Shown in pieces: positions 1-64,000 of a DNA stretch of 64,000 nt. The position numbers and the translations under genes are program-made. How positions within the stretch are numbered: position 1 is the first letter of the stretch; each line of letters starts with the position of its first letter. The DNA is from Emticicia sp. CRIBPO. GTDB lineage: Bacteria > Bacteroidota > Bacteroidia > Cytophagales > Spirosomataceae. Under the pieces are notes generated by a model that saw only the letters and a list, made by a program, of their open reading frames with translations, did no database searches and was not told the origin of the DNA. Location of the stretch: positions 62,001-126,000 of the forward strand of contig NZ_JAAAKV010000013.1 of the NCBI RefSeq assembly GCF_009905725.1, in the 5' to 3' direction.

Positions 1-211
1 GCTGCAGAAATTATATGAAGCCATTTATGATAGCCCGCTTGACAGGCGTAACTTCAGTCGTAAAATCCTTTCTACCCACCTGTTAATTGATACCGGGGAA
101 AAGAACCAATACGGAACGACAAAAAAGGCAATCCTGTACAAGCTGGACAAAGAAAAATATCAAAGACAGTTTAATGCTTTCCATTATTTTATCTCAGATT
201 CAATGAGATAA
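1..211 (+). CDS. araR: AraR-like NUDIX-family transcriptional regulator, C-terminal part (partial)
   Basis: Only the last 69 codons are in the window; the frame enters at base 2 and ends at the TAA at 209-211. The visible part holds the motif LDRRNFSRKIL followed by a basic stretch ending in KYQRQFNAFHYF. That is the winged-helix DNA-binding tail of NUDIX-domain regulators such as NrtR and the Bacteroides arabinose regulator AraR. The catalytic-like NUDIX domain lies outside the window. Its place directly upstream of araBAD, on the same strand, fits an L-arabinose-responsive regulator of the next operon. The family call rests on this tail plus context, so NrtR-like regulators of other pathways cannot be excluded. 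Confidence 0.75.
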   Translation, partial: LQKLYEAIYDSPLDRRNFSRKILSTHLLIDTGEKNQYGTTKKAILYKLDKEKYQRQFNAFHYFISDSMR

Positions 212-260
212 AATATTTTTTTTGAAAAAAGACCGGTTTTAAAAAATAATTGAATTAAAT

Positions 261-277
261 TGTGTCATTTTAACACA
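261..277. promoter_or_regulatory. Candidate AraR operator before araB
   Basis: The 17-base dyad TGTGTCATTTTAACACA ends 8 bases before the araB start codon. It matches a second dyad at 14731-14747, upstream of susC, at 12 of 17 positions, with both GTGTC/ACAC arms kept. Position next to an AraR-like gene and in front of araB suggests that AraR binds here. The link to that protein is inference. Confidence 0.5.
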
Positions 278-284
278 GACATGG

Positions 285-1922
285 ATGAAGAGTACATTTA
301 CGATAGGAGTTGATTTCGGGACAGATTCAGTCAGGGCATTGATAGTCAATACTCAAAGTGGTGAATGTATAGGCAGCGGGGTACATTATTACAGGCGTTG
401 GGGACAGGGATTATTCTGTGATCCTTCGGTTTCTCAGTTCAGACAACACCCTTTGGATTATCTTGAGGGCTTGGAGGCTTCCATTAAAGAAGCATTGTCC
501 GCATCAGATGAAGTGACCAGAAAAAATATAGTGGGGATATCTGTGGATACCACAGGCTCAACCCCTGTGGCAGTTGATGCAAACGGAACGCCATTGGCTT
601 TGCTTGAGGGGTTTGAAGAAAATCCCAATGCTATGTTTGTGCTTTGGAAAGATCACACGTCTAATCTTGAAGCACAGGAAATCAACGATCTTGCACATCA
701 CTGGAATATTGATTATACAAAATATGTAGGCGGTATTTATTCTTCAGAATGGTATTGGGCTAAAATCCTGCACATTTTGAGGACAGACGAAGAGGTTCGC
801 GAAAAGGCATGGTCCTGGGTAGAGCATTGCGACTGGGTTTCGGCGGTTCTTACAGGGAATACTGATCCGCTTATCATGAAGCGGTCCAGGTGTGCTGCGG
901 GCCATAAGGCTATGTGGCATGAAGAATTCGAAGGACTGCCCTCGGAAGAATTCCTTTCAAAACTTGATCCGCTTTTAAGTGGCCTGCGTGCCAGACTTTT
1001 CAGGGATACCTACACTTCGGACACTCCAATGGGTAAAATTTCGCAGGAATGGGCCTTGAAATTAGGCATTCCTGAAGAGGTTATTATTGGTGTAGGGGCT
1101 TTTGATTGTCATATGGGTGCGGTAGGGGCTGAAATTCAGCCCTATGATTTTGTGCGTGTCATGGGGACTTCGACCTGCGACATGCTCATCGCTCCGAATG
1201 AAGAAATCGGGCATTTGCTGATCAAAGGAATTTGCGGGCAGGTAGATGGTTCTATCGTACCTGGCATGTTGGGCATGGAGGCCGGACAATCGGCGTACGG
1301 CGATTATTATGCGTGGTTTCAGCAGATCATTACCGAACCGGTCCGCGAGCTTCTGGGAGATGCCGCTGCCGATGAATTAGCCTCAAGGCTTATCCCGCAT
1401 CTGTCTGAGAAGGCGGCACTTTTACCCTTGTCTGACAGTGACCCGGTAGCCACCGACTGGATCAATGGCCGCAGAACCCCTGATGCCAACCATGCCCTGA
1501 AAGCAGGATTTACAGGATTAAGTTTAGGGACAGATGCCGTCAGGTTTTTCAAGATGGTTGTTGAAGCCACCGCCTTTGGTTCCAGAGCTATAGTTGACAG
1601 GTTTCAGCAGGAAGGGGTACCTATCAGGCAGGTGATTGCGATCGGAGGGGTGGCAAAAAAATCACCTTTCGTGATGCAGACCCTTTGTGACGTATTGGAC
1701 ATGCCTATTAAAGTGGCAAGTTCAGATCAGGCTTGTGCGTTGGGAGCAGCAATGAACGCTTCCGTGGCGGCAGGTATTCATCCTCATATTTCCAGGGCCC
1801 AGGAGGCCATGGGCTCAGGTTTTGATGCCAGTTATCAACCCCGGGCTCAGTATGTGAAGATTTACCGGAAGCTATATGAAAAGTATCAGAAAATAGGAAA
1901 ATTTATAGAAAACAATGCTTGA
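285..1922 (+). CDS. araB: Ribulokinase
   Basis: This FGGY-family sugar kinase (545 aa, close to the usual 550-570) phosphorylates L-ribulose to L-ribulose 5-phosphate in the cytoplasm. The N-terminal FGGY domain begins with the phosphate-binding motif GVDFGTDSVRA (residues 8-18) and holds SVDTTGST. The C-terminal domain shows VGAFDCHMG and the adenosine-binding motif IAIGGVAKKSPFVMQ. The ATG at 285 was chosen because it gives the family N terminus; the ATG at 281 is out of frame. The gene overlaps araA by 8 bases, so the two are likely translationally coupled. Confidence 0.97.
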   Translation: MKSTFTIGVDFGTDSVRALIVNTQSGECIGSGVHYYRRWGQGLFCDPSVSQFRQHPLDYLEGLEASIKEALSASDEVTRKNIVGISVDTTGSTPVAVDANGTPLALLEGFEENPNAMFVLWKDHTSNLEAQEINDLAHHWNIDYTKYVGGIYSSEWYWAKILHILRTDEEVREKAWSWVEHCDWVSAVLTGNTDPLIMKRSRCAAGHKAMWHEEFEGLPSEEFLSKLDPLLSGLRARLFRDTYTSDTPMGKISQEWALKLGIPEEVIIGVGAFDCHMGAVGAEIQPYDFVRVMGTSTCDMLIAPNEEIGHLLIKGICGQVDGSIVPGMLGMEAGQSAYGDYYAWFQQIITEPVRELLGDAAADELASRLIPHLSEKAALLPLSDSDPVATDWINGRRTPDANHALKAGFTGLSLGTDAVRFFKMVVEATAFGSRAIVDRFQQEGVPIRQVIAIGGVAKKSPFVMQTLCDVLDMPIKVASSDQACALGAAMNASVAAGIHPHISRAQEAMGSGFDASYQPRAQYVKIYRKLYEKYQKIGKFIENNA

Positions 1923-3405
1923 TTTAAAATCGTTTGAAGTTTGGTTCGTAACTGGCAGCCAACATTTATACGGGGAGGAAACTCTCCGGAAGGTTGATGA
2001 GCACTCTAAGATCATCGCCGGTTTTTTTAATAATTCACCACTTATTCCAATAAAGGTGGTCTTTAAGCCTGTCGTAAAGACCTCTGAAGAAATTCTTTCC
2101 ATTTGCCGGGCCGCAAATAATACCGATAACTGTGTCGGTATAATTACCTGGATGCATACTTTTTCTCCTGCCAAAATGTGGATCGGTGGTTTGAACGCCC
2201 TCAAGCTTCCTATTTTACATCTGCATACCCAGTTCAATCGCGACATCCCCTATGCTGAAATTGATATGGATTTTATGAATCTGAACCAGTCAGCTCACGG
2301 CGACCGTGAATTCGGGCACATCATGACAAAAATGGGGATAAACCGCAAGGTTGTCGTAGGACATTGGGAGTCAGGAGCTGTTGTGGAGAAAATTAACGTC
2401 TGGGCCCGTGTGGCAGTGGCCAGGCACAAAATGCAAACCATGAAAGTGGCCCGTTTTGGAGATAATATGCGTCAGGTGGCGGTAACTGACGGTGATAAGG
2501 TGGCTGCGGAAATGAAGTTCGGGTTTTCGGTCAATACTTTTGCTGTCGGTGACCTGGTCCAGGTGATCAGCCAGGTTTCAGATGCTGAAATCGGAACGTT
2601 GATACAGGAATATGAGGATACCTATGATCTGATGCCTTCTTTGAGCAAGAGCGGTGACAGAAGAAGCTCCCTCATTGAAGCAGCCCGGATAGAACTGGGT
2701 TTAAAAGCATTCCTCGAAGACGGCGGTTTTTCTGCTTATACCAATACTTTCGAAGATCTTCACGGTATGAAGCAGTTGCCGGGAATCGGTTCACAGAGAA
2801 TGATGGCAGCAGGCTATGGCTATGGCGGCGAAGGTGACTGGAAAACATCTGCCATGGTTCATGTCATGAAAGTTATGGCGAGCGGCATGAAAGGGGGCAA
2901 TTCATTTATGGAAGATTACACCTACCACTTTGACCCTGCCAATCCTATGGTTTTAGGATCACACATGCTCGAGATATGCCCTTCCATTTCAGGACAGAAA
3001 GTAAAATGTGAAGTACATCCGCTGGGAATCGGAGGCAAAGAAGACCCTGTCCGCCTGGTGTTTAACGCGGCAGCTGGTCCTGCTCTGAATGTCTCTTTGG
3101 TTGATCTGGGCAATCGTTTCCGTTTGATTGTCAATGAGGTGGAGGCAGTGGAAGTGAAAGAAGAATTTCCTAAACTACCGACGGCACGTGCCTTGTGGAA
3201 ACCGTATCCAAGTATGGAAGTAGGCTTGCAGGCCTGGATTCTGGCGGGAGGAGCCCATCATACCGTGTACAGCCAGAATCTTACCACTGATTACATAGAT
3301 GATCTGGCTGCGATGTTCGATGTCGAACTCGTGGTGATAGATAAAGACACCAGGATCAGAAGCCTGAAGAATGAATTGAAATACAACGACGTAGCCTTCA
3401 GATAA
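1915..3405 (+). CDS. araA: L-arabinose isomerase
   Basis: Interconverts L-arabinose and L-ribulose using a divalent metal, usually Mn2+. At 496 aa it is full length. The metal ligands known from the E. coli enzyme are all present at almost the same numbers: Glu306 (in GGEGDWK), Glu333 (in SFMEDYTYHF), His350 (in LGSHMLEICPSI) and His449 (in GAHHTVYS). Its start lies inside the 3' end of araB. A perfect-looking hairpin follows its stop before araD, so part of the transcripts may end there. Confidence 0.98.
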   Translation: MLDLKSFEVWFVTGSQHLYGEETLRKVDEHSKIIAGFFNNSPLIPIKVVFKPVVKTSEEILSICRAANNTDNCVGIITWMHTFSPAKMWIGGLNALKLPILHLHTQFNRDIPYAEIDMDFMNLNQSAHGDREFGHIMTKMGINRKVVVGHWESGAVVEKINVWARVAVARHKMQTMKVARFGDNMRQVAVTDGDKVAAEMKFGFSVNTFAVGDLVQVISQVSDAEIGTLIQEYEDTYDLMPSLSKSGDRRSSLIEAARIELGLKAFLEDGGFSAYTNTFEDLHGMKQLPGIGSQRMMAAGYGYGGEGDWKTSAMVHVMKVMASGMKGGNSFMEDYTYHFDPANPMVLGSHMLEICPSISGQKVKCEVHPLGIGGKEDPVRLVFNAAAGPALNVSLVDLGNRFRLIVNEVEAVEVKEEFPKLPTARALWKPYPSMEVGLQAWILAGGAHHTVYSQNLTTDYIDDLAAMFDVELVVIDKDTRIRSLKNELKYNDVAFR

Positions 3406-3420
3406 TCAGCCGGGCCTATG

Positions 3421-3457
3421 GCCTCTGTTAAGATAATTAACGGAGGCTTGTTTCTTG
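3421..3457 (+). terminator. Hairpin between araA and araD
   Basis: Arms GCCTCTGTTAA (3421-3431) and TTAACGGAGGC (3437-3447) pair with one central mismatch around a 5-base loop, followed by TTGTTTCTT. It sits 16 bases after araA inside a 204-base gap. It could be a partial terminator or an mRNA-stabilising element that lowers araD expression relative to araBA. Confidence 0.55.
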
Positions 3458-3609
3458 AAAATGGTATTATGATGGGCTTGCCCATGCAGGCTTGCTGTGC
3501 GTGAATAGGTTGAAGTGTAGTATTGTGCACGCAGATTGAAGATTGGACGGCAGTGAATGAAATGTTCATTGAAGCTGCTGATCACGAGTAAAGTATAAAA
3601 TTATCAGTT

Positions 3610-4308
3610 ATGTATAAGTCATTAAAAGAGGAGTGCTTTGAAGCGAATATGATGCTGCCGAAACTGGGGCTTGTATTGTTTACGTTTGGGAACGTGAGTA
3701 CGGTTGACAGGGAAAAATCGGTATTTGCTATTAAACCAAGCGGCGTACCTTACGAAATATTGAAACCCGAAGATATTGTTATCATGGATTTTGAGGCCAG
3801 GGTGGTCGAAGGAAAACTCAGGCCCTCGTCAGATACCAAAACACATGCTCTGCTTTACAAGACATGGGACGATATCGGAGGTATAACCCACACACACAGT
3901 ACCTATGCTGTGGCATGGGCACAAGCCGGCAAGGATATTCCCGTACTCGGCACTACACATGCGGATCATACGCACCAGGATATTCCTTGTGCTGAAGTGC
4001 TTACCGATGAAATGATCAAGGGGAATTATGAGTTTGAAACCGGAAATCAGATCATCGATTGCTTCGGGGAGCGGGGTCTGTCGCACCAGGAACTGGAGAT
4101 GGTCTTACTGCAGAATCATGGGCCTTTTACCTGGGGAAAAGACGCCGCAAAGTCGGTTTATAATGCGGCCGTTTTGGAGGAAATAGCCCGTATGGCCTTA
4201 CTTACACTTCAGGTTAACCCTGATACTCCCAGGATAAAAGATACATTGCGATTAAAACATTATGAAAGGAAGCACGGCAAAAATGCCTATTACGGGCAGG
4301 GTTGTTAA
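3610..4308 (+). CDS. araD: L-ribulose-5-phosphate 4-epimerase
   Basis: Class II aldolase-fold epimerase (232 aa) that converts L-ribulose 5-phosphate to D-xylulose 5-phosphate, the last arabinose-specific step. The zinc ligands are visible as His94 and His96 (in THTHSTYAVAWAQAG) and His170 (in QNHGPFTWG), matching H95/H97/H171 of E. coli AraD. The motif TTHADH lies between them. It is 204 bases downstream of araA, the widest gap in the operon, and is followed after 45 bases by the transaldolase-like gene. Confidence 0.96.
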   Translation: MYKSLKEECFEANMMLPKLGLVLFTFGNVSTVDREKSVFAIKPSGVPYEILKPEDIVIMDFEARVVEGKLRPSSDTKTHALLYKTWDDIGGITHTHSTYAVAWAQAGKDIPVLGTTHADHTHQDIPCAEVLTDEMIKGNYEFETGNQIIDCFGERGLSHQELEMVLLQNHGPFTWGKDAAKSVYNAAVLEEIARMALLTLQVNPDTPRIKDTLRLKHYERKHGKNAYYGQGC

Positions 4309-4353
4309 GCAGCTGGTTTAACGATATCAGTACATTTAAATTTATCTAAAAAA

Positions 4354-5010
4354 ATGAAGTTTTTTATTGACACCGCCAATTTAGAGGAAATTACAGAAGC
4401 CAATGCACTTGGTGTTTTGGATGGAGTAACCACCAATCCGTCGCTGATGGCTAAGGAAGGTATTTCCGGAGCCGAAAACGTTCTGAATCATTACAAGGCA
4501 ATTTGCGGGATAGTAGACGGCCCTATTTCAGCTGAAGTTATTTCGACCGATTTTGAAGGTATGATCAGGGAAGGAGAGGTGCTGGCAGCTCTTCATGAGA
4601 ATATAGTGGTGAAGATACCGATGATTAAAGACGGGGTGAAGGCAATCAGGTATTTCAGTTCCAAAGGAATCAAAACGAACTGTACCTTGATTTTTTCTGC
4701 AGGACAAGCCCTTCTGGCTGCCAAAGCCGGAGCGACCTATGTTTCTCCTTTTATCGGCCGGCTGGACGACATCTCGGTGGATGGCCTGGAGCTGATTAAA
4801 CAGATCCGCCTTATTTTTGATAATTACGGCTATGAAACCCAGATTCTTGCAGCTTCTGTGCGGCATGCCATGCACATCATCAAATGTGCAGAACTGGGAT
4901 CCGATGTTATGACAGGCCCGTTAAGTGCTATGTTATCCTTACTCAATCACCCGTTGACAGACAGCGGATTAGCGAAATTTTTAGCAGACCATAAAAAAGT
5001 AAACGGATAA
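4354..5010 (+). CDS. Transaldolase-like protein, fructose-6-phosphate aldolase (FSA) subgroup
   Basis: The 218-aa length and motifs [10 protein letters not shown] and GVTTNPSL place this in the small FSA/TalC group of the transaldolase family, not the 315-aa classical type. The Schiff-base lysine is Lys87 in VVKIPM. Other family segments are [11 protein letters not shown] and ASVRHAMHI. It either works as a transaldolase with the transketolase pair that follows, or as a dihydroxyacetone-transferring aldolase; sequence alone does not separate these. Its stop overlaps the next start (TAATG), so it is coupled to the transketolase N half. Context favours sedoheptulose 7-phosphate processing downstream of arabinose. 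Confidence 0.92.
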
Positions 5011-5861
5011 TGGAAAAACTGGAACAAATTTCTTCTCAGGTACGTCGTGACATCCTCCGGATGGTCCATGCCTGTTCTTCCGGACACCCGGGTGGTTCAT
5101 TGGGTTGCACAGATCTGCTTGTCAGCTTATTTTTTGAGCAAATGAATCTCAAAACCGGCGAGGATAAACAGGTCGTTTTTGACATGTCCGGAGAGCATGA
5201 AGATATGTTTTTCTTGTCCAACGGGCACATTTCTCCGCTTCTTTATTCAGTGCTGGCCCGTCGGGGCTATTTTCCGGTCCGGGAGCTCGCTACTTTCAGG
5301 AAGTTAAATTCCCGTTTGCAGGGACACCCGGCCACTGCCGAGCATCTTCCGGGCATAAGGATTGCCTCAGGTTCTCTGGGTCAGGGGCTGTCCGTAGCGG
5401 CCGGAGCTGCCTATGGCAAAAAGCTCAGAAAAGACAATAACCTGGTGTATTGCCTGATGGGTGACGGCGAGCAGCAGGAAGGCCAGGTTTGGGAAGCTGC
5501 CACGTTTGCTCCTCATCACCGGCTTGACAACCTGGTGGCCATCATTGACTTTAACGGGCAACAGATAGACGGACCCACCGAAAAAGTAATGAACAACAGG
5601 GACTTAGGGAAAAAATATGACGCTTTCGGCTGGAAAGTATTGCATATGGATGGCAATGATTTTGACAGCATCAGGGAAGTGCTTGGCCAGGCCAGAACAG
5701 AGTCCGGGCAGGGTCTGCCTGTATGTATCATTATGAAAACAGAGATGGGGCAGGGCGTTGATTTTATGATGCACACCCACAAATGGCACGGTGCAGCTCC
5801 TAATGATGACCAACTGGCGGCGGCTCTGTCTCAATTACCTGAAACCCTGGGCGATTATTAA
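5010..5861 (+). CDS. Transketolase, N-terminal (TPP-binding) subunit
   Basis: Half-length transketolase (283 aa) carrying the thiamine diphosphate domain. The TPP motif runs from GDGEQQEGQVWEA to DFNGQQIDG. HPGGSLGCTDLL near residue 25 and the GSLGQGL segment bind TPP and substrate phosphate in the family. It cannot act alone and needs the C-terminal subunit encoded 13 bases downstream. Split transketolases are common in Bacteroidota, Firmicutes and archaea. Together they move two-carbon units between xylulose 5-phosphate and aldose phosphates, clearing the product of AraD. Confidence 0.95.
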   Translation: MEKLEQISSQVRRDILRMVHACSSGHPGGSLGCTDLLVSLFFEQMNLKTGEDKQVVFDMSGEHEDMFFLSNGHISPLLYSVLARRGYFPVRELATFRKLNSRLQGHPATAEHLPGIRIASGSLGQGLSVAAGAAYGKKLRKDNNLVYCLMGDGEQQEGQVWEAATFAPHHRLDNLVAIIDFNGQQIDGPTEKVMNNRDLGKKYDAFGWKVLHMDGNDFDSIREVLGQARTESGQGLPVCIIMKTEMGQGVDFMMHTHKWHGAAPNDDQLAAALSQLPETLGDY

Positions 5862-5874
5862 AAAGATTAAAACT

Positions 5875-6828
5875 ATGAAAAAATATACCTTTACAGAAAA
5901 AAAGGACACACGATCAGGATTTGGAGAAGGGATGGCCGTTTTGGGAAGAACCAATCAAAATGTAGTGGCTTTGTGTGCTGACCTTGTGGCATCTTTAAAA
6001 CTGGATACTTTCATCAAAGAAAATCCGGAGCGGTTTATCCAGTGTGGTATTGCCGAGGCCAACATGATCAGTCTCTCTGCCGGGCTCTCGCTGAGTGGTA
6101 ATATTCCATTTGCCACTACGTTTGCCAATTTTGGTTCGGGCAGGGTTTATGACCAGATCAGGCAATCGGTAGCATATTCTAAAAAGAATGTGAAGATATG
6201 TGTTTCACATGCCGGTCTGACTTTAGGCGAAGATGGTGCTACCCACCAGATACTGGAAGATATCGGTATGATGAAGTCCTTGCCTGGTATGGTGGTGATC
6301 AATCCGTGTGATTTTAACCAAACCAAAGCAGCCACTATTGCCATAGCCGAATACGATGGGCCGGTTTACCTGAGGTTTGGGCGGCCGGTTATCCCTGTCT
6401 TTACACCGGCTGATCAGAAGTTTGAAATCGGTAAAGCCTGGATGGTGAATGAAGGCTCTGATGTAAGTATTATAGCCACCGGGCATATGGTATGGAATGC
6501 TATTGAAGCGGCAGAAATCCTGGAGGCTGAAGGGATTTCATGCGAGGTGATTAATATCCACACCATCAAACCACTGGATGAGGAAGCTATTTTGAAGTCG
6601 GCTTCTAAAACCAGGTGCGTCGTTACTGCTGAGGAGCATAACAGATTCGGAGGCCTGGGAGACTCGGTCGCTCAGCTACTTTCAACGAAGCTGCCTACGC
6701 CGATGAGGTATGTGGCCGTCAATGACACTTTCGGTGAGAGCGGTACCCCGGCTGAGTTGATGGATAAATACGGACTCAGTAAAGATCATATAGTCTCTGC
6801 AGTCAGGGAAGTGCTGGCATCTAAATAA
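5875..6828 (+). CDS. Transketolase, C-terminal subunit
   Basis: This 317-aa protein supplies the pyrimidine-binding and C-terminal domains of transketolase. The catalytic Glu lies in CGIAEANMI, followed by the family signature around GLTLGEDGATHQILEDI. The ATG at 5875 was chosen because the translation from there (MKKYTFTEKKDTRSGFGE) is the conserved N terminus. The frame stays open for 28 more codons upstream, but that stretch overlaps the end of the N-subunit gene and has no family character. Confidence 0.95.
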   Translation: MKKYTFTEKKDTRSGFGEGMAVLGRTNQNVVALCADLVASLKLDTFIKENPERFIQCGIAEANMISLSAGLSLSGNIPFATTFANFGSGRVYDQIRQSVAYSKKNVKICVSHAGLTLGEDGATHQILEDIGMMKSLPGMVVINPCDFNQTKAATIAIAEYDGPVYLRFGRPVIPVFTPADQKFEIGKAWMVNEGSDVSIIATGHMVWNAIEAAEILEAEGISCEVINIHTIKPLDEEAILKSASKTRCVVTAEEHNRFGGLGDSVAQLLSTKLPTPMRYVAVNDTFGESGTPAELMDKYGLSKDHIVSAVREVLASK

Positions 6829-6853
6829 ACAAAACCTTAACCTTAAAATTACT

Positions 6854-8509
6854 ATGAAATTAGGACTGGAATCCCTGGACTATGGCATTTTTTTTGTCTA
6901 TTTTGTTATCGTTGCCTCCTATGGCTATTGGGTCTATAAAAACAAGGGAAAGCAATCTGCCGACAGCAAAGACTTCTTTCTTGCTGAAGGCTCCCTGACC
7001 TGGTGGGCGATAGGAGCATCTATTATAGCCTCTAATATCTCTGCAGAACAATTTATCGGGATGAGCGGCCAGGCTTTTCAGCTGGGTATTGCTATTTCAG
7101 TGTATGAATTACTCGGTGGGGTGTCATTGCTGATCGTCGCAGTATATTTTCTGCCGATGTACCTGAACAACAAGATTTATACCATGCCACAGTTTCTGGC
7201 CAAACGGTATAATGACCGGCTGGCGACGATCATGGCCGTTTTCTGGCTGTTTCTGTATATTTTCGTCAATCTTACCTCCATCATTTACCTCGGAGGCCTG
7301 AGTCTTGAAAAAATGACAGGGTTCAGTTTTATGAGTTGTGCCATTTTTCTGACGGTGTTTGCAGTTATCATTACACTGGGTGGAATGAAGGTGATTGGTT
7401 ATACGGATGTTATCCAGGTGGTTTGTTTGATTTTCGGTGGCCTTGCTACCACTTATCTGGCCCTTCAGTTGCTTTCTGACAGAGTCGGTACAGGTTCCGG
7501 TTTATTCGAAGGATTTTCACTGATTGCCCAGAAAGCCGACAGCCATCTTCATATGATTTTTGAGAAAGGTGAGTACGAGGTTCATGACGGCAGGGGCGGT
7601 TTTATGGATGCTTATAACCAGCTTCCGGGCATCATGATGTTTATCATCGGAGGACAGTGGGTAAATAACCTGAATTATTTCGGATGTAATCAATACATGA
7701 CACAGAGGGCTTTGGGGGCTGATATCAAAACTGCCCGCAGGGGTGTCTTGTTTGCGGCATTTCTGAAGATGCTGATGCCCTTTATTGTGGTGCTTCCTGG
7801 CCTGGCAGCTTATGTGCTTTTCCAGGAAAATGCGGAACCTGCCATTGTCAACGGCATTACCCAGAACGGCATAGTGAAGCCTGATAATGCCTATCCGGTT
7901 TTGTTAAACCTGCTGCCTGTGGGTCTGAAGGGTCTTGCATTTGCCGCCCTTACGGCTGCGATTGTAGCCTCATTGGCTGGGAAGGCCAACAGTATTTCAA
8001 CGATTTATGTATTGGACATACATCAGAAGTTTTTCAACAAGAACCTTACAGAGAAACAGACGATCTGGACAGGACGTATGGCTATTATTGTAGCTTTCAT
8101 TATCGCTCTGATGGTGAGTCCCCTGCTTGCCAATTTTGGTCAGGCATTTGAATATATACAGGTGTATACCGGTTATATATCTCCCGGAATTTTAAGTATT
8201 TTCTTACTGGGTTTCTTCTGGAAGAAGGCCACCGCCAACGGAGCCCTGGCCGCAGCAGTTTTAAGTGTGGTGTTGTCTGCTGTTATTGCCAAAGTGTACC
8301 CTGATTTCCCTTTCATGAACCGCATGGGTGTGGTGTTCTGGATTTGTTCACTGGTCCACATTGGAATCAGTTTGTTGCAGGCGAAAGGAAAAGACCAGGA
8401 AAATGCATTTGAAGTTCGCAGGGAATGGTTTAAAGTGGATAACACTTTCAAAATCGGAGCAGTAGCAGTTTGTGTCATTTTCGTGGTCATTTACGCCATA
8501 TTCTGGTAA
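6854..8509 (+). CDS. Sodium/solute symporter (SSS family), probable arabinose transporter
   Basis: A 551-aa inner-membrane protein with about 14 hydrophobic segments and the SSS features: GASIIASNISAEQFIGMSGQ in helix 1-2 and GGQWVNNLNYFGCNQYMTQR in the middle region, as in SGLT-like sugar carriers. It probably couples sodium to pentose uptake. Substrate assignment comes from the operon: it lies 25 bases after the transketolase genes and 14 bases before the aldose epimerase. In Bacteroides an SSS transporter likewise accompanies araBAD. No regulatory dyad is seen in the short upstream gap, so it depends on the upstream promoter. Confidence 0.92.
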   Translation: MKLGLESLDYGIFFVYFVIVASYGYWVYKNKGKQSADSKDFFLAEGSLTWWAIGASIIASNISAEQFIGMSGQAFQLGIAISVYELLGGVSLLIVAVYFLPMYLNNKIYTMPQFLAKRYNDRLATIMAVFWLFLYIFVNLTSIIYLGGLSLEKMTGFSFMSCAIFLTVFAVIITLGGMKVIGYTDVIQVVCLIFGGLATTYLALQLLSDRVGTGSGLFEGFSLIAQKADSHLHMIFEKGEYEVHDGRGGFMDAYNQLPGIMMFIIGGQWVNNLNYFGCNQYMTQRALGADIKTARRGVLFAAFLKMLMPFIVVLPGLAAYVLFQENAEPAIVNGITQNGIVKPDNAYPVLLNLLPVGLKGLAFAALTAAIVASLAGKANSISTIYVLDIHQKFFNKNLTEKQTIWTGRMAIIVAFIIALMVSPLLANFGQAFEYIQVYTGYISPGILSIFLLGFFWKKATANGALAAAVLSVVLSAVIAKVYPDFPFMNRMGVVFWICSLVHIGISLLQAKGKDQENAFEVRREWFKVDNTFKIGAVAVCVIFVVIYAIFW

Positions 8510-8523
8510 AAAAACTATTAATT

Positions 8524-9729
8524 ATGAATGTATTGGTTTTTAAAAATATTTTTAGGCAGCCAGGAATAAATCCTGTGCTTTATTTAAAGCAGCTCATTTT
8601 AATCTGCCTGTTGTTGCAGGGCTGTTCTTCCGGAAAATCAGAAGATAAAGAGTCGCAGGAAGCGACGGAGGTTAACATAAGCAAAAGTGTTTTTGGTGCC
8701 CTGCCCGATGGCAGGTCAGCAGATTTGTATACGCTTAAAAATGCCAATGGGATGGTCGTAAAAATTAGTAATTACGGCGGAACAATTACCTACTGGTCGG
8801 CTCCCGACAAAGAGGGAAAATATGCCGACATTACACTGGGTTGTGATTCGCTGCAAGGTTATCTGAAAGGTGTTCCGTACTTCGGTGCACTGATTGGCCG
8901 TTATGGCAACCGCATTGCCAACGGTAAGTTTACGCTGGAAGGCAAAGCATATTTACTGGCAAAAAACAATGGGGTAAACGCCCTTCATGGAGGCATAAAA
9001 GGATTTGACAAGGTCCTTTGGGAAGCCACCCCGGTAGACGGAGAAGAGCCTCAGTTGATGTTGAAATATATTTCCGCAGACGGCGAGGAGGGTTATCCCG
9101 GAACGTTGACGACCGAAGTGACTTATACCCTTCTGAAAGACAATTCACTTAAAATAGAATATTCTGCCGCTACAGATAAAGCAACCGTGGTGAACCTTAC
9201 CAATCATGCTTATTTTAACCTTAGCGGAGACATGAGCCGGGAGATTCTTGATCATGAAGTAAGCATCAAAGCAGATAAGTTTTTACCCGTGAATGAGACG
9301 CTCATACCCACGGGTGAGTTAAAATCGGTTTCCGGAACAGTATTTGACTTCAACAAGTCAACCAAAATTGGTACTGGGATTAACAATTTAAAGGACCAGC
9401 AGATTGTCTACGGAAAAGGATATGATCATTGCTGGGTGTTTTCAGACACCAGTAAAACACTCAAAAGCGTAGCGAAAGTTTACGAACCTGCATCAGGAAG
9501 ATTGATGGAAGTGTTGACAACAGAACCGGCGATACAGTTTTATTCAGGTAATTTTCTTGACGGAACGATAAAAGGAAAGGGAGGAATAGTTTATAAGCAC
9601 CGGTCCGGCTTGTGCCTGGAAACACAGCATTATCCTGATTCGCCAAATCAATCCGGGTTTCCATCTACAGTATTGAAACCTGGGGAAAGATACAACACGG
9701 TAACCGTGTATAAATTTTCAGCTAATTAA
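8524..9729 (+). CDS. galM: Aldose 1-epimerase (mutarotase), lipoprotein
   Basis: Interconverts alpha and beta anomers of aldoses. The 401-aa protein begins with a long N-terminal segment and a lipobox (LLQGC, about residue 38), so it should be anchored in a membrane facing the periplasm. Family motifs are GRYGNRIANGKF, NGVNALHGG, the His of NHAYFNL and the catalytic Glu of LETQHYPDSPNQ. The ATG at 8524 was chosen because it follows the symporter stop; the frame is open back to 8470 inside that gene. Placement suggests anomerisation of arabinose, or of oligosaccharide reducing ends, before uptake. It is the last gene of the ara operon. Confidence 0.93.
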   Translation: MNVLVFKNIFRQPGINPVLYLKQLILICLLLQGCSSGKSEDKESQEATEVNISKSVFGALPDGRSADLYTLKNANGMVVKISNYGGTITYWSAPDKEGKYADITLGCDSLQGYLKGVPYFGALIGRYGNRIANGKFTLEGKAYLLAKNNGVNALHGGIKGFDKVLWEATPVDGEEPQLMLKYISADGEEGYPGTLTTEVTYTLLKDNSLKIEYSAATDKATVVNLTNHAYFNLSGDMSREILDHEVSIKADKFLPVNETLIPTGELKSVSGTVFDFNKSTKIGTGINNLKDQQIVYGKGYDHCWVFSDTSKTLKSVAKVYEPASGRLMEVLTTEPAIQFYSGNFLDGTIKGKGGIVYKHRSGLCLETQHYPDSPNQSGFPSTVLKPGERYNTVTVYKFSAN

Positions 9730-9776
9730 GGTTATAGTTAATTCCACACACTTTTTATGTTACCGGCCGCATGGAT

Positions 9777-10409
9777 TTAAATTTTGTCTGCTTGAGATAA
9801 CCTAAGCAATTCAAGCTTTAAAACCTCTATTTCTGATTCTAATTTTGATATGTATTGATTTTTTTCTTTTGTTATCCTTTCCATGTCATGCACTGAATAC
9901 CTGACCGGAATATGCTTGGGGCAATTCCAGTCAAAAGCTTCGACGTGGAATATCATCATGCGTTCGGGGCGTGCAGGGTAGTCTTTTAAAGCCAGAAAAT
10001 CAAATAGTGCGTCGTCGTCATGTAAATCAATCAGCCCGGCAGTACCGTAAATTTTCAACCTTCTTTTTGCTGCATAATCCATCAGGAAAAGGGATACTTT
10101 TTCATTGGTCATCAGATTTCCAGCCGAAATATATTGTCTGTTGCCGCTGAAATCCATAAAACCTATGCGGTTGCCATCCAGAATTTTAAGAAAACCAGCC
10201 GGACCGCCCCGGTGCTGAATGTATGGATAGCCGTTTTCTCCGGAAGTGGCCATGTAAAAACTTTCGATTGAAGAAATGAACTGTATTTCCCTTTCGCCTA
10301 ATCCCTCAAAGGGCGTGTATCTTCGTTCATACGCTTCAAGGCTTCCCATTTGTTTCTGGAGTACCTTGCTGGCCTGGCTGAACGCAATGTCTGCATAACT
10401 CTTTGCCAT
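9777..10409 (-). CDS. Pyridoxamine 5'-phosphate oxidase-family flavin-binding protein
   Basis: This 210-aa protein has the split-barrel FMN-binding fold. GENGYPYIQHRGGPAGFLKIL and LMTNEKVSLFLMDY are typical of the PNPOx-like group that includes general-stress and MSMEG-type proteins. The C-terminal 30 residues form a probable coiled coil (ITKEKNQYISKLESEIEVLK). The substrate is unknown; vitamin B6 synthesis itself is unlikely because the PdxH signature is absent. It is convergent with the mutarotase gene and lies 83 bases downstream of the next reverse gene. Confidence 0.85.
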   Translation of the reverse strand: MAKSYADIAFSQASKVLQKQMGSLEAYERRYTPFEGLGEREIQFISSIESFYMATSGENGYPYIQHRGGPAGFLKILDGNRIGFMDFSGNRQYISAGNLMTNEKVSLFLMDYAAKRRLKIYGTAGLIDLHDDDALFDFLALKDYPARPERMMIFHVEAFDWNCPKHIPVRYSVHDMERITKEKNQYISKLESEIEVLKLELLRLSQADKI

Positions 10410-10492
10410 ATTTTTTAAATTTAAAACGGGAAATTCAGAATATTATACCCGGATAACAAAAGCGGGTTCCCCGGTCATTAAAAACCGGATTT

Positions 10493-10993
10493 TTATTTCT
10501 TTTCTTCAGCGGCTTGCCTGTCTTTTTCTTCTTCCTGTTTCAGAACGGCATCCCACAGCGTGTCTCCACATTCGTCAGGAATGACAAACTGCTCATCGTT
10601 TTTAGCGGAGACCTTGTTGTCCTGAAACGACTTCTCCTCATCAAAAAGTTCGATGTCCATGGTTTTGATGAGTCCGTCCTGAAAAGTGTAAATATGTTTT
10701 ACCAGGCCGTCAAACAGTAGGTTACCCTGCAGGTCTTTCACATGCTGATGAACTTTAACCTCCAGGCTTCCATTCTCCCTTTCGATAAAGCCAACAGGCT
10801 CCACAATCGGATTTATCTCAGTCCATTGTCTCGTCCAATATTCCTTAATTTCATTGTACCCGCTGATATAGCCCCCTTCCCAGGCTTTTGACCACTGCAC
10901 ATCTGTTTGCATGGTGGACAATGCCTTGCCAATGTTCCTCTCATTAAAAGCTGAATACGCCTTTCTGATGATGTCTTTGAATTGATCTGCCAT
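10493..10993 (-). CDS. NTF2-like (SnoaL-type) protein
   Basis: A 166-aa protein whose first 125 residues fit the alpha+beta cone of NTF2/SnoaL-like proteins: KAYSAFNERNIGKALSTMQ, then the aromatic WSKAWEGGYISGYNEIKEYW, then a closing strand pair around KHIYTFQDGLIKTMDIELF. Such proteins are small hydrolases, isomerases or ligand binders. No catalytic residue set can be assigned. The tail is rich in Lys and Glu. It probably shares a transcript with the FMN-binding protein downstream. There is no signal peptide. Confidence 0.75.
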   Translation of the reverse strand: MADQFKDIIRKAYSAFNERNIGKALSTMQTDVQWSKAWEGGYISGYNEIKEYWTRQWTEINPIVEPVGFIERENGSLEVKVHQHVKDLQGNLLFDGLVKHIYTFQDGLIKTMDIELFDEEKSFQDNKVSAKNDEQFVIPDECGDTLWDAVLKQEEEKDRQAAEEKK

Positions 10994-11222
10994 TTTTTGA
11001 TTGAGTTTTTTGAGCTTGATTTTTCGTTTTTCTTTACTTTTTATATTTTTTGAAGAGGTTTAATTGTCGGCACTGTATCCAGCGATTCTTCATCTAATCA
11101 GCTAAAAAATGCTTAATCGGGAATCTGCTAATAATAGGGAAATGGCCAAAAGCAAGTCCTGAAAGTTACACAAAACCTCCTTTGACCATCTCCATACCAT
11201 GGCCTTCACGATTTAAATCTCT
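10994..11222. other. Intergenic gap without recognisable elements
   Basis: This 229-base AT-rich stretch separates the NTF2-like gene from the end of the GH29 gene, both reverse. No hairpin, dyad or consensus promoter stands out. A promoter for the downstream reverse pair must lie here, but none matches the phylum consensus well. Confidence 0.5.
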
Positions 11223-13310
11223 CTACTCCGTCACCACATCTACCTCTGCATATCCCGCAGCATGATTGTCTTCGGTATTTCCTGTGGCTGTAAATTTGAT
11301 GTACCGTGCATGTACCGGATTAAAAGATATGGTTTGCCAAACCGGGTTGTTCTTAATATTTGAGAATTCTCCCTCGCTCACCAATGCCCAGGTCTTGTTA
11401 TCCTGCGAAACATAAAATTGATATTTACTGACGATACCATTGGCCCACCAGTTTTGATCAGGGAGGTATTTGAATCCTTTCAGCTTTTCAGTTTTACCAA
11501 GATCGATGATCAGGTCTGCCGGCATTTTAACCCGGTTAGGCTGATGCCAGTTCGTATTGACGTCTCCATCTAAAATAGCATTAACCTTGGAGTCTTCTAT
11601 GCTTGTGATTGTCCAGTTTTTCCTGGCAATATCGAATTTTTCGCCATTAACCTCACTGCTTTTTTTAGTTAACGGATTATAGGCGATACTTTTTATCTGA
11701 ATTTTTCCCCCGTCGGTTGTGACCGGGCCATTGTATTTTTTCGAATCTTTTGAAGGAATACTCCCGTCCGTAGTATAATAAATATCTGACTCGGGGTCGG
11801 CGGGTGTAATACGGACATCACCCGATTTTTCGCGGACGATAGAAGGAGGGGTCAGTATTTGGGGAGCCTTGTAAATGCCTATTTCTGAAATTAAAGGACT
11901 GCTTTTTGAGTCGGTTATTGTGAGACGAAGTTTCGTGGCAGTAACAGACGGGAATCTCAGGATGCGTTTGTAACCAATGGTGGTTTCTTTGGCCACTTGT
12001 TTCCATTGGCCGTTTTCGAAAACTTCCACGGTAAACGATTTTACCCGCTGACCCAGCCTGATATATTCCTGTACCAAAAAGCGGTTAAAGGAAGTTGGCT
12101 TATCGAAGCTCAAAGTCAAGGCTCCGGTTTTGATCAGGTCATCGGTTGTCCAATATGTTTCGGTATCAGCATCTATAGCCTTTTTTGCATCAAACTCCGG
12201 TTGTTTTAAACGCACATTGCTGGCACCGGCCTTTGCTTTAGTGGCCAGGTTTACCTTAAATGCTTCTTTTACTGCCGCGGCGAGGTCTGAAACGGCCTTT
12301 TCATCTTTTTCATGGATCAGGCCATTGGGCATGATCGGGAAATTAAGCAGCAGGGTGCCATTTCTGCCTATGGAATGGTAGTAGATATCCATCAAGTGGG
12401 GCAAGGTTTTCACCTTATCGTCTTCTTTTTTGTGATAGAACCATTCCGGGCGGACAGAAGTATTAACCTCTCCCGGCACCCATGAGTCGCCATTTTCTAC
12501 GCCATGTCTGAGCATTTCGTCAGGGACATCGCCGGTGGCATTTAACAGACTCCAGTTGGTTTCGCCAACATAACCCGATTCTGTGCCTACCCAGCGGAGG
12601 TCGGCCCGGTTGCCTCCATCGTTCCAGATCATGATATTGGGTTGCAATTCCCGCACGAGCTTATAGGTGTTTTCCCAGTCATAGTAGGTGTTACGGTCTA
12701 TTTTACGGGTTTCATTTGCCCCTCCGTAGTAGCCTGATCCTCCGTTGGCACCGTCAAACCACACTTCAAAGACTTCTCCATAATTGGTCAGAAGTTCGCG
12801 GAGCTGATTGCGGAAGTAGGTAATGTATTCGGGTTTTCCATAGTCGGGATGATTCCTGTCCCAAGGCGATAAATAAATGCCAAGTTTCAGCCCGTACTCT
12901 TTACAGGCTTCAGCCATTTCACGCACAATATCCCCTTTTCCATTCTTCCAGGGAGAGTTTTCTACCGAGTAATCCGTATATTTTGAAGGCCACAAACAAA
13001 AACCGCTGTGGTGTTTTGCTGTAATAATGATTCCTTTCATGCCTGCCTTTTTAGCTATGCGTGCCCATTGGCGACAATCCAGTTCGGTCGGATTAAAAAT
13101 TTTTGGGTCCTCATTACCCAGGCCCCATGCCATGTCAGTGTAAGTGTTTACCGATAAATGGACAAAGGCATAATACTCTAATTTTTGCCAGTTCAATTGA
13201 TTCTCTGTCGGGACCGGGCCAAAGGCCTTGGGAGCATTTCCCTGACTGAAGATCGAAAAGAAACTAAATTGATACAAGGAGAGAAATAGAATGAATTTTG
13301 CGTATTTCAT
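11223..13310 (-). CDS. GH29 alpha-L-fucosidase family enzyme with C-terminal carbohydrate-binding domains
   Basis: Secreted glycosidase, 695 aa from the ATG at 13310, which gives a clear signal peptide (MKYAKFILFLSLYQFSFFSIFSQ). The GH29 barrel covers about residues 30-350, with ITAKHHSGFCLWPSKYTDYSV and the nucleophile Asp186 in EVWFDGANG. Downstream are an F5/8 type C-like domain (about 365-480), a linker with a chitobiase-like fold (YYTTDGSIPS) and a second F5/8 type C-like domain at the end. It retains alpha-L-fucosides. Fucose occurs in xyloglucan and some pectins, so it may extend the polysaccharide range of this region. Nine more codons upstream are open but spoil the signal peptide. 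Confidence 0.9.
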   Translation of the reverse strand: MKYAKFILFLSLYQFSFFSIFSQGNAPKAFGPVPTENQLNWQKLEYYAFVHLSVNTYTDMAWGLGNEDPKIFNPTELDCRQWARIAKKAGMKGIIITAKHHSGFCLWPSKYTDYSVENSPWKNGKGDIVREMAEACKEYGLKLGIYLSPWDRNHPDYGKPEYITYFRNQLRELLTNYGEVFEVWFDGANGGSGYYGGANETRKIDRNTYYDWENTYKLVRELQPNIMIWNDGGNRADLRWVGTESGYVGETNWSLLNATGDVPDEMLRHGVENGDSWVPGEVNTSVRPEWFYHKKEDDKVKTLPHLMDIYYHSIGRNGTLLLNFPIMPNGLIHEKDEKAVSDLAAAVKEAFKVNLATKAKAGASNVRLKQPEFDAKKAIDADTETYWTTDDLIKTGALTLSFDKPTSFNRFLVQEYIRLGQRVKSFTVEVFENGQWKQVAKETTIGYKRILRFPSVTATKLRLTITDSKSSPLISEIGIYKAPQILTPPSIVREKSGDVRITPADPESDIYYTTDGSIPSKDSKKYNGPVTTDGGKIQIKSIAYNPLTKKSSEVNGEKFDIARKNWTITSIEDSKVNAILDGDVNTNWHQPNRVKMPADLIIDLGKTEKLKGFKYLPDQNWWANGIVSKYQFYVSQDNKTWALVSEGEFSNIKNNPVWQTISFNPVHARYIKFTATGNTEDNHAAGYAEVDVVTE

Positions 13311-13397
13311 GGAAAAATCCGGATTGATTAAGGGCATAAATTAAATTGCTTTTTTTAATTGCGAAAGGAAAATGTTCTTTTCTGTTCGCAGAGTGTG

Positions 13398-14561
13398 TTA
13401 TTTGATGTAGCCCCCCTTCTGAGAAGACTGTCTTACAACCAGTTCCCCTTCTATAAAATGATTATATGCCGGGAAATGAGTCTTGTTTTCTATCAATCTG
13501 ATGAGGACTTTCATCACTTCCTGGCCGATAGCCGGCGGGAAATGATTGAAAACGGTCAGAGACGGTTCAAAATATTCAGCCAGAATATCATCTCCGAATC
13601 CCGCAAAGGCTATTTCCTGTGGAATTCTGATGCCTCTTTCCTTCGCGATTTTCATCATTTCAACCCCGTTTCTGTTGAGGATCGTGAATATACCATCGGG
13701 GGGGTATTCCAGGCTCATAAAATAATCAAAGACGTCTAAACAGTCCTTTTTTGCGATATTGGAGTGGACAATGTACTCTTCGTTTATTTCCCTTCCGTAC
13801 TTTTGAAAGGCCGCTTTATATCCTTCGAGTCGTTGTTTACAGATGTACATTTCTTGTGGACCCGACATGATGGCTATCCTTTCACAGCCCTGGAGGATCA
13901 GGTGTTCCACCAGGTCAAAACTGCCTTTATAGTCCTGGTGCATTACATTGTGGGTATTGAGTTCCGTAATGATCCTGTCGAACTGAACAACCGGAATACC
14001 TTTATCAATGATTTTTTTTATGTGTTCAAAAGAGGTCGTTTCTTTTGAATGACTGATGATTAATCCGTCTACCCTGCAGTCAATAAGGGTTTCTGTATTG
14101 AGGATTTCTGCGGATTTTGATTCGTTGGAGTGGCAAACAATAATCCTGAAGCAGGAACTATTGGCTACCTGTTGGATGCCCGCCAGTACTTTGGCAAAAA
14201 ACGGGTGTTCCACATCCGGGATGATCACACCTATGGTATTGGTTTTGCCTTTATGGAGGCTTTGTGCTAACAAATTAGGCCGGTAGTCCAGCTCCATGGC
14301 GGCTTGTAAAATAGCTTTTTTGGTATCCGGGTTAATATCGGATTTATCGTTTAAAGCTCTGGATACGGTAGAAATGGAAACGCCTAAAGCATTGGCCACA
14401 TCCGTAATCGTACTCTGGCCGTTTTTTTTCAGATCACTTTTAAAAGCATTTTCCAGGATGAAGTGCTGACTGCATATTTTGCAGAAGAATCTTTGGTTTC
14501 CCCTGATAAAACCTGCTTTTATTACTCCGTCCACCTGATGACATTTAGTACACTTTTGCAT
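13398..14561 (-). CDS. LacI-family transcriptional regulator with N-terminal zinc ribbon
   Basis: A 387-aa regulator. Residues 4-30 form a four-cysteine zinc ribbon (Cys4, Cys7, Cys27, Cys30; GNQRFFCKICSQHF), similar to the ribbons of IS1-type transposases. The LacI helix-turn-helix follows at about 51-72 (TITDVANALGVSISTVSRAL), then the hinge and a periplasmic-binding-protein-like effector domain starting at TNTIGVIIPDVEHPFF. Ordinary LacI proteins start directly with the HTH. It diverges from susC across a 320-base gap. LacI-type CG-centred sites at 14864 and 23949 are the likely targets, so it probably represses the susCD and xylanase operons until a pentoside or xylo-oligosaccharide binds. 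Confidence 0.92.
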   Translation of the reverse strand: MQKCTKCHQVDGVIKAGFIRGNQRFFCKICSQHFILENAFKSDLKKNGQSTITDVANALGVSISTVSRALNDKSDINPDTKKAILQAAMELDYRPNLLAQSLHKGKTNTIGVIIPDVEHPFFAKVLAGIQQVANSSCFRIIVCHSNESKSAEILNTETLIDCRVDGLIISHSKETTSFEHIKKIIDKGIPVVQFDRIITELNTHNVMHQDYKGSFDLVEHLILQGCERIAIMSGPQEMYICKQRLEGYKAAFQKYGREINEEYIVHSNIAKKDCLDVFDYFMSLEYPPDGIFTILNRNGVEMMKIAKERGIRIPQEIAFAGFGDDILAEYFEPSLTVFNHFPPAIGQEVMKVLIRLIENKTHFPAYNHFIEGELVVRQSSQKGGYIK

Positions 14562-14680
14562 AAGGCTATTTGTATTTTTCTAAGATTAATTTCATTGTTT
14601 TTTTATCAGGGCAATAAGCCGTCGGGACATTCTTTTTCATTTATAATTATTTAATTATTATTCTGTATTTTTTTTTATAG

Positions 14681-14714
14681 CTATCGGAAAGGTTTCCGCA
14701 AAGCTTTCCGATAG
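14681..14714. promoter_or_regulatory. Nested dyads between the lacI-type gene and susC
   Basis: A perfect 11-base inverted repeat, CTATCGGAAAG at 14681-14691 and CTTTCCGATAG at 14704-14714, encloses another, CGGAAA-GG-TTTCCG at 14685-14698. The two hairpins are mutually exclusive. A T-rich run precedes the dyad on the forward strand, so it does not look like a terminator for susC. It could be a regulator site or an RNA switch in the leader of the reverse regulator gene. Confidence 0.45.
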
Positions 14715-14731
14715 TTGACGTTTTTTAATTG

Positions 14732-14746
14732 GTGTCAATTCGACAC
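14732..14746. promoter_or_regulatory. GTGTC/GACAC dyad upstream of susC, candidate AraR site
   Basis: GTGTCAATTCGACAC has perfect 5-base arms. It matches the dyad in front of araB and lies 6 bases upstream of the TTTG of the candidate susC promoter. This upstream position would suit an activator or a silencer. Confidence 0.45.
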
Positions 14747-14752
14747 TATTTG

Positions 14753-14784
14753 TTTGACAAAGCGATGTCCGGGCAATACATTCA
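14753..14784 (+). promoter_or_regulatory. Candidate susC promoter
   Basis: TTTG at 14753-14756, a 20-base spacer, then TACATTCA at 14777-14784, which keeps TA and TT of the TAnnTTTG box but not the final TG. The predicted transcript has a leader of about 90 bases that contains the LacI-type site. Confidence 0.4.
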
Positions 14785-14863
14785 TATCAATGTAACGAAA
14801 ATGCCGATTTGACCTAAAACCCTGAATTATCATTCAAGTTACAAATAATTGTATTATTTAAAC

Positions 14864-14881
14864 ATTGAAATCGATTGAAAA
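14864..14881. promoter_or_regulatory. LacI-type operator abutting the susC start codon
   Basis: ATTGAAATCGATTGAAAA, centred on CG, matches the perfect palindrome in front of the xylanase gene at 15 of 18 positions. It ends on the base just before the susC ATG. Bound repressor would act as a roadblock or cover the translation start region. Confidence 0.5.
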
Positions 14882-17800
14882 ATGAAAAAAAACTACAAAG
14901 TGAAAAACATTCACAGGAGATGGGGCTTTACGGCACTGCTATTTTTGCTGAGTCCCCTGTCTCTGTTAGCACAGGCTAAGTTTATTACCGGAAATGTGAA
15001 AGACGCATCAAGCAATGAGGCCTTGCCTGGTGTAAGTATTCAGGTCAAAGGTTCTACGAGAGGGTCACTCACTGACCCTTCAGGGAATTACAGGATTGAG
15101 GCTTCTCCGAAAGAGACCCTGGTTTTTAGTTTTATCGGTTATGCAACGCAGGAATTAATTGTCGGAGAGAGAACAGTTATTAACGTAGAACTGAAGGTTG
15201 GCGATGATATCAAGCTTGACGAAGTAATTGTGGTGGGTTATGGTACCCAGAAGAAGCGGGACATAACCGGCTCGGTTATCTCGGTTTCGGAAGCCACCAT
15301 TAAAGAAGTTCCGGCTCCCAATTTACTAAATGCACTGAAAGGCAGGGCTGCCGGTGTTTCGATTGTAAGTAATGGCTCCACTCCGGGTAGCCAGGCTTCC
15401 ATCCGTATCCGTGGTAACCGCTCTTTGACCACAGGAAACGGAGATGGCCTTGACGGGCCGCTGGTTGTGGTTGACGGCATACCCTATGGAGGGTTAAATG
15501 ATATCAACCCTGATGATATTGCCAACATTGAGATACTGAAAGACGCCTCAGCCACAGCGATTTATGGCTCAAGAGGTGCGGGTGGGGTAATATTGGTCAC
15601 TACTAAAAGAGGGAAAGTAGGCAAGCCGGTGCTGACTTATGATGGCTATCATGGTGTTACGAGCATCATGGGCAAGTATAATGTCATGAATGGAGAGCAG
15701 TACGCCAAATTTAAAGAATTATCTGCTGCGTATAATACACAAGGGGCGGGTACCACCGCTTATCCCCTGACAGAAGAAGAAAAGGCTAATCTTGCAGCTG
15801 GTGTTTCAACCGACTGGCAGGATCTGCTCTACAAGCCGGGTTTTAACACCAGCCATCAACTGGGTCTGCAAGGTGGTGTGGAGAGCACACAGTATGGCAT
15901 GGGTATCGGTTATTTTAACGAAACCGGTATTATGCCGAATCAAAACTTTGACCGTATGAGCATTCGTGCAACGATAGATCAAAAGATCGGCAAAAGAGTG
16001 AAAGTAGGTTTGAATACCATCAATACCTTGACAAGAAGAAATGACCCTGCGGGCGGGGGTATACCTACTGAGCTTGTTCGCTTGTCTCCGTTAGTTAAAC
16101 CTTATAATGAGGACGGAACGGTGAACTTAAATCCGAAGAAAGGTACCATCGAAGCCCAGGCTGTAAGTCCGCTGACGCTCATTTCGCGTGGAGCCGATAT
16201 TCTTTCCAATGACCGTGCAATCAGGACTTTCAATAGCTTATATGGTGAAGTTAATATTCTGGATGGTCTTAAATACCGTTTCAACGCAGGTCTTAACTTC
16301 AGCCAGTCACACTTTAACGGCTATGGTCCGCCTAATACCTTTGTAAATTCAGGAACTGAACAAAGTGTGTCGAATGCTGACATCAGAAATACAGAATATT
16401 GGGACGTGAACCTGCAACACTTGTTATATTATGACAAGACATTTGCCAAAAAGCATAAAATTGGTTTTACGGCTCTGTATGAAGTTACTAAAAACCATAG
16501 TTTAGGCTCAAACTTCAATGTAAAGGGTGTACCTGCTGATTATGTGAAAACCGCTAACTTTGCATTGGCCTCAGGAACGGTAACAGCCAACCCGGATAAC
16601 GGCAACTTCTTTTCTGAAACCGGTTTATTGTCTTACATGGGCCGTCTGAACTATACTTTCAATGATAAATATACCCTGACAGCTACTTTCCGGAGAGACG
16701 GGTCTTCTACTTTATCTGATGGGAACAAGTACTTTAATTACCCAGCCATAGGGGCAAGCTGGAATATCATCGATGAGCCGTTTATGCAGGACCTTACCTT
16801 TTTATCCAATCTGAAAATCAGAGGAGGCTGGGGTATTTCAGGAAACCGTAATGTAGGAGCTTATTCTACCCTTGGAGCTCTTTCTTCGAGATATTATAAC
16901 TTTGGTACTGCAGCTGCCGGGCAGGTTCTTGGCTATATGGTGACCAGTTTACCGGCCAGTGATTTAGGATGGCAGTCTACCTCACAGTATGATATCGGTA
17001 TGGAAATAGGGCTTTTCAATAACCGTGTTACCGGTTCATTTGATATCTATAAGCAAAACACCAAAGATATCCTGCTTTCGGTTAACCTTCCGGAAAGTAA
17101 CGGGGCGGGTTCTACCTTGAAAAACCTGGGGAAAACAGAAGGTAAGGGATTTGAAGCTTCATTATCGTTTGACATCATCAGAAACAGGAACGGATTCAAC
17201 TGGAGCACCGATGTAACCTACTTCTACAACCGTGAGAAAATCACGCAGCTGACTACTCCGACAGAACTGGACAATAAAGGTAACTTCTGGTTTGTCGGAC
17301 ATCCGCTTACGGTCATCTATGATTACAATAAGATAGGTATCTGGCAGCAATCGGATTTGGATAACGGCACGTTGGCCAAGCAAACTTCGCCTCTTCAGGT
17401 TCCCGGAGAAATCAGGGTAGAAGATGTGGATAATAACGGTAAAATTGATGCCAATGACCGTAAAATCATAGGGAATTTTCAGCCTAAGTGGGAAGGAGGT
17501 ATAACCAACAGGATCAGTTTTAAAGGCTTTGACCTTTCGGCTGTAACCTACGCCAGGATAGGAATGAAGGTTCTGGTTCCTTATCTGTCAGGTACTTCGG
17601 GTGGTGGTTCCGGATTTGGCTTCCTGAACCAGGGACGCTCAAACCAACTGGTGATGGATTACTGGACGACAGACAATCCTACGAATGCATTTCCCAAGCC
17701 TAATGCGGGCGGTGGTGTGAGAGACTTTACCTCTACTACCCAATACCAGGACGGGTCGTTTATCAAAATGAGAAGTATAAACCTGGGATATACCATCAGT

Positions 17801-18028
17801 AGTAAGTCTTTATCAAAATTAGGCATGAGTTCAGCCCGCATTTATCTGAATGCCACGAATCCTTTTATTATTTATTCACCTTTAGTGAAGGCTGGGCTTG
17901 CGGTTGATCCGGAAGGAAACGGATACGGTAATACCATACAGGGGGGCAATTTCAACCGTGTTATCAGTGTAAACCTGAATAATCCGCCTGTCCGTCAATT
18001 TACCTTAGGTCTGAATCTTAAATTTTAA
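14882..18028 (+). CDS. susC: SusC/RagA-family TonB-dependent outer-membrane receptor
   Basis: A 1048-aa outer-membrane importer of oligosaccharides powered by TonB. Signal peptide at about 1-33 (ending LLAQA), a carboxypeptidase-D-like regulatory domain at about 36-115, the SusC TonB-box region LDEVIVVGYGTQKKRDITGSV, the plug (GVSIVSNGSTPGSQASIRIRG to ILVTTKRG) and a 22-strand barrel ending in an aromatic Phe. Its stop overlaps the ATG at 18028 near the SusD gene. The nearby xylanase, pentoside transporter and GH43 suggest xylo-oligosaccharides as substrate; this is inference from context. Confidence 0.95.
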   Translation: MKKNYKVKNIHRRWGFTALLFLLSPLSLLAQAKFITGNVKDASSNEALPGVSIQVKGSTRGSLTDPSGNYRIEASPKETLVFSFIGYATQELIVGERTVINVELKVGDDIKLDEVIVVGYGTQKKRDITGSVISVSEATIKEVPAPNLLNALKGRAAGVSIVSNGSTPGSQASIRIRGNRSLTTGNGDGLDGPLVVVDGIPYGGLNDINPDDIANIEILKDASATAIYGSRGAGGVILVTTKRGKVGKPVLTYDGYHGVTSIMGKYNVMNGEQYAKFKELSAAYNTQGAGTTAYPLTEEEKANLAAGVSTDWQDLLYKPGFNTSHQLGLQGGVESTQYGMGIGYFNETGIMPNQNFDRMSIRATIDQKIGKRVKVGLNTINTLTRRNDPAGGGIPTELVRLSPLVKPYNEDGTVNLNPKKGTIEAQAVSPLTLISRGADILSNDRAIRTFNSLYGEVNILDGLKYRFNAGLNFSQSHFNGYGPPNTFVNSGTEQSVSNADIRNTEYWDVNLQHLLYYDKTFAKKHKIGFTALYEVTKNHSLGSNFNVKGVPADYVKTANFALASGTVTANPDNGNFFSETGLLSYMGRLNYTFNDKYTLTATFRRDGSSTLSDGNKYFNYPAIGASWNIIDEPFMQDLTFLSNLKIRGGWGISGNRNVGAYSTLGALSSRYYNFGTAAAGQVLGYMVTSLPASDLGWQSTSQYDIGMEIGLFNNRVTGSFDIYKQNTKDILLSVNLPESNGAGSTLKNLGKTEGKGFEASLSFDIIRNRNGFNWSTDVTYFYNREKITQLTTPTELDNKGNFWFVGHPLTVIYDYNKIGIWQQSDLDNGTLAKQTSPLQVPGEIRVEDVDNNGKIDANDRKIIGNFQPKWEGGITNRISFKGFDLSAVTYARIGMKVLVPYLSGTSGGGSGFGFLNQGRSNQLVMDYWTTDNPTNAFPKPNAGGGVRDFTSTTQYQDGSFIKMRSINLGYTISSKSLSKLGMSSARIYLNATNPFIIYSPLVKAGLAVDPEGNGYGNTIQGGNFNRVISVNLNNPPVRQFTLGLNLKF

Positions 18029-18042
18029 TGATAGATAAAAAT

Positions 18043-19854
18043 ATGAAAAAAATAAAAATTTCAATTCTCGCCTGTTCTTTGTTCCTGAGTCTGGGCTGTG
18101 AGAAAGTCCTGGAAGAACACCCTCAATCGCAGATTGTTCCTTCGTTCTTCAATAGTCCTGCTGGCGTATTGGGTGGGATTGCAGGCGTTTATAATGAGAT
18201 CCGCGGTCAGTGGGGGACAGAAGGTTTTTCTTCCGAATTACAGGCAGGAACAGACGAATTCATCCAGGGAGCCAGCAGTGGTGGTGGACCGGTTCATACC
18301 TTTAACGGACTCAATGGTACCAACTTTGGATCCGCATGGGCAGCGTCATTTACCAGTATCAACACGATCAATGGTGTTTTGAAGTTTGGGCAGGAGATCA
18401 ATCTGCCGGCAGAAACAAAAAAGCAATACCTGGCCCAGGCCAAGTTTTTAAGGGCGTTCTGGTATTTTTACCTGGTTCAGACATGGGGAGATGTGCCTTT
18501 ACATACCGAGTTTATCACCGTGCCGTCACAAAGTGCTAAAAGAGACCCTGCTTCTGAGGTTTATAAGCTGATCATTAAGGATTTGACAGAGTCCGCTGCC
18601 GATTTGCCGGATAAACCAACGGCTCCGTTCCTGGGAAAAGCGGCCACCAAACCTGTGGCTCTCTTTTTCCTTTCGAAGGCTTATCTGACCCGCGGGTGGC
18701 TCACTAATTCACAGGCTGATTTTGCTGAGGCTGCCAAAATAGCCAGCAGTCTTATTGCCGACAAGGAAAAATACGGTCTGGACCTGTGGCAGGACTTTGG
18801 AGATGCATTTGTGCCCGCCAATGACTATGGCAAAGAAACGATGTTTGTGAGCGATCACTCAAATGACGCTAAATTTGGTTACTACGCGGTGGGTGGCGGA
18901 GCCAGTGCCGGAGCCGCTCAAAACCTGACTCCCTGGTTTACCAACTGGAACTATCCGAATAACAGTGGTATCAACTCGTTTGTCAATGCCAGTGGTATTC
19001 TAGCCAACTCAGGGACTTCAACCATGATCAGGGATTCTTACTATGGCCGTCCTTATCAGCGTATCCGTCCGAATAGTGTAAAACAGACTTCGGGAGAATT
19101 GGCAGGCAAAAATTACTTCCTTGACCAGGCATTTGTAAAAAGAGACATTGACTCAAGATATGCCAATACTTTTTATTCAGTATACATATCCAATACTACG
19201 GTTACCAACACGCCAACGGCTGCCAATAACAAAAGAGGTATCGGATACACCATGGTTATGGGAGTTGACACGGCGGTCTGGCTGCCTGACTTCGAGGTAG
19301 CGGGAGCTCCTCAGTTTGTTGGCACAAGACCATTTAAAGGGATAGTTGCTCCTCCAAGCCTGTGGAAATCTGACTTATACCCGGCCGTTAAAAAACAGAT
19401 GGATCCGAGCCGTGGCAGTAACTTTAATGACCCGTCTACCCGCCCGGTGGTCATTACCCGTTTCTCTGAGGTTTATCTGGTAGGAGCAGAGGCATATCTT
19501 CAGGCAGGGGATAAAGCTAAAGCTGCTGAGCTTCTGAATGTAGTACGCCAAAGGGCAGCTTATCGTAAAACTAACTCGGCTGCTCAGAATGCAGCCGCAG
19601 CAGAGGCTATGAAGATCACGGCAAATGATGTTACAGTCGACTTCATCCTGGATGAAAGAAGCCGTGAGTTTTTTGGAGAGTGGTTGAGATACCAGGATCT
19701 GGTTCGTACCAAATCACTTGTGAGAAGGGTTAAAGCATGGAATCCTGAGGCAGGCCCTAATATAAAAGATTTTCATATGCTGAGGCCGATACCTCAATCT
19801 CAGATAGACCGTACTGTGGAAGGACCTAAGTTTCCGCAGAATCCAGGGTATTAA
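18043..19854 (+). CDS. susD: RagB/SusD-family surface glycan-binding lipoprotein
   Basis: Lid protein that binds oligosaccharides and covers the SusC channel. From the ATG at 18043 it has 603 aa with a lipoprotein signal (MKKIKISILACSLFLSLGC). Family features are the N-terminal TPR-like helices around QAKFLRAFWYFYLVQTWGDVPL, SKAYLTRGW, and the C-terminal FILDERSREFFGEWLRYQDLVR. Another ATG at 18028 would add five residues and overlap the susC stop; it would still allow export. A strong terminator follows 94 bases later, so susCD forms a two-gene operon. Confidence 0.94.
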   Translation: MKKIKISILACSLFLSLGCEKVLEEHPQSQIVPSFFNSPAGVLGGIAGVYNEIRGQWGTEGFSSELQAGTDEFIQGASSGGGPVHTFNGLNGTNFGSAWAASFTSINTINGVLKFGQEINLPAETKKQYLAQAKFLRAFWYFYLVQTWGDVPLHTEFITVPSQSAKRDPASEVYKLIIKDLTESAADLPDKPTAPFLGKAATKPVALFFLSKAYLTRGWLTNSQADFAEAAKIASSLIADKEKYGLDLWQDFGDAFVPANDYGKETMFVSDHSNDAKFGYYAVGGGASAGAAQNLTPWFTNWNYPNNSGINSFVNASGILANSGTSTMIRDSYYGRPYQRIRPNSVKQTSGELAGKNYFLDQAFVKRDIDSRYANTFYSVYISNTTVTNTPTAANNKRGIGYTMVMGVDTAVWLPDFEVAGAPQFVGTRPFKGIVAPPSLWKSDLYPAVKKQMDPSRGSNFNDPSTRPVVITRFSEVYLVGAEAYLQAGDKAKAAELLNVVRQRAAYRKTNSAAQNAAAAEAMKITANDVTVDFILDERSREFFGEWLRYQDLVRTKSLVRRVKAWNPEAGPNIKDFHMLRPIPQSQIDRTVEGPKFPQNPGY

Positions 19855-19947
19855 GATTATCGATTTTGCCTGAACTACGGCTGTTTAAAAAATACGGAAA
19901 AAGATACTTTATGGACTAGGATAAAGTGGGAAATCTAGAATTAAGTC

Positions 19948-19985
19948 AGTCTGACGCCCTTGCTTCTCGGGCGTCAGACTTTTTT
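19948..19985 (+). terminator. Rho-independent terminator of susCD
   Basis: Perfect 12-base stem AGTCTGACGCCC / GGGCGTCAGACT with a 9-base loop, followed by TTTTT and more T-rich sequence. Confidence 0.92.
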
Positions 19986-20057
19986 ATTTTGTCAGTTTTT
20001 TCGGAAGGATATCTGTAATGATTTGATAGGTACCAACAGGAATTTCTGTAAAATGAT

Positions 20058-20082
20058 ACGGCTTCTTTTCTCAAGAAGCCGT
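20058..20082. terminator. Second hairpin between convergent susD and GH43 genes
   Basis: Perfect 10-base stem ACGGCTTCTT / AAGAAGCCGT with a 5-base loop. There is no clear T run on either side. It lies downstream of both convergent genes and may protect mRNA ends or end transcripts of the reverse operon. Confidence 0.5.
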
Positions 20083-20161
20083 TATTGCAGAGGTGTCGCA
20101 GATCTTTCTATAATTGATGCGGATAGTAAACGGGAATGGCCGGAGTGCTTATCAGTTCCAT

Positions 20162-21181
20162 TTATAAAGAATACGGATCAAGGGTCCTGATGACACCATT
20201 TTCGTCATAAGTGATTTCAGCGACTTTTATACTGCGAAGATGTGTAACCCCTTCACTCAAACTGCTGTCGTGGTAAAACAGGTACCATTTGCCCGAATAT
20301 TCGCAGATAGAGTGGTGTGAGGTCCATCCGACTACAGGATTCAGTATTTTACCCTGGTAGGTAAACGGGCCGTAAGGGTTGTCTCCTGTGGCATAGCATA
20401 TGAAATGGGTATCACCGGTGGAGTAAGAAAAATAGTATTTGCCCTGGTATTTGTGTAACCAGCTGGCTTCAAAAAAACGTCTTTCGTTATCTCCGGCTTT
20501 TAAGGGCTGACCGTTTTCGTCTGTAATCACAATCTCTTTAACGTCCTCATCAAATTCAAGCATGTCGTCTGTAAGTCTTGCCACCAAGGGGCCAAGAGCC
20601 GGTTCGTCAGAACCAGGTTCCAGGTTATTTACATCATATTCATTCCCGCGATAGGATTGAAGCTGACCTCCCCATAGCCCCCCGAAATACATATATGCTT
20701 TGTTATCGTCATCCATAAATACAGCGGGATCAATAGAATAACTGTTTTTTATGGCCTCAGGCTGTGCTGTAAAAGGACCGGTGGGAGAGTCGCTGACAGC
20801 CACGCCGATCTGGAAGATTCCATCGGCTCTTTTAGCAGGAAAATAAAGGTAATACTTACCGTTTTTATAAGCAGCATCCGGTGCCCACATTTGTTTTTCC
20901 GCCCATGGCACATCCTTGATGTGAAGAGCAACGCCATGGTCGATGGCCTCAGCTTCAGGGTTTTCCATGGAAATGACACGGTAGTCTTCCATAGCAAAAT
21001 GACTTCCAAGGTCATCAAAAGGTATTCCTGCATCGATATCGTGGGAAGGATAGATGTATATTTTCCCGTCAAATACATGTGCAGACGGGTCGGCTGTATA
21101 AAAACTGCTTATCAGTGGTTTTGATATTGCTCTTTTGTTGAGGTCGTCAAAATCAATATGTTCAATAGAATCTTCAGGCAT
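20162..21181 (-). CDS. GH43 beta-xylosidase / alpha-L-arabinofuranosidase family enzyme
   Basis: A 339-aa five-bladed propeller glycosidase. The three catalytic acids can be placed: Asp31 (base, in TADPSAHVF), Asp151 (in IDPAVF) and Glu238 (acid, in RRFFEASWL). No signal peptide is seen, so it probably works in the cytoplasm on short pentosides brought in by the symporter encoded 31 bases upstream. Xylosidase and arabinofuranosidase activities cannot be separated by sequence alone here. Last gene of the reverse operon GH10-symporter-GH43. Confidence 0.9.
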   Translation of the reverse strand: MPEDSIEHIDFDDLNKRAISKPLISSFYTADPSAHVFDGKIYIYPSHDIDAGIPFDDLGSHFAMEDYRVISMENPEAEAIDHGVALHIKDVPWAEKQMWAPDAAYKNGKYYLYFPAKRADGIFQIGVAVSDSPTGPFTAQPEAIKNSYSIDPAVFMDDDNKAYMYFGGLWGGQLQSYRGNEYDVNNLEPGSDEPALGPLVARLTDDMLEFDEDVKEIVITDENGQPLKAGDNERRFFEASWLHKYQGKYYFSYSTGDTHFICYATGDNPYGPFTYQGKILNPVVGWTSHHSICEYSGKWYLFYHDSSLSEGVTHLRSIKVAEITYDENGVIRTLDPYSL

Positions 21182-21212
21182 AAAAAAAAAAGAAAATAGG
21201 TTTAAAGATATA

Positions 21213-22679
21213 TTAATTGCGTCTTTCCTTTAAATCGGCCTCAATCTTCAGCTCGGTTTGTTTGTCAATCGCATACCAGAATAGCAAGCCCGCTCCTATA
21301 ATAAATATAACTCCCGGGATGACGCTGATCATGAGTTTAATGCCATTAACCGCACTCGCTGTCTGGTGAACAGCTTCCGCATCATAACCAAATAAGCTGA
21401 GCAGAAAAGCCGAAATGGCACCTCCGAGGCTGAGGCCTACTTTCAGACCGAAGATCATGGCTGAAAAAATGATGGCAGTGGCTCTTCTTTTGTTTTTCCA
21501 TTCGCTGTAGTCTGCCACATCCGCTATCATTGCCCAAAGCAAAGGAATGGTGATGCCATAGATAAAACCATGTAAAGTCTGGAGTATAAATACCGGTGAT
21601 ACCGCCGTGTCGGACAAAAAGGCGATGCTGATCAGGCATAATGCAGAGAGCGAAATAAAAATTCCGAATATATTTCGCTTACCAAACCTGTCGGCCAGGG
21701 GCTTGGAAAAGAAAATACCGATGATCATCGCTATCGTGCTCGCTGCACTTGTGATACTGGCAGTAGCATAAGGAGCACTGTCCGGGCGGCTGAACTCTTC
21801 AAATGCGGCGGGTCCGAAGATGCCGCTCAGTTGACTAAGAAACGTATCAAACCCGACATTTTTTAAGAATAGTACCTGGCTTTCTTCAGAGAGGTAGTAT
21901 TTATAGAAGTAGATATTCATCCCTCCTTTGATAGAAAGCGTAATAAACACCATGACCGTCAGGGTAAGCATGATCAGCCAGGGTTTGTTTTTTATTAAAT
22001 CTTTCAGGTCCAGGATAAGCGGGGTTTTTTGTTCTTTTGGCGGCGAGATCCTTTCCCTGGTGGTCAGAAAAGTTATCAGAAAACAGATGACGCCCGTGAT
22101 AGCAAAAACCAGCATCACTTTTTCAAAACCCGCAGCCTTATCGCCATGTCCAAGTGATATGGCTAAAGGCAGAAGAAGCACCTGGATAATAAACTGAGCG
22201 AGCATTACGGCCACAAATCTGTATGAGGAAAGGCTGTTCCTTTCCTGCATGCTCCCGGTCATTACCCCACTCAGGGCAGAATAGGGAAGATTGTTGGCTG
22301 AGTAAATGACCACGAGTAGTATGTAAGTGATGAAGGCATACACGACCTTACCGGATTCATTAAAGTCAGGAGTAGAAAAAGCCAAGAGGGCGATTACACC
22401 AAAAGGAATGGATGTCCATAAAACCCACGGGCGGAATTTCCCCCAGCGGGTGTTGGTCCTGTCGGCGATAGCTCCCATCAGGAGGTTAAAGATCGCTCCT
22501 GCAAACCCACCCATCAGCATAATGAGACTGGCTTTTGAAGCCGGGATTTTATAGATATCTGTATAAAAGAAGGAGAGGAAGGCCATCAGCGTTTGAAAAA
22601 TAAGATTGGCAGCCAGGTCACCGAGGCTGTAGCCGATCTTTTCGGTTACTGACAATTTATGGGATGAGTTATTGTTCAT
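21213..22679 (-). CDS. Glycoside-pentoside-hexuronide (GPH) family symporter
   Basis: A 488-aa inner-membrane carrier of the GPH branch of the major facilitator superfamily, related to MelB, XylP and XynB. The N terminus has the family pattern KLSVTEKIGYSLGDLAANLIFQ, and the first loop shows GAIADRTNTRWGKFRPW. About 12 membrane segments are visible, with an unusually long central insertion (about residues 240-305). It probably imports xylosides or arabinosides with a cation. It sits between the GH10 and GH43 genes with gaps of 29 and 31 bases, so the three form one transcript. Confidence 0.93.
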   Translation of the reverse strand: MNNNSSHKLSVTEKIGYSLGDLAANLIFQTLMAFLSFFYTDIYKIPASKASLIMLMGGFAGAIFNLLMGAIADRTNTRWGKFRPWVLWTSIPFGVIALLAFSTPDFNESGKVVYAFITYILLVVIYSANNLPYSALSGVMTGSMQERNSLSSYRFVAVMLAQFIIQVLLLPLAISLGHGDKAAGFEKVMLVFAITGVICFLITFLTTRERISPPKEQKTPLILDLKDLIKNKPWLIMLTLTVMVFITLSIKGGMNIYFYKYYLSEESQVLFLKNVGFDTFLSQLSGIFGPAAFEEFSRPDSAPYATASITSAASTIAMIIGIFFSKPLADRFGKRNIFGIFISLSALCLISIAFLSDTAVSPVFILQTLHGFIYGITIPLLWAMIADVADYSEWKNKRRATAIIFSAMIFGLKVGLSLGGAISAFLLSLFGYDAEAVHQTASAVNGIKLMISVIPGVIFIIGAGLLFWYAIDKQTELKIEADLKERRN

Positions 22680-22708
22680 ATTGGGTCGGTATTAAAATGA
22701 TTTCCGGG

Positions 22709-23827
22709 TTATTTGCTTTTTTTTGCTTCAATGACTTTATAGAAAGCCGGTTTTGGTTTCAGATTTCTGTCAAAAAGCAGGGGATGATTGGTCCGTCCTC
22801 TTACAGGCCAGCCATTTAACCAGCTCTGACCATCATGCACACCCCAGAAGGTAACTCTCGAAATTTTATCCCTGTGTTTTAAAAGCAGCTTGAAAAGGGC
22901 TTCATAGTCACTGGCCAGCTGCTGCTGAACAGCGTCAGGCAATCCATCTTTATAAGGATTGAGGGAAGGGTCGTCTTTCATACGCTGACTCACCTCTGCT
23001 CCCTGGAAGTTGCGTTGAAGTACCTCAATATCAAGTTCGGTGATGTCAACTTTTATACCCAGTGCCGCATATTGGATGATGCTTTCTTCAATGTCTTTCA
23101 GCGGGACTTTCCCCAGATGCCAGTGACCCTGAATGCCGACGCCATCTATACGGACTCCGGCAGCCTGTATTTTCTTTATAAGAGCAATACAACCTGCCCT
23201 TTTGGCGGGTTGTTCGTTGTTGTAATCATTATAGAAGAGCTTGGTGTTGGGTGCGGCTTTTTGTGCTGCACGGAATGCCTCTGTCACAAAATCATCACCA
23301 AGCATATTCAGGAATATGGATTTCCGCATGGTGCCGTCTTCATTGAGGGCCTCATTCACGACATCCCACGAGTAAACTTTGCCGTCATATCTGCCTGCCA
23401 CGGTACTGATGTGGTTGTTGAGAAATAAGCGTACCGAGTCTGCACTTTTGATTTGCCTGACAAACGGAGGCAGCTGGCTGTGCCAGATCAGCGTGTGTGC
23501 GTTCAGTTTCATGTGATATTTCTGAGCATAGGCCACCAGTTTATCTGCGAGGTCAAAATCGTAACGGTTCCATTCCGGGTGAATGATCTCGGCCTTCATA
23601 ATGTTTTCCGGTGTTACCGCATTAAATTGTTGAGGGATAAAAGCCGCTACACGGGCATCTTTTTCTTCAATCTGAGGAGCATTTATGGCTGTTCCGATGT
23701 CAAAATCTTTCTTGTAAACTTGTTTTAATTCAGGAATGTCAGAGTTGCCCGGTAAATTTTTGTTTCCTGCACAGGCGGAAAGGATCAGCACTGACAGGAG
23801 CACTTGTCCGAATGAAGTTTTCTTCAT
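22709..23827 (-). CDS. GH10 endo-1,4-beta-xylanase, lipoprotein
   Basis: A 372-aa retaining xylanase. Lipoprotein signal with lipobox LSAC (Cys19), then the GH10 barrel. Acid/base Glu159 is in WDVVNEALNE and the nucleophile Glu264 is in DITELDIEV. The substrate-binding segments LNAHTLIWHSQLP and FWGVHDGQSWLNGW are intact. It would cut xylan or longer xylo-oligosaccharides in the periplasm or at the cell surface. It leads the reverse operon, and the region before its start carries a perfect LacI-type operator. Confidence 0.95.
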   Translation of the reverse strand: MKKTSFGQVLLSVLILSACAGNKNLPGNSDIPELKQVYKKDFDIGTAINAPQIEEKDARVAAFIPQQFNAVTPENIMKAEIIHPEWNRYDFDLADKLVAYAQKYHMKLNAHTLIWHSQLPPFVRQIKSADSVRLFLNNHISTVAGRYDGKVYSWDVVNEALNEDGTMRKSIFLNMLGDDFVTEAFRAAQKAAPNTKLFYNDYNNEQPAKRAGCIALIKKIQAAGVRIDGVGIQGHWHLGKVPLKDIEESIIQYAALGIKVDITELDIEVLQRNFQGAEVSQRMKDDPSLNPYKDGLPDAVQQQLASDYEALFKLLLKHRDKISRVTFWGVHDGQSWLNGWPVRGRTNHPLLFDRNLKPKPAFYKVIEAKKSK

Positions 23828-23948
23828 GTTTAATATATTTTAAGGTAATTAAAAGTTTAAAACATGGGAAAGTATACCGATAACATGAGAAAGGAGAGCG
23901 AATCTGATAATTCGATACTAATCATGTGATTTATACCTTCTTTATGTC

Positions 23949-23970
23949 TTTGCAATCGATTGCAAAATTA
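23949..23970 (-). promoter_or_regulatory. LacI-type operator with overlapping -7 box for the xylanase operon
   Basis: TTTGCAATCGATTGCAAA at 23949-23966 is a perfect 18-base palindrome centred on CG, the form used by LacI-family proteins. On the reverse strand, TAATTTTG (23970-23963) matches the TAnnTTTG box and overlaps the palindrome by four bases. Bound repressor would cover the start of transcription. No good TTTG element is seen further upstream. The leader to the GH10 start would be about 130 bases. Confidence 0.65.
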
Positions 23971-24500
23971 TGATTTTTTTGTTGAAATAATTGTTAATAA
24001 GGCTGATAATTTCTTTTCCGATTTTATTAATCTGAGAAAAAGTGCTTCACGCCTGAATCGGGAAGGGTGAGTTGAATAGGATATCCCGGGGCTGTTGGAA
24101 AATGAACTGAAATCCGGCTTTAAGAAAGAGACCGGGCAGGAGTGAAAATCATATAACTGGGGAATCACATCCGGTGGAAAGTGACAAGGAGCGTATAACA
24201 GATTCATTGCCCGGAAGTACTTCCGGGCCTTCTCTTTGACGGGCTGAAAAATAAAAAAAGAGAACGGCAGACGCCTTTCTTTTGCGGAGTATCGGGAACC
24301 ACGGTCGAACACCAGGTTCCGGTTTTAACTCTGTTTAAAGTATTTCAGTAACGGGCTTCTATGATTCCCTGAGTATCGGGAGCACGGATATTATGCGGAA
24401 GATTTGACGAAAGTAAGGGGCGAAGTTAAATTCCACTTTTTAGCCGCGTGTTCCGCTAATTAAGGTGGGTTTTATATACACCTTATCCTTCTCTGTTTGT
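23971..24500. other. Long non-coding gap with a decayed tRNA-flank repeat
   Basis: No convincing gene is present between the xylanase promoter and the HxlR gene. The segment 24241-24300 resembles the 3' flank of tRNA-Val at 26548-26605: GGCTGAAAAA, an A run, a decayed hairpin, then CTTTCTTTTG and a GGGA/TCGAAC-like stretch reminiscent of a tRNA T arm. The 11-mer GAGTATCGGGA occurs at 24287 and again at 24371. An open reverse frame of 114 codons overlaps these repeats and has no protein-like character. Confidence 0.55.
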
Positions 24501-24881
24501 TCAGGGAATTAAGGTTGAAGAAATTCCTGCATGGACATCTTTGTGCTTTGCTCCCCAATCATCCAGTTGCAGGCATATCGGAATGAGTGCACTGCTTAAG
24601 TGGGTCAGTTCATATTCAACACGGGGAGGTACTTCATGATACACGGTTCGTATTACCAATCCATCACGTTCCAGTTCACGAAGCTGTAACGTTAGCATCC
24701 TTTCGGTAATGTTCGGGATGATCCTTTTAAGCTCCCCAAAACGTTTTTTACCATCACTTAAACGCGTTAAAATCGGGAGTTTCCACCGTCCGCCCATGAG
24801 TTGTACGGCGTAGGTGAGATTGCAATCTGAAAGGAAATTCCGATTGATGCTATTTGTGGTATTTTCTTTTTTGTTTGTCAT
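24501..24881 (-). CDS. HxlR-family winged-helix transcriptional regulator
   Basis: A 126-aa regulator with the HxlR core: Cys20 (in SDCNLTYAVQLMGGRWK), KLPILTRLSDGKKRFGELKR, NITERMLTLQLRELERDGLV and the wing YHEVPPRVEYELT. Many family members sense quinones, aldehydes or reactive species through that N-terminal cysteine. It diverges from the oxidoreductase gene across 92 bases holding two dyads, so it most likely represses that gene and itself. Nothing in the sequence identifies the inducer. Confidence 0.93.
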   Translation of the reverse strand: MTNKKENTTNSINRNFLSDCNLTYAVQLMGGRWKLPILTRLSDGKKRFGELKRIIPNITERMLTLQLRELERDGLVIRTVYHEVPPRVEYELTHLSSALIPICLQLDDWGAKHKDVHAGISSTLIP

Positions 24882-24920
24882 TACTTACAATATTGTATGT
24901 ACACACACTGGGTTGTGTAC
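24881..24920. promoter_or_regulatory. Two dyads in the hxlR / oxidoreductase divergent promoter
   Basis: TACAATATTGTA at 24886-24897 is a perfect palindrome whose flanks extend it to 16 of 18 paired bases. Directly beside it, GTACACA (24899-24905) and TGTGTAC (24914-24920) form a second inverted repeat. Twin sites suit a pair of HxlR dimers. The first site begins a few bases from the hxlR start codon, suggesting autorepression. Confidence 0.6.
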
Positions 24921-24973
24921 GTCACAAAATTATGGTGTTCTTTGTAATTTTACAATCAATATAAAATAAACAA

Positions 24974-26062
24974 ATGAAAACAGAAAAAATAAAAGTAGGC
25001 ATTATAGGACTTAATCCTTACAGCCAGTGGGCATCAAAGTCGCACCTTCCGGCATTAAGGCATCTGTCTGATACCTTTGAGATCATCGGAGTAGCCAATT
25101 CTACTCATGAAAGTTCGGTAAAAGCTGCAGATGAGTTACAGATACCAATCGCCTATGAAAACCCGGCGGCCTTAATTGCATCAGACGATATAGATCTGGT
25201 TGTAATTACTGTAAAAGTTCCTTACCATTATGACTTTGTAAAGGCTGCACTTGAAGCAGGCAAACATGTGTACTGTGAACATCCCTTAGGCAATGGCCTT
25301 ACTGAAACGAAGCAATTGGCAGCTATTGCGGCACGGGAAAACCTAGTTGCAGCAGTGGGAACACAAATGGTTGCATCACCGGAAGTGATTTACCTGGAGC
25401 ATCTTATTAGAAATGGCTATGTAGGCACGGTTTTATCTACTACACTTATAGGGTCGGGAGGTCCTTGGTCAGATGAAGCAACTGCCGCTGACTATTATCT
25501 GTACGATAAAGCTAACGGTGCTACGATGCTAACCATTCCCTTAGGGCATACATTGGCCGGCGTTACTAAAGTTTTAGGTGGTTTTGATAGTTTGAAAGCA
25601 AAAATGATAAGCAATTTCACGACAGTAAAACTTACAGATAGTGGTGAAATAAAGCCTAAGACCTCTGAAGACCAGATTATGGTAATAGGCCGATTGAAAA
25701 ATGGGGCTGCAATTTCTATTCATTACCGCGGCGGCGTTTCAAGAGGCACTAACCTTCTGTGGGAGATTAATGGAACGGAAGGTGATATACAGGTAACAGG
25801 ACCACTTGGACATGGGCAGTTTGTACCGTTGACAATTCGGGGAGCTCAGGGGAAAGAAAGGGAATTGCAAACCTTGCCGATTCCAAATGAAATGTATGAG
25901 GGTTTGCCGGATAATCCGGTAGTTAGAAACGTGGTGCAGATTTACAAAAGAGTAGCTGCCGATATAAGGAATAAAACGAAAACAGCACCTGCTTTTGAGG
26001 ACGCGGTTGTATTAGGGTATCTACTCAATGATATTGAGCAATCCGCAAAAAAATTAACGTAA
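24974..26062 (+). CDS. Gfo/Idh/MocA-family oxidoreductase, Gal80-like subgroup
   Basis: A 362-aa NAD(P)-dependent dehydrogenase fold. The Rossmann motif is VGIIGLNPYSQW (residues 8-19). The segments SKSHLPALRHL, VKVPYHYDFVKAALEAGKHVYCEHPL and VGTQM resemble the fungal Gal80 / galactose-dehydrogenase-like branch more than the inositol dehydrogenases; in this branch EHPL replaces the usual EKP, so the canonical catalytic lysine is missing. The substrate is unknown. Divergent pairing with an HxlR regulator hints at a stress- or xenobiotic-induced role. Confidence 0.88.
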   Translation: MKTEKIKVGIIGLNPYSQWASKSHLPALRHLSDTFEIIGVANSTHESSVKAADELQIPIAYENPAALIASDDIDLVVITVKVPYHYDFVKAALEAGKHVYCEHPLGNGLTETKQLAAIAARENLVAAVGTQMVASPEVIYLEHLIRNGYVGTVLSTTLIGSGGPWSDEATAADYYLYDKANGATMLTIPLGHTLAGVTKVLGGFDSLKAKMISNFTTVKLTDSGEIKPKTSEDQIMVIGRLKNGAAISIHYRGGVSRGTNLLWEINGTEGDIQVTGPLGHGQFVPLTIRGAQGKERELQTLPIPNEMYEGLPDNPVVRNVVQIYKRVAADIRNKTKTAPAFEDAVVLGYLLNDIEQSAKKLT

Positions 26063-26165
26063 CAAGCTCAAATCTTAATGTTCTGCAGAACGCGTCTGCT
26101 TAACAGGCTAAACTCTGAGCGAAATGGCGATACACTACAGTATCTATAATCTGACACCCACTTAA

Positions 26166-26589
26166 CTGAAAATAAAACCCGGTAAATACTGGGATTCTAA
26201 GTGTTTCGGGCTTGAGGGATTCGGACGGGGCGGCCTTCCGTGCAGCGGCCTTCCGTACCCGAACTTCTGTTTGTAAGTTTTTTTTATTTGAGGATTTTAT
26301 AGGCATCGAAGATAAACTCTGGGAAATAATGCTCACAAGTATCTCCAGAGCTTTTTCAACAGGCTGAAAAACAAAAAAAAGAGAGCCGTAAACGACTCTC
26401 TTTTGTGGGAGTTGGGGGATTCGGACGGGGCGGCCTTCCGTACCCGAACTTCTGTTTGTAAGTTTTTTTTATTTGAGGATTTTATAGGCATCGAAGACAA
26501 ACTCTGGGAAATAATGCTCACAAGTATCTCCAGAGCTTTTTCAACAGGCTGAAAAACAAAAAAAGAGAGCCGTAAACGACTCTCTTTTG
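26166..26589. repeat. Tandem duplications of the tRNA-Val 3' end plus terminator
   Basis: Two nearly identical direct repeats run from 26214 to 26413 and from 26414 to about 26597. Each starts with a T-arm-like GGGATTCGGAC, continues through a CCCGAACTTCTGTTTGTAAG stretch resembling the 3' half of tRNA-Val with a GC-rich insert, and ends with the GAGAG/CTCTC terminator. The first copy carries an extra 15-base internal duplication (CGGCCTTCCGTGCAG). A more decayed copy precedes them at about 26166-26213. The real tRNA forms the next unit in phase. The open reverse frames that read through the copies are not genes. Confidence 0.85.
26548..26588 (-). terminator. Terminator of tRNA-Val
   Basis: Arms AAAAGAGAG (26561-26569) and CTCTCTTTT (26580-26588) form the stem. 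On the reverse strand they are followed by a T-rich tail. The same hairpin is duplicated at 26377-26404. Confidence 0.8.
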
Positions 26590-26664
26590 TGGGAGTTGAG
26601 GGATTCGAACCCCCGACCCTCTGCTTGTAAGGCAGATGCTCTGAACCAACTGAGCTAAACTCCC
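26590..26664 (-). tRNA. tRNA-Val (anticodon TAC)
   Basis: On the reverse strand the acceptor stem GGGAGTT pairs with AACTCCC plus discriminator A. The D arm contains AGCTCAGTTGGTTCAGAGC, the anticodon stem-loop is CTGC-CTTACAA-GCAG, giving anticodon TAC, and the T arm reads GGGGGTTCGAATCCC. CCA is not encoded. The gene is intact, unlike the broken copies of its 3' part that lie downstream of it. Confidence 0.96.
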
Positions 26665-26996
26665 TTATTCCTTGTTTCCCTAAGGGACTGCAAAGATGCA
26701 GGGTCGTTTTTTTATTTCCAAATATTCTGTGAAAAAAATTTAATTTTTTTTCTGAAAATTAAATTTCGCAGCCCCCTTTTCAAACATCAGCAGAATAGTA
26801 CAATTTATCATCAAAATAATCGTAGTGAAGAATAAATGTCATAAATACATTTGTAAATCATTTATTCGACCATTTTACATTTTTTCCGGATGGCAGTTTG
26901 AAAAATCAAAAATAGTAACTTTATTGTTTTGCGATATAGCTTATTAAGGGGAACAACAATCAAAAATTCAAACTGTCATCCTAATTTTTTAAAATT
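26665..26996. other. Upstream region of uxuA
   Basis: A very AT-rich 332-base gap between divergent tRNA-Val and uxuA. TACATTTG at 26846-26853 fits the TAnnTTTG box, but no TTTG or TTG is found 19-21 bases upstream of it. No dyad comparable with the AraR or LacI-type sites is present, so the uronate genes appear to be controlled separately. Confidence 0.4.
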
Positions 26997-28193
26997 ATGC
27001 CATTAGAACAAACCTGGAGGTGGTACGGGCCAAATGATCCGGTCAGTTTATCAGATATCAAACAAGCCGGTGCTACCGGGATCGTCACCGCACTGCATCA
27101 TGTACCCAACGGACAGGTATGGTCAAAGGAAGAAATCCTTATCAGGAAAAACCTCATTGAAGCCAATGGCCTCGTATGGTCGGTCGTAGAAAGTGTGCCG
27201 GTTCATGAAGACATCAAAAAGAGGTCCGGTAATTATCAGCAGTACATCGAGAATTATAAAGAAAGCCTGACCAACCTTGCTGCTTGCGGGATAGATACGG
27301 TTTGCTATAATTTTATGCCGGTGCTTGACTGGACGAGAACAGACCTTGATTTTGAACTTCCGGACGGTTCCACTGCCCTGAGATTTGATGTGGTGGAATT
27401 CTGTGCTTTTGAATGCTTTATCCTGAAAAGGGAAGATGCAAGGTCTTCATACACCGAGGCGGTTTATCAGAAATCTGAAAAATGGTTTTCAGAAGCCTCT
27501 GAAGAAAAAAAAGCCAAACTCGTAAAAAATATCATTGCTGGTCTGCCAGGCAGTGAAGAAAGCTTTACGGTAGAAGAATTCGGCAAGGTTTTAAAGCAGT
27601 ATGACGGCATTTCTGACGAAGACTTACGCAATAATTTATATAGTTTCATCCGTGAGGTAGCCCCGGTGGCAGAAGAGAATGATCTTTTGCTGGCTATTCA
27701 CCCGGATGATCCTCCTTATCCTATTCTTGGGCTGCCCCGTGTGGTCAGTACAGAAGAAGACGCCAAAAGACTTCTGGATGCTTATGACAGCAAAGCCAAC
27801 GGCTTGTGTTTCTGTACAGGAAGCTATGGTGTGAGACCGGATAATGACCTGGCCGGTATGGTAAACAGGTATGGCAACAAAATCAATTTTATTCACCTGA
27901 GAGCGACCAGGAGAGATGAAGAAGGCAATTTCTACGAAGCCGACCACCTGGATGGAGATGTAGATATGTATGCCGTCATGAAAGCCCTCGTACTGGAACA
28001 GGAAAGCAGAAAAGAAGCCGGACGTGAGGATTTAAGGATGCCTTTCAGGCCGGATCACGGTCACAGGATGTTGGATGACCTTTCGCCGGATAAGAAAACA
28101 AACCCGGGCTACACCGCCATCGGCCGTCTGCGTGGCCTTGCCGAATTGAGAGGTCTCGAATTAGGTATAAGAAGAAGTCTTTTAAATGCATAG
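26997..28193 (+). CDS. uxuA: Mannonate dehydratase
   Basis: Dehydrates D-mannonate to 2-keto-3-deoxy-D-gluconate in hexuronate breakdown. At 398 aa it has the normal length. Family motifs include the N-terminal [68 protein letters not shown] and [12 protein letters not shown], which carry the metal-binding Cys and His residues. The kinase for its product follows 35 bases downstream. UxaC and UxuB are not in the window. Together with the xylan genes this suggests use of glucuronic acid side chains of glucuronoxylan, an inference. Confidence 0.97.
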
Positions 28194-28228
28194 AAATTTA
28201 TTAGATTTGTGAAATAAAGTCTTGACTA

Positions 28229-29236
28229 ATGCCTAAAATCGTCACCTTCGGTGAAATCCTGCTGAGGTTATCAGCTCCGAATTATCAGAAAATAGAACAA
28301 GCCCAGTCATTTGAGGCCACTTTTGGAGGCACTGAAATGAATGTGGCCGCTTCTTTGGTTAAATTTGGTTTTGAGGCTCAGCATGTCGGGGTTTTTCCTG
28401 ACAACCTCGTAGGGCAGAAGGCCAAAGCATTTGTCCGTCAGCTGGGTATCGATGATTCGAAGGTCATTCTCGACGGCAAAAGAATAGGCTTGTTTTTCCA
28501 GGAAAAGGGAGCAGTGATGCGTGCCAGCCAGATTGTGTATGACCGGGCTGATTCCGCATTCGCCAATCTCAATCCTGATTGGTTTGACTGGGAGGAAATC
28601 CTGAAAGGGGCGGACTGGTTTCACTGGTGCGGCATTACCCCTGCCTTAAGTAAGGAAGCTGCCCAGGCTTGTCTTGAGGCAGTAAAGGCTGCACAGAAAT
28701 TAGGAATAACTGTTTCTTCAGATATTTATTACAGAAGCAATCTCTGGAATTACGGTAAAACACCCCAGGATATTCTTCCGGAATTAGCTTCTTACTCTAA
28801 TGTCATCCTGGCCAGCAGAAAGAATATTGAAGAAATTTTCGGCATAAAGAGTGTTGAAGAAAAAGGAAGGTTTCAGGAAGCCGGAAGAAAACTGATGGAA
28901 GCTTATCCTTCAGTAAAGAAAGTCATAGATACAGAAAGAATACAGATCAGTGCCTCGCATAACCGGATGAACGCCAGGATGTGGAACGGGGAAGAGTATC
29001 TCAAAACAGGCAATCAGGACATTACCCATATCATAGACCGGATAGGCAGCGGAGACGCTTTCCTGGCCGGTTTTATTTATGCTCAGGTGATGTTTAAGGA
29101 TGATTTTAAATCTCTGGAATATGGAAACGCGGCTTCGGCTCTGAAACATACCATTGAAGGAGATCAGAATCTTGTGGGGATTGCAGAAGTGGAGGCTTTG
29201 GTTGCCGGCGATGCCTCCGGCCGTCTGAGAAGATAA
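28229..29236 (+). CDS. kdgK: 2-Keto-3-deoxygluconate kinase (PfkB family)
   Basis: A 335-aa ribokinase-like sugar kinase that phosphorylates KDG to KDPG for aldol cleavage. The N-terminal substrate motif is FGGTEMNVAASLVKFG and the C-terminal PfkB signature is DRIGSGDAFLAGFIYA, with Asp of GSGD as the base. The direct link to uxuA makes KDG the most likely substrate; plain sequence would also allow other PfkB sugars. The KDPG aldolase gene is not adjacent. Confidence 0.93.
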   Translation: MPKIVTFGEILLRLSAPNYQKIEQAQSFEATFGGTEMNVAASLVKFGFEAQHVGVFPDNLVGQKAKAFVRQLGIDDSKVILDGKRIGLFFQEKGAVMRASQIVYDRADSAFANLNPDWFDWEEILKGADWFHWCGITPALSKEAAQACLEAVKAAQKLGITVSSDIYYRSNLWNYGKTPQDILPELASYSNVILASRKNIEEIFGIKSVEEKGRFQEAGRKLMEAYPSVKKVIDTERIQISASHNRMNARMWNGEEYLKTGNQDITHIIDRIGSGDAFLAGFIYAQVMFKDDFKSLEYGNAASALKHTIEGDQNLVGIAEVEALVAGDASGRLRR

Positions 29237-29248
29237 ATATCAATTAAT

Positions 29249-30394
29249 ATGACAAAAAAACTCTTTCTTCTGGCCGCCATCGGACTGATACTGTTCGAGG
29301 TGCTCAATGTCTACTTTATTATGCCCATGCCCGGAAGTCAGCGGATGAGAAGCATCGACCTGGCTTACTTTTTGTATACCTGGAGATGGGTTTTCCGGGT
29401 GTTTTTCGGTCTTATCCTGTTGGCTACTTTTTTTACCTCCCTCAAGTCATCCAAATGGGTAACCATCATTGCGTTGGTACTGGTGGCAGGCGTTACCTAC
29501 GCATTCAATTTTGTAATGGCAGCAGATGCCATGTTTTATCAGCCTGAAGACTTCAGGATTTTAAACGCCAGAGAAAGTAAGGTAGAAAAAGACAGGCTTG
29601 TGATAGGTGTGGAGCACAACGGCGAAGCCAAAGCGTATCCGATTTCACTGATCGGCTATCACCACCAGGTATTGGATACCCTTGGGGGAAAACCTATAAT
29701 GGTGACATATTGTACCGTTTGCCGGACCGGGCGGGTATTTGAGCCAATGGTAAACGGCAAGCCTGAAAAATTCAGACTGGTGGGGATGGATCATTTCAAC
29801 GCGATGTTTGAAGATGAAACCACGAAAAGCTGGTGGAGACAGGCCAACGGAGAGGCCATCACCGGGAAACTGAAGGGTCAGACGCTCCCTGAGATGCTTT
29901 CTCAGCAAACTACGGTGGAGCAATGGCTGAAGTTATATCCTGAAAGCAAAATCATGCAGCCTGACCCTACCTTTAAAGAGAAATACGACAGCACCGCCAA
30001 ATATGAAAAAGGTAAAAGCAAAAGTGACCTGACCCGTACAGACTCATTGTCGTGGAAAGATAAATCATGGGTGGTGGGTATTGAAACCGGAAAAGGCAGC
30101 AAAGCCTTTGACTGGGTCAGACTTCAGAAAGAAAAAGTAATCAACGCAGAAGTAGGAGACAAGCCTGTGGTGCTGGTTTTGGGTAAGGACAATAAAAGTT
30201 TCTTTGCCTTTGAGCGTCCGGACAAGTCGGCTATTTTTACCTTAAAGCAGGATACCTTGTTGCTGAAGGATCAGAAATATGATTTTAACGGTAAAGCAAC
30301 TGATTCAAAATCAGGATCTTTAAAGAAAATAAAAGCCTATCAGGAGTTCTGGCACAGCTGGAAAACCTTCCATCCTGCTACAGAAAAGTACTAA
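29249..30394 (+). CDS. DUF3179 domain membrane protein
   Basis: A 381-aa protein with three N-terminal membrane segments (about residues 5-26, 40-65 and 70-90), followed by the DUF3179 domain. The most conserved part is the Cys pair in MVTYCTVCRTGRVF, followed by RLVGMDHFNAMFEDETTKSWWRQ. The domain's function is unknown; it should lie outside the inner membrane. It starts 12 bases after kdgK, so it is probably cotranscribed with the uronate genes, but no metabolic link is known. Confidence 0.85.
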   Translation: MTKKLFLLAAIGLILFEVLNVYFIMPMPGSQRMRSIDLAYFLYTWRWVFRVFFGLILLATFFTSLKSSKWVTIIALVLVAGVTYAFNFVMAADAMFYQPEDFRILNARESKVEKDRLVIGVEHNGEAKAYPISLIGYHHQVLDTLGGKPIMVTYCTVCRTGRVFEPMVNGKPEKFRLVGMDHFNAMFEDETTKSWWRQANGEAITGKLKGQTLPEMLSQQTTVEQWLKLYPESKIMQPDPTFKEKYDSTAKYEKGKSKSDLTRTDSLSWKDKSWVVGIETGKGSKAFDWVRLQKEKVINAEVGDKPVVLVLGKDNKSFFAFERPDKSAIFTLKQDTLLLKDQKYDFNGKATDSKSGSLKKIKAYQEFWHSWKTFHPATEKY

Positions 30395-30442
30395 AAGCAG
30401 GAATTTTGGAGCTATAAAAATCTTGATAAATTTTATTGTAAG

Positions 30443-30476
30443 TTTGTAGGATTTAATTTAATTATATTTATATTTG
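30443..30476 (+). promoter_or_regulatory. Candidate promoter for the small exported protein gene
   Basis: TTTG at 30443-30446 and a perfect TATATTTG at 30469-30476, with a 22-base spacer (one longer than usual). Its position means the start codon of the following gene must lie downstream of about 30483. Confidence 0.5.
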
Positions 30477-30497
30477 CGGGTATTTTTTAAGAAACCG

Positions 30498-31037
30498 TTG
30501 AAGAAACTATTTGGCATATCACTGAGTCTTTTGCTGGTCATGAACATGATCGGTAAGCCCCTTCTTGAATATTATCAGGAAGAGGTGAAGTCTTCTTTGA
30601 GTGAAGAAACAGTGTTTTTCGAAGAAAACGGGGACAAATTAACAGTAAAAGTGCCTTTTCAGTTACCTTATCAGAGTGCTTCCTACAATTTTGAAGATGT
30701 ACAGGATGTGGTAGTTTATAAAGGTAATTTCTACAGAACTGTCAAGAGGGTGTTTGAAAACGACACTTTGTACACCCAGCTTAAAAAAGAATCGATCGAC
30801 AGAAGTAATCTCTTTGATATGGTGAGCCAGGTAACCAAAAACTATGACAAAAAACCTGTTGATCCTATTCAGAATATTATTGATATCTTAAAGACTTTTT
30901 CAAGTAATTACCATACTACTTCAGTTAGCTATTATACTTTTTTCTGGACTGACTGGTTGAAATTCAGCCATACAGAGCCGATAAGTTTATACCACTCCCA
31001 CGCCGGTGTTATCACCGCTCCTCCACCCAGGTGCTAG
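30498..31037 (+). CDS. Uncharacterised small exported protein
   Basis: I do not recognise this protein. Starting at TTG 30498 it has 179 aa with a signal-like N terminus (MKKLFGISLSLLLVMNMIG). The frame is open from 30474 (also TTG), but that codon overlaps the promoter box; the first in-frame ATG at 30540 would remove most of the hydrophobic segment. The body is mixed charged with aromatic residues (VQDVVVYKGNFYRTVKRVF). The tail ends in HSHAGVITAPPPRC, a His/Pro/Cys cluster that could bind a metal; that idea is inference. Confidence 0.65.
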   Translation: MKKLFGISLSLLLVMNMIGKPLLEYYQEEVKSSLSEETVFFEENGDKLTVKVPFQLPYQSASYNFEDVQDVVVYKGNFYRTVKRVFENDTLYTQLKKESIDRSNLFDMVSQVTKNYDKKPVDPIQNIIDILKTFSSNYHTTSVSYYTFFWTDWLKFSHTEPISLYHSHAGVITAPPPRC

Positions 31038-31600
31038 TAACCTGTTTTTATTTCCTTTTATCAGAATATTGTTGAGCAGGTTGTCAGTTATTGCAGCATG
31101 CCCCAAAGAGTTTCTACCGGTTAATCAATCGTAATTGGACCTCTGTGCTATTTTCCAAAAAGGATACTTCCCTGTTTATTTTTCATCAATGCTGTTCTCG
31201 TTTGTTCACTGAAATTTGTTCAGAACCTGTTTTAGAAGCTGGAAATCATGTTTCAGCCTGACATCACAACTAAAAAGATATTGAATCATCTTTATGGTTT
31301 AATCATAGGTTAGTAACTAAAGACTCTGCACAGCATTTTGCTGTGCAGAGTTTATAAAAATACTAACATCCTTTAAGGGGGAAATACCTGAGGATAAATG
31401 ATTAAATGATAAGATAACCTAAAAATTTAGCGGACTTTTCCCGTCATTTTTCATGCACCTGGATACCAAAAAGATAAAAATTATAATTTCTATATAATCC
31501 GGATATCCGGAAATACTGTTTTTCTCACAACATCTAAGAAGTTCTCATTTTTCTAACCTAGTTAAACCGTTTGTCTATGTTTTTAAATTTACAAAAAAAA
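31038..31600. other. Long gap before the haloperoxidase cluster
   Basis: No gene longer than about 20 codons is seen in this 563-base stretch, apart from a strong hairpin at 31323-31351. The sequence after the hairpin is AT-rich and probably holds the promoter of the outer-membrane protein gene, but no consensus match stands out. Confidence 0.5.
31323..31351 (+). terminator. Strong hairpin terminator
   Basis: A perfect 13-base stem, ACTCTGCACAGCA / TGCTGTGCAGAGT, with a 3-base loop, followed by TTATAAAAAT. The T run is short. It separates the small exported protein gene from the haloperoxidase cluster. Confidence 0.75.
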
Positions 31601-32503
31601 ATGAAGTTGATTTTTAAGTCAGTATTTCTGCTGTTGATGGGGGCGTCAATAGCGACGAAAGCTCAAATGCCCCACGATGCTATTTACATGTCTAAAAATT
31701 CTGTTTGTGCCGCTCTGAGTTATGGCAGCAGCAGCTGGACAGAGTACTGGGAAGGAACCTTTAAGCGTGAAAACTTTAACATGGGTAAAAACACTACCCA
31801 GAATGCCATGGTGATGGTAGCTGCAGGTATTACGGATAAACTGAATGTGATTGTGGGGTTACCTTACATCAAGACATCCAACAGTGCCGGAAACCTGATG
31901 GGTATGAAAGGGATACAGGACTTCTCAGCGGTCCTGAAATACCAGATGTTTGTGAAAAACGGATTTGTTTTACACGGAGTTATCGGAGGCTCCCTGCCGG
32001 CGAGTAATTACACGGCTGATTTCTTACCGATGTCTATCGGTTTAAAAGCAAAGACGGCGACCGGAAGGCTGATCGCCAGTTATGCCCACAAATCAGGCAT
32101 TTACCTGACTACACATGCCGCTTATAATGTAAGAAGCAATATAAAGCTCGATAAAGACGGATACCAGGCACACGGGCAGGTTTTTAACACCGATAAAGTG
32201 GATGTTCCTGATGCGATGGATGCCGCCGCCAGACTGGGATTTGAAAACAAGAGTTTTCAGGCTGAGGTTTTTGTTGAGCGTTTTGCGGCTCTGACAGGGG
32301 ATGATATCCGACGTAACGACATGCCTTTTGTGACCAATAAAATGGAAGCGACATCTGTAGGAGCTTATGCCAAGTTTCAGCCGAGACATTTAGGAGTTAA
32401 TGCAAGAGTAGCGTATGTTACCAATGGCCGTAACATGGGACAAAGCACCAGTTATTCTGTAGGTTTATTGTACATATTTGACATTAAAAAGAAAGACAAG
32501 TAA
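31601..32503 (+). CDS. Outer-membrane beta-barrel-like protein (transporter family)
   Basis: A 300-aa exported protein from the ATG at 31601, which yields a clear signal peptide (MKLIFKSVFLLLMGASIATKAQ). The rest alternates short amphipathic strands (KLNVIVGLPYIKTS, VLHGVIGGSLPAS, GRLIASYAHKSGIYLTTHAAYNV) and ends with a strand SVGLLYIFDIKKK, as in meta-pathway phenol-degradation-like and other small barrel transporters. Starts at 31571 (TTG) and 31577 (ATG) are possible but spoil the signal. It leads the cluster and is 40 bases upstream of the haloperoxidase-like gene, so the two are likely cotranscribed. Confidence 0.7.
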   Translation: MKLIFKSVFLLLMGASIATKAQMPHDAIYMSKNSVCAALSYGSSSWTEYWEGTFKRENFNMGKNTTQNAMVMVAAGITDKLNVIVGLPYIKTSNSAGNLMGMKGIQDFSAVLKYQMFVKNGFVLHGVIGGSLPASNYTADFLPMSIGLKAKTATGRLIASYAHKSGIYLTTHAAYNVRSNIKLDKDGYQAHGQVFNTDKVDVPDAMDAAARLGFENKSFQAEVFVERFAALTGDDIRRNDMPFVTNKMEATSVGAYAKFQPRHLGVNARVAYVTNGRNMGQSTSYSVGLLYIFDIKKKDK

Positions 32504-32543
32504 AATTTTGACGCAGTTGAGTATCAATAACGATATATTAAAA

Positions 32544-34085
32544 ATGAAGAATTCCGGTAAACAATTATTTATACTTTTTTTAGGTCTGACGCTGTTTGTC
32601 AGCTCATGTGACACCGTTGTCAAGGACCCCGCTTATGATTCGTACGTTCCGGCTGCTTTGGATGAAAAAGGCGGTACATGGAAAACTTATGTACTGGCTT
32701 CGGCTACTGAAATAGCAGTGGCAGAGCCAACTGCAACAGGATCAGCAGCCTATGCTGATGAAATTAAGAAACTCAAGGCGGCCGTAGACGGTATAACTCC
32801 TGAACAAAAAACAGTGGTTGAGTACTGGGGTGCGGGAGCCGTATTCCGCTGGAATGAAATCGGCCGTGAATTGTGTGCGAGGTATAACAGCCCGCCTGCT
32901 TCTACTCCAGATGGTAAATATCCCCTTCCGGATGCTGCCAACCCACTTAAAGATCCCCGTTTTCCATTTGCTAACCCTCCTTATGCTGCCCGTGCTTTGG
33001 CTTACCTGAGTGTCGCCCAGTATGATGCCCTGGTTTCGGCATGGAATTACAAATACAAATACAACCGCAAGGCTCCTTCAAAAGTAGATGCTTCTGTAAA
33101 AGCTTTACTGGCTGTAAGTGATCTGCCGTCTTATCCGTCAGAAGATGCCGTAGTGGCTTCTGCTTCATATGAAATCCTTAAGGCGATGTTCCCTGGTGAG
33201 GTTCCTTTCCTGGATGCCAAACTGGCCGAACACAAGAATTCAAGACTTTGGGGTGGTATGAACGTGGAAAGTGATGTAACGGCAGGTGCTTCTTTAGGAA
33301 CTTCTGTAGGTCAGAAAGTGATGACAAAGGCGAGAGCTGACGGTATGGGAGCTGCCAACAATCAGGCTGCTACAGCTGATATGATCGCGAATGCCAAGAA
33401 ACTGGGAATTCCTGAAACATGGCTGAGCCAGGAGACCCCGCTCAGACCTGGTATGTTGCCGACTTATGGTAACGTGGCCACCTGGAATTTTGACAAAGCG
33501 ACTTTGGTGTCGATTCGTCCGGCTGCACCACCGGTATTGCACAGCGAAGCCTTTAACAAAGACCTGAATGAATTAAGAGACATAGAGAAAAATCAGACCC
33601 GTGAACAGGCACGCATCGCCAACTACTGGGCCGATGGTGTAGGCAGCTATACGCCTCCGGGACACTGGCACCGAGCGGGAGCAAGATTATGCTATGAAAA
33701 TAAATTCAGCGAAATCAGGACTGCCCGTACCATGGCCTTATTAGGTACTGCAGAAATGGATGCCGGGATTGCATGCTGGGAGGTTAAGTATTATTACTAT
33801 TATCCTCGTCCTCAGCAGTTCGGCTCCAAAACTTCAGTTGGGTTACCCAACTTCCCTTCTTATACTTCAGGGCATTCTACTTTCTCGGGAGCAGCGGCTG
33901 AAGTATTGAGCTCTATATTCCCGACCAGGGCGACTGAATTGGTTGCTCAGGCTCAGGAGGCCTCAAACTCAAGAGTTTATGGTCTGATCCATTACCGTTT
34001 TGATGCTACAGCAGGTCTTGAGCATGGTAAGAAGATCGGTCAATATGCGATTGCAAGAGGAAAAGCCGACGGATCAGGCTTATAA
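32544..34085 (+). CDS. Vanadium-dependent haloperoxidase-like PAP2-superfamily lipoprotein
   Basis: A 513-aa lipoprotein from the ATG at 32544 (MKNSGKQLFILFLGLTLFVSSC, Cys22 lipidated). The C-terminal PAP2 core shows the vanadate or phosphate pocket: Lys415 and Arg422 (KYYYYYPRP, K-x6-R), Ser442-Gly443-His444 (PSYTSGHS), Arg477 and His483 (SRVYGLIHYRFD, R-x5-H). These spacings equal those of vanadium chloroperoxidase and of PAP2 acid phosphatases. The long helical N half, with FANPPYAARALAYLSVAQYDAL, is typical of the haloperoxidase group rather than short phosphatases. Whether it oxidises halides or dephosphorylates cannot be told from sequence. It acts outside the inner membrane. Confidence 0.85.
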   Translation: MKNSGKQLFILFLGLTLFVSSCDTVVKDPAYDSYVPAALDEKGGTWKTYVLASATEIAVAEPTATGSAAYADEIKKLKAAVDGITPEQKTVVEYWGAGAVFRWNEIGRELCARYNSPPASTPDGKYPLPDAANPLKDPRFPFANPPYAARALAYLSVAQYDALVSAWNYKYKYNRKAPSKVDASVKALLAVSDLPSYPSEDAVVASASYEILKAMFPGEVPFLDAKLAEHKNSRLWGGMNVESDVTAGASLGTSVGQKVMTKARADGMGAANNQAATADMIANAKKLGIPETWLSQETPLRPGMLPTYGNVATWNFDKATLVSIRPAAPPVLHSEAFNKDLNELRDIEKNQTREQARIANYWADGVGSYTPPGHWHRAGARLCYENKFSEIRTARTMALLGTAEMDAGIACWEVKYYYYYPRPQQFGSKTSVGLPNFPSYTSGHSTFSGAAAEVLSSIFPTRATELVAQAQEASNSRVYGLIHYRFDATAGLEHGKKIGQYAIARGKADGSGL

Positions 34086-34135
34086 TTTCTAACATTTAAT
34101 CAGGGTAATTACTGATAGATACTACCACGGCAATG

Positions 34136-34169
34136 AAACAGGAAGACGATATACGTGTCTCCCTGTTTT
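34136..34169 (+). terminator. Terminator after the haloperoxidase-like gene
   Basis: AAACAGGAAGAC (34136-34147) pairs with GTCTCCCTGTTT region (34157-34168) with one mismatch, and TTTTC follows. It divides the cluster into two transcription units. Confidence 0.6.
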
Positions 34170-34186
34170 CTGCCGGCTGGGATTGT

Positions 34187-34220
34187 TTTGCCCTTATTTT
34201 TCAAAAATGCTTTAATTTTT
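34187..34220 (+). promoter_or_regulatory. Candidate promoter of the AhpD-like/TonB receptor operon
   Basis: TTTG at 34187-34190, a 22-base spacer and TAATTTTT at 34213-34220 (one base off TAnnTTTG). It lies directly after the terminator and 13 bases before the next start codon. Confidence 0.4.
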
Positions 34221-34233
34221 AAACCAAATATTC

Positions 34234-34800
34234 ATGTCACATATTCCATTGGAGAGCCATTTGCCGGGGATTACGGGTTTGCTTGAATACCGCCAGGACT
34301 CAGCGAAGCCTATCAGAGAACTGACCCAGTTGCTGTTGCGGGGAGAGTCAACACTCACCGAAGCTGAGCGGGAGCTGATTGCCACGTTGGTGTCATCCAG
34401 GAACCAATGCAGGTTTTGTACTACGGCCCACAAATCAGCTGCAGATATTCTGCTGGGAGAATCTGAAACCTGTGAGATGGTGATCAATGACTTTGAATCT
34501 GCACCTGTTGGAGAAAAAATGAAATCCTTGCTGGCTATCGCTGCCCATGTTCAGAAAAACGGCAAGAATGTAACAGAAGGAGATGTCATCAGAGCCAGAA
34601 ACTGCGGAGCTACCGACAGGGAAATTCATGATACTGTATTGATAGCCGCTCTTTTTTGTCTTTACAATAAATATGTTGACGGGATGGCCAGTTTTACTCC
34701 CACTGACCCCGCCTTTTACAAAAAACTCGGAGAAAGAATTACAACCGTTGGTTATAACCGCCTGCCCGGTGGATATGATCAGTTAAAAACCCAATCTTAA
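34234..34800 (+). CDS. AhpD-like carboxymuconolactone decarboxylase-family protein, paralogue 1
   Basis: A 188-aa protein of the CMD/AhpD fold, peroxidase-related branch. The redox motif is Cys59-x2-Cys62 with His66 (NQCRFCTTAH), preceded by TEAERELIATLVSS; EIHDTVLIAALFCLYNKYVDG closes the helical core. AhpD-type proteins use this CxxCxxxH site to relay electrons or remove peroxides. It lacks a signal peptide, so it should be cytoplasmic. It aligns without gaps over the first 70 residues with three further copies at 41160-42884. Four bases separate its stop from the TonB receptor gene. Confidence 0.92.
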   Translation: MSHIPLESHLPGITGLLEYRQDSAKPIRELTQLLLRGESTLTEAERELIATLVSSRNQCRFCTTAHKSAADILLGESETCEMVINDFESAPVGEKMKSLLAIAAHVQKNGKNVTEGDVIRARNCGATDREIHDTVLIAALFCLYNKYVDGMASFTPTDPAFYKKLGERITTVGYNRLPGGYDQLKTQS

Positions 34801-34803
34801 AGT

Positions 34804-37560
34804 ATGAAGACATTATTTACATTGATTTTAGTTTTTATCGGCACGGTCACCTTTGCCCAGAATATTTCAGGGACAGTCACTGATGCAGAAACCAAAAAAC
34901 CACTATTCGGAGCCACTGTAAGTGTAAAAGGCAAATTGTCAGGAACAATTACCGATTCAGATGGCAATTTCTCATTTAAAACTTCTCAGAGTTTTCCTTT
35001 CACTTTAGTGATATCGATGGTAGGTTATGACCGCCAGGAGATCGATGTTAAAAATGATGCTAAAATTAATATAGCCCTGAAAACGGGTTCAGAATTACTA
35101 CAACAAGTGGTAATTTCTGCATCCCGTGTGGAAGAGAACATCCTGAAGTCACCGGTGAGTGTTGAAAAAATGGACATCAGACAGATCCAGCAATCGCCTT
35201 CTGCCAGCTTTTATGATGCCCTGCTCAATGTCAAATCTCTTGACATGGTTACCAGTGGCCTTACCTACAAGCAAATCAACACCCGCGGGTTTAACTCTAC
35301 AGGTAACAGCCGCTTTCTGCAATTGATAGACGGTGTTGACAACCAGTCACCAGGTCTCGGCTTTTCAGTAGGTAACCTTTTCGGCTTGTCAGATATTGAT
35401 GTGGAAAGCGTAGAGCTTATCCCGGGAGCTGCCTCGGCACTTTATGGTCCGGTGGCTTTTAACGGAATGCTCATGACCAAAACAAAGAATCCTTTCGACT
35501 ATCAGGGTCTTTCAGTACAGACGAAATTCGGTATCAACCATATTAATGATGATGCTGTTGGCGTAAAACCTTTTACAGACGTGGCAGTAAGATATGCGAA
35601 GGCTTTTAAAAACCGTTTTGCATTCAAACTAAACGCTTCTTACCTGAAAGGAACAGACTGGCATGCTAATAACTATACAGATATTGACCCGAATACTCCG
35701 GCCAACCTGCGTGGTGACAATAACCCGGGCAGAAACGCCCTGAATATTTACGGAGATGAGGTGGCTCAGACCATAGAAGGTATCGGGAGGGTTTCGAGAA
35801 CCGGATATGAAGAGAAAAGCCTGGTGGAATATGATATTTATTCAACCAAGCTTAGCGGAGCACTACATTATAAAATTACAGAAGGTCTGGAAGCTATTTA
35901 TCAGATCAATTATAGCCAGGGCGTAGGTAACTATACCGGAAGCAGCCGTTTCTGTCTGAAAGATTTCAATCTTACACAAAACAGGATTGAACTTCGTGGC
36001 AGCAGGTTCTTTATCAGGGCTTACTCAACGGCCGAAGAATCTACAGATGCCTACAACTCAAGGTCATTGGGTCAGTTGATCAACAGAACCTGGGTAAAAG
36101 ACCTGTCGGGTAATACGGTTGCTCCGAACGCGGCAGATGCTACCTGGTTTAACCGTTACACAGCCGCCTTCAAAGGAAACGTTAACGGCGTCAGTGCAGC
36201 CAGCCATGCAGCGGCAAGAGCCTTCGCTGATCAGGGTCGCCTGGTGCCGGGTACTGCTGAGTTCGAAACCCAGAAGCAGAAATATATTGATACCAAAGGC
36301 CTACAGGGAGCTGGGGTTCTAAGTAACAGTAAGCTTTATCATGTCGATGCCCAGTATGACCTGAGTGACCTGACGAAAGTGGTTAACGTATTAGTAGGCG
36401 GTAGCTTCAGAAAATACGACATGGAAACGAACGGAACACTGTTTGAAGACCTGGTAAATAAAGTGAGAGTAAATGAATACGGTGTTTTCCTTCAGGCCAA
36501 CAAATCTTTGTTAAGCAACAAGCTGAAACTTACGGCGTCGGCTCGTTATGATAAGAATGAGAACTTTGACGGAAGCTTTACCCCGAGAGCCTCAGCGGTA
36601 TTTTCGCCTTCTGACAAACATAATTTCAGAGCATCGTATCAGACCGGTTTCCGTAACCCGACCGTGCCTGATCAGTACATTAAGCTGAACGTCGGACCTA
36701 TCATTATCCTTGGTGGAGCTCCTGCCAACAGCGTCGGAACAGGTGCTTATGACAATTCATTTACAGCGGCTTCAGTCGGAGCTTTTGCGAGTGGTTTTTC
36801 AGCAGACCTGGCTAAAGGCGTTGCTTTCCCAACTGCAGTGGCCAATAACAAGGATAAACTGGTTAAATCAAACGTAGCCTATATCAAACCGGAACAGACA
36901 AAAGGCTTTGAATTCGGCTATAAAGGATTGTTCGGAGATAAATTGCTGGTGGATGTCAATTACTATCATAGCAGTTACAACAACTTCCTGATCAACCAGG
37001 TAGTGATCAAGCCTAAAAACAGCCAGGTACTGGCAAACGGAGCGATCAACATCGCTGCAGCACAGGAGATCCTTGGCGGAAGTACACAGGCTTATCAGTT
37101 GTATACCAATGCTGCGGATAAAGTAGCGGCTCAGGGGGCTACTTTAGGTCTTACTTATTTCCTGCCTCAGAATTACCGTTTAGGGTTCAATACCACCTGG
37201 TCTGATTTCAGCATCCTGGATGCCAACCCGAATAACATCCCGGCATTTAACACGCCTAAATGGAAAACCAACCTGACAGTGGGTAATGCAAAACTGACCG
37301 AAAACTTAGGATTTAACGTAGCCTGGCACTGGCAGAGCTCTTTTGACTGGTACAGTACTTTCAACGAAAACCGTCCGGGCACTATCCCTGCTTACAGTGT
37401 GATTGACGCTCAGGTTTCTTACAGGGTTCCCTCGATAAAAACAACGGTTAAGCTCGGGGGTAATAACATCGGTAATACCTACATTTCCCAGGCATTCGGT
37501 TCTCCGGGAGTTGGAGCTTTGTATTATGTTTCACTTGTATTTGACGAATTATTCAGATAA
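34804..37560 (+). CDS. TonB-dependent receptor (no SusD partner)
   Basis: A 918-aa outer-membrane receptor. Signal peptide at 1-18 (ending TFAQ), carboxypeptidase-D-like domain at about 20-95 (ISGTVTDAETKKPLFGATVSVKG), plug at about 115-225 (VVISASRVEENILKSPVSVEKMD), then the barrel, ending in LYYVSLVFDELFR. It lacks the SusC-type TonB-box region and is not followed by a susD gene, so it is closer to CirA/siderophore-type receptors in layout. The ligand is unknown; linkage suggests that it takes up the substrate or cofactor of the redox cluster. Confidence 0.92.
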   Translation: MKTLFTLILVFIGTVTFAQNISGTVTDAETKKPLFGATVSVKGKLSGTITDSDGNFSFKTSQSFPFTLVISMVGYDRQEIDVKNDAKINIALKTGSELLQQVVISASRVEENILKSPVSVEKMDIRQIQQSPSASFYDALLNVKSLDMVTSGLTYKQINTRGFNSTGNSRFLQLIDGVDNQSPGLGFSVGNLFGLSDIDVESVELIPGAASALYGPVAFNGMLMTKTKNPFDYQGLSVQTKFGINHINDDAVGVKPFTDVAVRYAKAFKNRFAFKLNASYLKGTDWHANNYTDIDPNTPANLRGDNNPGRNALNIYGDEVAQTIEGIGRVSRTGYEEKSLVEYDIYSTKLSGALHYKITEGLEAIYQINYSQGVGNYTGSSRFCLKDFNLTQNRIELRGSRFFIRAYSTAEESTDAYNSRSLGQLINRTWVKDLSGNTVAPNAADATWFNRYTAAFKGNVNGVSAASHAAARAFADQGRLVPGTAEFETQKQKYIDTKGLQGAGVLSNSKLYHVDAQYDLSDLTKVVNVLVGGSFRKYDMETNGTLFEDLVNKVRVNEYGVFLQANKSLLSNKLKLTASARYDKNENFDGSFTPRASAVFSPSDKHNFRASYQTGFRNPTVPDQYIKLNVGPIIILGGAPANSVGTGAYDNSFTAASVGAFASGFSADLAKGVAFPTAVANNKDKLVKSNVAYIKPEQTKGFEFGYKGLFGDKLLVDVNYYHSSYNNFLINQVVIKPKNSQVLANGAINIAAAQEILGGSTQAYQLYTNAADKVAAQGATLGLTYFLPQNYRLGFNTTWSDFSILDANPNNIPAFNTPKWKTNLTVGNAKLTENLGFNVAWHWQSSFDWYSTFNENRPGTIPAYSVIDAQVSYRVPSIKTTVKLGGNNIGNTYISQAFGSPGVGALYYVSLVFDELFR

Positions 37561-37568
37561 TCTGGCAA

Positions 37569-37591
37569 CCGGCAGGGGTGTGCCCTGCCGG
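37569..37591 (+). terminator. GC-rich hairpin after the TonB receptor gene
   Basis: Perfect 9-base stem CCGGCAGGG / CCCTGCCGG with a 5-base loop, followed by CTTTCTCAACTTTT. As the downstream genes continue in the same direction after 37 bases, it may only attenuate transcription. Confidence 0.65.
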
Positions 37592-37627
37592 CTTTCTCAA
37601 CTTTTAGCACATGAAAATTTTAAAGAA

Positions 37628-39883
37628 ATGAAAATTAAAAAAACATCCGCCATTTTCCTTTACCTGCTTTTAGCAGTCATACTTAAGTCCTGCATATTTG
37701 CTTCAAATTCGAATGATGAGATGGTCAATATTCTTTCAGCGATAAACAAGCAGATGAATGTCAAGGAAAACACCTTTTACCCTGGTGCTGAACTGGCATT
37801 TTTTGATTCCGTTTCCAGAACTTTAGAAAATCCGTACATGATTGCCAAGGCCAATTATTATAAAGGCAGTGCTTTCCTGAAATTAGGCCGGGAAAAAGAG
37901 GCTATAGCCGAGTATGAGAAGCTCTTGAAAGATATGGATCACAATAACGCATCGTATGACGAATTGCTTAAAAATTACGCCATTGCCTGCATGCGTCTGG
38001 GAGAAAGAGAAAACTGTGTGAGAGATCACAGTGCTGAGTCCTGTGTGATTCCTATCAGGGGTATGGGGATTCATAAAAACAAAAACGGTTCAACGAAGGC
38101 CATTGATGCTTATGCGGAGTTGCTTACGAGAGATCCGCTGGACTATGAATCAAGATGGCTGATGAATGTGGCTTATATGACTTTGGGAGAATACCCTCAG
38201 AGTGTGCCGAAGAAATGGCTTATCCCGGATCTGAATAAGGATAAGTCGGGGTATGCCCTTCAGCCGTTTGTAGACGCCGCCCCGGGTTTAGGCCTGAACA
38301 TGCGGAATACTGCGGGCGGGGTGATTGTGGAAGACTTTAATAATGACGGGTACCTGGATATCATCACTTCTGACTGGAGTCTGGAAGGGTCTATGCACTA
38401 CTTCAAGAATGACACCCACGGCAGGTTTATTGACGTTTCAAAACTGTCGGATCTGAGCAGGTTTAAGGGAGGGCTGAATATCATACAGGCTGATTACGAT
38501 AACGACGGGGATGTGGATGTATTTGTTTTGAGAGGAGCCTGGATGGGAAAATTCGGAGAACAACCCAACTCATTGCTGAGAAATAACGGAGATGATACTT
38601 TTACCGACGTGACGATTGAAAGCGGCTTGTTTTCTAAGAAGCCTACCCAGGCCGGAGTCTGGAGAGACTTTAACAATGACGGATGGCTTGATTTGTACAT
38701 CGGGTATGAAAGTTTTCCGAACGGAGGCCTGGTGTATCAGAATGAGCTGTTCATCAATAATAAAAAAGGCGGGTTTGTAGAAGTGGCCGGTAAGGCAAAT
38801 TGCCAGATCATTGATTATGTGAAGGGTGTAACAGCCGCTGATTATAATAATGACGGAAGAGAAGATATTTTCCTTTCGACCATTGGCGGGAGCAGGGTTT
38901 TGCTGAAAAATATGGGCAATAAAGATGGTATCCCTCAGTTTGAGAATGTTACCCAATACGCAGGACTGGCGGATGTCGTGATTCAGACTTTCCCGACCTG
39001 GTTCTGGGACTATGACAACGATGGCTGGCAGGATATTTTTGTTTGTGGTTACCAATTCGGTAAGTCAATCGCCCACTCAGCCGGAACAGAGGCCCTGGGT
39101 GTGCTGAATCAGTCAAGCAAGATGTATTTATACCATAATAATAAGGATGGAACATTTACCAATGTTTCTGAGGAAGCAGGTTTAGGAAAATCGGTTTTTG
39201 CGATGGGCTCTAATTTCGGAGACATTGACAACGACGGATACCTCGATATGTATCTTGGAACGGGTAATCCTGAATATAAATCACTTGTACCGAACAGGCT
39301 GTTCAAAAACACCGGAGACGGCCGTTTTGCGGATGTAACCGTATCTGCCAGGGTCGGAAACCTTCAGAAGGGACACGCCGTGGCGATCAATGACATGGAT
39401 AATGACGGTGACCAGGATATTTTTATAGAAGTAGGCGGTGCTTATGTAGGAGACGCTTATAACAACTCACTTTATCTGAATCCGGGTCAGAACGACAACC
39501 GGTGGATAAGTCTCAGACTGGAAGGTACTGAGGTCAATCGTTCGGCCATAGGCACCAATGTTAAAATCAGTTTCAGGGAAAATGGCGTTAAACGTGTCGT
39601 TCACCGCAATGTTAACTCAGGTGGCAGCTTCGGATCAGGCTCTCTGAGAAGAGACATCGGTATCGGGCAGGCTACGGTGATTGATGAAATCGAGGTTTCA
39701 TGGCCGGGTGGTAAAAACAGAAAACAAGTATTTAAGAACGTTAAACCGAATCAGTTTTTAAAAATCAGGCAAGGAAGTCAGGAGTTGAAAAGTGAAGGCA
39801 TAAAAGAAACAGTCTTTAAGTATGCCGGATCCAATATCCCCATTTGCGAGCCAATAAAAATGAACAGCAAAATGCCTCTTTAA
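37628..39883 (+). CDS. TPR/FG-GAP (VCBS)-repeat protein with C-terminal UnbV/ASPIC domain, lipoprotein
   Basis: A 751-aa surface-type protein from the ATG at 37628; the signal ends in a lipobox-like LKSC. Residues about 60-130 look like TPR helices (AKANYYKGSAFLKLGREKEAIAEYEKLL). From about 200 to 590 a beta-propeller is built of repeats with calcium-binding-like Asp/Asn loops (DFNNDGYLD, DYDNDGDVD, DFNNDGWLD, DYNNDGRED, DYDNDGWQD, DIDNDGYLD, DMDNDGDQD). The end (about 625-715; AIGTNVKISF to VSWPGGKNRKQ) is an UnbV/ASPIC domain as in CRTAC1 proteins. The molecular role is not established for the family. Upstream open codons back to 37511 overlap the receptor gene and are discarded. Confidence 0.9.
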   Translation: MKIKKTSAIFLYLLLAVILKSCIFASNSNDEMVNILSAINKQMNVKENTFYPGAELAFFDSVSRTLENPYMIAKANYYKGSAFLKLGREKEAIAEYEKLLKDMDHNNASYDELLKNYAIACMRLGERENCVRDHSAESCVIPIRGMGIHKNKNGSTKAIDAYAELLTRDPLDYESRWLMNVAYMTLGEYPQSVPKKWLIPDLNKDKSGYALQPFVDAAPGLGLNMRNTAGGVIVEDFNNDGYLDIITSDWSLEGSMHYFKNDTHGRFIDVSKLSDLSRFKGGLNIIQADYDNDGDVDVFVLRGAWMGKFGEQPNSLLRNNGDDTFTDVTIESGLFSKKPTQAGVWRDFNNDGWLDLYIGYESFPNGGLVYQNELFINNKKGGFVEVAGKANCQIIDYVKGVTAADYNNDGREDIFLSTIGGSRVLLKNMGNKDGIPQFENVTQYAGLADVVIQTFPTWFWDYDNDGWQDIFVCGYQFGKSIAHSAGTEALGVLNQSSKMYLYHNNKDGTFTNVSEEAGLGKSVFAMGSNFGDIDNDGYLDMYLGTGNPEYKSLVPNRLFKNTGDGRFADVTVSARVGNLQKGHAVAINDMDNDGDQDIFIEVGGAYVGDAYNNSLYLNPGQNDNRWISLRLEGTEVNRSAIGTNVKISFRENGVKRVVHRNVNSGGSFGSGSLRRDIGIGQATVIDEIEVSWPGGKNRKQVFKNVKPNQFLKIRQGSQELKSEGIKETVFKYAGSNIPICEPIKMNSKMPL

Positions 39884-39907
39884 GGCCCCTGTACCCTGAA
39901 TTATAAT

Positions 39908-41125
39908 ATGAAAACCCAAAACAGTAAAAGTACCAAGCTTGGAATAGCTTTCGCGATTTGTATGATCTGCTATCTTTTAGGTGGCACGGCTTCTACTTTG
40001 ATGTCGGTTTATTTACCCGTGGCCATTCCTGATCTGATGGGCAGAACCCCCACGGAAAGTGAGCTGGGTTCTATAGGAGCCTATCTGAACGCCTCGTTTA
40101 TTTTTGGATGGATGGCCGGAGGTCTGATTTTGGGTATTGTAGGAGATAAAATCGGAAGAGTCAGGACCCTGGCTTTTTCGGCTGTATTATATGGATTATT
40201 TACTTTGTTGACAGCCTCTGTGGGTTCATGGCAGATACTTCTGGTCTACCGTTTCCTGACTGGTTTCGGAGTAGGCGGGGTTTTATTGGTAAGCACCGTC
40301 TATATTTCTGAGATCTGGAAAGAAAGCGGCCGCCCGGTAGCCTTGGGCATCCTGGCTGTTTCATTCCCGATAGGGATTGTGCTCACCGGAGGTTTGAATG
40401 TAATTTTCAAACACTGGAGTTCTGCCTTCTGGCTGGGAATTATCCCCCTTATCCTGGGCTTGATCGCCTGGTTTACTTTGAATGAGTCTGAGAAATGGGA
40501 GAACCTTGCCTACAGCAAGAATAAGGAAAAGGCTACTTTTTCAAAAGAGTCACAAGGCAACCTGGCCATCGGATCGTTGATATTCGGTTCGGTTCTGATC
40601 GGCCTGTGGGCGATATTCTCGTGGCTTCCGACCTGGGTACAAAGTCTTCTGCCTTCAGGGTCAGACGGTCAGAAAGAAAGAGGCATCACCATGATGCTGC
40701 TGGGAATCGGAGGTATCCTCGGAGGAATGATCTCGGGTTTTCTGATCAAAAAACTGGGAGCAAAGAGAACCCTGGCCATGACATTCTCCGGGTGTTTTAT
40801 TGCCTGCGTTATCCTGTTTCTGACCAACAAGACTTTTACCCCTGTCATTTATCTTGAAACAGCTTTCCTTTCTCTTTTCTTTGGCATCAGCCAGGGGAGT
40901 TTGTCCGGGTTCATACCGGAATTGTTTCCGGTTAACATCAGGGCTACGGCCACAGGTTTTTGTTTTAATATCGGCCGGTTTTTTACTGCCACAGCCGTCT
41001 TTTTTGTAGGCAGCCTGGTAGCTTTCTTCGGAAGTTTCGGAAATGCCCTGTTGTCGTTTTCGCTGACTTTCCTGATGGCTCTGGCCGCTATTTTATTTGC
41101 CACGATCTCGACAAAAGCCGAATAA
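39908..41125 (+). CDS. Major facilitator superfamily transporter
   Basis: A 405-aa inner-membrane carrier with 12 predicted helices. The loop 2-3 motif is GDKIGRVRT and the helix 4 region is YRFLTGFGVGGVLLVSTVYISEIW, which resembles the aromatic-acid:proton and sugar-porter groups. The second half contains a matching half-motif (LIKKLGAKRT) and GFIPELFPVNIRATATGFCFNIGR. The substrate is unknown. Its position between the UnbV protein and three AhpD-like genes suggests that it brings the ligand taken up by the TonB receptor into the cytoplasm. Confidence 0.9.
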   Translation: MKTQNSKSTKLGIAFAICMICYLLGGTASTLMSVYLPVAIPDLMGRTPTESELGSIGAYLNASFIFGWMAGGLILGIVGDKIGRVRTLAFSAVLYGLFTLLTASVGSWQILLVYRFLTGFGVGGVLLVSTVYISEIWKESGRPVALGILAVSFPIGIVLTGGLNVIFKHWSSAFWLGIIPLILGLIAWFTLNESEKWENLAYSKNKEKATFSKESQGNLAIGSLIFGSVLIGLWAIFSWLPTWVQSLLPSGSDGQKERGITMMLLGIGGILGGMISGFLIKKLGAKRTLAMTFSGCFIACVILFLTNKTFTPVIYLETAFLSLFFGISQGSLSGFIPELFPVNIRATATGFCFNIGRFFTATAVFFVGSLVAFFGSFGNALLSFSLTFLMALAAILFATISTKAE

Positions 41126-41159
41126 TCAGAATTTAAAAAAAATATAAACAGTACATAAA

Positions 41160-41708
41160 ATGTCGCATATCCCATTAGAAGAAGGCGTACCGGGTATCAG
41201 AAGCCTGGTGATGTACAGACCGGATACAGGTAAACCTTTGTATGAACTCGCTCAGGTGCTGCTGAGAGACGAATCTCCTCTGAGTCCTGCCGAAAGAGAA
41301 CTTATAGCTACTTATGTTTCGCATAAAAACACATGTAAGTTTTGTGCCTCAAGCCATGCAGCAGCGGCCAGGTATTTATTTGACCAGGAATCAGGCGTTG
41401 TAGACCTGGTTCTGGATGATTATCAGTCAGCACCGATCTCTGATAAACTGAAGGCATTGCTTACCATTGCCGGGAGGGTACAGGAAGATGCCCGCACTGT
41501 AAGTGATGAGGACGTGGCCCTGGCCAGAAGCTTTGGTGCCAATGACCGTGATATTCACGATACCGTATTGATTGCCGCTACTTTCTGTATGTTTAACCGT
41601 TATGTCGACGGGCTCGCTACGCTCACTCCTACAGAAGATGCTGCTTATGCACAGATGGGTGAGAGAATGGGGACTATTGGCTATGTATTACCTCAAAAAC
41701 CTGCCTGA
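41160..41708 (+). CDS. AhpD-like carboxymuconolactone decarboxylase-family protein, paralogue 2
   Basis: A 182-aa cytoplasmic protein. CxxCxxxH at Cys59, Cys62 and His66 (NTCKFCASSH) is in the same place as in the other three copies. It opens like paralogue 1 (MSHIPLEE) and shares SPAERELIATYVS and DRDIHDTVLIAATFCMFNRYVDG. Its stop overlaps the next start (TGATG), so the two are coupled. The copies may form hetero-oligomers, since family members build trimers or hexamers; that is inference. Confidence 0.93.
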   Translation: MSHIPLEEGVPGIRSLVMYRPDTGKPLYELAQVLLRDESPLSPAERELIATYVSHKNTCKFCASSHAAAARYLFDQESGVVDLVLDDYQSAPISDKLKALLTIAGRVQEDARTVSDEDVALARSFGANDRDIHDTVLIAATFCMFNRYVDGLATLTPTEDAAYAQMGERMGTIGYVLPQKPA

Positions 41709-42241
41709 TGGCCTATATTTCACTGGATGAAGCCTTGCCTGGCATGCGTGGGCTGTTGAGTTACAGACCCGTTATTGCTCCGCCTTTAATGAGCCTGATG
41801 CAGGTGCTTATGCGAAGCAACGAAGGCCTGAGCATGGGAGAGAGGGAAGTTATTGCTACTTATGTCTCTTCACTTAATGATTGTTATAACTGCCACAGCG
41901 TCCATGGTGAAGTAGCTCAGTGTTTTTATGAAAGCCAGCCTGACCTGATTAGTCAGATTAAGGCAGATTTCAGATTTGCTGAAATATCTGATAAGTTCAA
42001 GGCCCTTTTGGACATTGCAGGAAGTGTGCAGAAAGGTGGAAAATATGTTACCGAAGCACAGGTCAGCAAAGCTAAGGAGGAAGGGGCTACTGATCTCGAA
42101 ATTCACGATACCGTATTGATTGCCGCCCTTTTCTGTTTCTATAACCGTTATATAGATGGCCTGGGGATTGTTTCGAAAGATACCCCGGAATCATTGAAAC
42201 AAAGAGGTAAAATGATGGCTGAACAAGGCTACGGGCATTGA
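41708..42241 (+). CDS. AhpD-like carboxymuconolactone decarboxylase-family protein, paralogue 3
   Basis: The shortest copy, 177 aa. The redox site reads NDCYNCHSVH (Cys59, Cys62, His66). The helix before it differs from copies 1 and 2 (SMGEREVIATYVSS), and SSLNDC is shared with copy 4, making 3 and 4 the closest pair. An extra His follows Cys62, so the local environment of the thiols is changed. Translationally coupled to paralogue 2. Confidence 0.92.
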   Translation: MAYISLDEALPGMRGLLSYRPVIAPPLMSLMQVLMRSNEGLSMGEREVIATYVSSLNDCYNCHSVHGEVAQCFYESQPDLISQIKADFRFAEISDKFKALLDIAGSVQKGGKYVTEAQVSKAKEEGATDLEIHDTVLIAALFCFYNRYIDGLGIVSKDTPESLKQRGKMMAEQGYGH

Positions 42242-42335
42242 TTTCAGAGAATGGTACCAAGAAAAGAGAAATTACGATGCTAGAAAGAGTCGGTCTTTGA
42301 TCACTAAAAGATTTAATCACAAATCACCCATAAAA

Positions 42336-42884
42336 ATGGCTCATATAAAAGTAGACGAACAATTGCCGGGTATCAGGGGGCTGATGGATTTCAGGCCTTT
42401 AACGGCCAAACCTTTGAATGCTCTGGCAGACGCACTGCTCCGTACAGATGAAGGCCTGAGTAAAGGAGAAAGAGAGCTGATTGCCACTTTTGTTTCTTCA
42501 TTGAACGATTGTTTTTTCTGCCAGAATATTCACGGAGCTGTCGCAGGGTATTATCATCCTGAAGACGAGGACCTCGTGGATAAGGTAAAAAGGGATTATA
42601 AAAATGCTCCTGTAACCGAGAAAATGAAAGCTCTGCTTTCTATAGCTGCCAATGTTCAGAAAGGTGGGAAATTTGTATATGAACAGCAGGTGGAAGACGC
42701 CAGGGCACTTGGGGCTACAGACATTGAAATACATGATACGGTTCTGATAGCGGCTGCGTTTTGTATGTTTAACCGTTATGTGGACGGTTTGGGTACCTTT
42801 GCCCCGGACAATCCCGGAATGTACCGCGAAAGAGCCAGAAAAATAGTCGAAGAAACGGGCTACGGAGGCTCATCACCCAAATAA
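42336..42884 (+). CDS. AhpD-like carboxymuconolactone decarboxylase-family protein, paralogue 4
   Basis: A 182-aa copy starting at the ATG at 42336, where the family N terminus MAHIKVDEQLPGIRGLMDFRP begins; 13 upstream codons back to 42297 are open but have no counterpart. The redox motif is NDCFFCQNIH with Cys59, Cys62 and His66. The C-terminal EIHDTVLIAAAFCMFNRYVDGLG is nearly identical to the other copies. It closes the operon; a strong terminator follows. Confidence 0.93.
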   Translation: MAHIKVDEQLPGIRGLMDFRPLTAKPLNALADALLRTDEGLSKGERELIATFVSSLNDCFFCQNIHGAVAGYYHPEDEDLVDKVKRDYKNAPVTEKMKALLSIAANVQKGGKFVYEQQVEDARALGATDIEIHDTVLIAAAFCMFNRYVDGLGTFAPDNPGMYRERARKIVEETGYGGSSPK

Positions 42885-42893
42885 AATCGCATT

Positions 42894-42925
42894 AAAAAAA
42901 AAGCCACGGCATGCCGTGGCTTTTT
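42894..42925. terminator. Bidirectional terminator between paralogue 4 and the E1 gene
   Basis: AAGCCACGGC/GCCGTGGCTT arms form a perfect palindrome around the central AT, with an A run before and a T run after. It can serve the forward operon and possibly the reverse E1 gene. Confidence 0.93.
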
Positions 42926-42974
42926 CAATATGTATTAAGTTAAATTCCTCCTCCGTTAACCTTTCTGCTCAAAA

Positions 42975-45401
42975 TTAATAAAGCTTGGGAAACTTAGCCG
43001 GCAATGCCTCTCTCATTAAAGCATAAGCCTCATCAAAGATGATCTCTGCGTTTGGTTTTGAGAAATAATCCCCGTCGGAACCGTAAGCCGGGCGATGTTC
43101 TTTGGCACTGATAGCTATCGGTTTTGAGTCCAGGTAATGATAAGCGTCCTGTTTGTCCAGCACCTGCTGCATCATGTAAGCAGACCCTCCTCCCGGCATG
43201 TCTTCATCCGCAAAAATAACCCTGTTGGTTTTCTTGATGGATTCCAGGATGCGGTTGTTGATGTCAAAAGGAAGCAAAGTCTGTACGTCAATGACCTCCG
43301 CATTAATGCCGACTTCCTGCAGCTGATCGGCAGCATCCATTACAATGCGGCACATAGAACCGTAAGTAACGATCGTAATGTCTGATCCTTCCCTGATCAC
43401 TTCGGGAATTCCCAAAGGCTCGCAGATATCTGCCAGGTTTTCCGGGCATTTTTCTTTAAGGCGATAACCGTTGAGGCATTCGATAACCAGGGCTGGGTCG
43501 TCACCTTTGATAAGGGTATTGTAAAAGCCTGCTGCTTTAACAAAATTACGGGGCACGATGATATGAATACCCCTTAAAGCATGAAGCATAACAGACATAG
43601 GTGAGCCTGAATGCCAGATACCTTCCAGACGGTGTCCGCGGGTTCTGATGATCAGCGGAGCAGCTTGCTGACCGAATGACCTGTATCTCAGGCAGGCCAG
43701 ATCGTCGGTTAAGGTCGGTAATGCGTAGTAGATATAATCGAAGTACTGTATCTCAGCGATAGGTTTAAGTCCACGCATGGCTGCACCAATACCCTGACCG
43801 ATAATGGAGGTCTCACGGATACCCGTATCGGTGATTCGCAGTTCGCCGTGTTTTTCCTGTAAACCTGCAAAACCCTGGTTTACATCACCGATTTTTCCGA
43901 CATCCTCACCCAGGGCAAATACCAGGGGATTATTTTCAAAAAGACTGTCGAAATAGAGATTGATGATTTCCCGGCCGTCTTTTAACGGACTGGTAGGCAG
44001 GTATTCAGGAGCTACTTCCTTCACCAGCATGGGTGAAGTAGGATATTCACTGTAAAGATGTGAACTGTACCTGTACTCGTTTTTCTCTTCAAGTTTTTTG
44101 ATTAATCCCTGAAGCTTTATTTTAAAACTCTCTTTTTCCGAGAGGGTTATTCTGATCAGTTTTTTGAGGGCTGCTATGCCATCTTTTCTTAACAGGTTAG
44201 GATTTTTCCCTATCGAGAGCTTGATCTGACGTATTTCTTCTTTTCTGACGCATGTTTTTTCTGCTTCATTGAGAATATCAAAAACAAGCCTGTTTTCTGT
44301 ATCAATAGCCGACCTGTAGGCAGTCCAGGAGTCTTTTCTGGCGTTTTTAGCCACTTCTCCGGCTTCGGCTTCTATTTTTTCCAGTTCGCTGGTTTTGGCA
44401 TAGCCTTCTTTAAGTATCCACTCCCTGAATTTGCTGTTACAGTCAAATTTATCCTCCCAGTTCAGACGGTCTTTTGATTTATACCTTTCATGCGACCCGG
44501 ATGCCGAATGGCCTTGCGGCTGGGTCATTTCAGTGATATGAACCAGTACAGGAATATGCTCGTCCCTTGCAAATCTGGCGGCCTGCTGATAAGCCCTGAG
44601 GAGTTCGGGATAATCCCAGCCCCTGGCCTTGATAATATGTATACCATTTGACTCGGCGGTTTTCTGAAAACCCGCCATGGCTTCTGAAATGCTGCTTTTG
44701 GTAGTTTGATACTCAATCGGCACAGAAATACCGTATCCATCATCCCACACAGAAAACACGACAGGAATCTGAAGGACGCCCGCAGCATTAACCGATTCGA
44801 AAAACATTCCCTGGGAGGTAGAAGCATCGCCGATGGTAGCGAAACACACTTCGTTACCATTAACAGAAAATTTATTCTGATTTTTTAATGCCGGATTGTT
44901 CCTGTAAAGTTTGGAGGCATAGGCAATTCCTATACTGCGGGGAATCTGCCCGGCTGTTGAAGAAACATCCATGACATTGTTATACATGTCTGTCTGGGGC
45001 AGCCATTCACCGTTGTCATCGATCCATCTGTTGCCGAAGTGGGCATTCATGGCCCTTCCTCCGGAGAAAATGTCATGCTTGACGTCGGCATGGGCATAAA
45101 GTTGTGCATAGAATTGTTGCCAGGTAAGGCCGTCTACAGCCGCAACAAAGGTCTGGTCGCGATAATAACCGGACCTGAAATCTCCTTTACGGAAAACTTT
45201 AGACATGGCAATCTGGGCAATCTCTTTGCCGTCTCCGAAAATTCCGAATTTGGCACGGCCCATAAAAACATCTTTCCTGCCTAATAAACTGACTGCCCTG
45301 CTTTCACAAGCCAGACGATAATCATCCAATAATTCTTTCCTTGAGATAATAAGATCAGATGAAGTGTAATACTCAGTCAATAATTCTCCCATAGGGCGCA
45401 A
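42975..45401 (-). CDS. Alpha-keto acid dehydrogenase E1, fused alpha and beta subunits
   Basis: An 808-aa fusion. The alpha half (about 1-420) has the TPP region GDASTSQGMFFESVNAAGVLQIPVVFSVWDDGYGISVP split over the usual GD...N distance, and the phosphorylation-loop-like QPQGHSASGSHERYKS. The beta half (about 470-808) begins with REIINLYFDSLFENNPLVFALGEDVG and holds RTRGHRLEGIWHSGSPM. This layout is typical of Bacteroidota 2-oxoacid dehydrogenases, most likely the branched-chain or 2-oxoisovalerate type; pyruvate cannot be excluded. E2 and E3 are not adjacent. A start at 45392 (MGELL) is an alternative. Confidence 0.92.
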   Translation of the reverse strand: MRPMGELLTEYYTSSDLIISRKELLDDYRLACESRAVSLLGRKDVFMGRAKFGIFGDGKEIAQIAMSKVFRKGDFRSGYYRDQTFVAAVDGLTWQQFYAQLYAHADVKHDIFSGGRAMNAHFGNRWIDDNGEWLPQTDMYNNVMDVSSTAGQIPRSIGIAYASKLYRNNPALKNQNKFSVNGNEVCFATIGDASTSQGMFFESVNAAGVLQIPVVFSVWDDGYGISVPIEYQTTKSSISEAMAGFQKTAESNGIHIIKARGWDYPELLRAYQQAARFARDEHIPVLVHITEMTQPQGHSASGSHERYKSKDRLNWEDKFDCNSKFREWILKEGYAKTSELEKIEAEAGEVAKNARKDSWTAYRSAIDTENRLVFDILNEAEKTCVRKEEIRQIKLSIGKNPNLLRKDGIAALKKLIRITLSEKESFKIKLQGLIKKLEEKNEYRYSSHLYSEYPTSPMLVKEVAPEYLPTSPLKDGREIINLYFDSLFENNPLVFALGEDVGKIGDVNQGFAGLQEKHGELRITDTGIRETSIIGQGIGAAMRGLKPIAEIQYFDYIYYALPTLTDDLACLRYRSFGQQAAPLIIRTRGHRLEGIWHSGSPMSVMLHALRGIHIIVPRNFVKAAGFYNTLIKGDDPALVIECLNGYRLKEKCPENLADICEPLGIPEVIREGSDITIVTYGSMCRIVMDAADQLQEVGINAEVIDVQTLLPFDINNRILESIKKTNRVIFADEDMPGGGSAYMMQQVLDKQDAYHYLDSKPIAISAKEHRPAYGSDGDYFSKPNAEIIFDEAYALMREALPAKFPKLY

Positions 45402-45505
45402 TTGAATAATTAGTATGACAACTATTTTTTGTAAAAATACGATTTTTTTTTGAGTTTACAATATGCAGGGGCAGGTTTGGTTCTTTGTTAATGCATTGTT
45501 AAAAA

Positions 45506-45538
45506 TTTGCAGATTGTCAGAAGTTGGGCTTTTATTTG
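45506..45538 (+). promoter_or_regulatory. Candidate promoter of the DUF1573 gene
   Basis: TTTG at 45506-45509, a 21-base spacer and TTTATTTG at 45531-45538, one base off TAnnTTTG. The leader would be about 55 bases. Confidence 0.5.
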
Positions 45539-45601
45539 CGTATAAATTAAAGAACAAGAAAGACTTAAATTAGAATACCAAAACAAAAAACTGTTAAAAC
45601 A

Positions 45602-45991
45602 ATGAAAAAATTCCTTTTTACCTTGATGGCCATTGTGGCTTTTGCAGCGGCATCAAATGCTCAGGCACGTGCTAAATTTAACAAAGAAGCTCATGATTTC
45701 GGAAAATTGAGCGAAGGTCCGATCGCGACTTACAGCTTTGAAGTAACCAACACCGGTACTGCTCCGTTGATCATTAACAACGCTCAGCCTTCATGCGGAT
45801 GTACTACACCTGAATGGCCTAAAGATCCGATCATGCCAGGTGCTAAAGGGCTTATCAAAGTAGGTTATAACACTGCGGGTCGTCCGGGTAACTTTACCAA
45901 AACCATTACTGTTACCAGCAATGCTGAAAACGGAACTGTAATTCTGACCATCAAGGGGTCTGTTAATGCCAAAGGCAGCGGATCCAGATAA
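45602..45991 (+). CDS. DUF1573 secreted protein
   Basis: A 129-aa exported protein: signal peptide at 1-21 (ending SNAQA), then one immunoglobulin-like DUF1573 domain with FNKEAHDFGKLSEGPIATYSFEVTNTG and the conserved Cys pair in QPSCGCTTPEWP. The domain is ASPM/SPD-2/hydin-like and is common in Bacteroidota envelopes; its exact role is unknown. It is a single-gene unit with its own promoter and a strong terminator, consistent with high expression. The codon usage looks like that of abundant proteins (AAC, GGT and CTG rich). Confidence 0.92.
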   Translation: MKKFLFTLMAIVAFAAASNAQARAKFNKEAHDFGKLSEGPIATYSFEVTNTGTAPLIINNAQPSCGCTTPEWPKDPIMPGAKGLIKVGYNTAGRPGNFTKTITVTSNAENGTVILTIKGSVNAKGSGSR

Positions 45992-46011
45992 TATATTCCT
46001 GTATTAATTTT

Positions 46012-46052
46012 AAGGCCATTCATCTAAAAATGAATGGCCTTTTATTTTTTTT
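46012..46052 (+). terminator. Terminator of the DUF1573 gene
   Basis: Perfect 12-base stem AAGGCCATTCAT / ATGAATGGCCTT with a 6-base loop, followed by TTATTTTTTTT. Confidence 0.95.
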
Positions 46053-46099
46053 GAATTTTTAATCTTTTATATTGAATTTCAAAAAAAACGAAGAAACTT

Positions 46100-47305
46100 A
46101 TGACCATACTATGCATTTGCACATTCTTTAAAGGGGCCGAGTTTTTAAGAGCCTCCAAAGCCGAGGGCAACACCGTTCTGCTTCTGACCAACAAAGCCCT
46201 TGAATACAAACCCTGGCCCAGAGAAAGTATCGATGAGTTTTTTTTTCTTGACAATGTTGAAAACAGCTTTGACACCTACAGGAAGATCATAGACGGGATG
46301 TCTTTTTTGATGAGATCAAAAAAAATTGACCTGGTGGTGGCACTGGACGACTTTGATGTGGAAAAAGCAGCATTGGTCAGGGAACACTTCAGGATTCCGG
46401 GAATGGGTCAGACCACCGCCAGATATTTCAGGGACAAGCTGGCCATGCGTGTGCAGGCTGAAGATAAAGGCATCGCTGTGCCGGTGTTCAGTCCTCTTTT
46501 TAATGACGTTGAAATAACAGAGTATTTACATAAAACAACCCCGCCATGGGTGATCAAGCCCCGTTCCGAAGCTTCTGCGGCGGGAATCAAGAAAGTCTAT
46601 GCGTTTCAGGAAGCCTGGGACACCGTTCACAGCCTTGGAGAAGAACGCCACAATTTCTTAATAGAGCAATTCAAGCCCGGTGATGTATACCATGTAGATT
46701 CCCTGATCATTGGTGGTGAAGTGGTCTTCAGCCGCTGCAGTCAGTACCTGAGTACTCCTTTTGAAGTAGCCCATGGTGGCGGGATTTTCGGGTCGGTCAC
46801 TGTTGAACATGCTTCTCTGGATGAACAGGCCCTTACCCTGGTTAATTACCAGGTGATGAAGGCTTTTGGTATGAAATTCAGTGCTTCGCATACCGAAGTC
46901 ATCAAATGTTATGAAGACGGCAACTACTATTTCCTGGAAACGGCATCCAGGGTAGGTGGGGCACATCTGGCCGAGATGGTCGAGGCTTCTTCAGGCATAA
47001 ACCTGTGGAAAGAGTGGGCCAAGATAGAGACTTCTGTGGCAGAAAATAAACCATATACCCTTCCTCCGGTTGAAAAAATGTATTCCGGGATCATTATTTC
47101 CCTGTCCAGTCATCAGCATCCTGATTTATCGGCCTTTAATGACGAGGAAATTTACTGGAAAATGGATGATGAATACCATGTCGGTCTCATTGTAAAATCA
47201 GACAGCAGGGCCAGGGTAGTTGAGCTGCTGGATAAGTATGCCAGGATGATTTATGACCTGGGCTATCATGCCTCTGCTCCCGCACCGGATAAACCGGTTC
47301 ACTGA
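46100..47305 (+). CDS. ATP-grasp domain protein of unknown substrate
   Basis: A 401-aa cytoplasmic enzyme. The N-terminal Rossmann-like pre-ATP-grasp part (1-110) is followed by the ATP-grasp fold: WVIKPRSEASAAGIKKV carries the nucleotide lysine, FLIEQFKPGDVYHVDSLIIGGEVV the adenine loop, and HTEVIKCYEDGNYYFLETASRVGGAH the metal-binding Glu/Asn-type residues. Such carboxylate-amine ligases join an acid to an amine or thiol using ATP; BL00235/CARNS1-like proteins are the nearest in layout. No partner enzyme is adjacent. Its 3' end overlaps the convergent regulator gene by 7 bases. Confidence 0.85.
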   Translation: MTILCICTFFKGAEFLRASKAEGNTVLLLTNKALEYKPWPRESIDEFFFLDNVENSFDTYRKIIDGMSFLMRSKKIDLVVALDDFDVEKAALVREHFRIPGMGQTTARYFRDKLAMRVQAEDKGIAVPVFSPLFNDVEITEYLHKTTPPWVIKPRSEASAAGIKKVYAFQEAWDTVHSLGEERHNFLIEQFKPGDVYHVDSLIIGGEVVFSRCSQYLSTPFEVAHGGGIFGSVTVEHASLDEQALTLVNYQVMKAFGMKFSASHTEVIKCYEDGNYYFLETASRVGGAHLAEMVEASSGINLWKEWAKIETSVAENKPYTLPPVEKMYSGIIISLSSHQHPDLSAFNDEEIYWKMDDEYHVGLIVKSDSRARVVELLDKYARMIYDLGYHASAPAPDKPVH

Positions 47306-48759
47306 TCACCGGCTCTTTCCTGTTCTACGATATACCGGACAGCTTCTGCTTTGGAGTTGATCTGCAGTTTTGTATATATATTTTTGATATGCGTTCTGAC
47401 CGTGTGCGGGCTGATAAACATGGCTGAGGCAATTTCCTGATACGAAAATCCGTTGGCAAAGGCTTTCAGGATCTCCGTTTCCCGCTTTGATAAAATACCG
47501 TTGGATTCACTGATGACTTTCGGTTCCGGTTTACCTGTTTCCGGTATTTCTTCGGTGCGGAATAAAAAAGCCCTTATCCTGAAAATCATGGCCACCGACA
47601 AAATGATGATTTCGATCAGGAAGCCGACCAGGTATGCATAAGGCTGTACAATCCAGAAATTGAACACCGGGTTAAAATACTGGGGGATGATATAGGACAG
47701 GATAGGAGGGATGCTTGCAATAAGGTAAATCACCGCCATTTGATTTCCGGAGGTGCTGTAAAGAATAGAAACCAGAGACCAGACCAGGATGATAAGGATA
47801 AATATCCGTCCTAACCAGCCCCAGATCAATAAGAAGGTGTCGCCGGCAGCATTCTGCCAAAGCGGACTGAATATCGATGGTATCAGTAACACCCAGAAAA
47901 AAATGGCCAGAATCCTTAGTCCACGCTCCAGGTAAGGCTTTGAAGTAAGGGAAAGTTTGGTAAAAGAAAGAATGAACAGGGCTGTCCAGAAAATGGAAGA
48001 GTAATTAAAATAAGGATAAATGTTATAAACGCTGTTCTGAAATATTCCTTTCGGGACATATTCATAAAAATAGCCCTCAAGGTTCAGGAAAATAAGCATG
48101 AGGCTGATGACATACATGCCGTAGTAATTGAAAACTTTCATTTTTGAAACAAATCCGATCGTAAAATTGAGGATGGCGATCAGGAGGAAAATGCCCAGGA
48201 AAATACCCCAGAACAAATTGGACATCCGTTCGCTTTGCTCAAAAGCATCTTTTTCCCAGATGATCAAAGGGAATTTATTGTTATTAAAAAGATTCCGCCC
48301 TTTGAGGTAAACCGTGTAACGATGGCCGGGTTGTATTTTCAATGGAAAAACAAAATCGCGATGCGGATAGTACCTCCCGGTCAGGGGAGTTTTGCTGCTG
48401 ATTTCTTCAAACTTATCCACGATCTTATTTTCTTCAAAAAGATAAAAGCTGATTTCATCAAAAATGGCAGAATTGACATGGAGAAGAAATTCATTGGAAA
48501 CAGTCCCCGAAGTACTGAAAGAAAACCTGACCCAACAGACAGATTTACCCCACCCGAAATTTGGAATGGTGGTTTTGGAAAGTGAAAAGGGCTGCTGAGT
48601 GATTTCATGAATGGTCAGAGACTGGCTTTGGTCCTTAAAAACGAACAGACTGTCTTTTAAAATTTCTTTTTGCTGCCGGTTGTCAACTACATATTCAGCA
48701 ATTCCCTGAAGAGGAAAAGCAAGGAACAAGATGATTAATAGCAGGTTTTTAGGTAACAT
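47299..48759 (-). CDS. Membrane-bound LuxR-type regulator with 7TM-DISM sensor
   Basis: A 486-aa one-component regulator. Signal peptide at about 1-21, an extracytoplasmic 7TMR-DISMED2 domain (about 45-165; FSLSKTTIPNFGWGKSVCWVRFSF), seven membrane segments (about 185-395), and a C-terminal LuxR helix-turn-helix (about 420-480; LSKRETEILKAFANGFSYQEIASAMFISPHTVRTHIKNIYTKL). There is no histidine kinase or receiver domain, so a periplasmic ligand, perhaps a glycan, would act on DNA directly through the membrane. Targets are unknown; the divergent secreted-protein operon 124 bases away is a natural candidate. Confidence 0.9.
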   Translation of the reverse strand: MLPKNLLLIILFLAFPLQGIAEYVVDNRQQKEILKDSLFVFKDQSQSLTIHEITQQPFSLSKTTIPNFGWGKSVCWVRFSFSTSGTVSNEFLLHVNSAIFDEISFYLFEENKIVDKFEEISSKTPLTGRYYPHRDFVFPLKIQPGHRYTVYLKGRNLFNNNKFPLIIWEKDAFEQSERMSNLFWGIFLGIFLLIAILNFTIGFVSKMKVFNYYGMYVISLMLIFLNLEGYFYEYVPKGIFQNSVYNIYPYFNYSSIFWTALFILSFTKLSLTSKPYLERGLRILAIFFWVLLIPSIFSPLWQNAAGDTFLLIWGWLGRIFILIILVWSLVSILYSTSGNQMAVIYLIASIPPILSYIIPQYFNPVFNFWIVQPYAYLVGFLIEIIILSVAMIFRIRAFLFRTEEIPETGKPEPKVISESNGILSKRETEILKAFANGFSYQEIASAMFISPHTVRTHIKNIYTKLQINSKAEAVRYIVEQERAGDQ

Positions 48760-48883
48760 TAATGCAATTTAGTCAAAATACCACATTTGAGGTATTGAAT
48801 GAATCGCAATTTTTTTGGTGGTTTGTCAAAGCTAAACAAGTGGTCTTCCAGACACAGACCAGGCTGATTAAAAAAACACTGCC

Positions 48884-49918
48884 ATGAAAAAAACTTTATT
48901 CATCTGCTTATTATTTCCCACTTTCCTGATGGCCCAGATCGGCTCCAAAGTACCATCAGGCAAAACTTCTCTCAGTGGCAAATGGACCAATAACCAATTC
49001 GGATTTGCGATGATCCTGCAATTGAATCAGGATGGAAGCGGAAGCTTTGACGGAGAGAAAATAACCTACACCAGCACTTCCAATATCCTTTCCGTAAAAC
49101 AGGACGGTGAAACCACCCGGTACAATTACTCACTTCAAGGCGGGAAACTTACCCTATCCGGAGGCGACCTGGACGCCCCCCTGAGTTTTTCCAGGGACGG
49201 CACGTCTGTTTCCGGCCCTGCACCGAATTCGACAACCTTGGTGAAGCCCGGTAATACAAAAAATACAGCGGCTGGTCTTACTGGCACCTGGAGCGGAAAT
49301 GGCGAAACCATGGTTTTTCAGGCCGGGGGAAAAGGATTGTACAATGGTGTTGCGTTTAATTACACCACCAGCGGTGATGTTCTGACCATTTCAAGTTCAT
49401 CCGGGTCTTCGGATCTTCAATTCGCAGTTAACGGAAACTATCTGACGCTCAGTGGAAACGGAACTACCGTTATGCTCCAGGGTGGGACGGCCTATTCGGC
49501 ACCGTCCGGCAATAACCAAACCTATGGACAAAACTCGGGAGGGTCATATAGCCAAAATTCCGGAGGTGGAATTGACCAGAGTATTGTAGGTAAGTGGTGC
49601 TGGGTCAATACTTCGTCCACCTATTCCAGTAGCTACAACAGCAGTAAATGTATTGTCATTAACGGAAACGGCACCTATGAATACTATGCAGAAGGTTCAA
49701 TCAGCGGGTATGGAGGCGGCGGATACGGGGGTTCAAGCAGCCAGAGTTCAGACAGCGGCACCTGGCGGGTATCAGGCAATGCTATCCAGGTGCAGTCCAG
49801 GTCTGAAGGCAATAAAACCTATTCTTTTCAAAAAAGAAATCATCCTAAAAACGGAGATCCTATGATAGTGATTGATGGAGATACCTATGTGAGTTATTAT
49901 AAAAAATCGCCTTGGTAA
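48884..49918 (+). CDS. Secreted protein with lipocalin-like repeats and a Gly/Ser/Asn-rich linker
   Basis: A 344-aa exported protein (signal MKKTLFICLLFPTFLMAQ). Three related beta modules are visible: about 28-105 (GKWTNNQFGFAMILQLNQDGSGSF), about 125-205 (GTWSGNGETMVFQAGGKGLYNG) and about 235-340 (GKWCWVNTSSTYSSSYNSS). A Gly/Ser/Gln/Asn-rich linker lies between modules two and three, and module three has a Gly-Tyr-rich loop (GSISGYGGGGYGG). The repeats look like META/lipocalin-type 'GxW' folds. Function unknown. The stop overlaps the next start (TAATG), so it is coupled to the DUF3592 gene. Confidence 0.8.
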   Translation: MKKTLFICLLFPTFLMAQIGSKVPSGKTSLSGKWTNNQFGFAMILQLNQDGSGSFDGEKITYTSTSNILSVKQDGETTRYNYSLQGGKLTLSGGDLDAPLSFSRDGTSVSGPAPNSTTLVKPGNTKNTAAGLTGTWSGNGETMVFQAGGKGLYNGVAFNYTTSGDVLTISSSSGSSDLQFAVNGNYLTLSGNGTTVMLQGGTAYSAPSGNNQTYGQNSGGSYSQNSGGGIDQSIVGKWCWVNTSSTYSSSYNSSKCIVINGNGTYEYYAEGSISGYGGGGYGGSSSQSSDSGTWRVSGNAIQVQSRSEGNKTYSFQKRNHPKNGDPMIVIDGDTYVSYYKKSPW

Positions 49919-50358
49919 TGAGCAAGATACCATTTAAGCAAAAACCTCCTGAAACATTTTTTCAGAAGCATTTCAAGCTCATTTTTATCATGACAGGATC
50001 ACTTTTCTTCCTGGCGGTCCTCTGGATTTTCTACTCCCAGTCCCGCTTTATGAAGACTGCGGAAACGACTACGGCTGAGGTCGTTGATTTTGAAATACCC
50101 CAAGGGAAAAGGTTGCCCCAACCCATATTTGAATATTACACACCGGATAACCTGAAGCACACTTATCATCATCCCGAAGGTACCAATCCTCCGTCTTATC
50201 ACATAGGAGAAAAGACCACCCTCTATTATGATCCTCAAAATCCTGAGGATGTCATGTTGGGTTACAGTTATATCGCTATGGCCATCTTAAGTTTTATGGG
50301 CCTGATTTTCCTGGTCATTGGCCTGGCTTCCAAACGCGTCACATTTAAACTAAAATAA
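49918..50358 (+). CDS. DUF3592 membrane protein, copy 1
   Basis: A 146-aa protein: a basic N tail, a membrane helix at about 23-43 (LIFIMTGSLFFLAVLWIFY), an external beta domain of about 70 residues (FEYYTPDNLKHTYHHPEGTNPPSYHIGEKTTLYYDPQNPEDVML), and a second helix at about 118-138. The motif PPSYxIGEK is shared with the next gene. Role unknown. The ATG at 49918 is used because it overlaps the upstream stop; a TTG two codons earlier is possible. Confidence 0.85.
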   Translation: MSKIPFKQKPPETFFQKHFKLIFIMTGSLFFLAVLWIFYSQSRFMKTAETTTAEVVDFEIPQGKRLPQPIFEYYTPDNLKHTYHHPEGTNPPSYHIGEKTTLYYDPQNPEDVMLGYSYIAMAILSFMGLIFLVIGLASKRVTFKLK

Positions 50359-50372
50359 ACCATTATTATCCC

Positions 50373-50771
50373 ATGAAATACGTCATATTAACATTCATCC
50401 TGGTAGGGGTATTGCTTTTGGGCATATCAGGGTATATTTTCAATTCTAACCGGAGTTTTGCTAAAAAGGCCATCGAAAAGACCGGAGTGGTGGTTGACTA
50501 TGAATCTTCGGGGAGAAGGTCACGGGGAATGGCCCCGGTGATTGAGTATCAAACCAAAGACGGATCTTTCAGGTTGTATTACCACAATGTTTATACTACC
50601 CCGCCTTCTTATGAGATCGGTGAGAAAGTCCAGATACTCGTAAATCCCGACGAAGACCGTGATGTCAGAATTAAAGGAGAATCCATCGTTTTCTGGATAT
50701 TATTCGGGCTCGGATTTGTTTTTATGGCCTTCGGGGTTGTTTTCTTTTTTGCTTTCAGAAAAGAGATCTGA
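50373..50771 (+). CDS. DUF3592 membrane protein, copy 2
   Basis: A 132-aa paralogue of the preceding protein, with the same two-helix layout and the conserved segment TTPPSYEIGEKVQILVNPDEDRDVRI. The N-terminal helix (about 3-25) is closer to the start than in copy 1. The genes are 14 bases apart and probably interact or share a ligand. It ends the operon begun at 48884; no terminator is obvious. Confidence 0.85.
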   Translation: MKYVILTFILVGVLLLGISGYIFNSNRSFAKKAIEKTGVVVDYESSGRRSRGMAPVIEYQTKDGSFRLYYHNVYTTPPSYEIGEKVQILVNPDEDRDVRIKGESIVFWILFGLGFVFMAFGVVFFFAFRKEI

Positions 50772-51165
50772 TAAGTCCCCGGTTTTGAAGAATAAATCAT
50801 TTTTTTATTACATAAGTGGTATTTCAGGGCTTGGTCAAGCCTTTAAAAGTATGAAGGTTATGCCTGTTTATACTTTACAAAAGTCTGTTTTTTCGATGAA
50901 TAAGCCGCGGAGCTGAATGCACTCATCTACACTTTACTATTTTTTGTCTCCGTGATTGAAAGAGATCCGGCAGGTTAGCCGGCATTTGAACGGGGCAACA
51001 TCTATAAAAAGTGCAAGGTTTGGAGACATTTTTTTCAGTTTTTATCGGAATTATGAAATTTTTTTAGTTATTTCGCACCCGAAAAAGAAGACTAATTGAT
51101 GAAACTTTATTTTTATCCGTCATTCTTCTCTTTGTTATTAATCAAAAAAATCATCATAAATAAAC
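50772..51165. other. Gap upstream of atpA
   Basis: This 394-base AT-rich region has only a short weak hairpin (CCGGCAGGTTAGCCGG, about 50969-50984) and no consensus promoter. It must nevertheless hold the promoter of atpA, because the gene is not preceded by any other ATP synthase gene. Confidence 0.45.
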
Positions 51166-52743
51166 ATGGCATCAGTTAGACCAGACGAAGTTTCGGCTAT
51201 TTTGCGTGAGCAACTGGCAGGCTCAAAAACCGAAGCGGAACTCGAAGAAGTTGGTACCGTACTCCAGATTGGTGACGGTGTAGCTCGTATTTACGGACTT
51301 TCAAAAGTACAGGCCGGTGAATTGATAGAATTCGAAAACGGCCTTAAGGCTCTTGCCCTTAACCTTGAAGAAGATAATGTTGGAGCGGTATTGTTGGGAG
51401 ACTCATCAGGGATCAAAGAGGGAGCTACTGCAAAACGTACAGGTGAAATCGCCTCTATCAAAGTAGGTGAAGGCATCGTTGGACGTGTAGTGAACACATT
51501 GGCCGAGCCGATCGATGGTAACGGTCCGATTCAGGGAGAAACTTTTGAAATGCCTTTGGAGCGTAAAGCACCGGGTGTTATCTATCGTCAGCCCGTAACA
51601 GAACCTCTTCAGACAGGTATCAAAGCTATTGATGCGATGATTCCGATCGGTCGTGGTCAGCGTGAGTTGGTTATCGGTGACCGTCAGACAGGTAAAACAG
51701 CTGTTTGTATTGACACCATCATCAACCAGAAAGAATTCTACGACAAAGGTGAGCCGGTTTACTGTATTTATGTAGCTTGTGGACAGAAAGCCTCTACGAT
51801 CAAAGCTGTTGAGCAGACTTTGCGTCGTTACGGAGCTATGGACTACACAGTTATCGTTGCTGCAGGTGCCTCAGATCCTTCTCCAATGCAATTCTTCTCT
51901 CCGTTTACAGGTGCTGCCATCGGAGAATATTTCAGAGATACTGGCCGTCCGGCTTTAGTAATATATGACGATTTGTCAAAACAAGCGGTAGCTTACCGTG
52001 AAGTTTCATTGCTTCTTCGTCGTCCTCCGGGACGTGAGGCTTATCCAGGTGACGTATTCTACCTTCACTCAAGATTGCTGGAACGTGCTGCGAAAGTCAA
52101 CGAATCTGACGAAATCGCACAGGCAATGAACGACCTTCCTCCTTCATTGAAAGGGAAAGTAAAAGGTGGTGGTTCATTAACAGCCCTTCCGATCATTGAA
52201 ACTCAGGCAGGTGACGTTTCGGCTTACATCCCGACTAACGTAATCTCAATTACTGACGGACAGATCTTCCTTGAGTCTAACTTGTTTAACTCAGGTATCC
52301 GTCCTGCGATCAACGTAGGTATCTCGGTATCACGTGTAGGTGGTAATGCCCAGGTTAAATCGATGAAGAAAGTAGCAGGTACTTTGAAACTGGATCAGGC
52401 TCAGTTCCGTGAATTGGAAGCCTTCTCTAAATTCGGTTCAGACCTTGATGCTGCTACCAAACTCGTTATCGAGCGTGGTCGTCGTAACCAGGAAATTTTG
52501 AAACAAGGACAATATCAGCCGGTTTCTGTAGGAGAGCAAATCGCTATCATTTATGGTTCGATCAACGGAATCATGGATAACGTTCCTGTAGAACGCGTAA
52601 AAGAATTCGAAAGCGAATTCCTGACTTTATTGAAGTCAACCAAACCGGAATTTGTAAGCAGCCTTGCTGCAGGTAAACTTGATTCTGAAATTACAGACTA
52701 TATTGTAAAAACAGGAAAAGAGCTTGCTTTAAAATACGCTTAA
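51166..52743 (+). CDS. atpA: F1 ATP synthase subunit alpha
   Basis: The 525-aa non-catalytic nucleotide-binding subunit. Walker A is GDRQTGKT at 171-178, Walker B is around [17 protein letters not shown], and the family signature [14 protein letters not shown] is present. Length is slightly above the usual 500-513, due to an insertion in the middle. The delta subunit gene (atpH), which usually precedes atpA, is absent, so the operon starts here. Wording and codon use suggest high expression. The gamma gene follows after a 65-base gap with a long hairpin. Confidence 0.98.
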
Positions 52744-52753
52744 TTCATTTGAA

Positions 52754-52784
52754 AATCCGGATGACTGATTCAGTCGTCCGGATT
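52754..52784 (+). terminator. Long hairpin between atpA and atpG
   Basis: AATCCGGATGACTGA and TCAGTCGTCCGGATT form a 15-base stem with one G-T wobble and almost no loop. No T run follows, so it is more likely an mRNA-stability or attenuation element than a full terminator. Confidence 0.6.
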
Positions 52785-52808
52785 AAATAGTTTTCAAAAG
52801 GATATACC

Positions 52809-53696
52809 ATGCCTTCATTAAAAGAAGTAAGAAACAGAATAGGTTCGGTTAACTCGACCATGCAGATCACCAAAGCCATGAAAATGGTGGCGGCTGCAAA
52901 ATTGCGTAGGGCTCAGGATCGCATCCTGCAGATGAGACCTTATGCCAATAAGCTTAATGACTTAATCTCAACCGTTTCGGCTAACACTGAAGTGGGTTCT
53001 CAAAGTCCTTACACTCAGGTACGTGAACTTAAAAACGTATTGATAGTTGTTGTCACTTCCGACAGAGGTCTTTGCGGAGCTTTCAATGCTAACATTGTTA
53101 AAGCGACTACCGCTTTTATCAATGAAAAGTACCCTTCTTTAGTAGCAACCGGTAATGTAGAGATACTTGCTTTAGGTAAAAAAGGTGGAGAGGCTTTTGC
53201 CCGCAGAGGTTTTAAAGTAAACACCCATCATACCGATATTTTCACCAGACTTAGTTTTGCTTCTGCCCGTGCAGCTGCCGAAGAAGCCATGGCTGATTTT
53301 GCTGAAGGTAAGTATGATGAAGTGGTATTGGTCTTTAATGAGTTTAAAAATGTAGCTACGCAGATTATCCGTACCGAGCAGATGCTTCCTCTTGTTAAGA
53401 AAGAAGAAGAAACTGCCGCCGTTTCTGCGAACGCTGATTACATTTTTGAACCTTCAGAAGAAGAAATCATCCTTGAGCTGATTCCTAAGTCAATCAAGAT
53501 GAAACTATACAAAGCAGTGCTGGAATCTAACGCTTCTGAAAATGGTGCCCGTATGACGGCCATGGAAAAAGCCACAGAAAATGCCGGAGACCTGCTTCGT
53601 GATCTGAAAATTGAATATAACCGTTCACGCCAGGCGGCCATTACCAAAGAGATCCTTGAGATCGTTGGTGGTGCGGAAGCTCTCAAAAGTGCGTAA
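52809..53696 (+). CDS. atpG: F1 ATP synthase subunit gamma
   Basis: The central rotor shaft of F1. At 295 aa it has the normal length. The N-terminal helix MPSLKEVRNRIGSVNSTMQITKAMKMVAAAKLRRA and the C-terminal helix region MTAMEKATENAGDLLRDL plus YNRSRQAAITKEILEIVGGAEAL are diagnostic, as is TSDRGLCGAFN. The epsilon and beta subunits are not next to it. A terminator follows. Confidence 0.98.
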   Translation: MPSLKEVRNRIGSVNSTMQITKAMKMVAAAKLRRAQDRILQMRPYANKLNDLISTVSANTEVGSQSPYTQVRELKNVLIVVVTSDRGLCGAFNANIVKATTAFINEKYPSLVATGNVEILALGKKGGEAFARRGFKVNTHHTDIFTRLSFASARAAAEEAMADFAEGKYDEVVLVFNEFKNVATQIIRTEQMLPLVKKEEETAAVSANADYIFEPSEEEIILELIPKSIKMKLYKAVLESNASENGARMTAMEKATENAGDLLRDLKIEYNRSRQAAITKEILEIVGGAEALKSA

Positions 53697-53722
53697 GACG
53701 ATTTGAAATATTGTTAGAAAAA

Positions 53723-53757
53723 AAGACTTACCATTCATTTGGTAGGTCTTTTTTTTA
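53723..53757 (+). terminator. Terminator of atpAG
   Basis: 10-base stem AAGACTTACC / GGTAGGTCTT (one wobble) with an 8-base loop, followed by eight T. Confidence 0.92.
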
Positions 53758-53834
53758 TTAAAATCAAAAACTAAAGAATTTGATTCACGGTTAATAATAA
53801 AGAGGCCACTCCTGGCCCTTATAAAAAGACAGCA

Positions 53835-54815
53835 ATGCAATACTTACAAAGAAGACCCCGCAGAAACAGAAAATCCCAGGCCATAAGAGACCTTGTTCAG
53901 GAAACAAGTGTTTCGGTTAATGATCTCATATTTCCAATGTTTGTTCTGGAAGGAGAGAAAATCAAATCTGAAATCAAATCTATGCCTGGTATTTACAGGT
54001 TCAGTCTTGATTTGTTGCTGGAAGAACTGGCTGAGGTGACTGATCTGGGTATTAAATCAATATGTTTGTTCCCGAATTATCCGGAAGATAAAAAAGACAA
54101 ATACGGTACGGAAAGCCTGATCCCGGAAACGCTTTATTTAAGAGCTTTGTCTGAAATCAAAAGTAAATATCCTGAGCTTGTGATCATGACCGATGTGGCC
54201 CTCGATCCTTACAGCAGCGACGGGCACGACGGCATTGTGGAGAACGGTAAAATCATCAACGACGAAACGGTCGATGTACTGACTAAAATGGCCGTGGCAC
54301 AGGCCAAGGCCGGTGCTGACATCATCGGGCCGTCGGATATGATGGACGGGAGAATCGGAGCGATCAGAAACGGATTGGATGATGCCGGATTTTCGGAAGT
54401 AAGTATTATGGCGTATACCGCTAAATATGCCAGTGCCTTTTACGGGCCTTTCAGAGATGCCCTTGATTCGGCTCCGAAGTTCGGGGATAAGAAAACCTAC
54501 CAGATGAACTTTGCGAACGTTAAGGAGGCTCTTATAGAGGCAGAGCTGGACTTTGAAGAGGGTGCCGACATGTTGATGGTCAAGCCTGCTTTCAGTTACC
54601 TGGACGTCATTAAGACACTGAATGATAATTTTCCGATTCCTATTGCAGCCTACAATGTTTCGGGTGAATACGCCATGATCAAAGCCGCTTCTCAGAATGG
54701 CTGGATTGATGGTGAAAAGGCCATGGTCGAGTTACTGACTTCAATAAAAAGAGCAGGGGCAAAGATCATCCTCAGCTATTTTGCCAAGGAGTTTGCTTCG
54801 CTGAAAAATCATTAA
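53835..54815 (+). CDS. hemB: Porphobilinogen synthase (delta-aminolevulinic acid dehydratase)
   Basis: Condenses two aminolevulinic acids to porphobilinogen in heme synthesis; 326 aa. Both Schiff-base lysines can be seen, in MAYTAKYAS and MLMVKPAFSY. The active-site metal loop reads TDVALDPYSSDGHDG (residues 119-133), with Ala122, Asp124 and Asp132 where zinc enzymes have three cysteines, so this enzyme should be of the magnesium or metal-independent class. It is a single-gene unit, convergent with moxR. Confidence 0.97.
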   Translation: MQYLQRRPRRNRKSQAIRDLVQETSVSVNDLIFPMFVLEGEKIKSEIKSMPGIYRFSLDLLLEELAEVTDLGIKSICLFPNYPEDKKDKYGTESLIPETLYLRALSEIKSKYPELVIMTDVALDPYSSDGHDGIVENGKIINDETVDVLTKMAVAQAKAGADIIGPSDMMDGRIGAIRNGLDDAGFSEVSIMAYTAKYASAFYGPFRDALDSAPKFGDKKTYQMNFANVKEALIEAELDFEEGADMLMVKPAFSYLDVIKTLNDNFPIPIAAYNVSGEYAMIKAASQNGWIDGEKAMVELLTSIKRAGAKIILSYFAKEFASLKNH

Positions 54816-54822
54816 GCTTTGA

Positions 54823-54847
54823 GGGGGATAATCCCGGATTATCCTCC
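54823..54847. terminator. Hairpin between convergent hemB and moxR
   Basis: GGATAATCC (54826-54834) pairs with GGATTATCC (54836-54844); outer bases extend it to about 12 pairs. It overlaps the moxR stop codon. No T run is seen, so the function as a terminator is uncertain. Confidence 0.45.
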
Positions 54848-55810
54848 GATAGCCACTCTTCTGAGAATGTTGTCAATGATCTGGCGGGTGGTTACGCCAT
54901 CCGCTTCAGCCTCATAATTAAGGATAATTCTGTGGTTAAACACATCCTTAACCAAAGCCTTGATGTCTTCGGGCAGTACATAATCCCTTTTGTCAAAGAA
55001 TGCCAGGGCTTTAGCCGCAGAATAAAGGGCTATACCGGCTCTTGGTGAAACACCAAACTGTACGTAACGGGCTTCGTCTTTCAATCCGTATTCTTCGGGG
55101 AACCTTGAGGCAAAAACCAATTCAACAATGTACCTCTCAAGCATATCTGAAATCGTGATTTTGTTGATCTCACTTCTGATGGCCATGATGTCTTCCCGGC
55201 TCAGAATAGGTTTGACATCATATTTAAAATCAACGTTGGATATCTTCCTGATGACTTCCAGCTCACTTTTCTTATCCAGGTAGTCTACATACACCTTCAT
55301 CATAAAACGGTCTACCTGGGCTTCCGGAAGCGGATAGGTACCTTCCTGTTCTACCGGGTTTTGTGTGGCCATGACCAGGAACGGGCGGTCCAGTGAATAA
55401 GATGATTCTCCGATGGTAACCTGCTTCTCAGCCATAGCTTCCAAAAGGGCAGACTGTACTTTTGCAGGAGCCCGGTTGACTTCATCCGCTAATATAAGGT
55501 TGGCAAAGATAGGTCCCTTTTTTACCTCAAATTCTCCGGATTTCTGATTGTAAATCATGGTTCCGATCAGGTCTGATGGTAAAAGGTCAGGAGTAAACTG
55601 AATTCTCCTGAAACCCAGGTCCAGGACTCTGGCCAGGGTATTAATGGTTTTGGTTTTAGCCAGCCCCGGCACACCTTCGAGTAGGATGTGGCCTTCGGTA
55701 AATAAGCCGATCAGAAGCCTGTTGACAAGATAATCCTGCCCGATGACCACTTTGCTTACTTCAGCTAAAACCTCCTGTATCTTGGAATATAAATAATTGG
55801 TATCTTTCAT
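54839..55810 (-). CDS. moxR: MoxR-family AAA+ ATPase
   Basis: A 323-aa ATPase of the MoxR group. Walker A is GVPGLAKTKT (about residues 41-50), Walker B is ILADEVNRAPAKVQSALLEAM, sensor 1 is ATQNPVEQEGTYPLPEAQVDRF, and the C-terminal lid has VSPRAGIALYSAAKALAF. MoxR proteins act as chaperones for metal insertion or complex assembly, usually with VWA-domain partners. Here no VWA or DUF58 gene is adjacent; instead prmC lies upstream by 75 bases, so the partner must be elsewhere. Confidence 0.96.
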   Translation of the reverse strand: MKDTNYLYSKIQEVLAEVSKVVIGQDYLVNRLLIGLFTEGHILLEGVPGLAKTKTINTLARVLDLGFRRIQFTPDLLPSDLIGTMIYNQKSGEFEVKKGPIFANLILADEVNRAPAKVQSALLEAMAEKQVTIGESSYSLDRPFLVMATQNPVEQEGTYPLPEAQVDRFMMKVYVDYLDKKSELEVIRKISNVDFKYDVKPILSREDIMAIRSEINKITISDMLERYIVELVFASRFPEEYGLKDEARYVQFGVSPRAGIALYSAAKALAFFDKRDYVLPEDIKALVKDVFNHRIILNYEAEADGVTTRQIIDNILRRVAIGG

Positions 55811-55885
55811 TGAATTGGTTTCTTGTAAAAAAGAAGGGTGAAATTAATGAATTTCGGCCAAAAGTCTAAGTAAAAACGGGCATTA

Positions 55886-56743
55886 TTAAGGCCAGGCTAT
55901 GATAAAACGGTCTCTCTCAAAAAAATCTTTGATCAGAGTGACTTTGCCAAAACCTTTTTCACGGAACATCTCAGAGGTTTCTTTGCCCAGATAGCTGTTG
56001 ATTTCAACGATAATGAATCCCTGTGCTGTCAGGTGACTTTGTCCCAGGTCGGCTATTCTCCTGTAAAAAAGCAGGGCATCATCGTCTTTTACGAACAGGG
56101 CAAGGCCTGGTTCAAAGTCCAGCACATTACGCCTCATCTCCCCTTTTTCGTTTTCTTTCACATAGGGTGGATTGCTGGCTATGATATCATATTTTTCCTC
56201 GGGAAAGCTGGCCGGGTCAAGCACATCAATATTTAAGAATCTGATTTCTGCCTGATTGTTCAGGGCGTTTTTTTTAGCTACTTCCAGGGCTGTTTCTGAG
56301 ATATCCAGGGCTGTTACTTCAGCGTTTTCAATTTCCAGAGCGAGACTTACGGCTATGCAACCGCTTCCCGTGCCTATATCCAGTATTTTTTTAGCACCTG
56401 GTAGGTCTTTTGCATAGTTGATGACATGGTCTATCAGTTCCTCGGTTTCAGGTCTCGGAATGAGCACATGACGGTTGACTTCAAACCTGCGGTTGCGAAA
56501 CCATTGTTCATTAAGGATGTATTGAACCGGTTCGGAATGGTTAATGCGGATAATGACCTGATCCAGCTCCCTGCTGAGATCTTCAGAAACTTCTACAGGC
56601 TGATTGATCAGTAAGTCGGTCTTTTTAAGACCAAGGTATTTTTCCAGCACCAGGGCTGCCACTTCTTTGGATTCTTCTGCTTCATAGACCGTAATACGGT
56701 TGTAAAGATCATTAAAAAGGGTCTTACTGTTTATTTTTTGCAT
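55886..56743 (-). CDS. prmC: Peptide chain release factor N5-glutamine methyltransferase
   Basis: Methylates the Gln of the GGQ motif in release factors RF1 and RF2 with S-adenosylmethionine. From ATG 56743 it has 285 aa, the usual size. The SAM motif is ILDIGTGSGCIAVSLAL, the substrate motif is NPPYV (in IIASNPPYVKENEKG), and HVLIPRPETEELIDHVI is characteristic. The frame is open 24 codons further upstream into the DUF1080 gene, but those residues lack family similarity and would read through a terminator hairpin. The T run of that hairpin touches the start codon. Confidence 0.93.
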   Translation of the reverse strand: MQKINSKTLFNDLYNRITVYEAEESKEVAALVLEKYLGLKKTDLLINQPVEVSEDLSRELDQVIIRINHSEPVQYILNEQWFRNRRFEVNRHVLIPRPETEELIDHVINYAKDLPGAKKILDIGTGSGCIAVSLALEIENAEVTALDISETALEVAKKNALNNQAEIRFLNIDVLDPASFPEEKYDIIASNPPYVKENEKGEMRRNVLDFEPGLALFVKDDDALLFYRRIADLGQSHLTAQGFIIVEINSYLGKETSEMFREKGFGKVTLIKDFFERDRFIIAWP

Positions 56744-56770
56744 AAAAAAAGGGAGGACGTTTGTCCTCCC
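56744..56770 (-). terminator. Terminator of the DUF1080 gene, abutting prmC
   Basis: Stem GGGAGGAC / GTCCTCCC with a 4-base loop, followed on the reverse strand by seven T, directly before the prmC ATG. Transcripts that reach prmC must read through it or begin at the start codon. Confidence 0.88.
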
Positions 56771-56796
56771 AAATATAGAATGAAATGCGTTGAGTC

Positions 56797-57597
56797 TTAC
56801 AATCTTCTGATCCAAATATTACGGAACTGGGTTTTGTTACCGTGATCCTGCAAAGCAATAACGTCTTCGCCGTGAGCTTCAGGATAAAGGTGAAGTCCGA
56901 TGTAGTTGGTCAAACCTAAGATGGTCGTGTTGTTCTGAACAAGAACACCGTTGTGCAGAACGGTGATTCTGGCAGGTGCATCCACACGGCCGTCGGCTTT
57001 GTATCTCGGAGCAGTATAAATAACGTCGTAGGTGTTCCATTCCAGGGGAGTACGCATAGCGTTTACCAATGGAGCAGCATCTTTATAGATACTTCCTGCC
57101 TGTCCGTTTCTGTAAGTACGGTTCTGATAAGAATCCAGTATCTGAAGTTCGTAACGGTTCTGGAAGAAAACGCCGCTGTTTCCACGTCCCTGTCCTGCAT
57201 TGGCTACTTCATCAGGTGCACTGAACTCAATGTGCAGCTGACAGTCTCCAAATTTAAGTTTGGTTTGTATCATCCCGCTTCCAGGTACCACTTCAAAATG
57301 GTCGTTGTTGACAATTTTCCATGGAGCAGCTTTGGAAGGATCTTTCTGGCTTACCCATTGATCAAGATTTTTGCCGTCAAAAAGGATAATCGCATCTGAA
57401 GGAGCGTCACCCAGTTTTTTTGCAGGCGTAATTACCGTAACTTCAGGATCCCAGATCTCTGTCATTTCAGGTTTCATCGGCATCGGAGAAACTTCCGGCG
57501 GGGTAGAAGGATAAGGACGTTGCTGAGCAAATGTCGACAGGCTTACAACAAGTCCTGTAATAAGAATACTGCTAACCAATAAATTCTTTCTTTTCAT
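56797..57597 (-). CDS. DUF1080 (3-keto-disaccharide hydrolase-like) secreted protein
   Basis: A 266-aa exported protein: signal peptide about 1-24 (ending STFAQ), a Pro-rich linker, then one DUF1080 domain, a concanavalin-like beta sandwich: IILFDGKNLDQWVS, CQLHIEFSAPDEV, RGNSGVFFQNRYELQILDSY and WNTYDVIYTAPRY, ending in FRNIWIRRL. DUF1080 proteins bind or hydrolyse glycans, including 3-keto-glycosides. No partner genes lie nearby, so the substrate is unknown. The gene is separated from prmC by a strong terminator. Confidence 0.92.
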   Translation of the reverse strand: MKRKNLLVSSILITGLVVSLSTFAQQRPYPSTPPEVSPMPMKPEMTEIWDPEVTVITPAKKLGDAPSDAIILFDGKNLDQWVSQKDPSKAAPWKIVNNDHFEVVPGSGMIQTKLKFGDCQLHIEFSAPDEVANAGQGRGNSGVFFQNRYELQILDSYQNRTYRNGQAGSIYKDAAPLVNAMRTPLEWNTYDVIYTAPRYKADGRVDAPARITVLHNGVLVQNNTTILGLTNYIGLHLYPEAHGEDVIALQDHGNKTQFRNIWIRRL

Positions 57598-57734
57598 ATC
57601 TAAATCAGGTTGAATTTTATAATGATGCCAAAACTACAAAACAAAGTGGAATCTTCATATAAAAAAATTAAAAAGTCATTGACACATTTTTTTACCGATA
57701 AATAACTTTTTGACCCATCCGGGTCCGTATATCA

Positions 57735-57765
57735 TTTGATTTTTGTATGCATGAGGCTATATTTG
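57735..57765 (+). promoter_or_regulatory. Promoter of the small lipoprotein gene
   Basis: TTTG at 57735-57738, a 19-base spacer and TATATTTG at 57758-57765, a full match to the phylum consensus. It decides the start codon of the next gene as 57805, not 57736. Confidence 0.75.
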
Positions 57766-57804
57766 GTAAGGGTAAATTATTCATCCCTTTATTTATTTAA
57801 TACC

Positions 57805-58215
57805 ATGAAAAAACTCATCATTATTTCAGCCGTCCTGCTGTTTGCCCTGACCGGCTGTAAGAAAGAAGAAGTTTCGGAGGATGGCATTACCGGGAAATGG
57901 AAACTGGAAGATTACTGCAAACCCGATGGAGAGAATTCCTGCCAGGAAGTGACTGTGCCCAAATCAAAATCTGTGGTGATTGAGTTTTCCAGGAGCGGAA
58001 AATTCAATGAAACCTATGACAACACCATTCCTGTTGAATACGGATTTATGGGGTGCGGACCCGGCACTTTTACCTATGACGGGGAGGCCGTCTATTTACA
58101 GACTATGTGTATGTCATCCACTTATCCTAAAAAAGTGGCAATTCTAAAACATACAAAAAAGGAACTCATACTGAAGCCTTTCAATACCGGCGAATACCGG
58201 TTTAAGAGACTTTAA
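57805..58215 (+). CDS. Small lipocalin-like lipoprotein
   Basis: A 136-aa lipoprotein (MKKLIIISAVLLFALTGC, Cys18), then a single beta-rich domain beginning GITGKWKLEDYCKPDGENSC. It has four Cys in the mature part (Cys-Lys-Pro, NSCQE, MGCGP and TMCMSS), which could form two disulfides. The 'GKW' start and alternating strands resemble lipocalin-like domains. Function unknown. It ends 4 bases inside the convergent patatin gene. Confidence 0.8.
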   Translation: MKKLIIISAVLLFALTGCKKEEVSEDGITGKWKLEDYCKPDGENSCQEVTVPKSKSVVIEFSRSGKFNETYDNTIPVEYGFMGCGPGTFTYDGEAVYLQTMCMSSTYPKKVAILKHTKKELILKPFNTGEYRFKRL

Positions 58216-59246
58216 TGACTGCCATATCTGCCAAAAAAATCAATGACTCCCTGGCGTCCTGAGAGCATCATGCGTTTTTTTTCATCTTCCGGTACTTTTC
58301 GCACCCGGGCACTTACACCCAGGTCATTGATATAGATGGTTCTTTCGGCGTCCCTCGGATTCAGGGTATTGACGTTTCGCATGATGATGCCTGATAATGC
58401 CGACATGTAAGAGCTGAAATCCGTGATTTCGAAAGGAGCTAGGCCTTCTTTTTTCTGGACCTCATGTTCTATCTGCTCACACCGTTCCAGCCTCAGGCCT
58501 AATGTTTCGGGGTTAAAATCTGATTTTTCGTTATCTGGCTGGAAATATTTTTTATTATCGAATAAAGCTACAGGGAAATTCATCAATAAGCCACCATCCA
58601 CAAACAAACTGCAGTTTTCACCCGGCAACGGATTTTCTGAAATTTTCCCCTGTTCATTTACCCAGACTCCCCGGTAATAGAGCGGGATAGACATTGAAAT
58701 CCTTACGGCGTCTGCCACTCTCATGTCGGGGTGGGTTTCATAAGAAAAGACTTCGATTTTTTGCTTGGTTAAATTACAGCCTGTGACATACAGATCCCTG
58801 AAAGGATAAGATTGGGCCAGCTGATGAAGCTCTCTGGAAGTCAGGTTGGGATTGCCGGTCCTTTGCTGGATCACCTCTTCCATTTTTAAAAGAAAACTAT
58901 CTCCTTTGTACCATCCGAACTTATTGATCAGCCGTTTTGACCCGGTAAGTACAAACCCGTCATCATTAAAAGACTCTACGGGTGTATTGCTGATGATATC
59001 TGTAATTTCTGAGGGAGAGTAGCCCAGGGCCAGTAAACAGGCCTGAATGGCTCCGGCCGAGGTGCCTGCTGTGCGGACAATGCCCTGAAGGATTCCCTTG
59101 TTTTCAAGTTCCTGCAATGCACCTCCGTAGGCAATTCCCTTGATGCCCCCGCCCTCCATGACCAGGTTGCGGTATTTTTGTGCGTGGCTACCCGGGTGGG
59201 TAAAAAGAATGATGATTACACTTACAATGACTTTGGTTTTATGCAT
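58212..59246 (-). CDS. Secreted patatin-like phospholipase
   Basis: A 344-aa lipase with an N-terminal signal (ending HPGSHAQ). The oxyanion motif is GGGIKGIAYGG, the nucleophile Ser lies in GTSAGA, and the dyad Asp in DGG (FVDGGLLMNF), so the catalytic Ser-Asp pair is intact. The C-terminal third is longer than the minimal fold and basic. It probably hydrolyses acyl lipids outside the cytoplasm. Its gene overlaps the convergent lipoprotein gene by 4 bases. Confidence 0.92.
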   Translation of the reverse strand: MHKTKVIVSVIIILFTHPGSHAQKYRNLVMEGGGIKGIAYGGALQELENKGILQGIVRTAGTSAGAIQACLLALGYSPSEITDIISNTPVESFNDDGFVLTGSKRLINKFGWYKGDSFLLKMEEVIQQRTGNPNLTSRELHQLAQSYPFRDLYVTGCNLTKQKIEVFSYETHPDMRVADAVRISMSIPLYYRGVWVNEQGKISENPLPGENCSLFVDGGLLMNFPVALFDNKKYFQPDNEKSDFNPETLGLRLERCEQIEHEVQKKEGLAPFEITDFSSYMSALSGIIMRNVNTLNPRDAERTIYINDLGVSARVRKVPEDEKKRMMLSGRQGVIDFFGRYGSH

Positions 59247-59348
59247 CGGATTTTTTGTCAGGTTATGATTTTTGAACGTGTAAAGGATTTAAATAGTGCG
59301 GTGAGCAGGGATATAATTCACGGAATAGGTCGTAAGTGAAACGGCACG

Positions 59349-59379
59349 TTTGCTTATTGTTCCAAAGGGTGTATTTTTG
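59349..59379 (+). promoter_or_regulatory. Promoter of the glycosyltransferase gene
   Basis: TTTG at 59349-59352, a 19-base spacer and TATTTTTG at 59372-59379; full match to TAnnTTTG. It lies 24 bases before the chosen start. Confidence 0.75.
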
Positions 59380-59403
59380 CGTTCCTCAACATTAAAAAGG
59401 TTT

Positions 59404-60150
59404 ATGAAAGTTTCTATCGTCACGATTACTTATAATTCTGAAAAGACGCTGAAAGACACGATAGAAAGTGTGCTCAGCCAGGACTATGACAATATTGAAT
59501 ACATTGTAGCCGATGGCCTTTCCAAAGACGGCACCGTCGATATCCTTAAATCTTACGGAGATAAAATCAGCTGGGTGTCTGAAAAGGACTCGGGCATTTA
59601 TGATGCGATGAGTAAGGGAGTGGCAAGAGCCACCGGAGACATCATTGGTATCATCAACTCTGATGATTTTTATCCGGATAACCAGGTCATCAGCAGGGTG
59701 GTCGACAAGATGTCTTCTACCGGTGCAGACGCCGTTTACGGAGACTTGCAATATGTTGATTTTGAAGACACCTCAAAGCAAATCAGACTGTGGATTTCCG
59801 GTGAATATGAAAAAAACAGATTCCTGAACGGCTGGATGCCACCGCATCCAACTTTCTTTCTGAAAAGAGAAGCCTATGAAAAGTTCGGGTTGTTTGATCC
59901 AACCTTCAAAAGTGCCGGCGATTATGAGCTGATGCTGAGGATGCTCTACAAACACAATCTGAAAGCAGCTTACATCCCGCAGGTACAAATGAAAATGAGG
60001 GCAGGAGGCGTAAGCAATGTGTCGCTGAAAAACAGGTGGAGGGCCAACAGGGAAGATAAAAGAGCCTGGCAGATCAATGGTTTGGAGCCTAACTGGTACA
60101 CCTTTATCGTTAAGCCGCTTTCAAAGGTCTTTCAATGGCTTAAGAAATAA
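59404..60150 (+). CDS. Family 2 glycosyltransferase
   Basis: A 248-aa GT-A enzyme. The N-terminal strand is KVSIVTITYNSEKTLKDTIESV, the metal-binding DxD-type motif is in INSDDFYPD, and the acceptor region holds GWMPPHPTFFLKR. It resembles WcaA/ExoU-type transferases of surface polysaccharide synthesis, but stands alone without an export system, so the product is unknown. The ATG at 59404 is right after the promoter; 18 upstream codons would start inside it. A long terminator follows. Confidence 0.92.
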   Translation: MKVSIVTITYNSEKTLKDTIESVLSQDYDNIEYIVADGLSKDGTVDILKSYGDKISWVSEKDSGIYDAMSKGVARATGDIIGIINSDDFYPDNQVISRVVDKMSSTGADAVYGDLQYVDFEDTSKQIRLWISGEYEKNRFLNGWMPPHPTFFLKREAYEKFGLFDPTFKSAGDYELMLRMLYKHNLKAAYIPQVQMKMRAGGVSNVSLKNRWRANREDKRAWQINGLEPNWYTFIVKPLSKVFQWLKK

Positions 60151-60153
60151 ACA

Positions 60154-60186
60154 AAAACAGCCCGGTCTGCATGACCGGGCTGTTTT
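60154..60186. terminator. Bidirectional terminator between glycosyltransferase and dehydrogenase genes
   Basis: Perfect 14-base stem AAAACAGCCCGGTC / GACCGGGCTGTTTT with a 5-base loop, flanked by A and T runs. Confidence 0.95.
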
Positions 60187-60207
60187 ATTGATACCCTGAC
60201 GGGCTGA

Positions 60208-61485
60208 TCAACCGTATCCGCCCCTGAATTTGTAAGAGCTCGAAACCTTGTCGATAGCCACGATGTAGGCCGCCAGCCTCATAGAGACATTATATTTCTG
60301 AGAAACTTCGAAGACATTGTTAAAGGCATCTTTCATCGCTCTGTCACATCTTCTGTTGATCCTGTCCAGTGTCCATTTGTAACCGATGCGGTTTTGTACC
60401 CATTCAAAATAAGAGACGGTTACCCCCCCGGCGTTTGCCAGGATATCCGGAACTACCATAATACCTTTGTCATTGATGATGTCATCGGCTTTGGCAGAAG
60501 TTGGTCCGTTGGCTCCTTCCACGATCAGTTTAGCTTGAATCCTGGAGGCGTTGTGTTGAGTAATTACGTCTTCCTTAGCCGCAGGGACCAGGAGGTCGAC
60601 CGGTAAAAACAATAATTCTTCACTGGCAATCAGTTCGGCTTCTTTGAAACCTTCGAGTGTTCCGCCGTTCTGATTTCTGAAGGCCATTGCCTTTTCGATG
60701 TTAATGCCTTTTTCGTTATAATATGCCCCACTGATGTCGCTGATGCCAGTAATGGTCACTCCTTTTTCCTGTAAAAGCTGGGCAGCGTGTGATCCTACGT
60801 TACCAAAGCCCTGAACGGCTGCTGTGGAGCGGTAAGGGTTGAGTTTTAATTTATCCATGCCGGATAAGGCCGATACCATGACACCACGCCCGGTTGCTTC
60901 GGTTCTTCCCAATGAACCACCCAATACAAGCGGCTTGCCGGTTACCACGGCCTGAACGGTCATTCCTTTGGCTTTGGAATATTCATCCATCAGCCAGGCC
61001 ATTTCACGCGGACCTGTGCCCATGTCCGGTGCCGGAATGTCTTTATCCGGTCCGAATATATCCAGCATGGCCAGTGCGTAACCTCTCATTAATCTTTCGA
61101 TTTCACCGGCAGACATATTTCTGGGATTACAGGCAATTCCGCCTTTTGCACCGCCATAAGGAATATCAACCACTGCACATTTCCAGGTCATCCAGGCAGC
61201 CAGTGCCCTCACTTCGTCGAGTGTAACATCAGGGTCAAACCTGATACCACCTTTTCCGGGGCCTAAAATGGTAGAGTGAATAACGCGATAGCCTTCAAAA
61301 ACCTCGATTTTTCCATTGTCCATAGTGACAGGAATACCTACAATGACCTGACGGGCAGGCACTTTGAGGATATTGTACATTTCGTCGCTGATGCCTAAAA
61401 TTTTCACGGCGGCATCAAACCTCGACATCATGGATTCCAGCGGATTCTCCTTGTCTTTTATAGGTGCAGGCTCTATATATGTCAT
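60208..61485 (-). CDS. gdhA: Glutamate dehydrogenase (Glu/Leu/Phe/Val dehydrogenase family)
   Basis: A 425-aa cytoplasmic enzyme that interconverts glutamate and 2-oxoglutarate plus ammonia. The catalytic region is WKCAVVDIPYGGAKGGI with the active-site Lys, PAPDMGTGPREMAW follows, and the NAD(P) motif is VQGFGNVGSHAAQLL. The ATG at 61485 gives the conserved N terminus (MTYIEPAPIKDKENPLES); a 37-codon extension upstream is hydrophobic, basic and unrelated. Leucine dehydrogenase activity cannot be excluded. A single-gene unit behind a long AT-rich promoter region. Confidence 0.95.
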   Translation of the reverse strand: MTYIEPAPIKDKENPLESMMSRFDAAVKILGISDEMYNILKVPARQVIVGIPVTMDNGKIEVFEGYRVIHSTILGPGKGGIRFDPDVTLDEVRALAAWMTWKCAVVDIPYGGAKGGIACNPRNMSAGEIERLMRGYALAMLDIFGPDKDIPAPDMGTGPREMAWLMDEYSKAKGMTVQAVVTGKPLVLGGSLGRTEATGRGVMVSALSGMDKLKLNPYRSTAAVQGFGNVGSHAAQLLQEKGVTITGISDISGAYYNEKGINIEKAMAFRNQNGGTLEGFKEAELIASEELLFLPVDLLVPAAKEDVITQHNASRIQAKLIVEGANGPTSAKADDIINDKGIMVVPDILANAGGVTVSYFEWVQNRIGYKWTLDRINRRCDRAMKDAFNNVFEVSQKYNVSMRLAAYIVAIDKVSSSYKFRGGYG

Positions 61486-61714
61486 AAATTTGAATATTAG
61501 TTTTATATGATGAAGTCTGAAAAACGATGCAAACTTAGATAAAATATAAAAAAACTTAAAATCGTAATATTTGCCATTGGAAAATGATTTTGCCAAATTA
61601 ATTTTTGATAAAATCTAACTAAGGTATTTCATCTAAAAATAGGTGTTTATTTCGATAAAGCGGCATTTTGTTGGAATAAATTTTTTTTAAATGATTTGTT
61701 ATTTGAAATTAATA

Positions 61715-61745
61715 TTGATTAAAAGGTAGTAATAATATATATTTG
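61715..61745 (+). promoter_or_regulatory. Promoter of the DksA-like gene
   Basis: ATTG at 61714-61717, a 20-base spacer and TATATTTG at 61738-61745. The rest of the 310-base gap from 61486 is very AT-rich and shared with the divergent dehydrogenase gene; no dyad stands out there. Confidence 0.7.
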
Positions 61746-61795
61746 CGACAATTTTATGAAAATAACCAGTCGACAAACCAAAAATTCTTTTGATT

Positions 61796-62182
61796 ATGAC
61801 TCAGCAAGAAGAGAAAAACAAGTATTCTGAAAGTGAACTTGCCGAATTCGAGGAAATAATTCTGAAGAAATTGGAAGCTACCAATCTTGAAGTAAATTTT
61901 ATTAAGGAGACGCTTAGCAGAAGAAACGATAATGGGACGGACAATACTTCCGTAGGCTCTAAAACTCTTGAAGATGGAGCAGATGTAAGAGAAAAAGAAC
62001 ATTTGAGTCAGTCAGCGGCAAGGTTACAGAAATTTGCTACCCAGTTGGAAGCCGCCTTGATCAGAATCAAAAACGGCACCTATGGTATTTGTAAAGATAC
62101 CGGAAAACTTATTCCCAAAGAAAGACTTAAAGCTGTACCTCATACGCAGCAAACCATTGAAGCTAAAATGAAATCTTCTTGA
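61796..62182 (+). CDS. TraR/DksA-family protein without zinc ligands
   Basis: A 128-aa cytoplasmic regulator of the DksA family, from the ATG at 61796 (a TTG two codons earlier is unlikely). A coiled coil covers about residues 15-85 (SESELAEFEEIILKKLEATNLEV and LQKFATQLEAALIRI). The C-terminal finger region reads GTYGICKDTGKLIPKERLKAVPHTQQT, with a single Cys instead of four, so zinc binding is lost. The family acts on RNA polymerase through its secondary channel. Its own promoter and terminator make it a single-gene unit. Confidence 0.9.
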   Translation: MTQQEEKNKYSESELAEFEEIILKKLEATNLEVNFIKETLSRRNDNGTDNTSVGSKTLEDGADVREKEHLSQSAARLQKFATQLEAALIRIKNGTYGICKDTGKLIPKERLKAVPHTQQTIEAKMKSS

Positions 62183-62202
62183 TTTCAGTGAAATATTACA
62201 AA

Positions 62203-62237
62203 AACAAGAAAAGCCGGATCTTCCGGCTTTTCTTGTT
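62203..62237 (+). terminator. Terminator of the DksA-like gene
   Basis: Perfect 16-base stem AACAAGAAAAGCCGGA / TCCGGCTTTTCTTGTT with a 3-base loop; the T-rich arm itself provides the tail. Confidence 0.92.
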
Positions 62238-62273
62238 CAGGTGTTTTTCCTTTCAAGATCAGGTGTTTTTACG

Positions 62274-62305
62274 CTTGTTCGAGTGTTATTAACAAGTTAA
62301 CTTTG
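62274..62305 (+). promoter_or_regulatory. Promoter of the second patatin gene
   Basis: CTTG at 62274-62277, a 20-base spacer and TAACTTTG at 62298-62305, a full match to TAnnTTTG. Confidence 0.65.
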
Positions 62306-62335
62306 GAGTCTTGTAAATAGCCAGGAAATTAACCT

Positions 62336-63442
62336 ATGAAAAAAACTGCCCTGATCCTGAGTGGTGGTGGATTTAAGTGTTCCTATGAAGTCGGTGCCCT
62401 GAATCTTATTGCCGAAAACTGGACTGCTATAACCGGAAAATCCGGCCAGATGAAATTTGATCTTGTTGCCGGTGTCTCAGCCGGCGTCTTTAACGGGGGT
62501 ATGGTGGCGATGGATAAGCTCTCAGAGCTCAATGAGTTCTGGAATCTGTTGGCTAAAAATGGCGGGAAAGAGATATTTGAGTCTGATATTCTTGATGATA
62601 AAGGGAACTTCAATCCTGATCCTGACAGACTGGCCAGATACCTTCCGGACACCTGGTTTTTTATCAAGGCGATTTTGAAGTCCGTTTTTGGAATGCTGGC
62701 GGGGAAAGGGTTCAGGAAATCTCTTTTAAATGAAGTTATTAAGAAGATCGAGAACAAAATAACTGAAATACGCTCCCTGGCATCTCATGAGCCGCTCCGC
62801 CAGAAGATTGAACAGTATTTTTCCAAAGATTTTTTCCCCGAAGACACTCGTTTTTTTTGTGGATTCGTATCACTTGAAGATGCCCGCTATCACATGGTGG
62901 AAGCACAAAGTTTTGATACCGATACTGATTTAGCTGAGGCTATGCTTGCCTCGCTTTCCCTTCCCGTTATTTCCAGTCCTGTTGCCGAGGTAGGTTTTAA
63001 TCAGGAAAAGGTTAAAAATTTAATGGATGGCGGCATCCAGAATATCTCACCGATCGGGAGCGTGATTGAATACATCAGGTCAGATACAGAGTCTGATTAT
63101 GAGTTGTTTATTATCAATTGCAACAATACCCGGATGAAAAACTATGGAAACGAAAAGCTGAATATTGCCACGATCACTCTGAGGGCCCTGAATGATTTTC
63201 TGATGTCTGAAATATTCAGAAATGATATGAAGACCTTTTTGCTGATCAATGAACTGGCAAAACAGGCTGCTCCTGAAGAACTTCTGATCAAGGGGAAAAA
63301 GCTCAGGCACTTCAGTTTTTATTACGTTCATCCCGAAGCGGAGGACCAGGAAGACTCGTTTAATCTTTCCATGGAAGTGATTCTGGACAGGAAAGCCCGG
63401 GGATATGCTGATGCAGCCCAGGTTTTTAAAGCATTTCTGTAA
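62336..63442 (+). CDS. Cytoplasmic patatin-like phospholipase
   Basis: A 368-aa protein with no signal peptide. The oxyanion loop is LSGGGFKCSYEVGAL, the nucleophile Ser lies in GVSAGVFNGG, and the catalytic Asp in MDGGIQN. An insertion (about residues 90-170) carries basic and helical segments, and there is a hydrophobic stretch around WFFIKAILKSVFGML that may touch the membrane. It is unrelated in architecture to the secreted patatin at 58212. Substrate unknown; probably phospholipid turnover. It precedes atpD by 194 bases. Confidence 0.92.
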   Translation: MKKTALILSGGGFKCSYEVGALNLIAENWTAITGKSGQMKFDLVAGVSAGVFNGGMVAMDKLSELNEFWNLLAKNGGKEIFESDILDDKGNFNPDPDRLARYLPDTWFFIKAILKSVFGMLAGKGFRKSLLNEVIKKIENKITEIRSLASHEPLRQKIEQYFSKDFFPEDTRFFCGFVSLEDARYHMVEAQSFDTDTDLAEAMLASLSLPVISSPVAEVGFNQEKVKNLMDGGIQNISPIGSVIEYIRSDTESDYELFIINCNNTRMKNYGNEKLNIATITLRALNDFLMSEIFRNDMKTFLLINELAKQAAPEELLIKGKKLRHFSFYYVHPEAEDQEDSFNLSMEVILDRKARGYADAAQVFKAFL

Positions 63443-63565
63443 GAAAAACCGTACAAATTTGTTCGGTGAATCTGAAGGGGAATGGGATATTCATAGTTTC
63501 CTACAATAAAATTGGCAAAAACATCCCAAAACTCTAAAAAAAATGCAAAAAAGAAGCCCTTTGAA

Positions 63566-63596
63566 TTTGAATTGTCACGTGGAGTTTTTAATTTTG
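63566..63596 (+). promoter_or_regulatory. Promoter of atpD
   Basis: TTTG at 63566-63569, a 19-base spacer and TAATTTTG at 63589-63596, a full match. It shows that atpD starts its own transcript. Confidence 0.8.
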
Positions 63597-63636
63597 CACT
63601 CCAAAAATCAATAGATTTAATTAAAATTCATTATAA

Positions 63637-64000
63637 ATGGCAAATATTGGTAAAATCTCACAGATCATCGGGCCCGTTGTAGACGTGAGTTTCGAAGGAG
63701 AATCAGGTTCTCTTCCTGCAATTTTAGATGCATTGGCGGTAACTAAATCCAATGGACAAAGAGTAGTTCTTGAGTGTCAGCAACACCTTGGCGAAGACCG
63801 TATCCGTACCATTGCGATGGACAGTACTGACGGTTTACAAAGAGGAATGGAAGCGGTACACCTTGAGTCTCCTATCACAATGCCGACTGGCGAAGAGATC
63901 AAAGGACGTCTTTTCAATGTGGTTGGTGAAGCGATTGACGGTCTTGGAGCAGTAAATACTCCTGGTATGTCAATTCACCGTAACGCACCTAAGTTCGAAG
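63637..64000 (+). CDS. atpD: F1 ATP synthase subunit beta (partial, 5' end)
   Basis: The first 121 codons of the catalytic subunit; the window ends inside the gene, before the Walker motifs. [22 protein letters not shown] and [27 protein letters not shown] are the diagnostic N-terminal beta-barrel segment. It is separated from atpAG by about 10 kb of unrelated genes and has its own promoter. Confidence 0.97.

Follow-up and report, generated by a model that had tools for sequence, protein, structure and literature searches.

Which process could join a haloperoxidase-like lipoprotein, four AhpD-like proteins, a TonB-dependent receptor, an UnbV protein and an MFS carrier in one run of genes? The question is raised by a locus of Emticicia sp. 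CRIBPO found in the 64,000-nucleotide stretch of DNA analyzed here (the window). The families are known, and no description of the cluster was found in the literature. Because the same parts recur together in relatives, this combination looks like a real system, one that may serve the uptake and processing of a small molecule.

A preliminary description had placed the candidate system between positions 31601 and 42884, with all genes on one strand. The ORF listing agrees on the strand: the nine described ORFs all lie on the + strand, as do all features given below, and probable starts were read from the ORF translations at 31601 (OMP), 32544 (haloperoxidase), 37628 (UnbV) and 42336 (AhpD4). 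The genes are indeed found within those limits; however, the boundary at 31601 is too tight because two further genes, encoding a DUF3179 membrane protein (29249–30394) and a leader protein that we call c4 (30498–31037), recur beside the same genes in relatives. With these two added, the whole cluster is made up of about 11 genes. An Rfam scan yielded tRNA-Val as its sole match.

The co-occurrence of these genes in other Bacteroidota, proposed earlier as a check, recurs far outside the strain, but not as one unit. The cluster is composed of two modules, each commonly found without the other nearby: a surface pair made of OMP and the haloperoxidase-like protein (VHPO), and a module containing AhpD, the receptor and MFS. 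The VHPO gene, usually paired with OMP, is present in 178 of 222 genomes of the family, and the second module, traced by MFS, in 98 of the 222. The two modules lie no more than 16 kb apart in 38 of the 97 genomes that hold both, while random placement would yield about 0.6; this count uses one VHPO row per genome, which for G010, G014, G045 and G060 comes from a separate search. Linkage is seen in 8 of 13 genera, and in none of the 40 genomes of one genus (g32, probably Dyadobacter). The idea of one fixed operon was dropped on these figures, while a conserved association of the genes stands. VHPO is present in 97 of 98 genomes with MFS, compared with 81 of 124 without it (relatedness is not corrected for in this comparison); the exception, G053, has MFS but no VHPO at 1e-120.

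Linkage recurs in Chitinophagaceae and Cyclobacteriaceae. A second set consisted of the best 80 of at least 577 AhpD loci, ranked by likeness to AhpD2; several come from one genus, some share genomes with the other locus set, and 66 are at least 15 kb long. Part counts per AhpD locus are lower bounds because the ORF picker discards overlapping frames (for example, the MFS gene of L102). Linkage was found in 15 of these best 80 of at least 577, including loci of Segetibacter, Terrimonas, a Ferruginibacter MAG and Algoriphagus, and 62 of the 80 have no VHPO-like gene within 9 kb. The AhpD module lies 3' of the OMP-VHPO pair in L041, L046, L050, L051 and L053, and 5' of it in L055.

Such flexibility admits the explanation that two independent systems often lie side by side, OMP-VHPO having a job of its own and AhpD, receptor and MFS forming a separate uptake pathway. 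The 81 genomes in which VHPO occurs but MFS does not, the 40 unlinked genomes of g32, and the lack of VHPO from the Mucilaginibacter AhpD loci among the best 80 of at least 577 are in line with this view. Against it, linkage is seen in 38 genomes where about 0.6 are expected, its gene order varies, it spans three named families, and c4, DUF3179, FecA-like and UnbV partners are common to both modules. Hence, we consider independence unlikely, if the strongest of the alternatives discussed here, and favor a single system with exchangeable modules.

Concerning the surface pair, OMP (31601–32503) matches no Pfam or NCBIfam family; a signal-peptide-like start and its context indicate that it is probably an outer-membrane barrel, and it is present in 55 of 60 loci with the VHPO family. 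VHPO (32544–34085) is a haloperoxidase-like lipoprotein of the PAP2 superfamily (42.2 bits, cut-off 27.2). The full K-x6-R / SGH / R-x5-H site attributed to it earlier was found as K437-x6-R444, S464-G465-H466 and R499-x5-H505, thus comprising all seven vanadate ligands. The ligand set (KRSGHRH) is kept in 76 of 86 relatives, with 9 altered and 1 truncated, and the lipobox cysteine is aligned in 85 of the 86.

PAP2 phosphatases carry the same seven ligands as vanadium haloperoxidases. VHPO might accordingly act at the outer surface as a phosphatase or pyrophosphatase, in which case the compound imported would be organic and phosphorylated, or esterified in another way. The NCBIfam matches of VHPO are phosphatases, all far under cut-off, and the solved structures next in rank belong to PAP2 acid phosphatases (7f17, E 3.1e-13). 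Over most of its length, however, the VHPO profile has its closest solved relative in the vanadium haloperoxidase of Zobellia galactanivorans, an iodoperoxidase (4cit, 4usz; E 1.7e-31 for 4cit), which aligns over profile positions 143–509 with the ligand motifs included, so that in sequence VHPO is nearer to the solved haloperoxidase than to the acid phosphatase; the VCPO_2nd domain was not found in it at E 0.001. This sequence comparison leaves about 140 N-terminal positions of the profile unaligned; VHPO also differs from the Zobellia enzyme in being a lipoprotein with an OMP partner. As no phosphate transporter appears among the recurrent neighbors either, a phosphatase seems improbable. 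We favor a haloperoxidase-like VHPO that may reside at the cell surface and may oxidize halide.

The four CxxCxxxH proteins of the preliminary description are AhpD1 (34234–34800, with no signal peptide seen), AhpD2 (41160–41708), AhpD3 (41708–42241, an optional paralogue) and AhpD4 (42336–42884). All of them contain CxxC-x3-H and pass the cut-offs of CMD (40.2, 44.6, 45.2 and 54.2, respectively; cut-off 23) and TIGR01926 (85.9, 85.1, 89.7 and 85.7; cut-off 81.8). In TIGR00778 (cut-off 27.8), AhpD1 (33.1), AhpD2 (42.3) and AhpD4 (30.4) score above and AhpD3 (22.4) below. Four such proteins are thus present, but they are not copies of one thing. In a tree, the AhpD1 clade unites 103 sequences, one from each of 103 loci (support 0.997), and the AhpD2 clade 100, one from each of 100 loci (0.782); an AhpD3 group that spans 18 loci with weak support (0.267) and an AhpD4 group (0.0) are not resolved. 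Because the AhpD1 and AhpD2 clades hold one member per locus, the AhpD proteins are old, separately kept, non-redundant paralogues, and the idea of four redundant antioxidant copies was dropped on the strength of the tree. Clade-specific residues flank His66 on both sides in AhpD1 and AhpD2.

The Glu, CxxC and His of the AhpD disulphide peroxidase motif are found in the four window proteins, and nine residues are invariant across 354 AhpD sequences, including Glu, Cys and His of the motif. Both CxxC cysteines are found in 302 of the 354. The first is missing in the other 52, and this speaks against simple action as an AhpD-type disulphide peroxidase; in 32 of the 52 a Cys lies one position closer to the N terminus, while the remaining 20 have no Cys at that place. 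The four window proteins resemble the TIGR01926 peroxidase-related enzymes (2prr, 3c1l, 2pfx) in passing the curated cut-off of that family and in the invariant Glu/Cys/His. In the present proteins, however, the first Cys can be missing, several paralogues occur per locus, and two additional invariant residues are found: His133, which is Trp in 2prr and 3c1l, and Tyr148, which is Met and Val there.

The receptor (34804–37560) and the MFS carrier (39908–41125) were recognized as such in the preliminary description, in agreement with the Pfam cut-offs that they reach (TonB barrel and plug; MFS_1, 133 bits). Both belong to the AhpD module rather than to VHPO: among the best 80 of at least 577 AhpD loci, the receptor accompanies AhpD in at least 51 and MFS in at least 70, mostly without VHPO. 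An FG-GAP/UnbV (CRTAC1-like) lipoprotein gene lies between them (37628–39883). It had been described as a TPR/FG-GAP/UnbV gene and a component of the system; FG-GAP_3 and UnbV_ASPIC reach their cut-offs, but the TPR matches do not, and the gene is optional, being present in 5 of the best 80 of at least 577. It lies between the receptor and MFS genes in L031, L095, L094, L159 and L204 as well.

A haloperoxidase-like enzyme next to AhpD-like proteins also suggests oxidative defense, in which VHPO would make external hypohalite against competitors and AhpD would shield the cytoplasm from the resulting peroxides. Both families fit by name, and a study of Zobellia on fresh algae groups CMD proteins with antioxidant genes (PMC9296495). 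This explanation leaves the receptor and the carrier without a role, and it does not sit well with the AhpD sequences that lack the first cysteine. We regard it as the least probable of the alternatives, and return to uptake.

Orthologues of the receptor are 58–66% identical. A SusC/SusD pair is the usual arrangement for nutrient uptake in Bacteroidota, and its loci share with the cluster a TonB receptor, surface lipoproteins and an inner-membrane carrier. The window receptor differs in that no SusD was found beside it among the window ORFs, and in its score for SusC/RagA TIGR04056 (120.7 bits, cut-off 368.25). A SusC/SusD pair nevertheless replaces the receptor in 9 AhpD loci among the best 80 of at least 577, and the two never coincide in one locus (47 vs. 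8 of the 66 long loci from that set). No carbohydrate-active enzyme was seen among the recurrent neighbor families shown, which are only partly annotated. The nearest NCBIfam family to MFS is that of aromatic acid/H+ symporters (TIGR00895, 149.4 bits, under the cut-off of 418.55), and neither MFS nor the receptor reaches a substrate-specific NCBIfam cut-off.

The two upstream genes accompany either module. The DUF3179 protein has hydrophobic N-terminal stretches and reaches the PF11376 cut-off (189.7 bits); its C155-x2-C158 is invariant in an 11-row alignment. Its gene adjoins AhpD or OMP-VHPO genes in 17 of the first 61 loci and is found in at least 37 of the best 80 of at least 577 AhpD loci. 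DUF3179 proteins are listed with selenoprotein UxxC/T forms in PMC9312934; the present ones differ in their conserved CxxC and in being tied to the AhpD/VHPO cluster.

The c4 protein (about 179 aa; the ORF opens at 30474, with a likely TTG start) has an N-terminal hydrophobic stretch and a C-terminal PPP, aligns with 19 relatives at 17–27% identity, and matches no Pfam or NCBIfam family. Genome-wide, 19 c4 genes were found in 9 of 10 genomes. Seventeen of them precede genes for OMP2 (5), OMP (4), FecA-like receptors (4), AhpD (3) or UnbV (1), and two precede the gene of a membrane protein of about 146 aa. Where the modules lie apart, a c4 gene can accompany either. A larger set of 118 c4 genes is biased, because the loci behind it had been selected by their VHPO or AhpD genes. 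In a class-wide sample with one match per genome (30 of 67 matches listed, two of the 30, the window and G039, being part of the profile), 9 of the 30 c4 genes precede other TonB receptors, and c4 is therefore not exclusive to the cluster. Directly 5' of c4 (30443–30476) lies a match to TTTG-N22-TATATTTG, a pattern we take to be promoter-like by the Bacteroidota consensus. The window contains 7 matches, and the one before c4 is weak because 6 of 100 shuffles yield as many. No common operator was found in 96 upstream regions of c4 genes: a candidate dyad, TTGA-N12-CCAT (24/96 vs. 0.3), proved to be the coding start of c4 itself, and with coding bases excluded the promoter-like TATATTTG and an unexplained TTCAGG (23/96 vs. 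3.3) stood out.

These c4 data bear on another explanation, acquisition of a metal, siderophore or haem, in which the receptors would take up an iron compound, MFS would move it inward, and the thiol and DUF3179 proteins would help to reduce or release it. FecA-like receptors, too, are preceded by c4, and one such receptor lies at another site of the same genome (L111); in other classes, the best NCBIfam match of c4-headed receptors is TonB-hemin in 6 of 7 scanned, and a relative of MFS weakly matches the rhizoferrin importer FslD. All these scores are far under cut-off, however, the window receptor scores about equally for SusC and for TonB-hemin (TIGR01785, 114.5, cut-off 316.85), and the SusC/SusD replacement argues in the same direction. 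Iron acquisition seems slightly less probable still than a phosphatase.

Our preferred interpretation, tentative and somewhat short of an even chance, is one conserved system of two exchangeable modules that combines surface oxidation, TonB/MFS uptake and cytoplasmic AhpD thiol chemistry. The lipid-anchored VHPO and OMP would use peroxide to oxidize or halogenate an organic compound outside the cytoplasm; the TonB receptor (SusC/SusD in other lineages) and MFS would import the product, or a related oxidized compound; and AhpD1, AhpD2 and AhpD3/4, with their invariant Cys/His/Glu, would act on it one after another or assembled into a mixed complex, with DUF3179 and c4 as envelope helpers. The presence of the genes, the conserved parts, their linkage, the one-per-locus AhpD1 and AhpD2, the intact vanadate ligands and the receptor swap are direct observations; what we infer from them is the surface location, the direction of transport, the oxidation of halide, the class of substrate and a connection of AhpD to the product of VHPO. 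A bolder version, which we find doubtful, is a phylum-wide pathway of surface oxidation and thiol processing: VHPO would activate an organic molecule outside the cell, a dedicated TonB/MFS route would import it, and three AhpD paralogues of ancient origin would form a heteromeric complex. With a new catalytic residue set (Cys62, His66, Glu47, His133, Tyr148, Asp150), this complex would perform thiol chemistry other than that of a peroxidase, for example reductive dehalogenation.

The individual parts can be put to the test directly, since several named, cultured strains have the cluster: Larkinella arboricola, Runella aurantiaca, Rhabdobacter roseus, Segetibacter koreensis and Algoriphagus resistens. 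If the proposal is true, it would give a role to families that so far lack one, namely the haloperoxidase-like lipoproteins of non-marine Bacteroidota, DUF3179 and the c4 leader, as well as an AhpD subfamily in which the paralogues have stayed separate across families and classes, and a vanadium enzyme may turn out to serve nutrient uptake rather than defense or natural-product synthesis.

Nine co-directional genes are seen among the ORFs of the window at 31601-42884, and the family identities guessed in the preliminary description were borne out by family matches. They run in the order OMP (a probable outer-membrane barrel), VHPO (a haloperoxidase-like lipoprotein of the PAP2 superfamily), AhpD1, TonB receptor, FG-GAP/UnbV, MFS, AhpD2, AhpD3 and AhpD4. 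Directly upstream lie the gene for a DUF3179 membrane protein (29249-30394) and, beside it, c4 (ORF 30474-31037), a small leader protein gene with a gap of 533 bases between its ORF and that of OMP. Directly before DUF3179, after a gap of 12 bases, stand a mannonate dehydratase (TIGR00695) and a pfkB-family kinase (26997-29236); a hexuronate operon may continue from there into the cluster. Elsewhere in the window (11223-19854), an alpha-L-fucosidase that carries F5/8 domains makes up, together with a SusC-like/SusD pair, an ordinary-looking glycan locus with no relation to the cluster.

The run consists of two modules. In the initial set of 61 loci, of which 60 were retrieved through VHPO relatives and one is the window, the VHPO family was found in 60, with OMP in 55 of those 60; AhpD, receptor and MFS were all present in only eight, downstream of VHPO in seven and upstream in one (L055). 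Across the 222 genomes of the family Spirosomataceae, VHPO occurs in 178 (E up to 1e-120) and MFS in 98 (E up to 1e-60), the latter as a single copy except for one genome with two contig-end pieces. VHPO is carried by 97 of the 98 MFS-bearing genomes, and the two genes lie within 16 kb of each other in 38 of these 97, where random placement predicts about 0.6. Linkage varies with the genus (linked genomes over genomes with both, genera numbered): g31 8/8, g27 5/5, g17 8/9, g5 11/22, g9 2/3, g1 2/2, g24 1/1 and g3 1/1. The modules are never linked in g32 (0/40), which is probably Dyadobacter, g2 (0/3), or g6, g29 and g13 (0/1 each). The genus of the window itself has VHPO in 7/10 genomes and MFS in 2/10. 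When 20 linked and unlinked MFS loci were compared, the unlinked ones retained AhpD genes, receptor and MFS along with c4 or the c4 variant c6; DUF3179 was frequently present as well, and FecA-like or UnbV genes sometimes. We consider it unlikely that the modules are independent of each other.

Phylum-wide, AhpD-subfamily members (E up to 1e-50) were detected in 27/392 genomes and 20/179 genera. In a scan of ten genomes (E up to 1e-25), all four matches of the window genome fell within this cluster; matches in the remaining genomes sit in similar clusters. Among the best 80 of at least 577 named loci, ranked by likeness to AhpD2, 70 have MFS, 51 the receptor, 37 DUF3179 and 15 VHPO; 18 have VHPO or a second haloperoxidase type. 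The 15 with VHPO include Larkinella, Spirosoma, Runella, Rhabdobacter, Segetibacter koreensis, Terrimonas pollutisoli, a Ferruginibacter MAG and Algoriphagus resistens. AhpD-VHPO linkage thus extends to Chitinophagaceae and Cyclobacteriaceae, as the recorded lineages of Segetibacter and Algoriphagus show; Terrimonas and Ferruginibacter belong to the same two families. Receptor types are interchangeable: a SusC/SusD pair replaces the missing receptor in nine of the same best 80, and the 66 long named loci had receptor only (47), SusD only (8), neither (11) or both (0), a mutual exclusion with p 1.3e-5, uncorrected for kinship.

Several divergent loci were also observed. In a distant version (L140:1434-12363), one strand carries MFS, TonB receptor, FG-GAP/UnbV and four AhpD genes, together with a haloperoxidase-like gene of the second type, for which Pfam gave no match. 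Versions with a MetE-like gene occur in L222, L225, L227 and L235, and a putative esterase in the first three (family scans covered L225). Cluster parts were found in loci labelled Flavobacterium (L218, with parts 68-88% like Spirosomataceae counterparts), Williamsia (L171), Verrucomicrobia (L230), Dependentiae (L237) and Acidobacteriaceae (L240), either by transfer or from mislabelled or mixed bins.

In a tree of the AhpD alignment (354 distinct sequences out of 395), AhpD1 and AhpD2 occur one per locus, with 103 sequences in 103 loci (support 0.997) and 100 in 100 (support 0.782), respectively. AhpD3 and AhpD4 form groups without resolution, and 128 sequences fall outside all four. The commonest arrangement is AhpD1-receptor-MFS-AhpD2-AhpD (38 loci). 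Glu47, Asn57, Cys62, His66, His133, Phe142, Tyr148, Asp150 and Tyr175 are invariant; the first CxxC cysteine is replaced by Thr in 52/354, 32 of which have Cys one place earlier, and all four window proteins retain CxxC. The solved relatives 2prr and 3c1l have Trp at the His133 position and Met or Val at Tyr148. Together, these features point to a subfamily that is specialised and has one essential thiol. In L139:8641-10606, a lone AhpD belonging to it adjoins an L-lysine 6-transaminase, and genes of similar size precede a lone AhpD in L135, L137, L138, L142, L143 and L145-L147.

The c4 protein gave no match in family scans. It aligns with leader proteins of relatives, sharing a hydrophobic N-terminus and a C-terminal proline run, and its start is likely the TTG at 30498, preceded by a statistically weak promoter-like sequence (30443-30476). 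Among 96 upstream sets, start codons at a Lys/Arg start pattern were TTG (39), GTG (17) and ATG (10), the pattern being absent in 30; TTCAGG, which may be a terminator or regulatory sequence, precedes c4 genes in 23/96 regions (3.3 expected). One g32 genome, G058, has three c4 genes, heading OMP-VHPO, the AhpD module and OMP2, a second barrel-like gene. A search of ten genomes found 19 c4 genes, in nine of them: 17 precede OMP2, OMP, FecA-like, AhpD or UnbV genes, and two a membrane protein of ~146 aa, without Pfam match, that also lies near VHPO (L037, L062) and second-type haloperoxidase (L089). Class-wide, c4 is present in 50/296 sampled genomes; in the 30 loci listed, the next gene is OMP (11), OMP2 (4), second-type haloperoxidase (4), AhpD (1), another TonB receptor (9) or something else (1). 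Therefore, c4 accompanies not only this system but certain other TonB receptors as well. Seven of those nine receptors were scanned, with TonB-hemin (6) or SusC (1) as best match, all partial genes below cut-off.

Among solved structures, 4cit from Zobellia matches the VHPO profile best (E 1.7e-31), followed by acid phosphatases (E 3.1e-13). That VHPO is a phosphatase we regard as quite unlikely. PMC11871015 describes halide oxidation with peroxide by vanadium haloperoxidases and names the Zobellia enzyme. All seven vanadate ligands are intact in 76/86 aligned relatives and altered in nine; for eight of these nine, an intact copy lies alongside. L085 is cut off. The lipobox cysteine aligns in 85/86, a simple lipobox pattern matching 56/86. 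The eight ligand-losing second copies (L039:1440-3038, L040:14072-15577, L048:6534-8042, L099:16209-17732, L156:726-2234, L205:13663-15171, L207:13621-15204 and L211:13689-15197) are, judging from their sequence, likely non-catalytic paralogues. As an example of ligand loss, KRSDQES stands against KRSGHRH; second copies mostly have their own OMP gene.

Full-text literature searches, with subscription papers mostly beyond reach, found no description of the cluster. DUF3179, counted among selenoprotein families in PMC9312934, would be a membrane thiol protein. A role in defence appears very unlikely, and one in iron or haem uptake decidedly unlikely. The mechanism that we tentatively propose, and consider possible, draws on family knowledge: VHPO would act outside the cytoplasm with peroxide, the receptor and MFS would bring in a small molecule, and the AhpD proteins would act on it inside the cell by means of their thiol.
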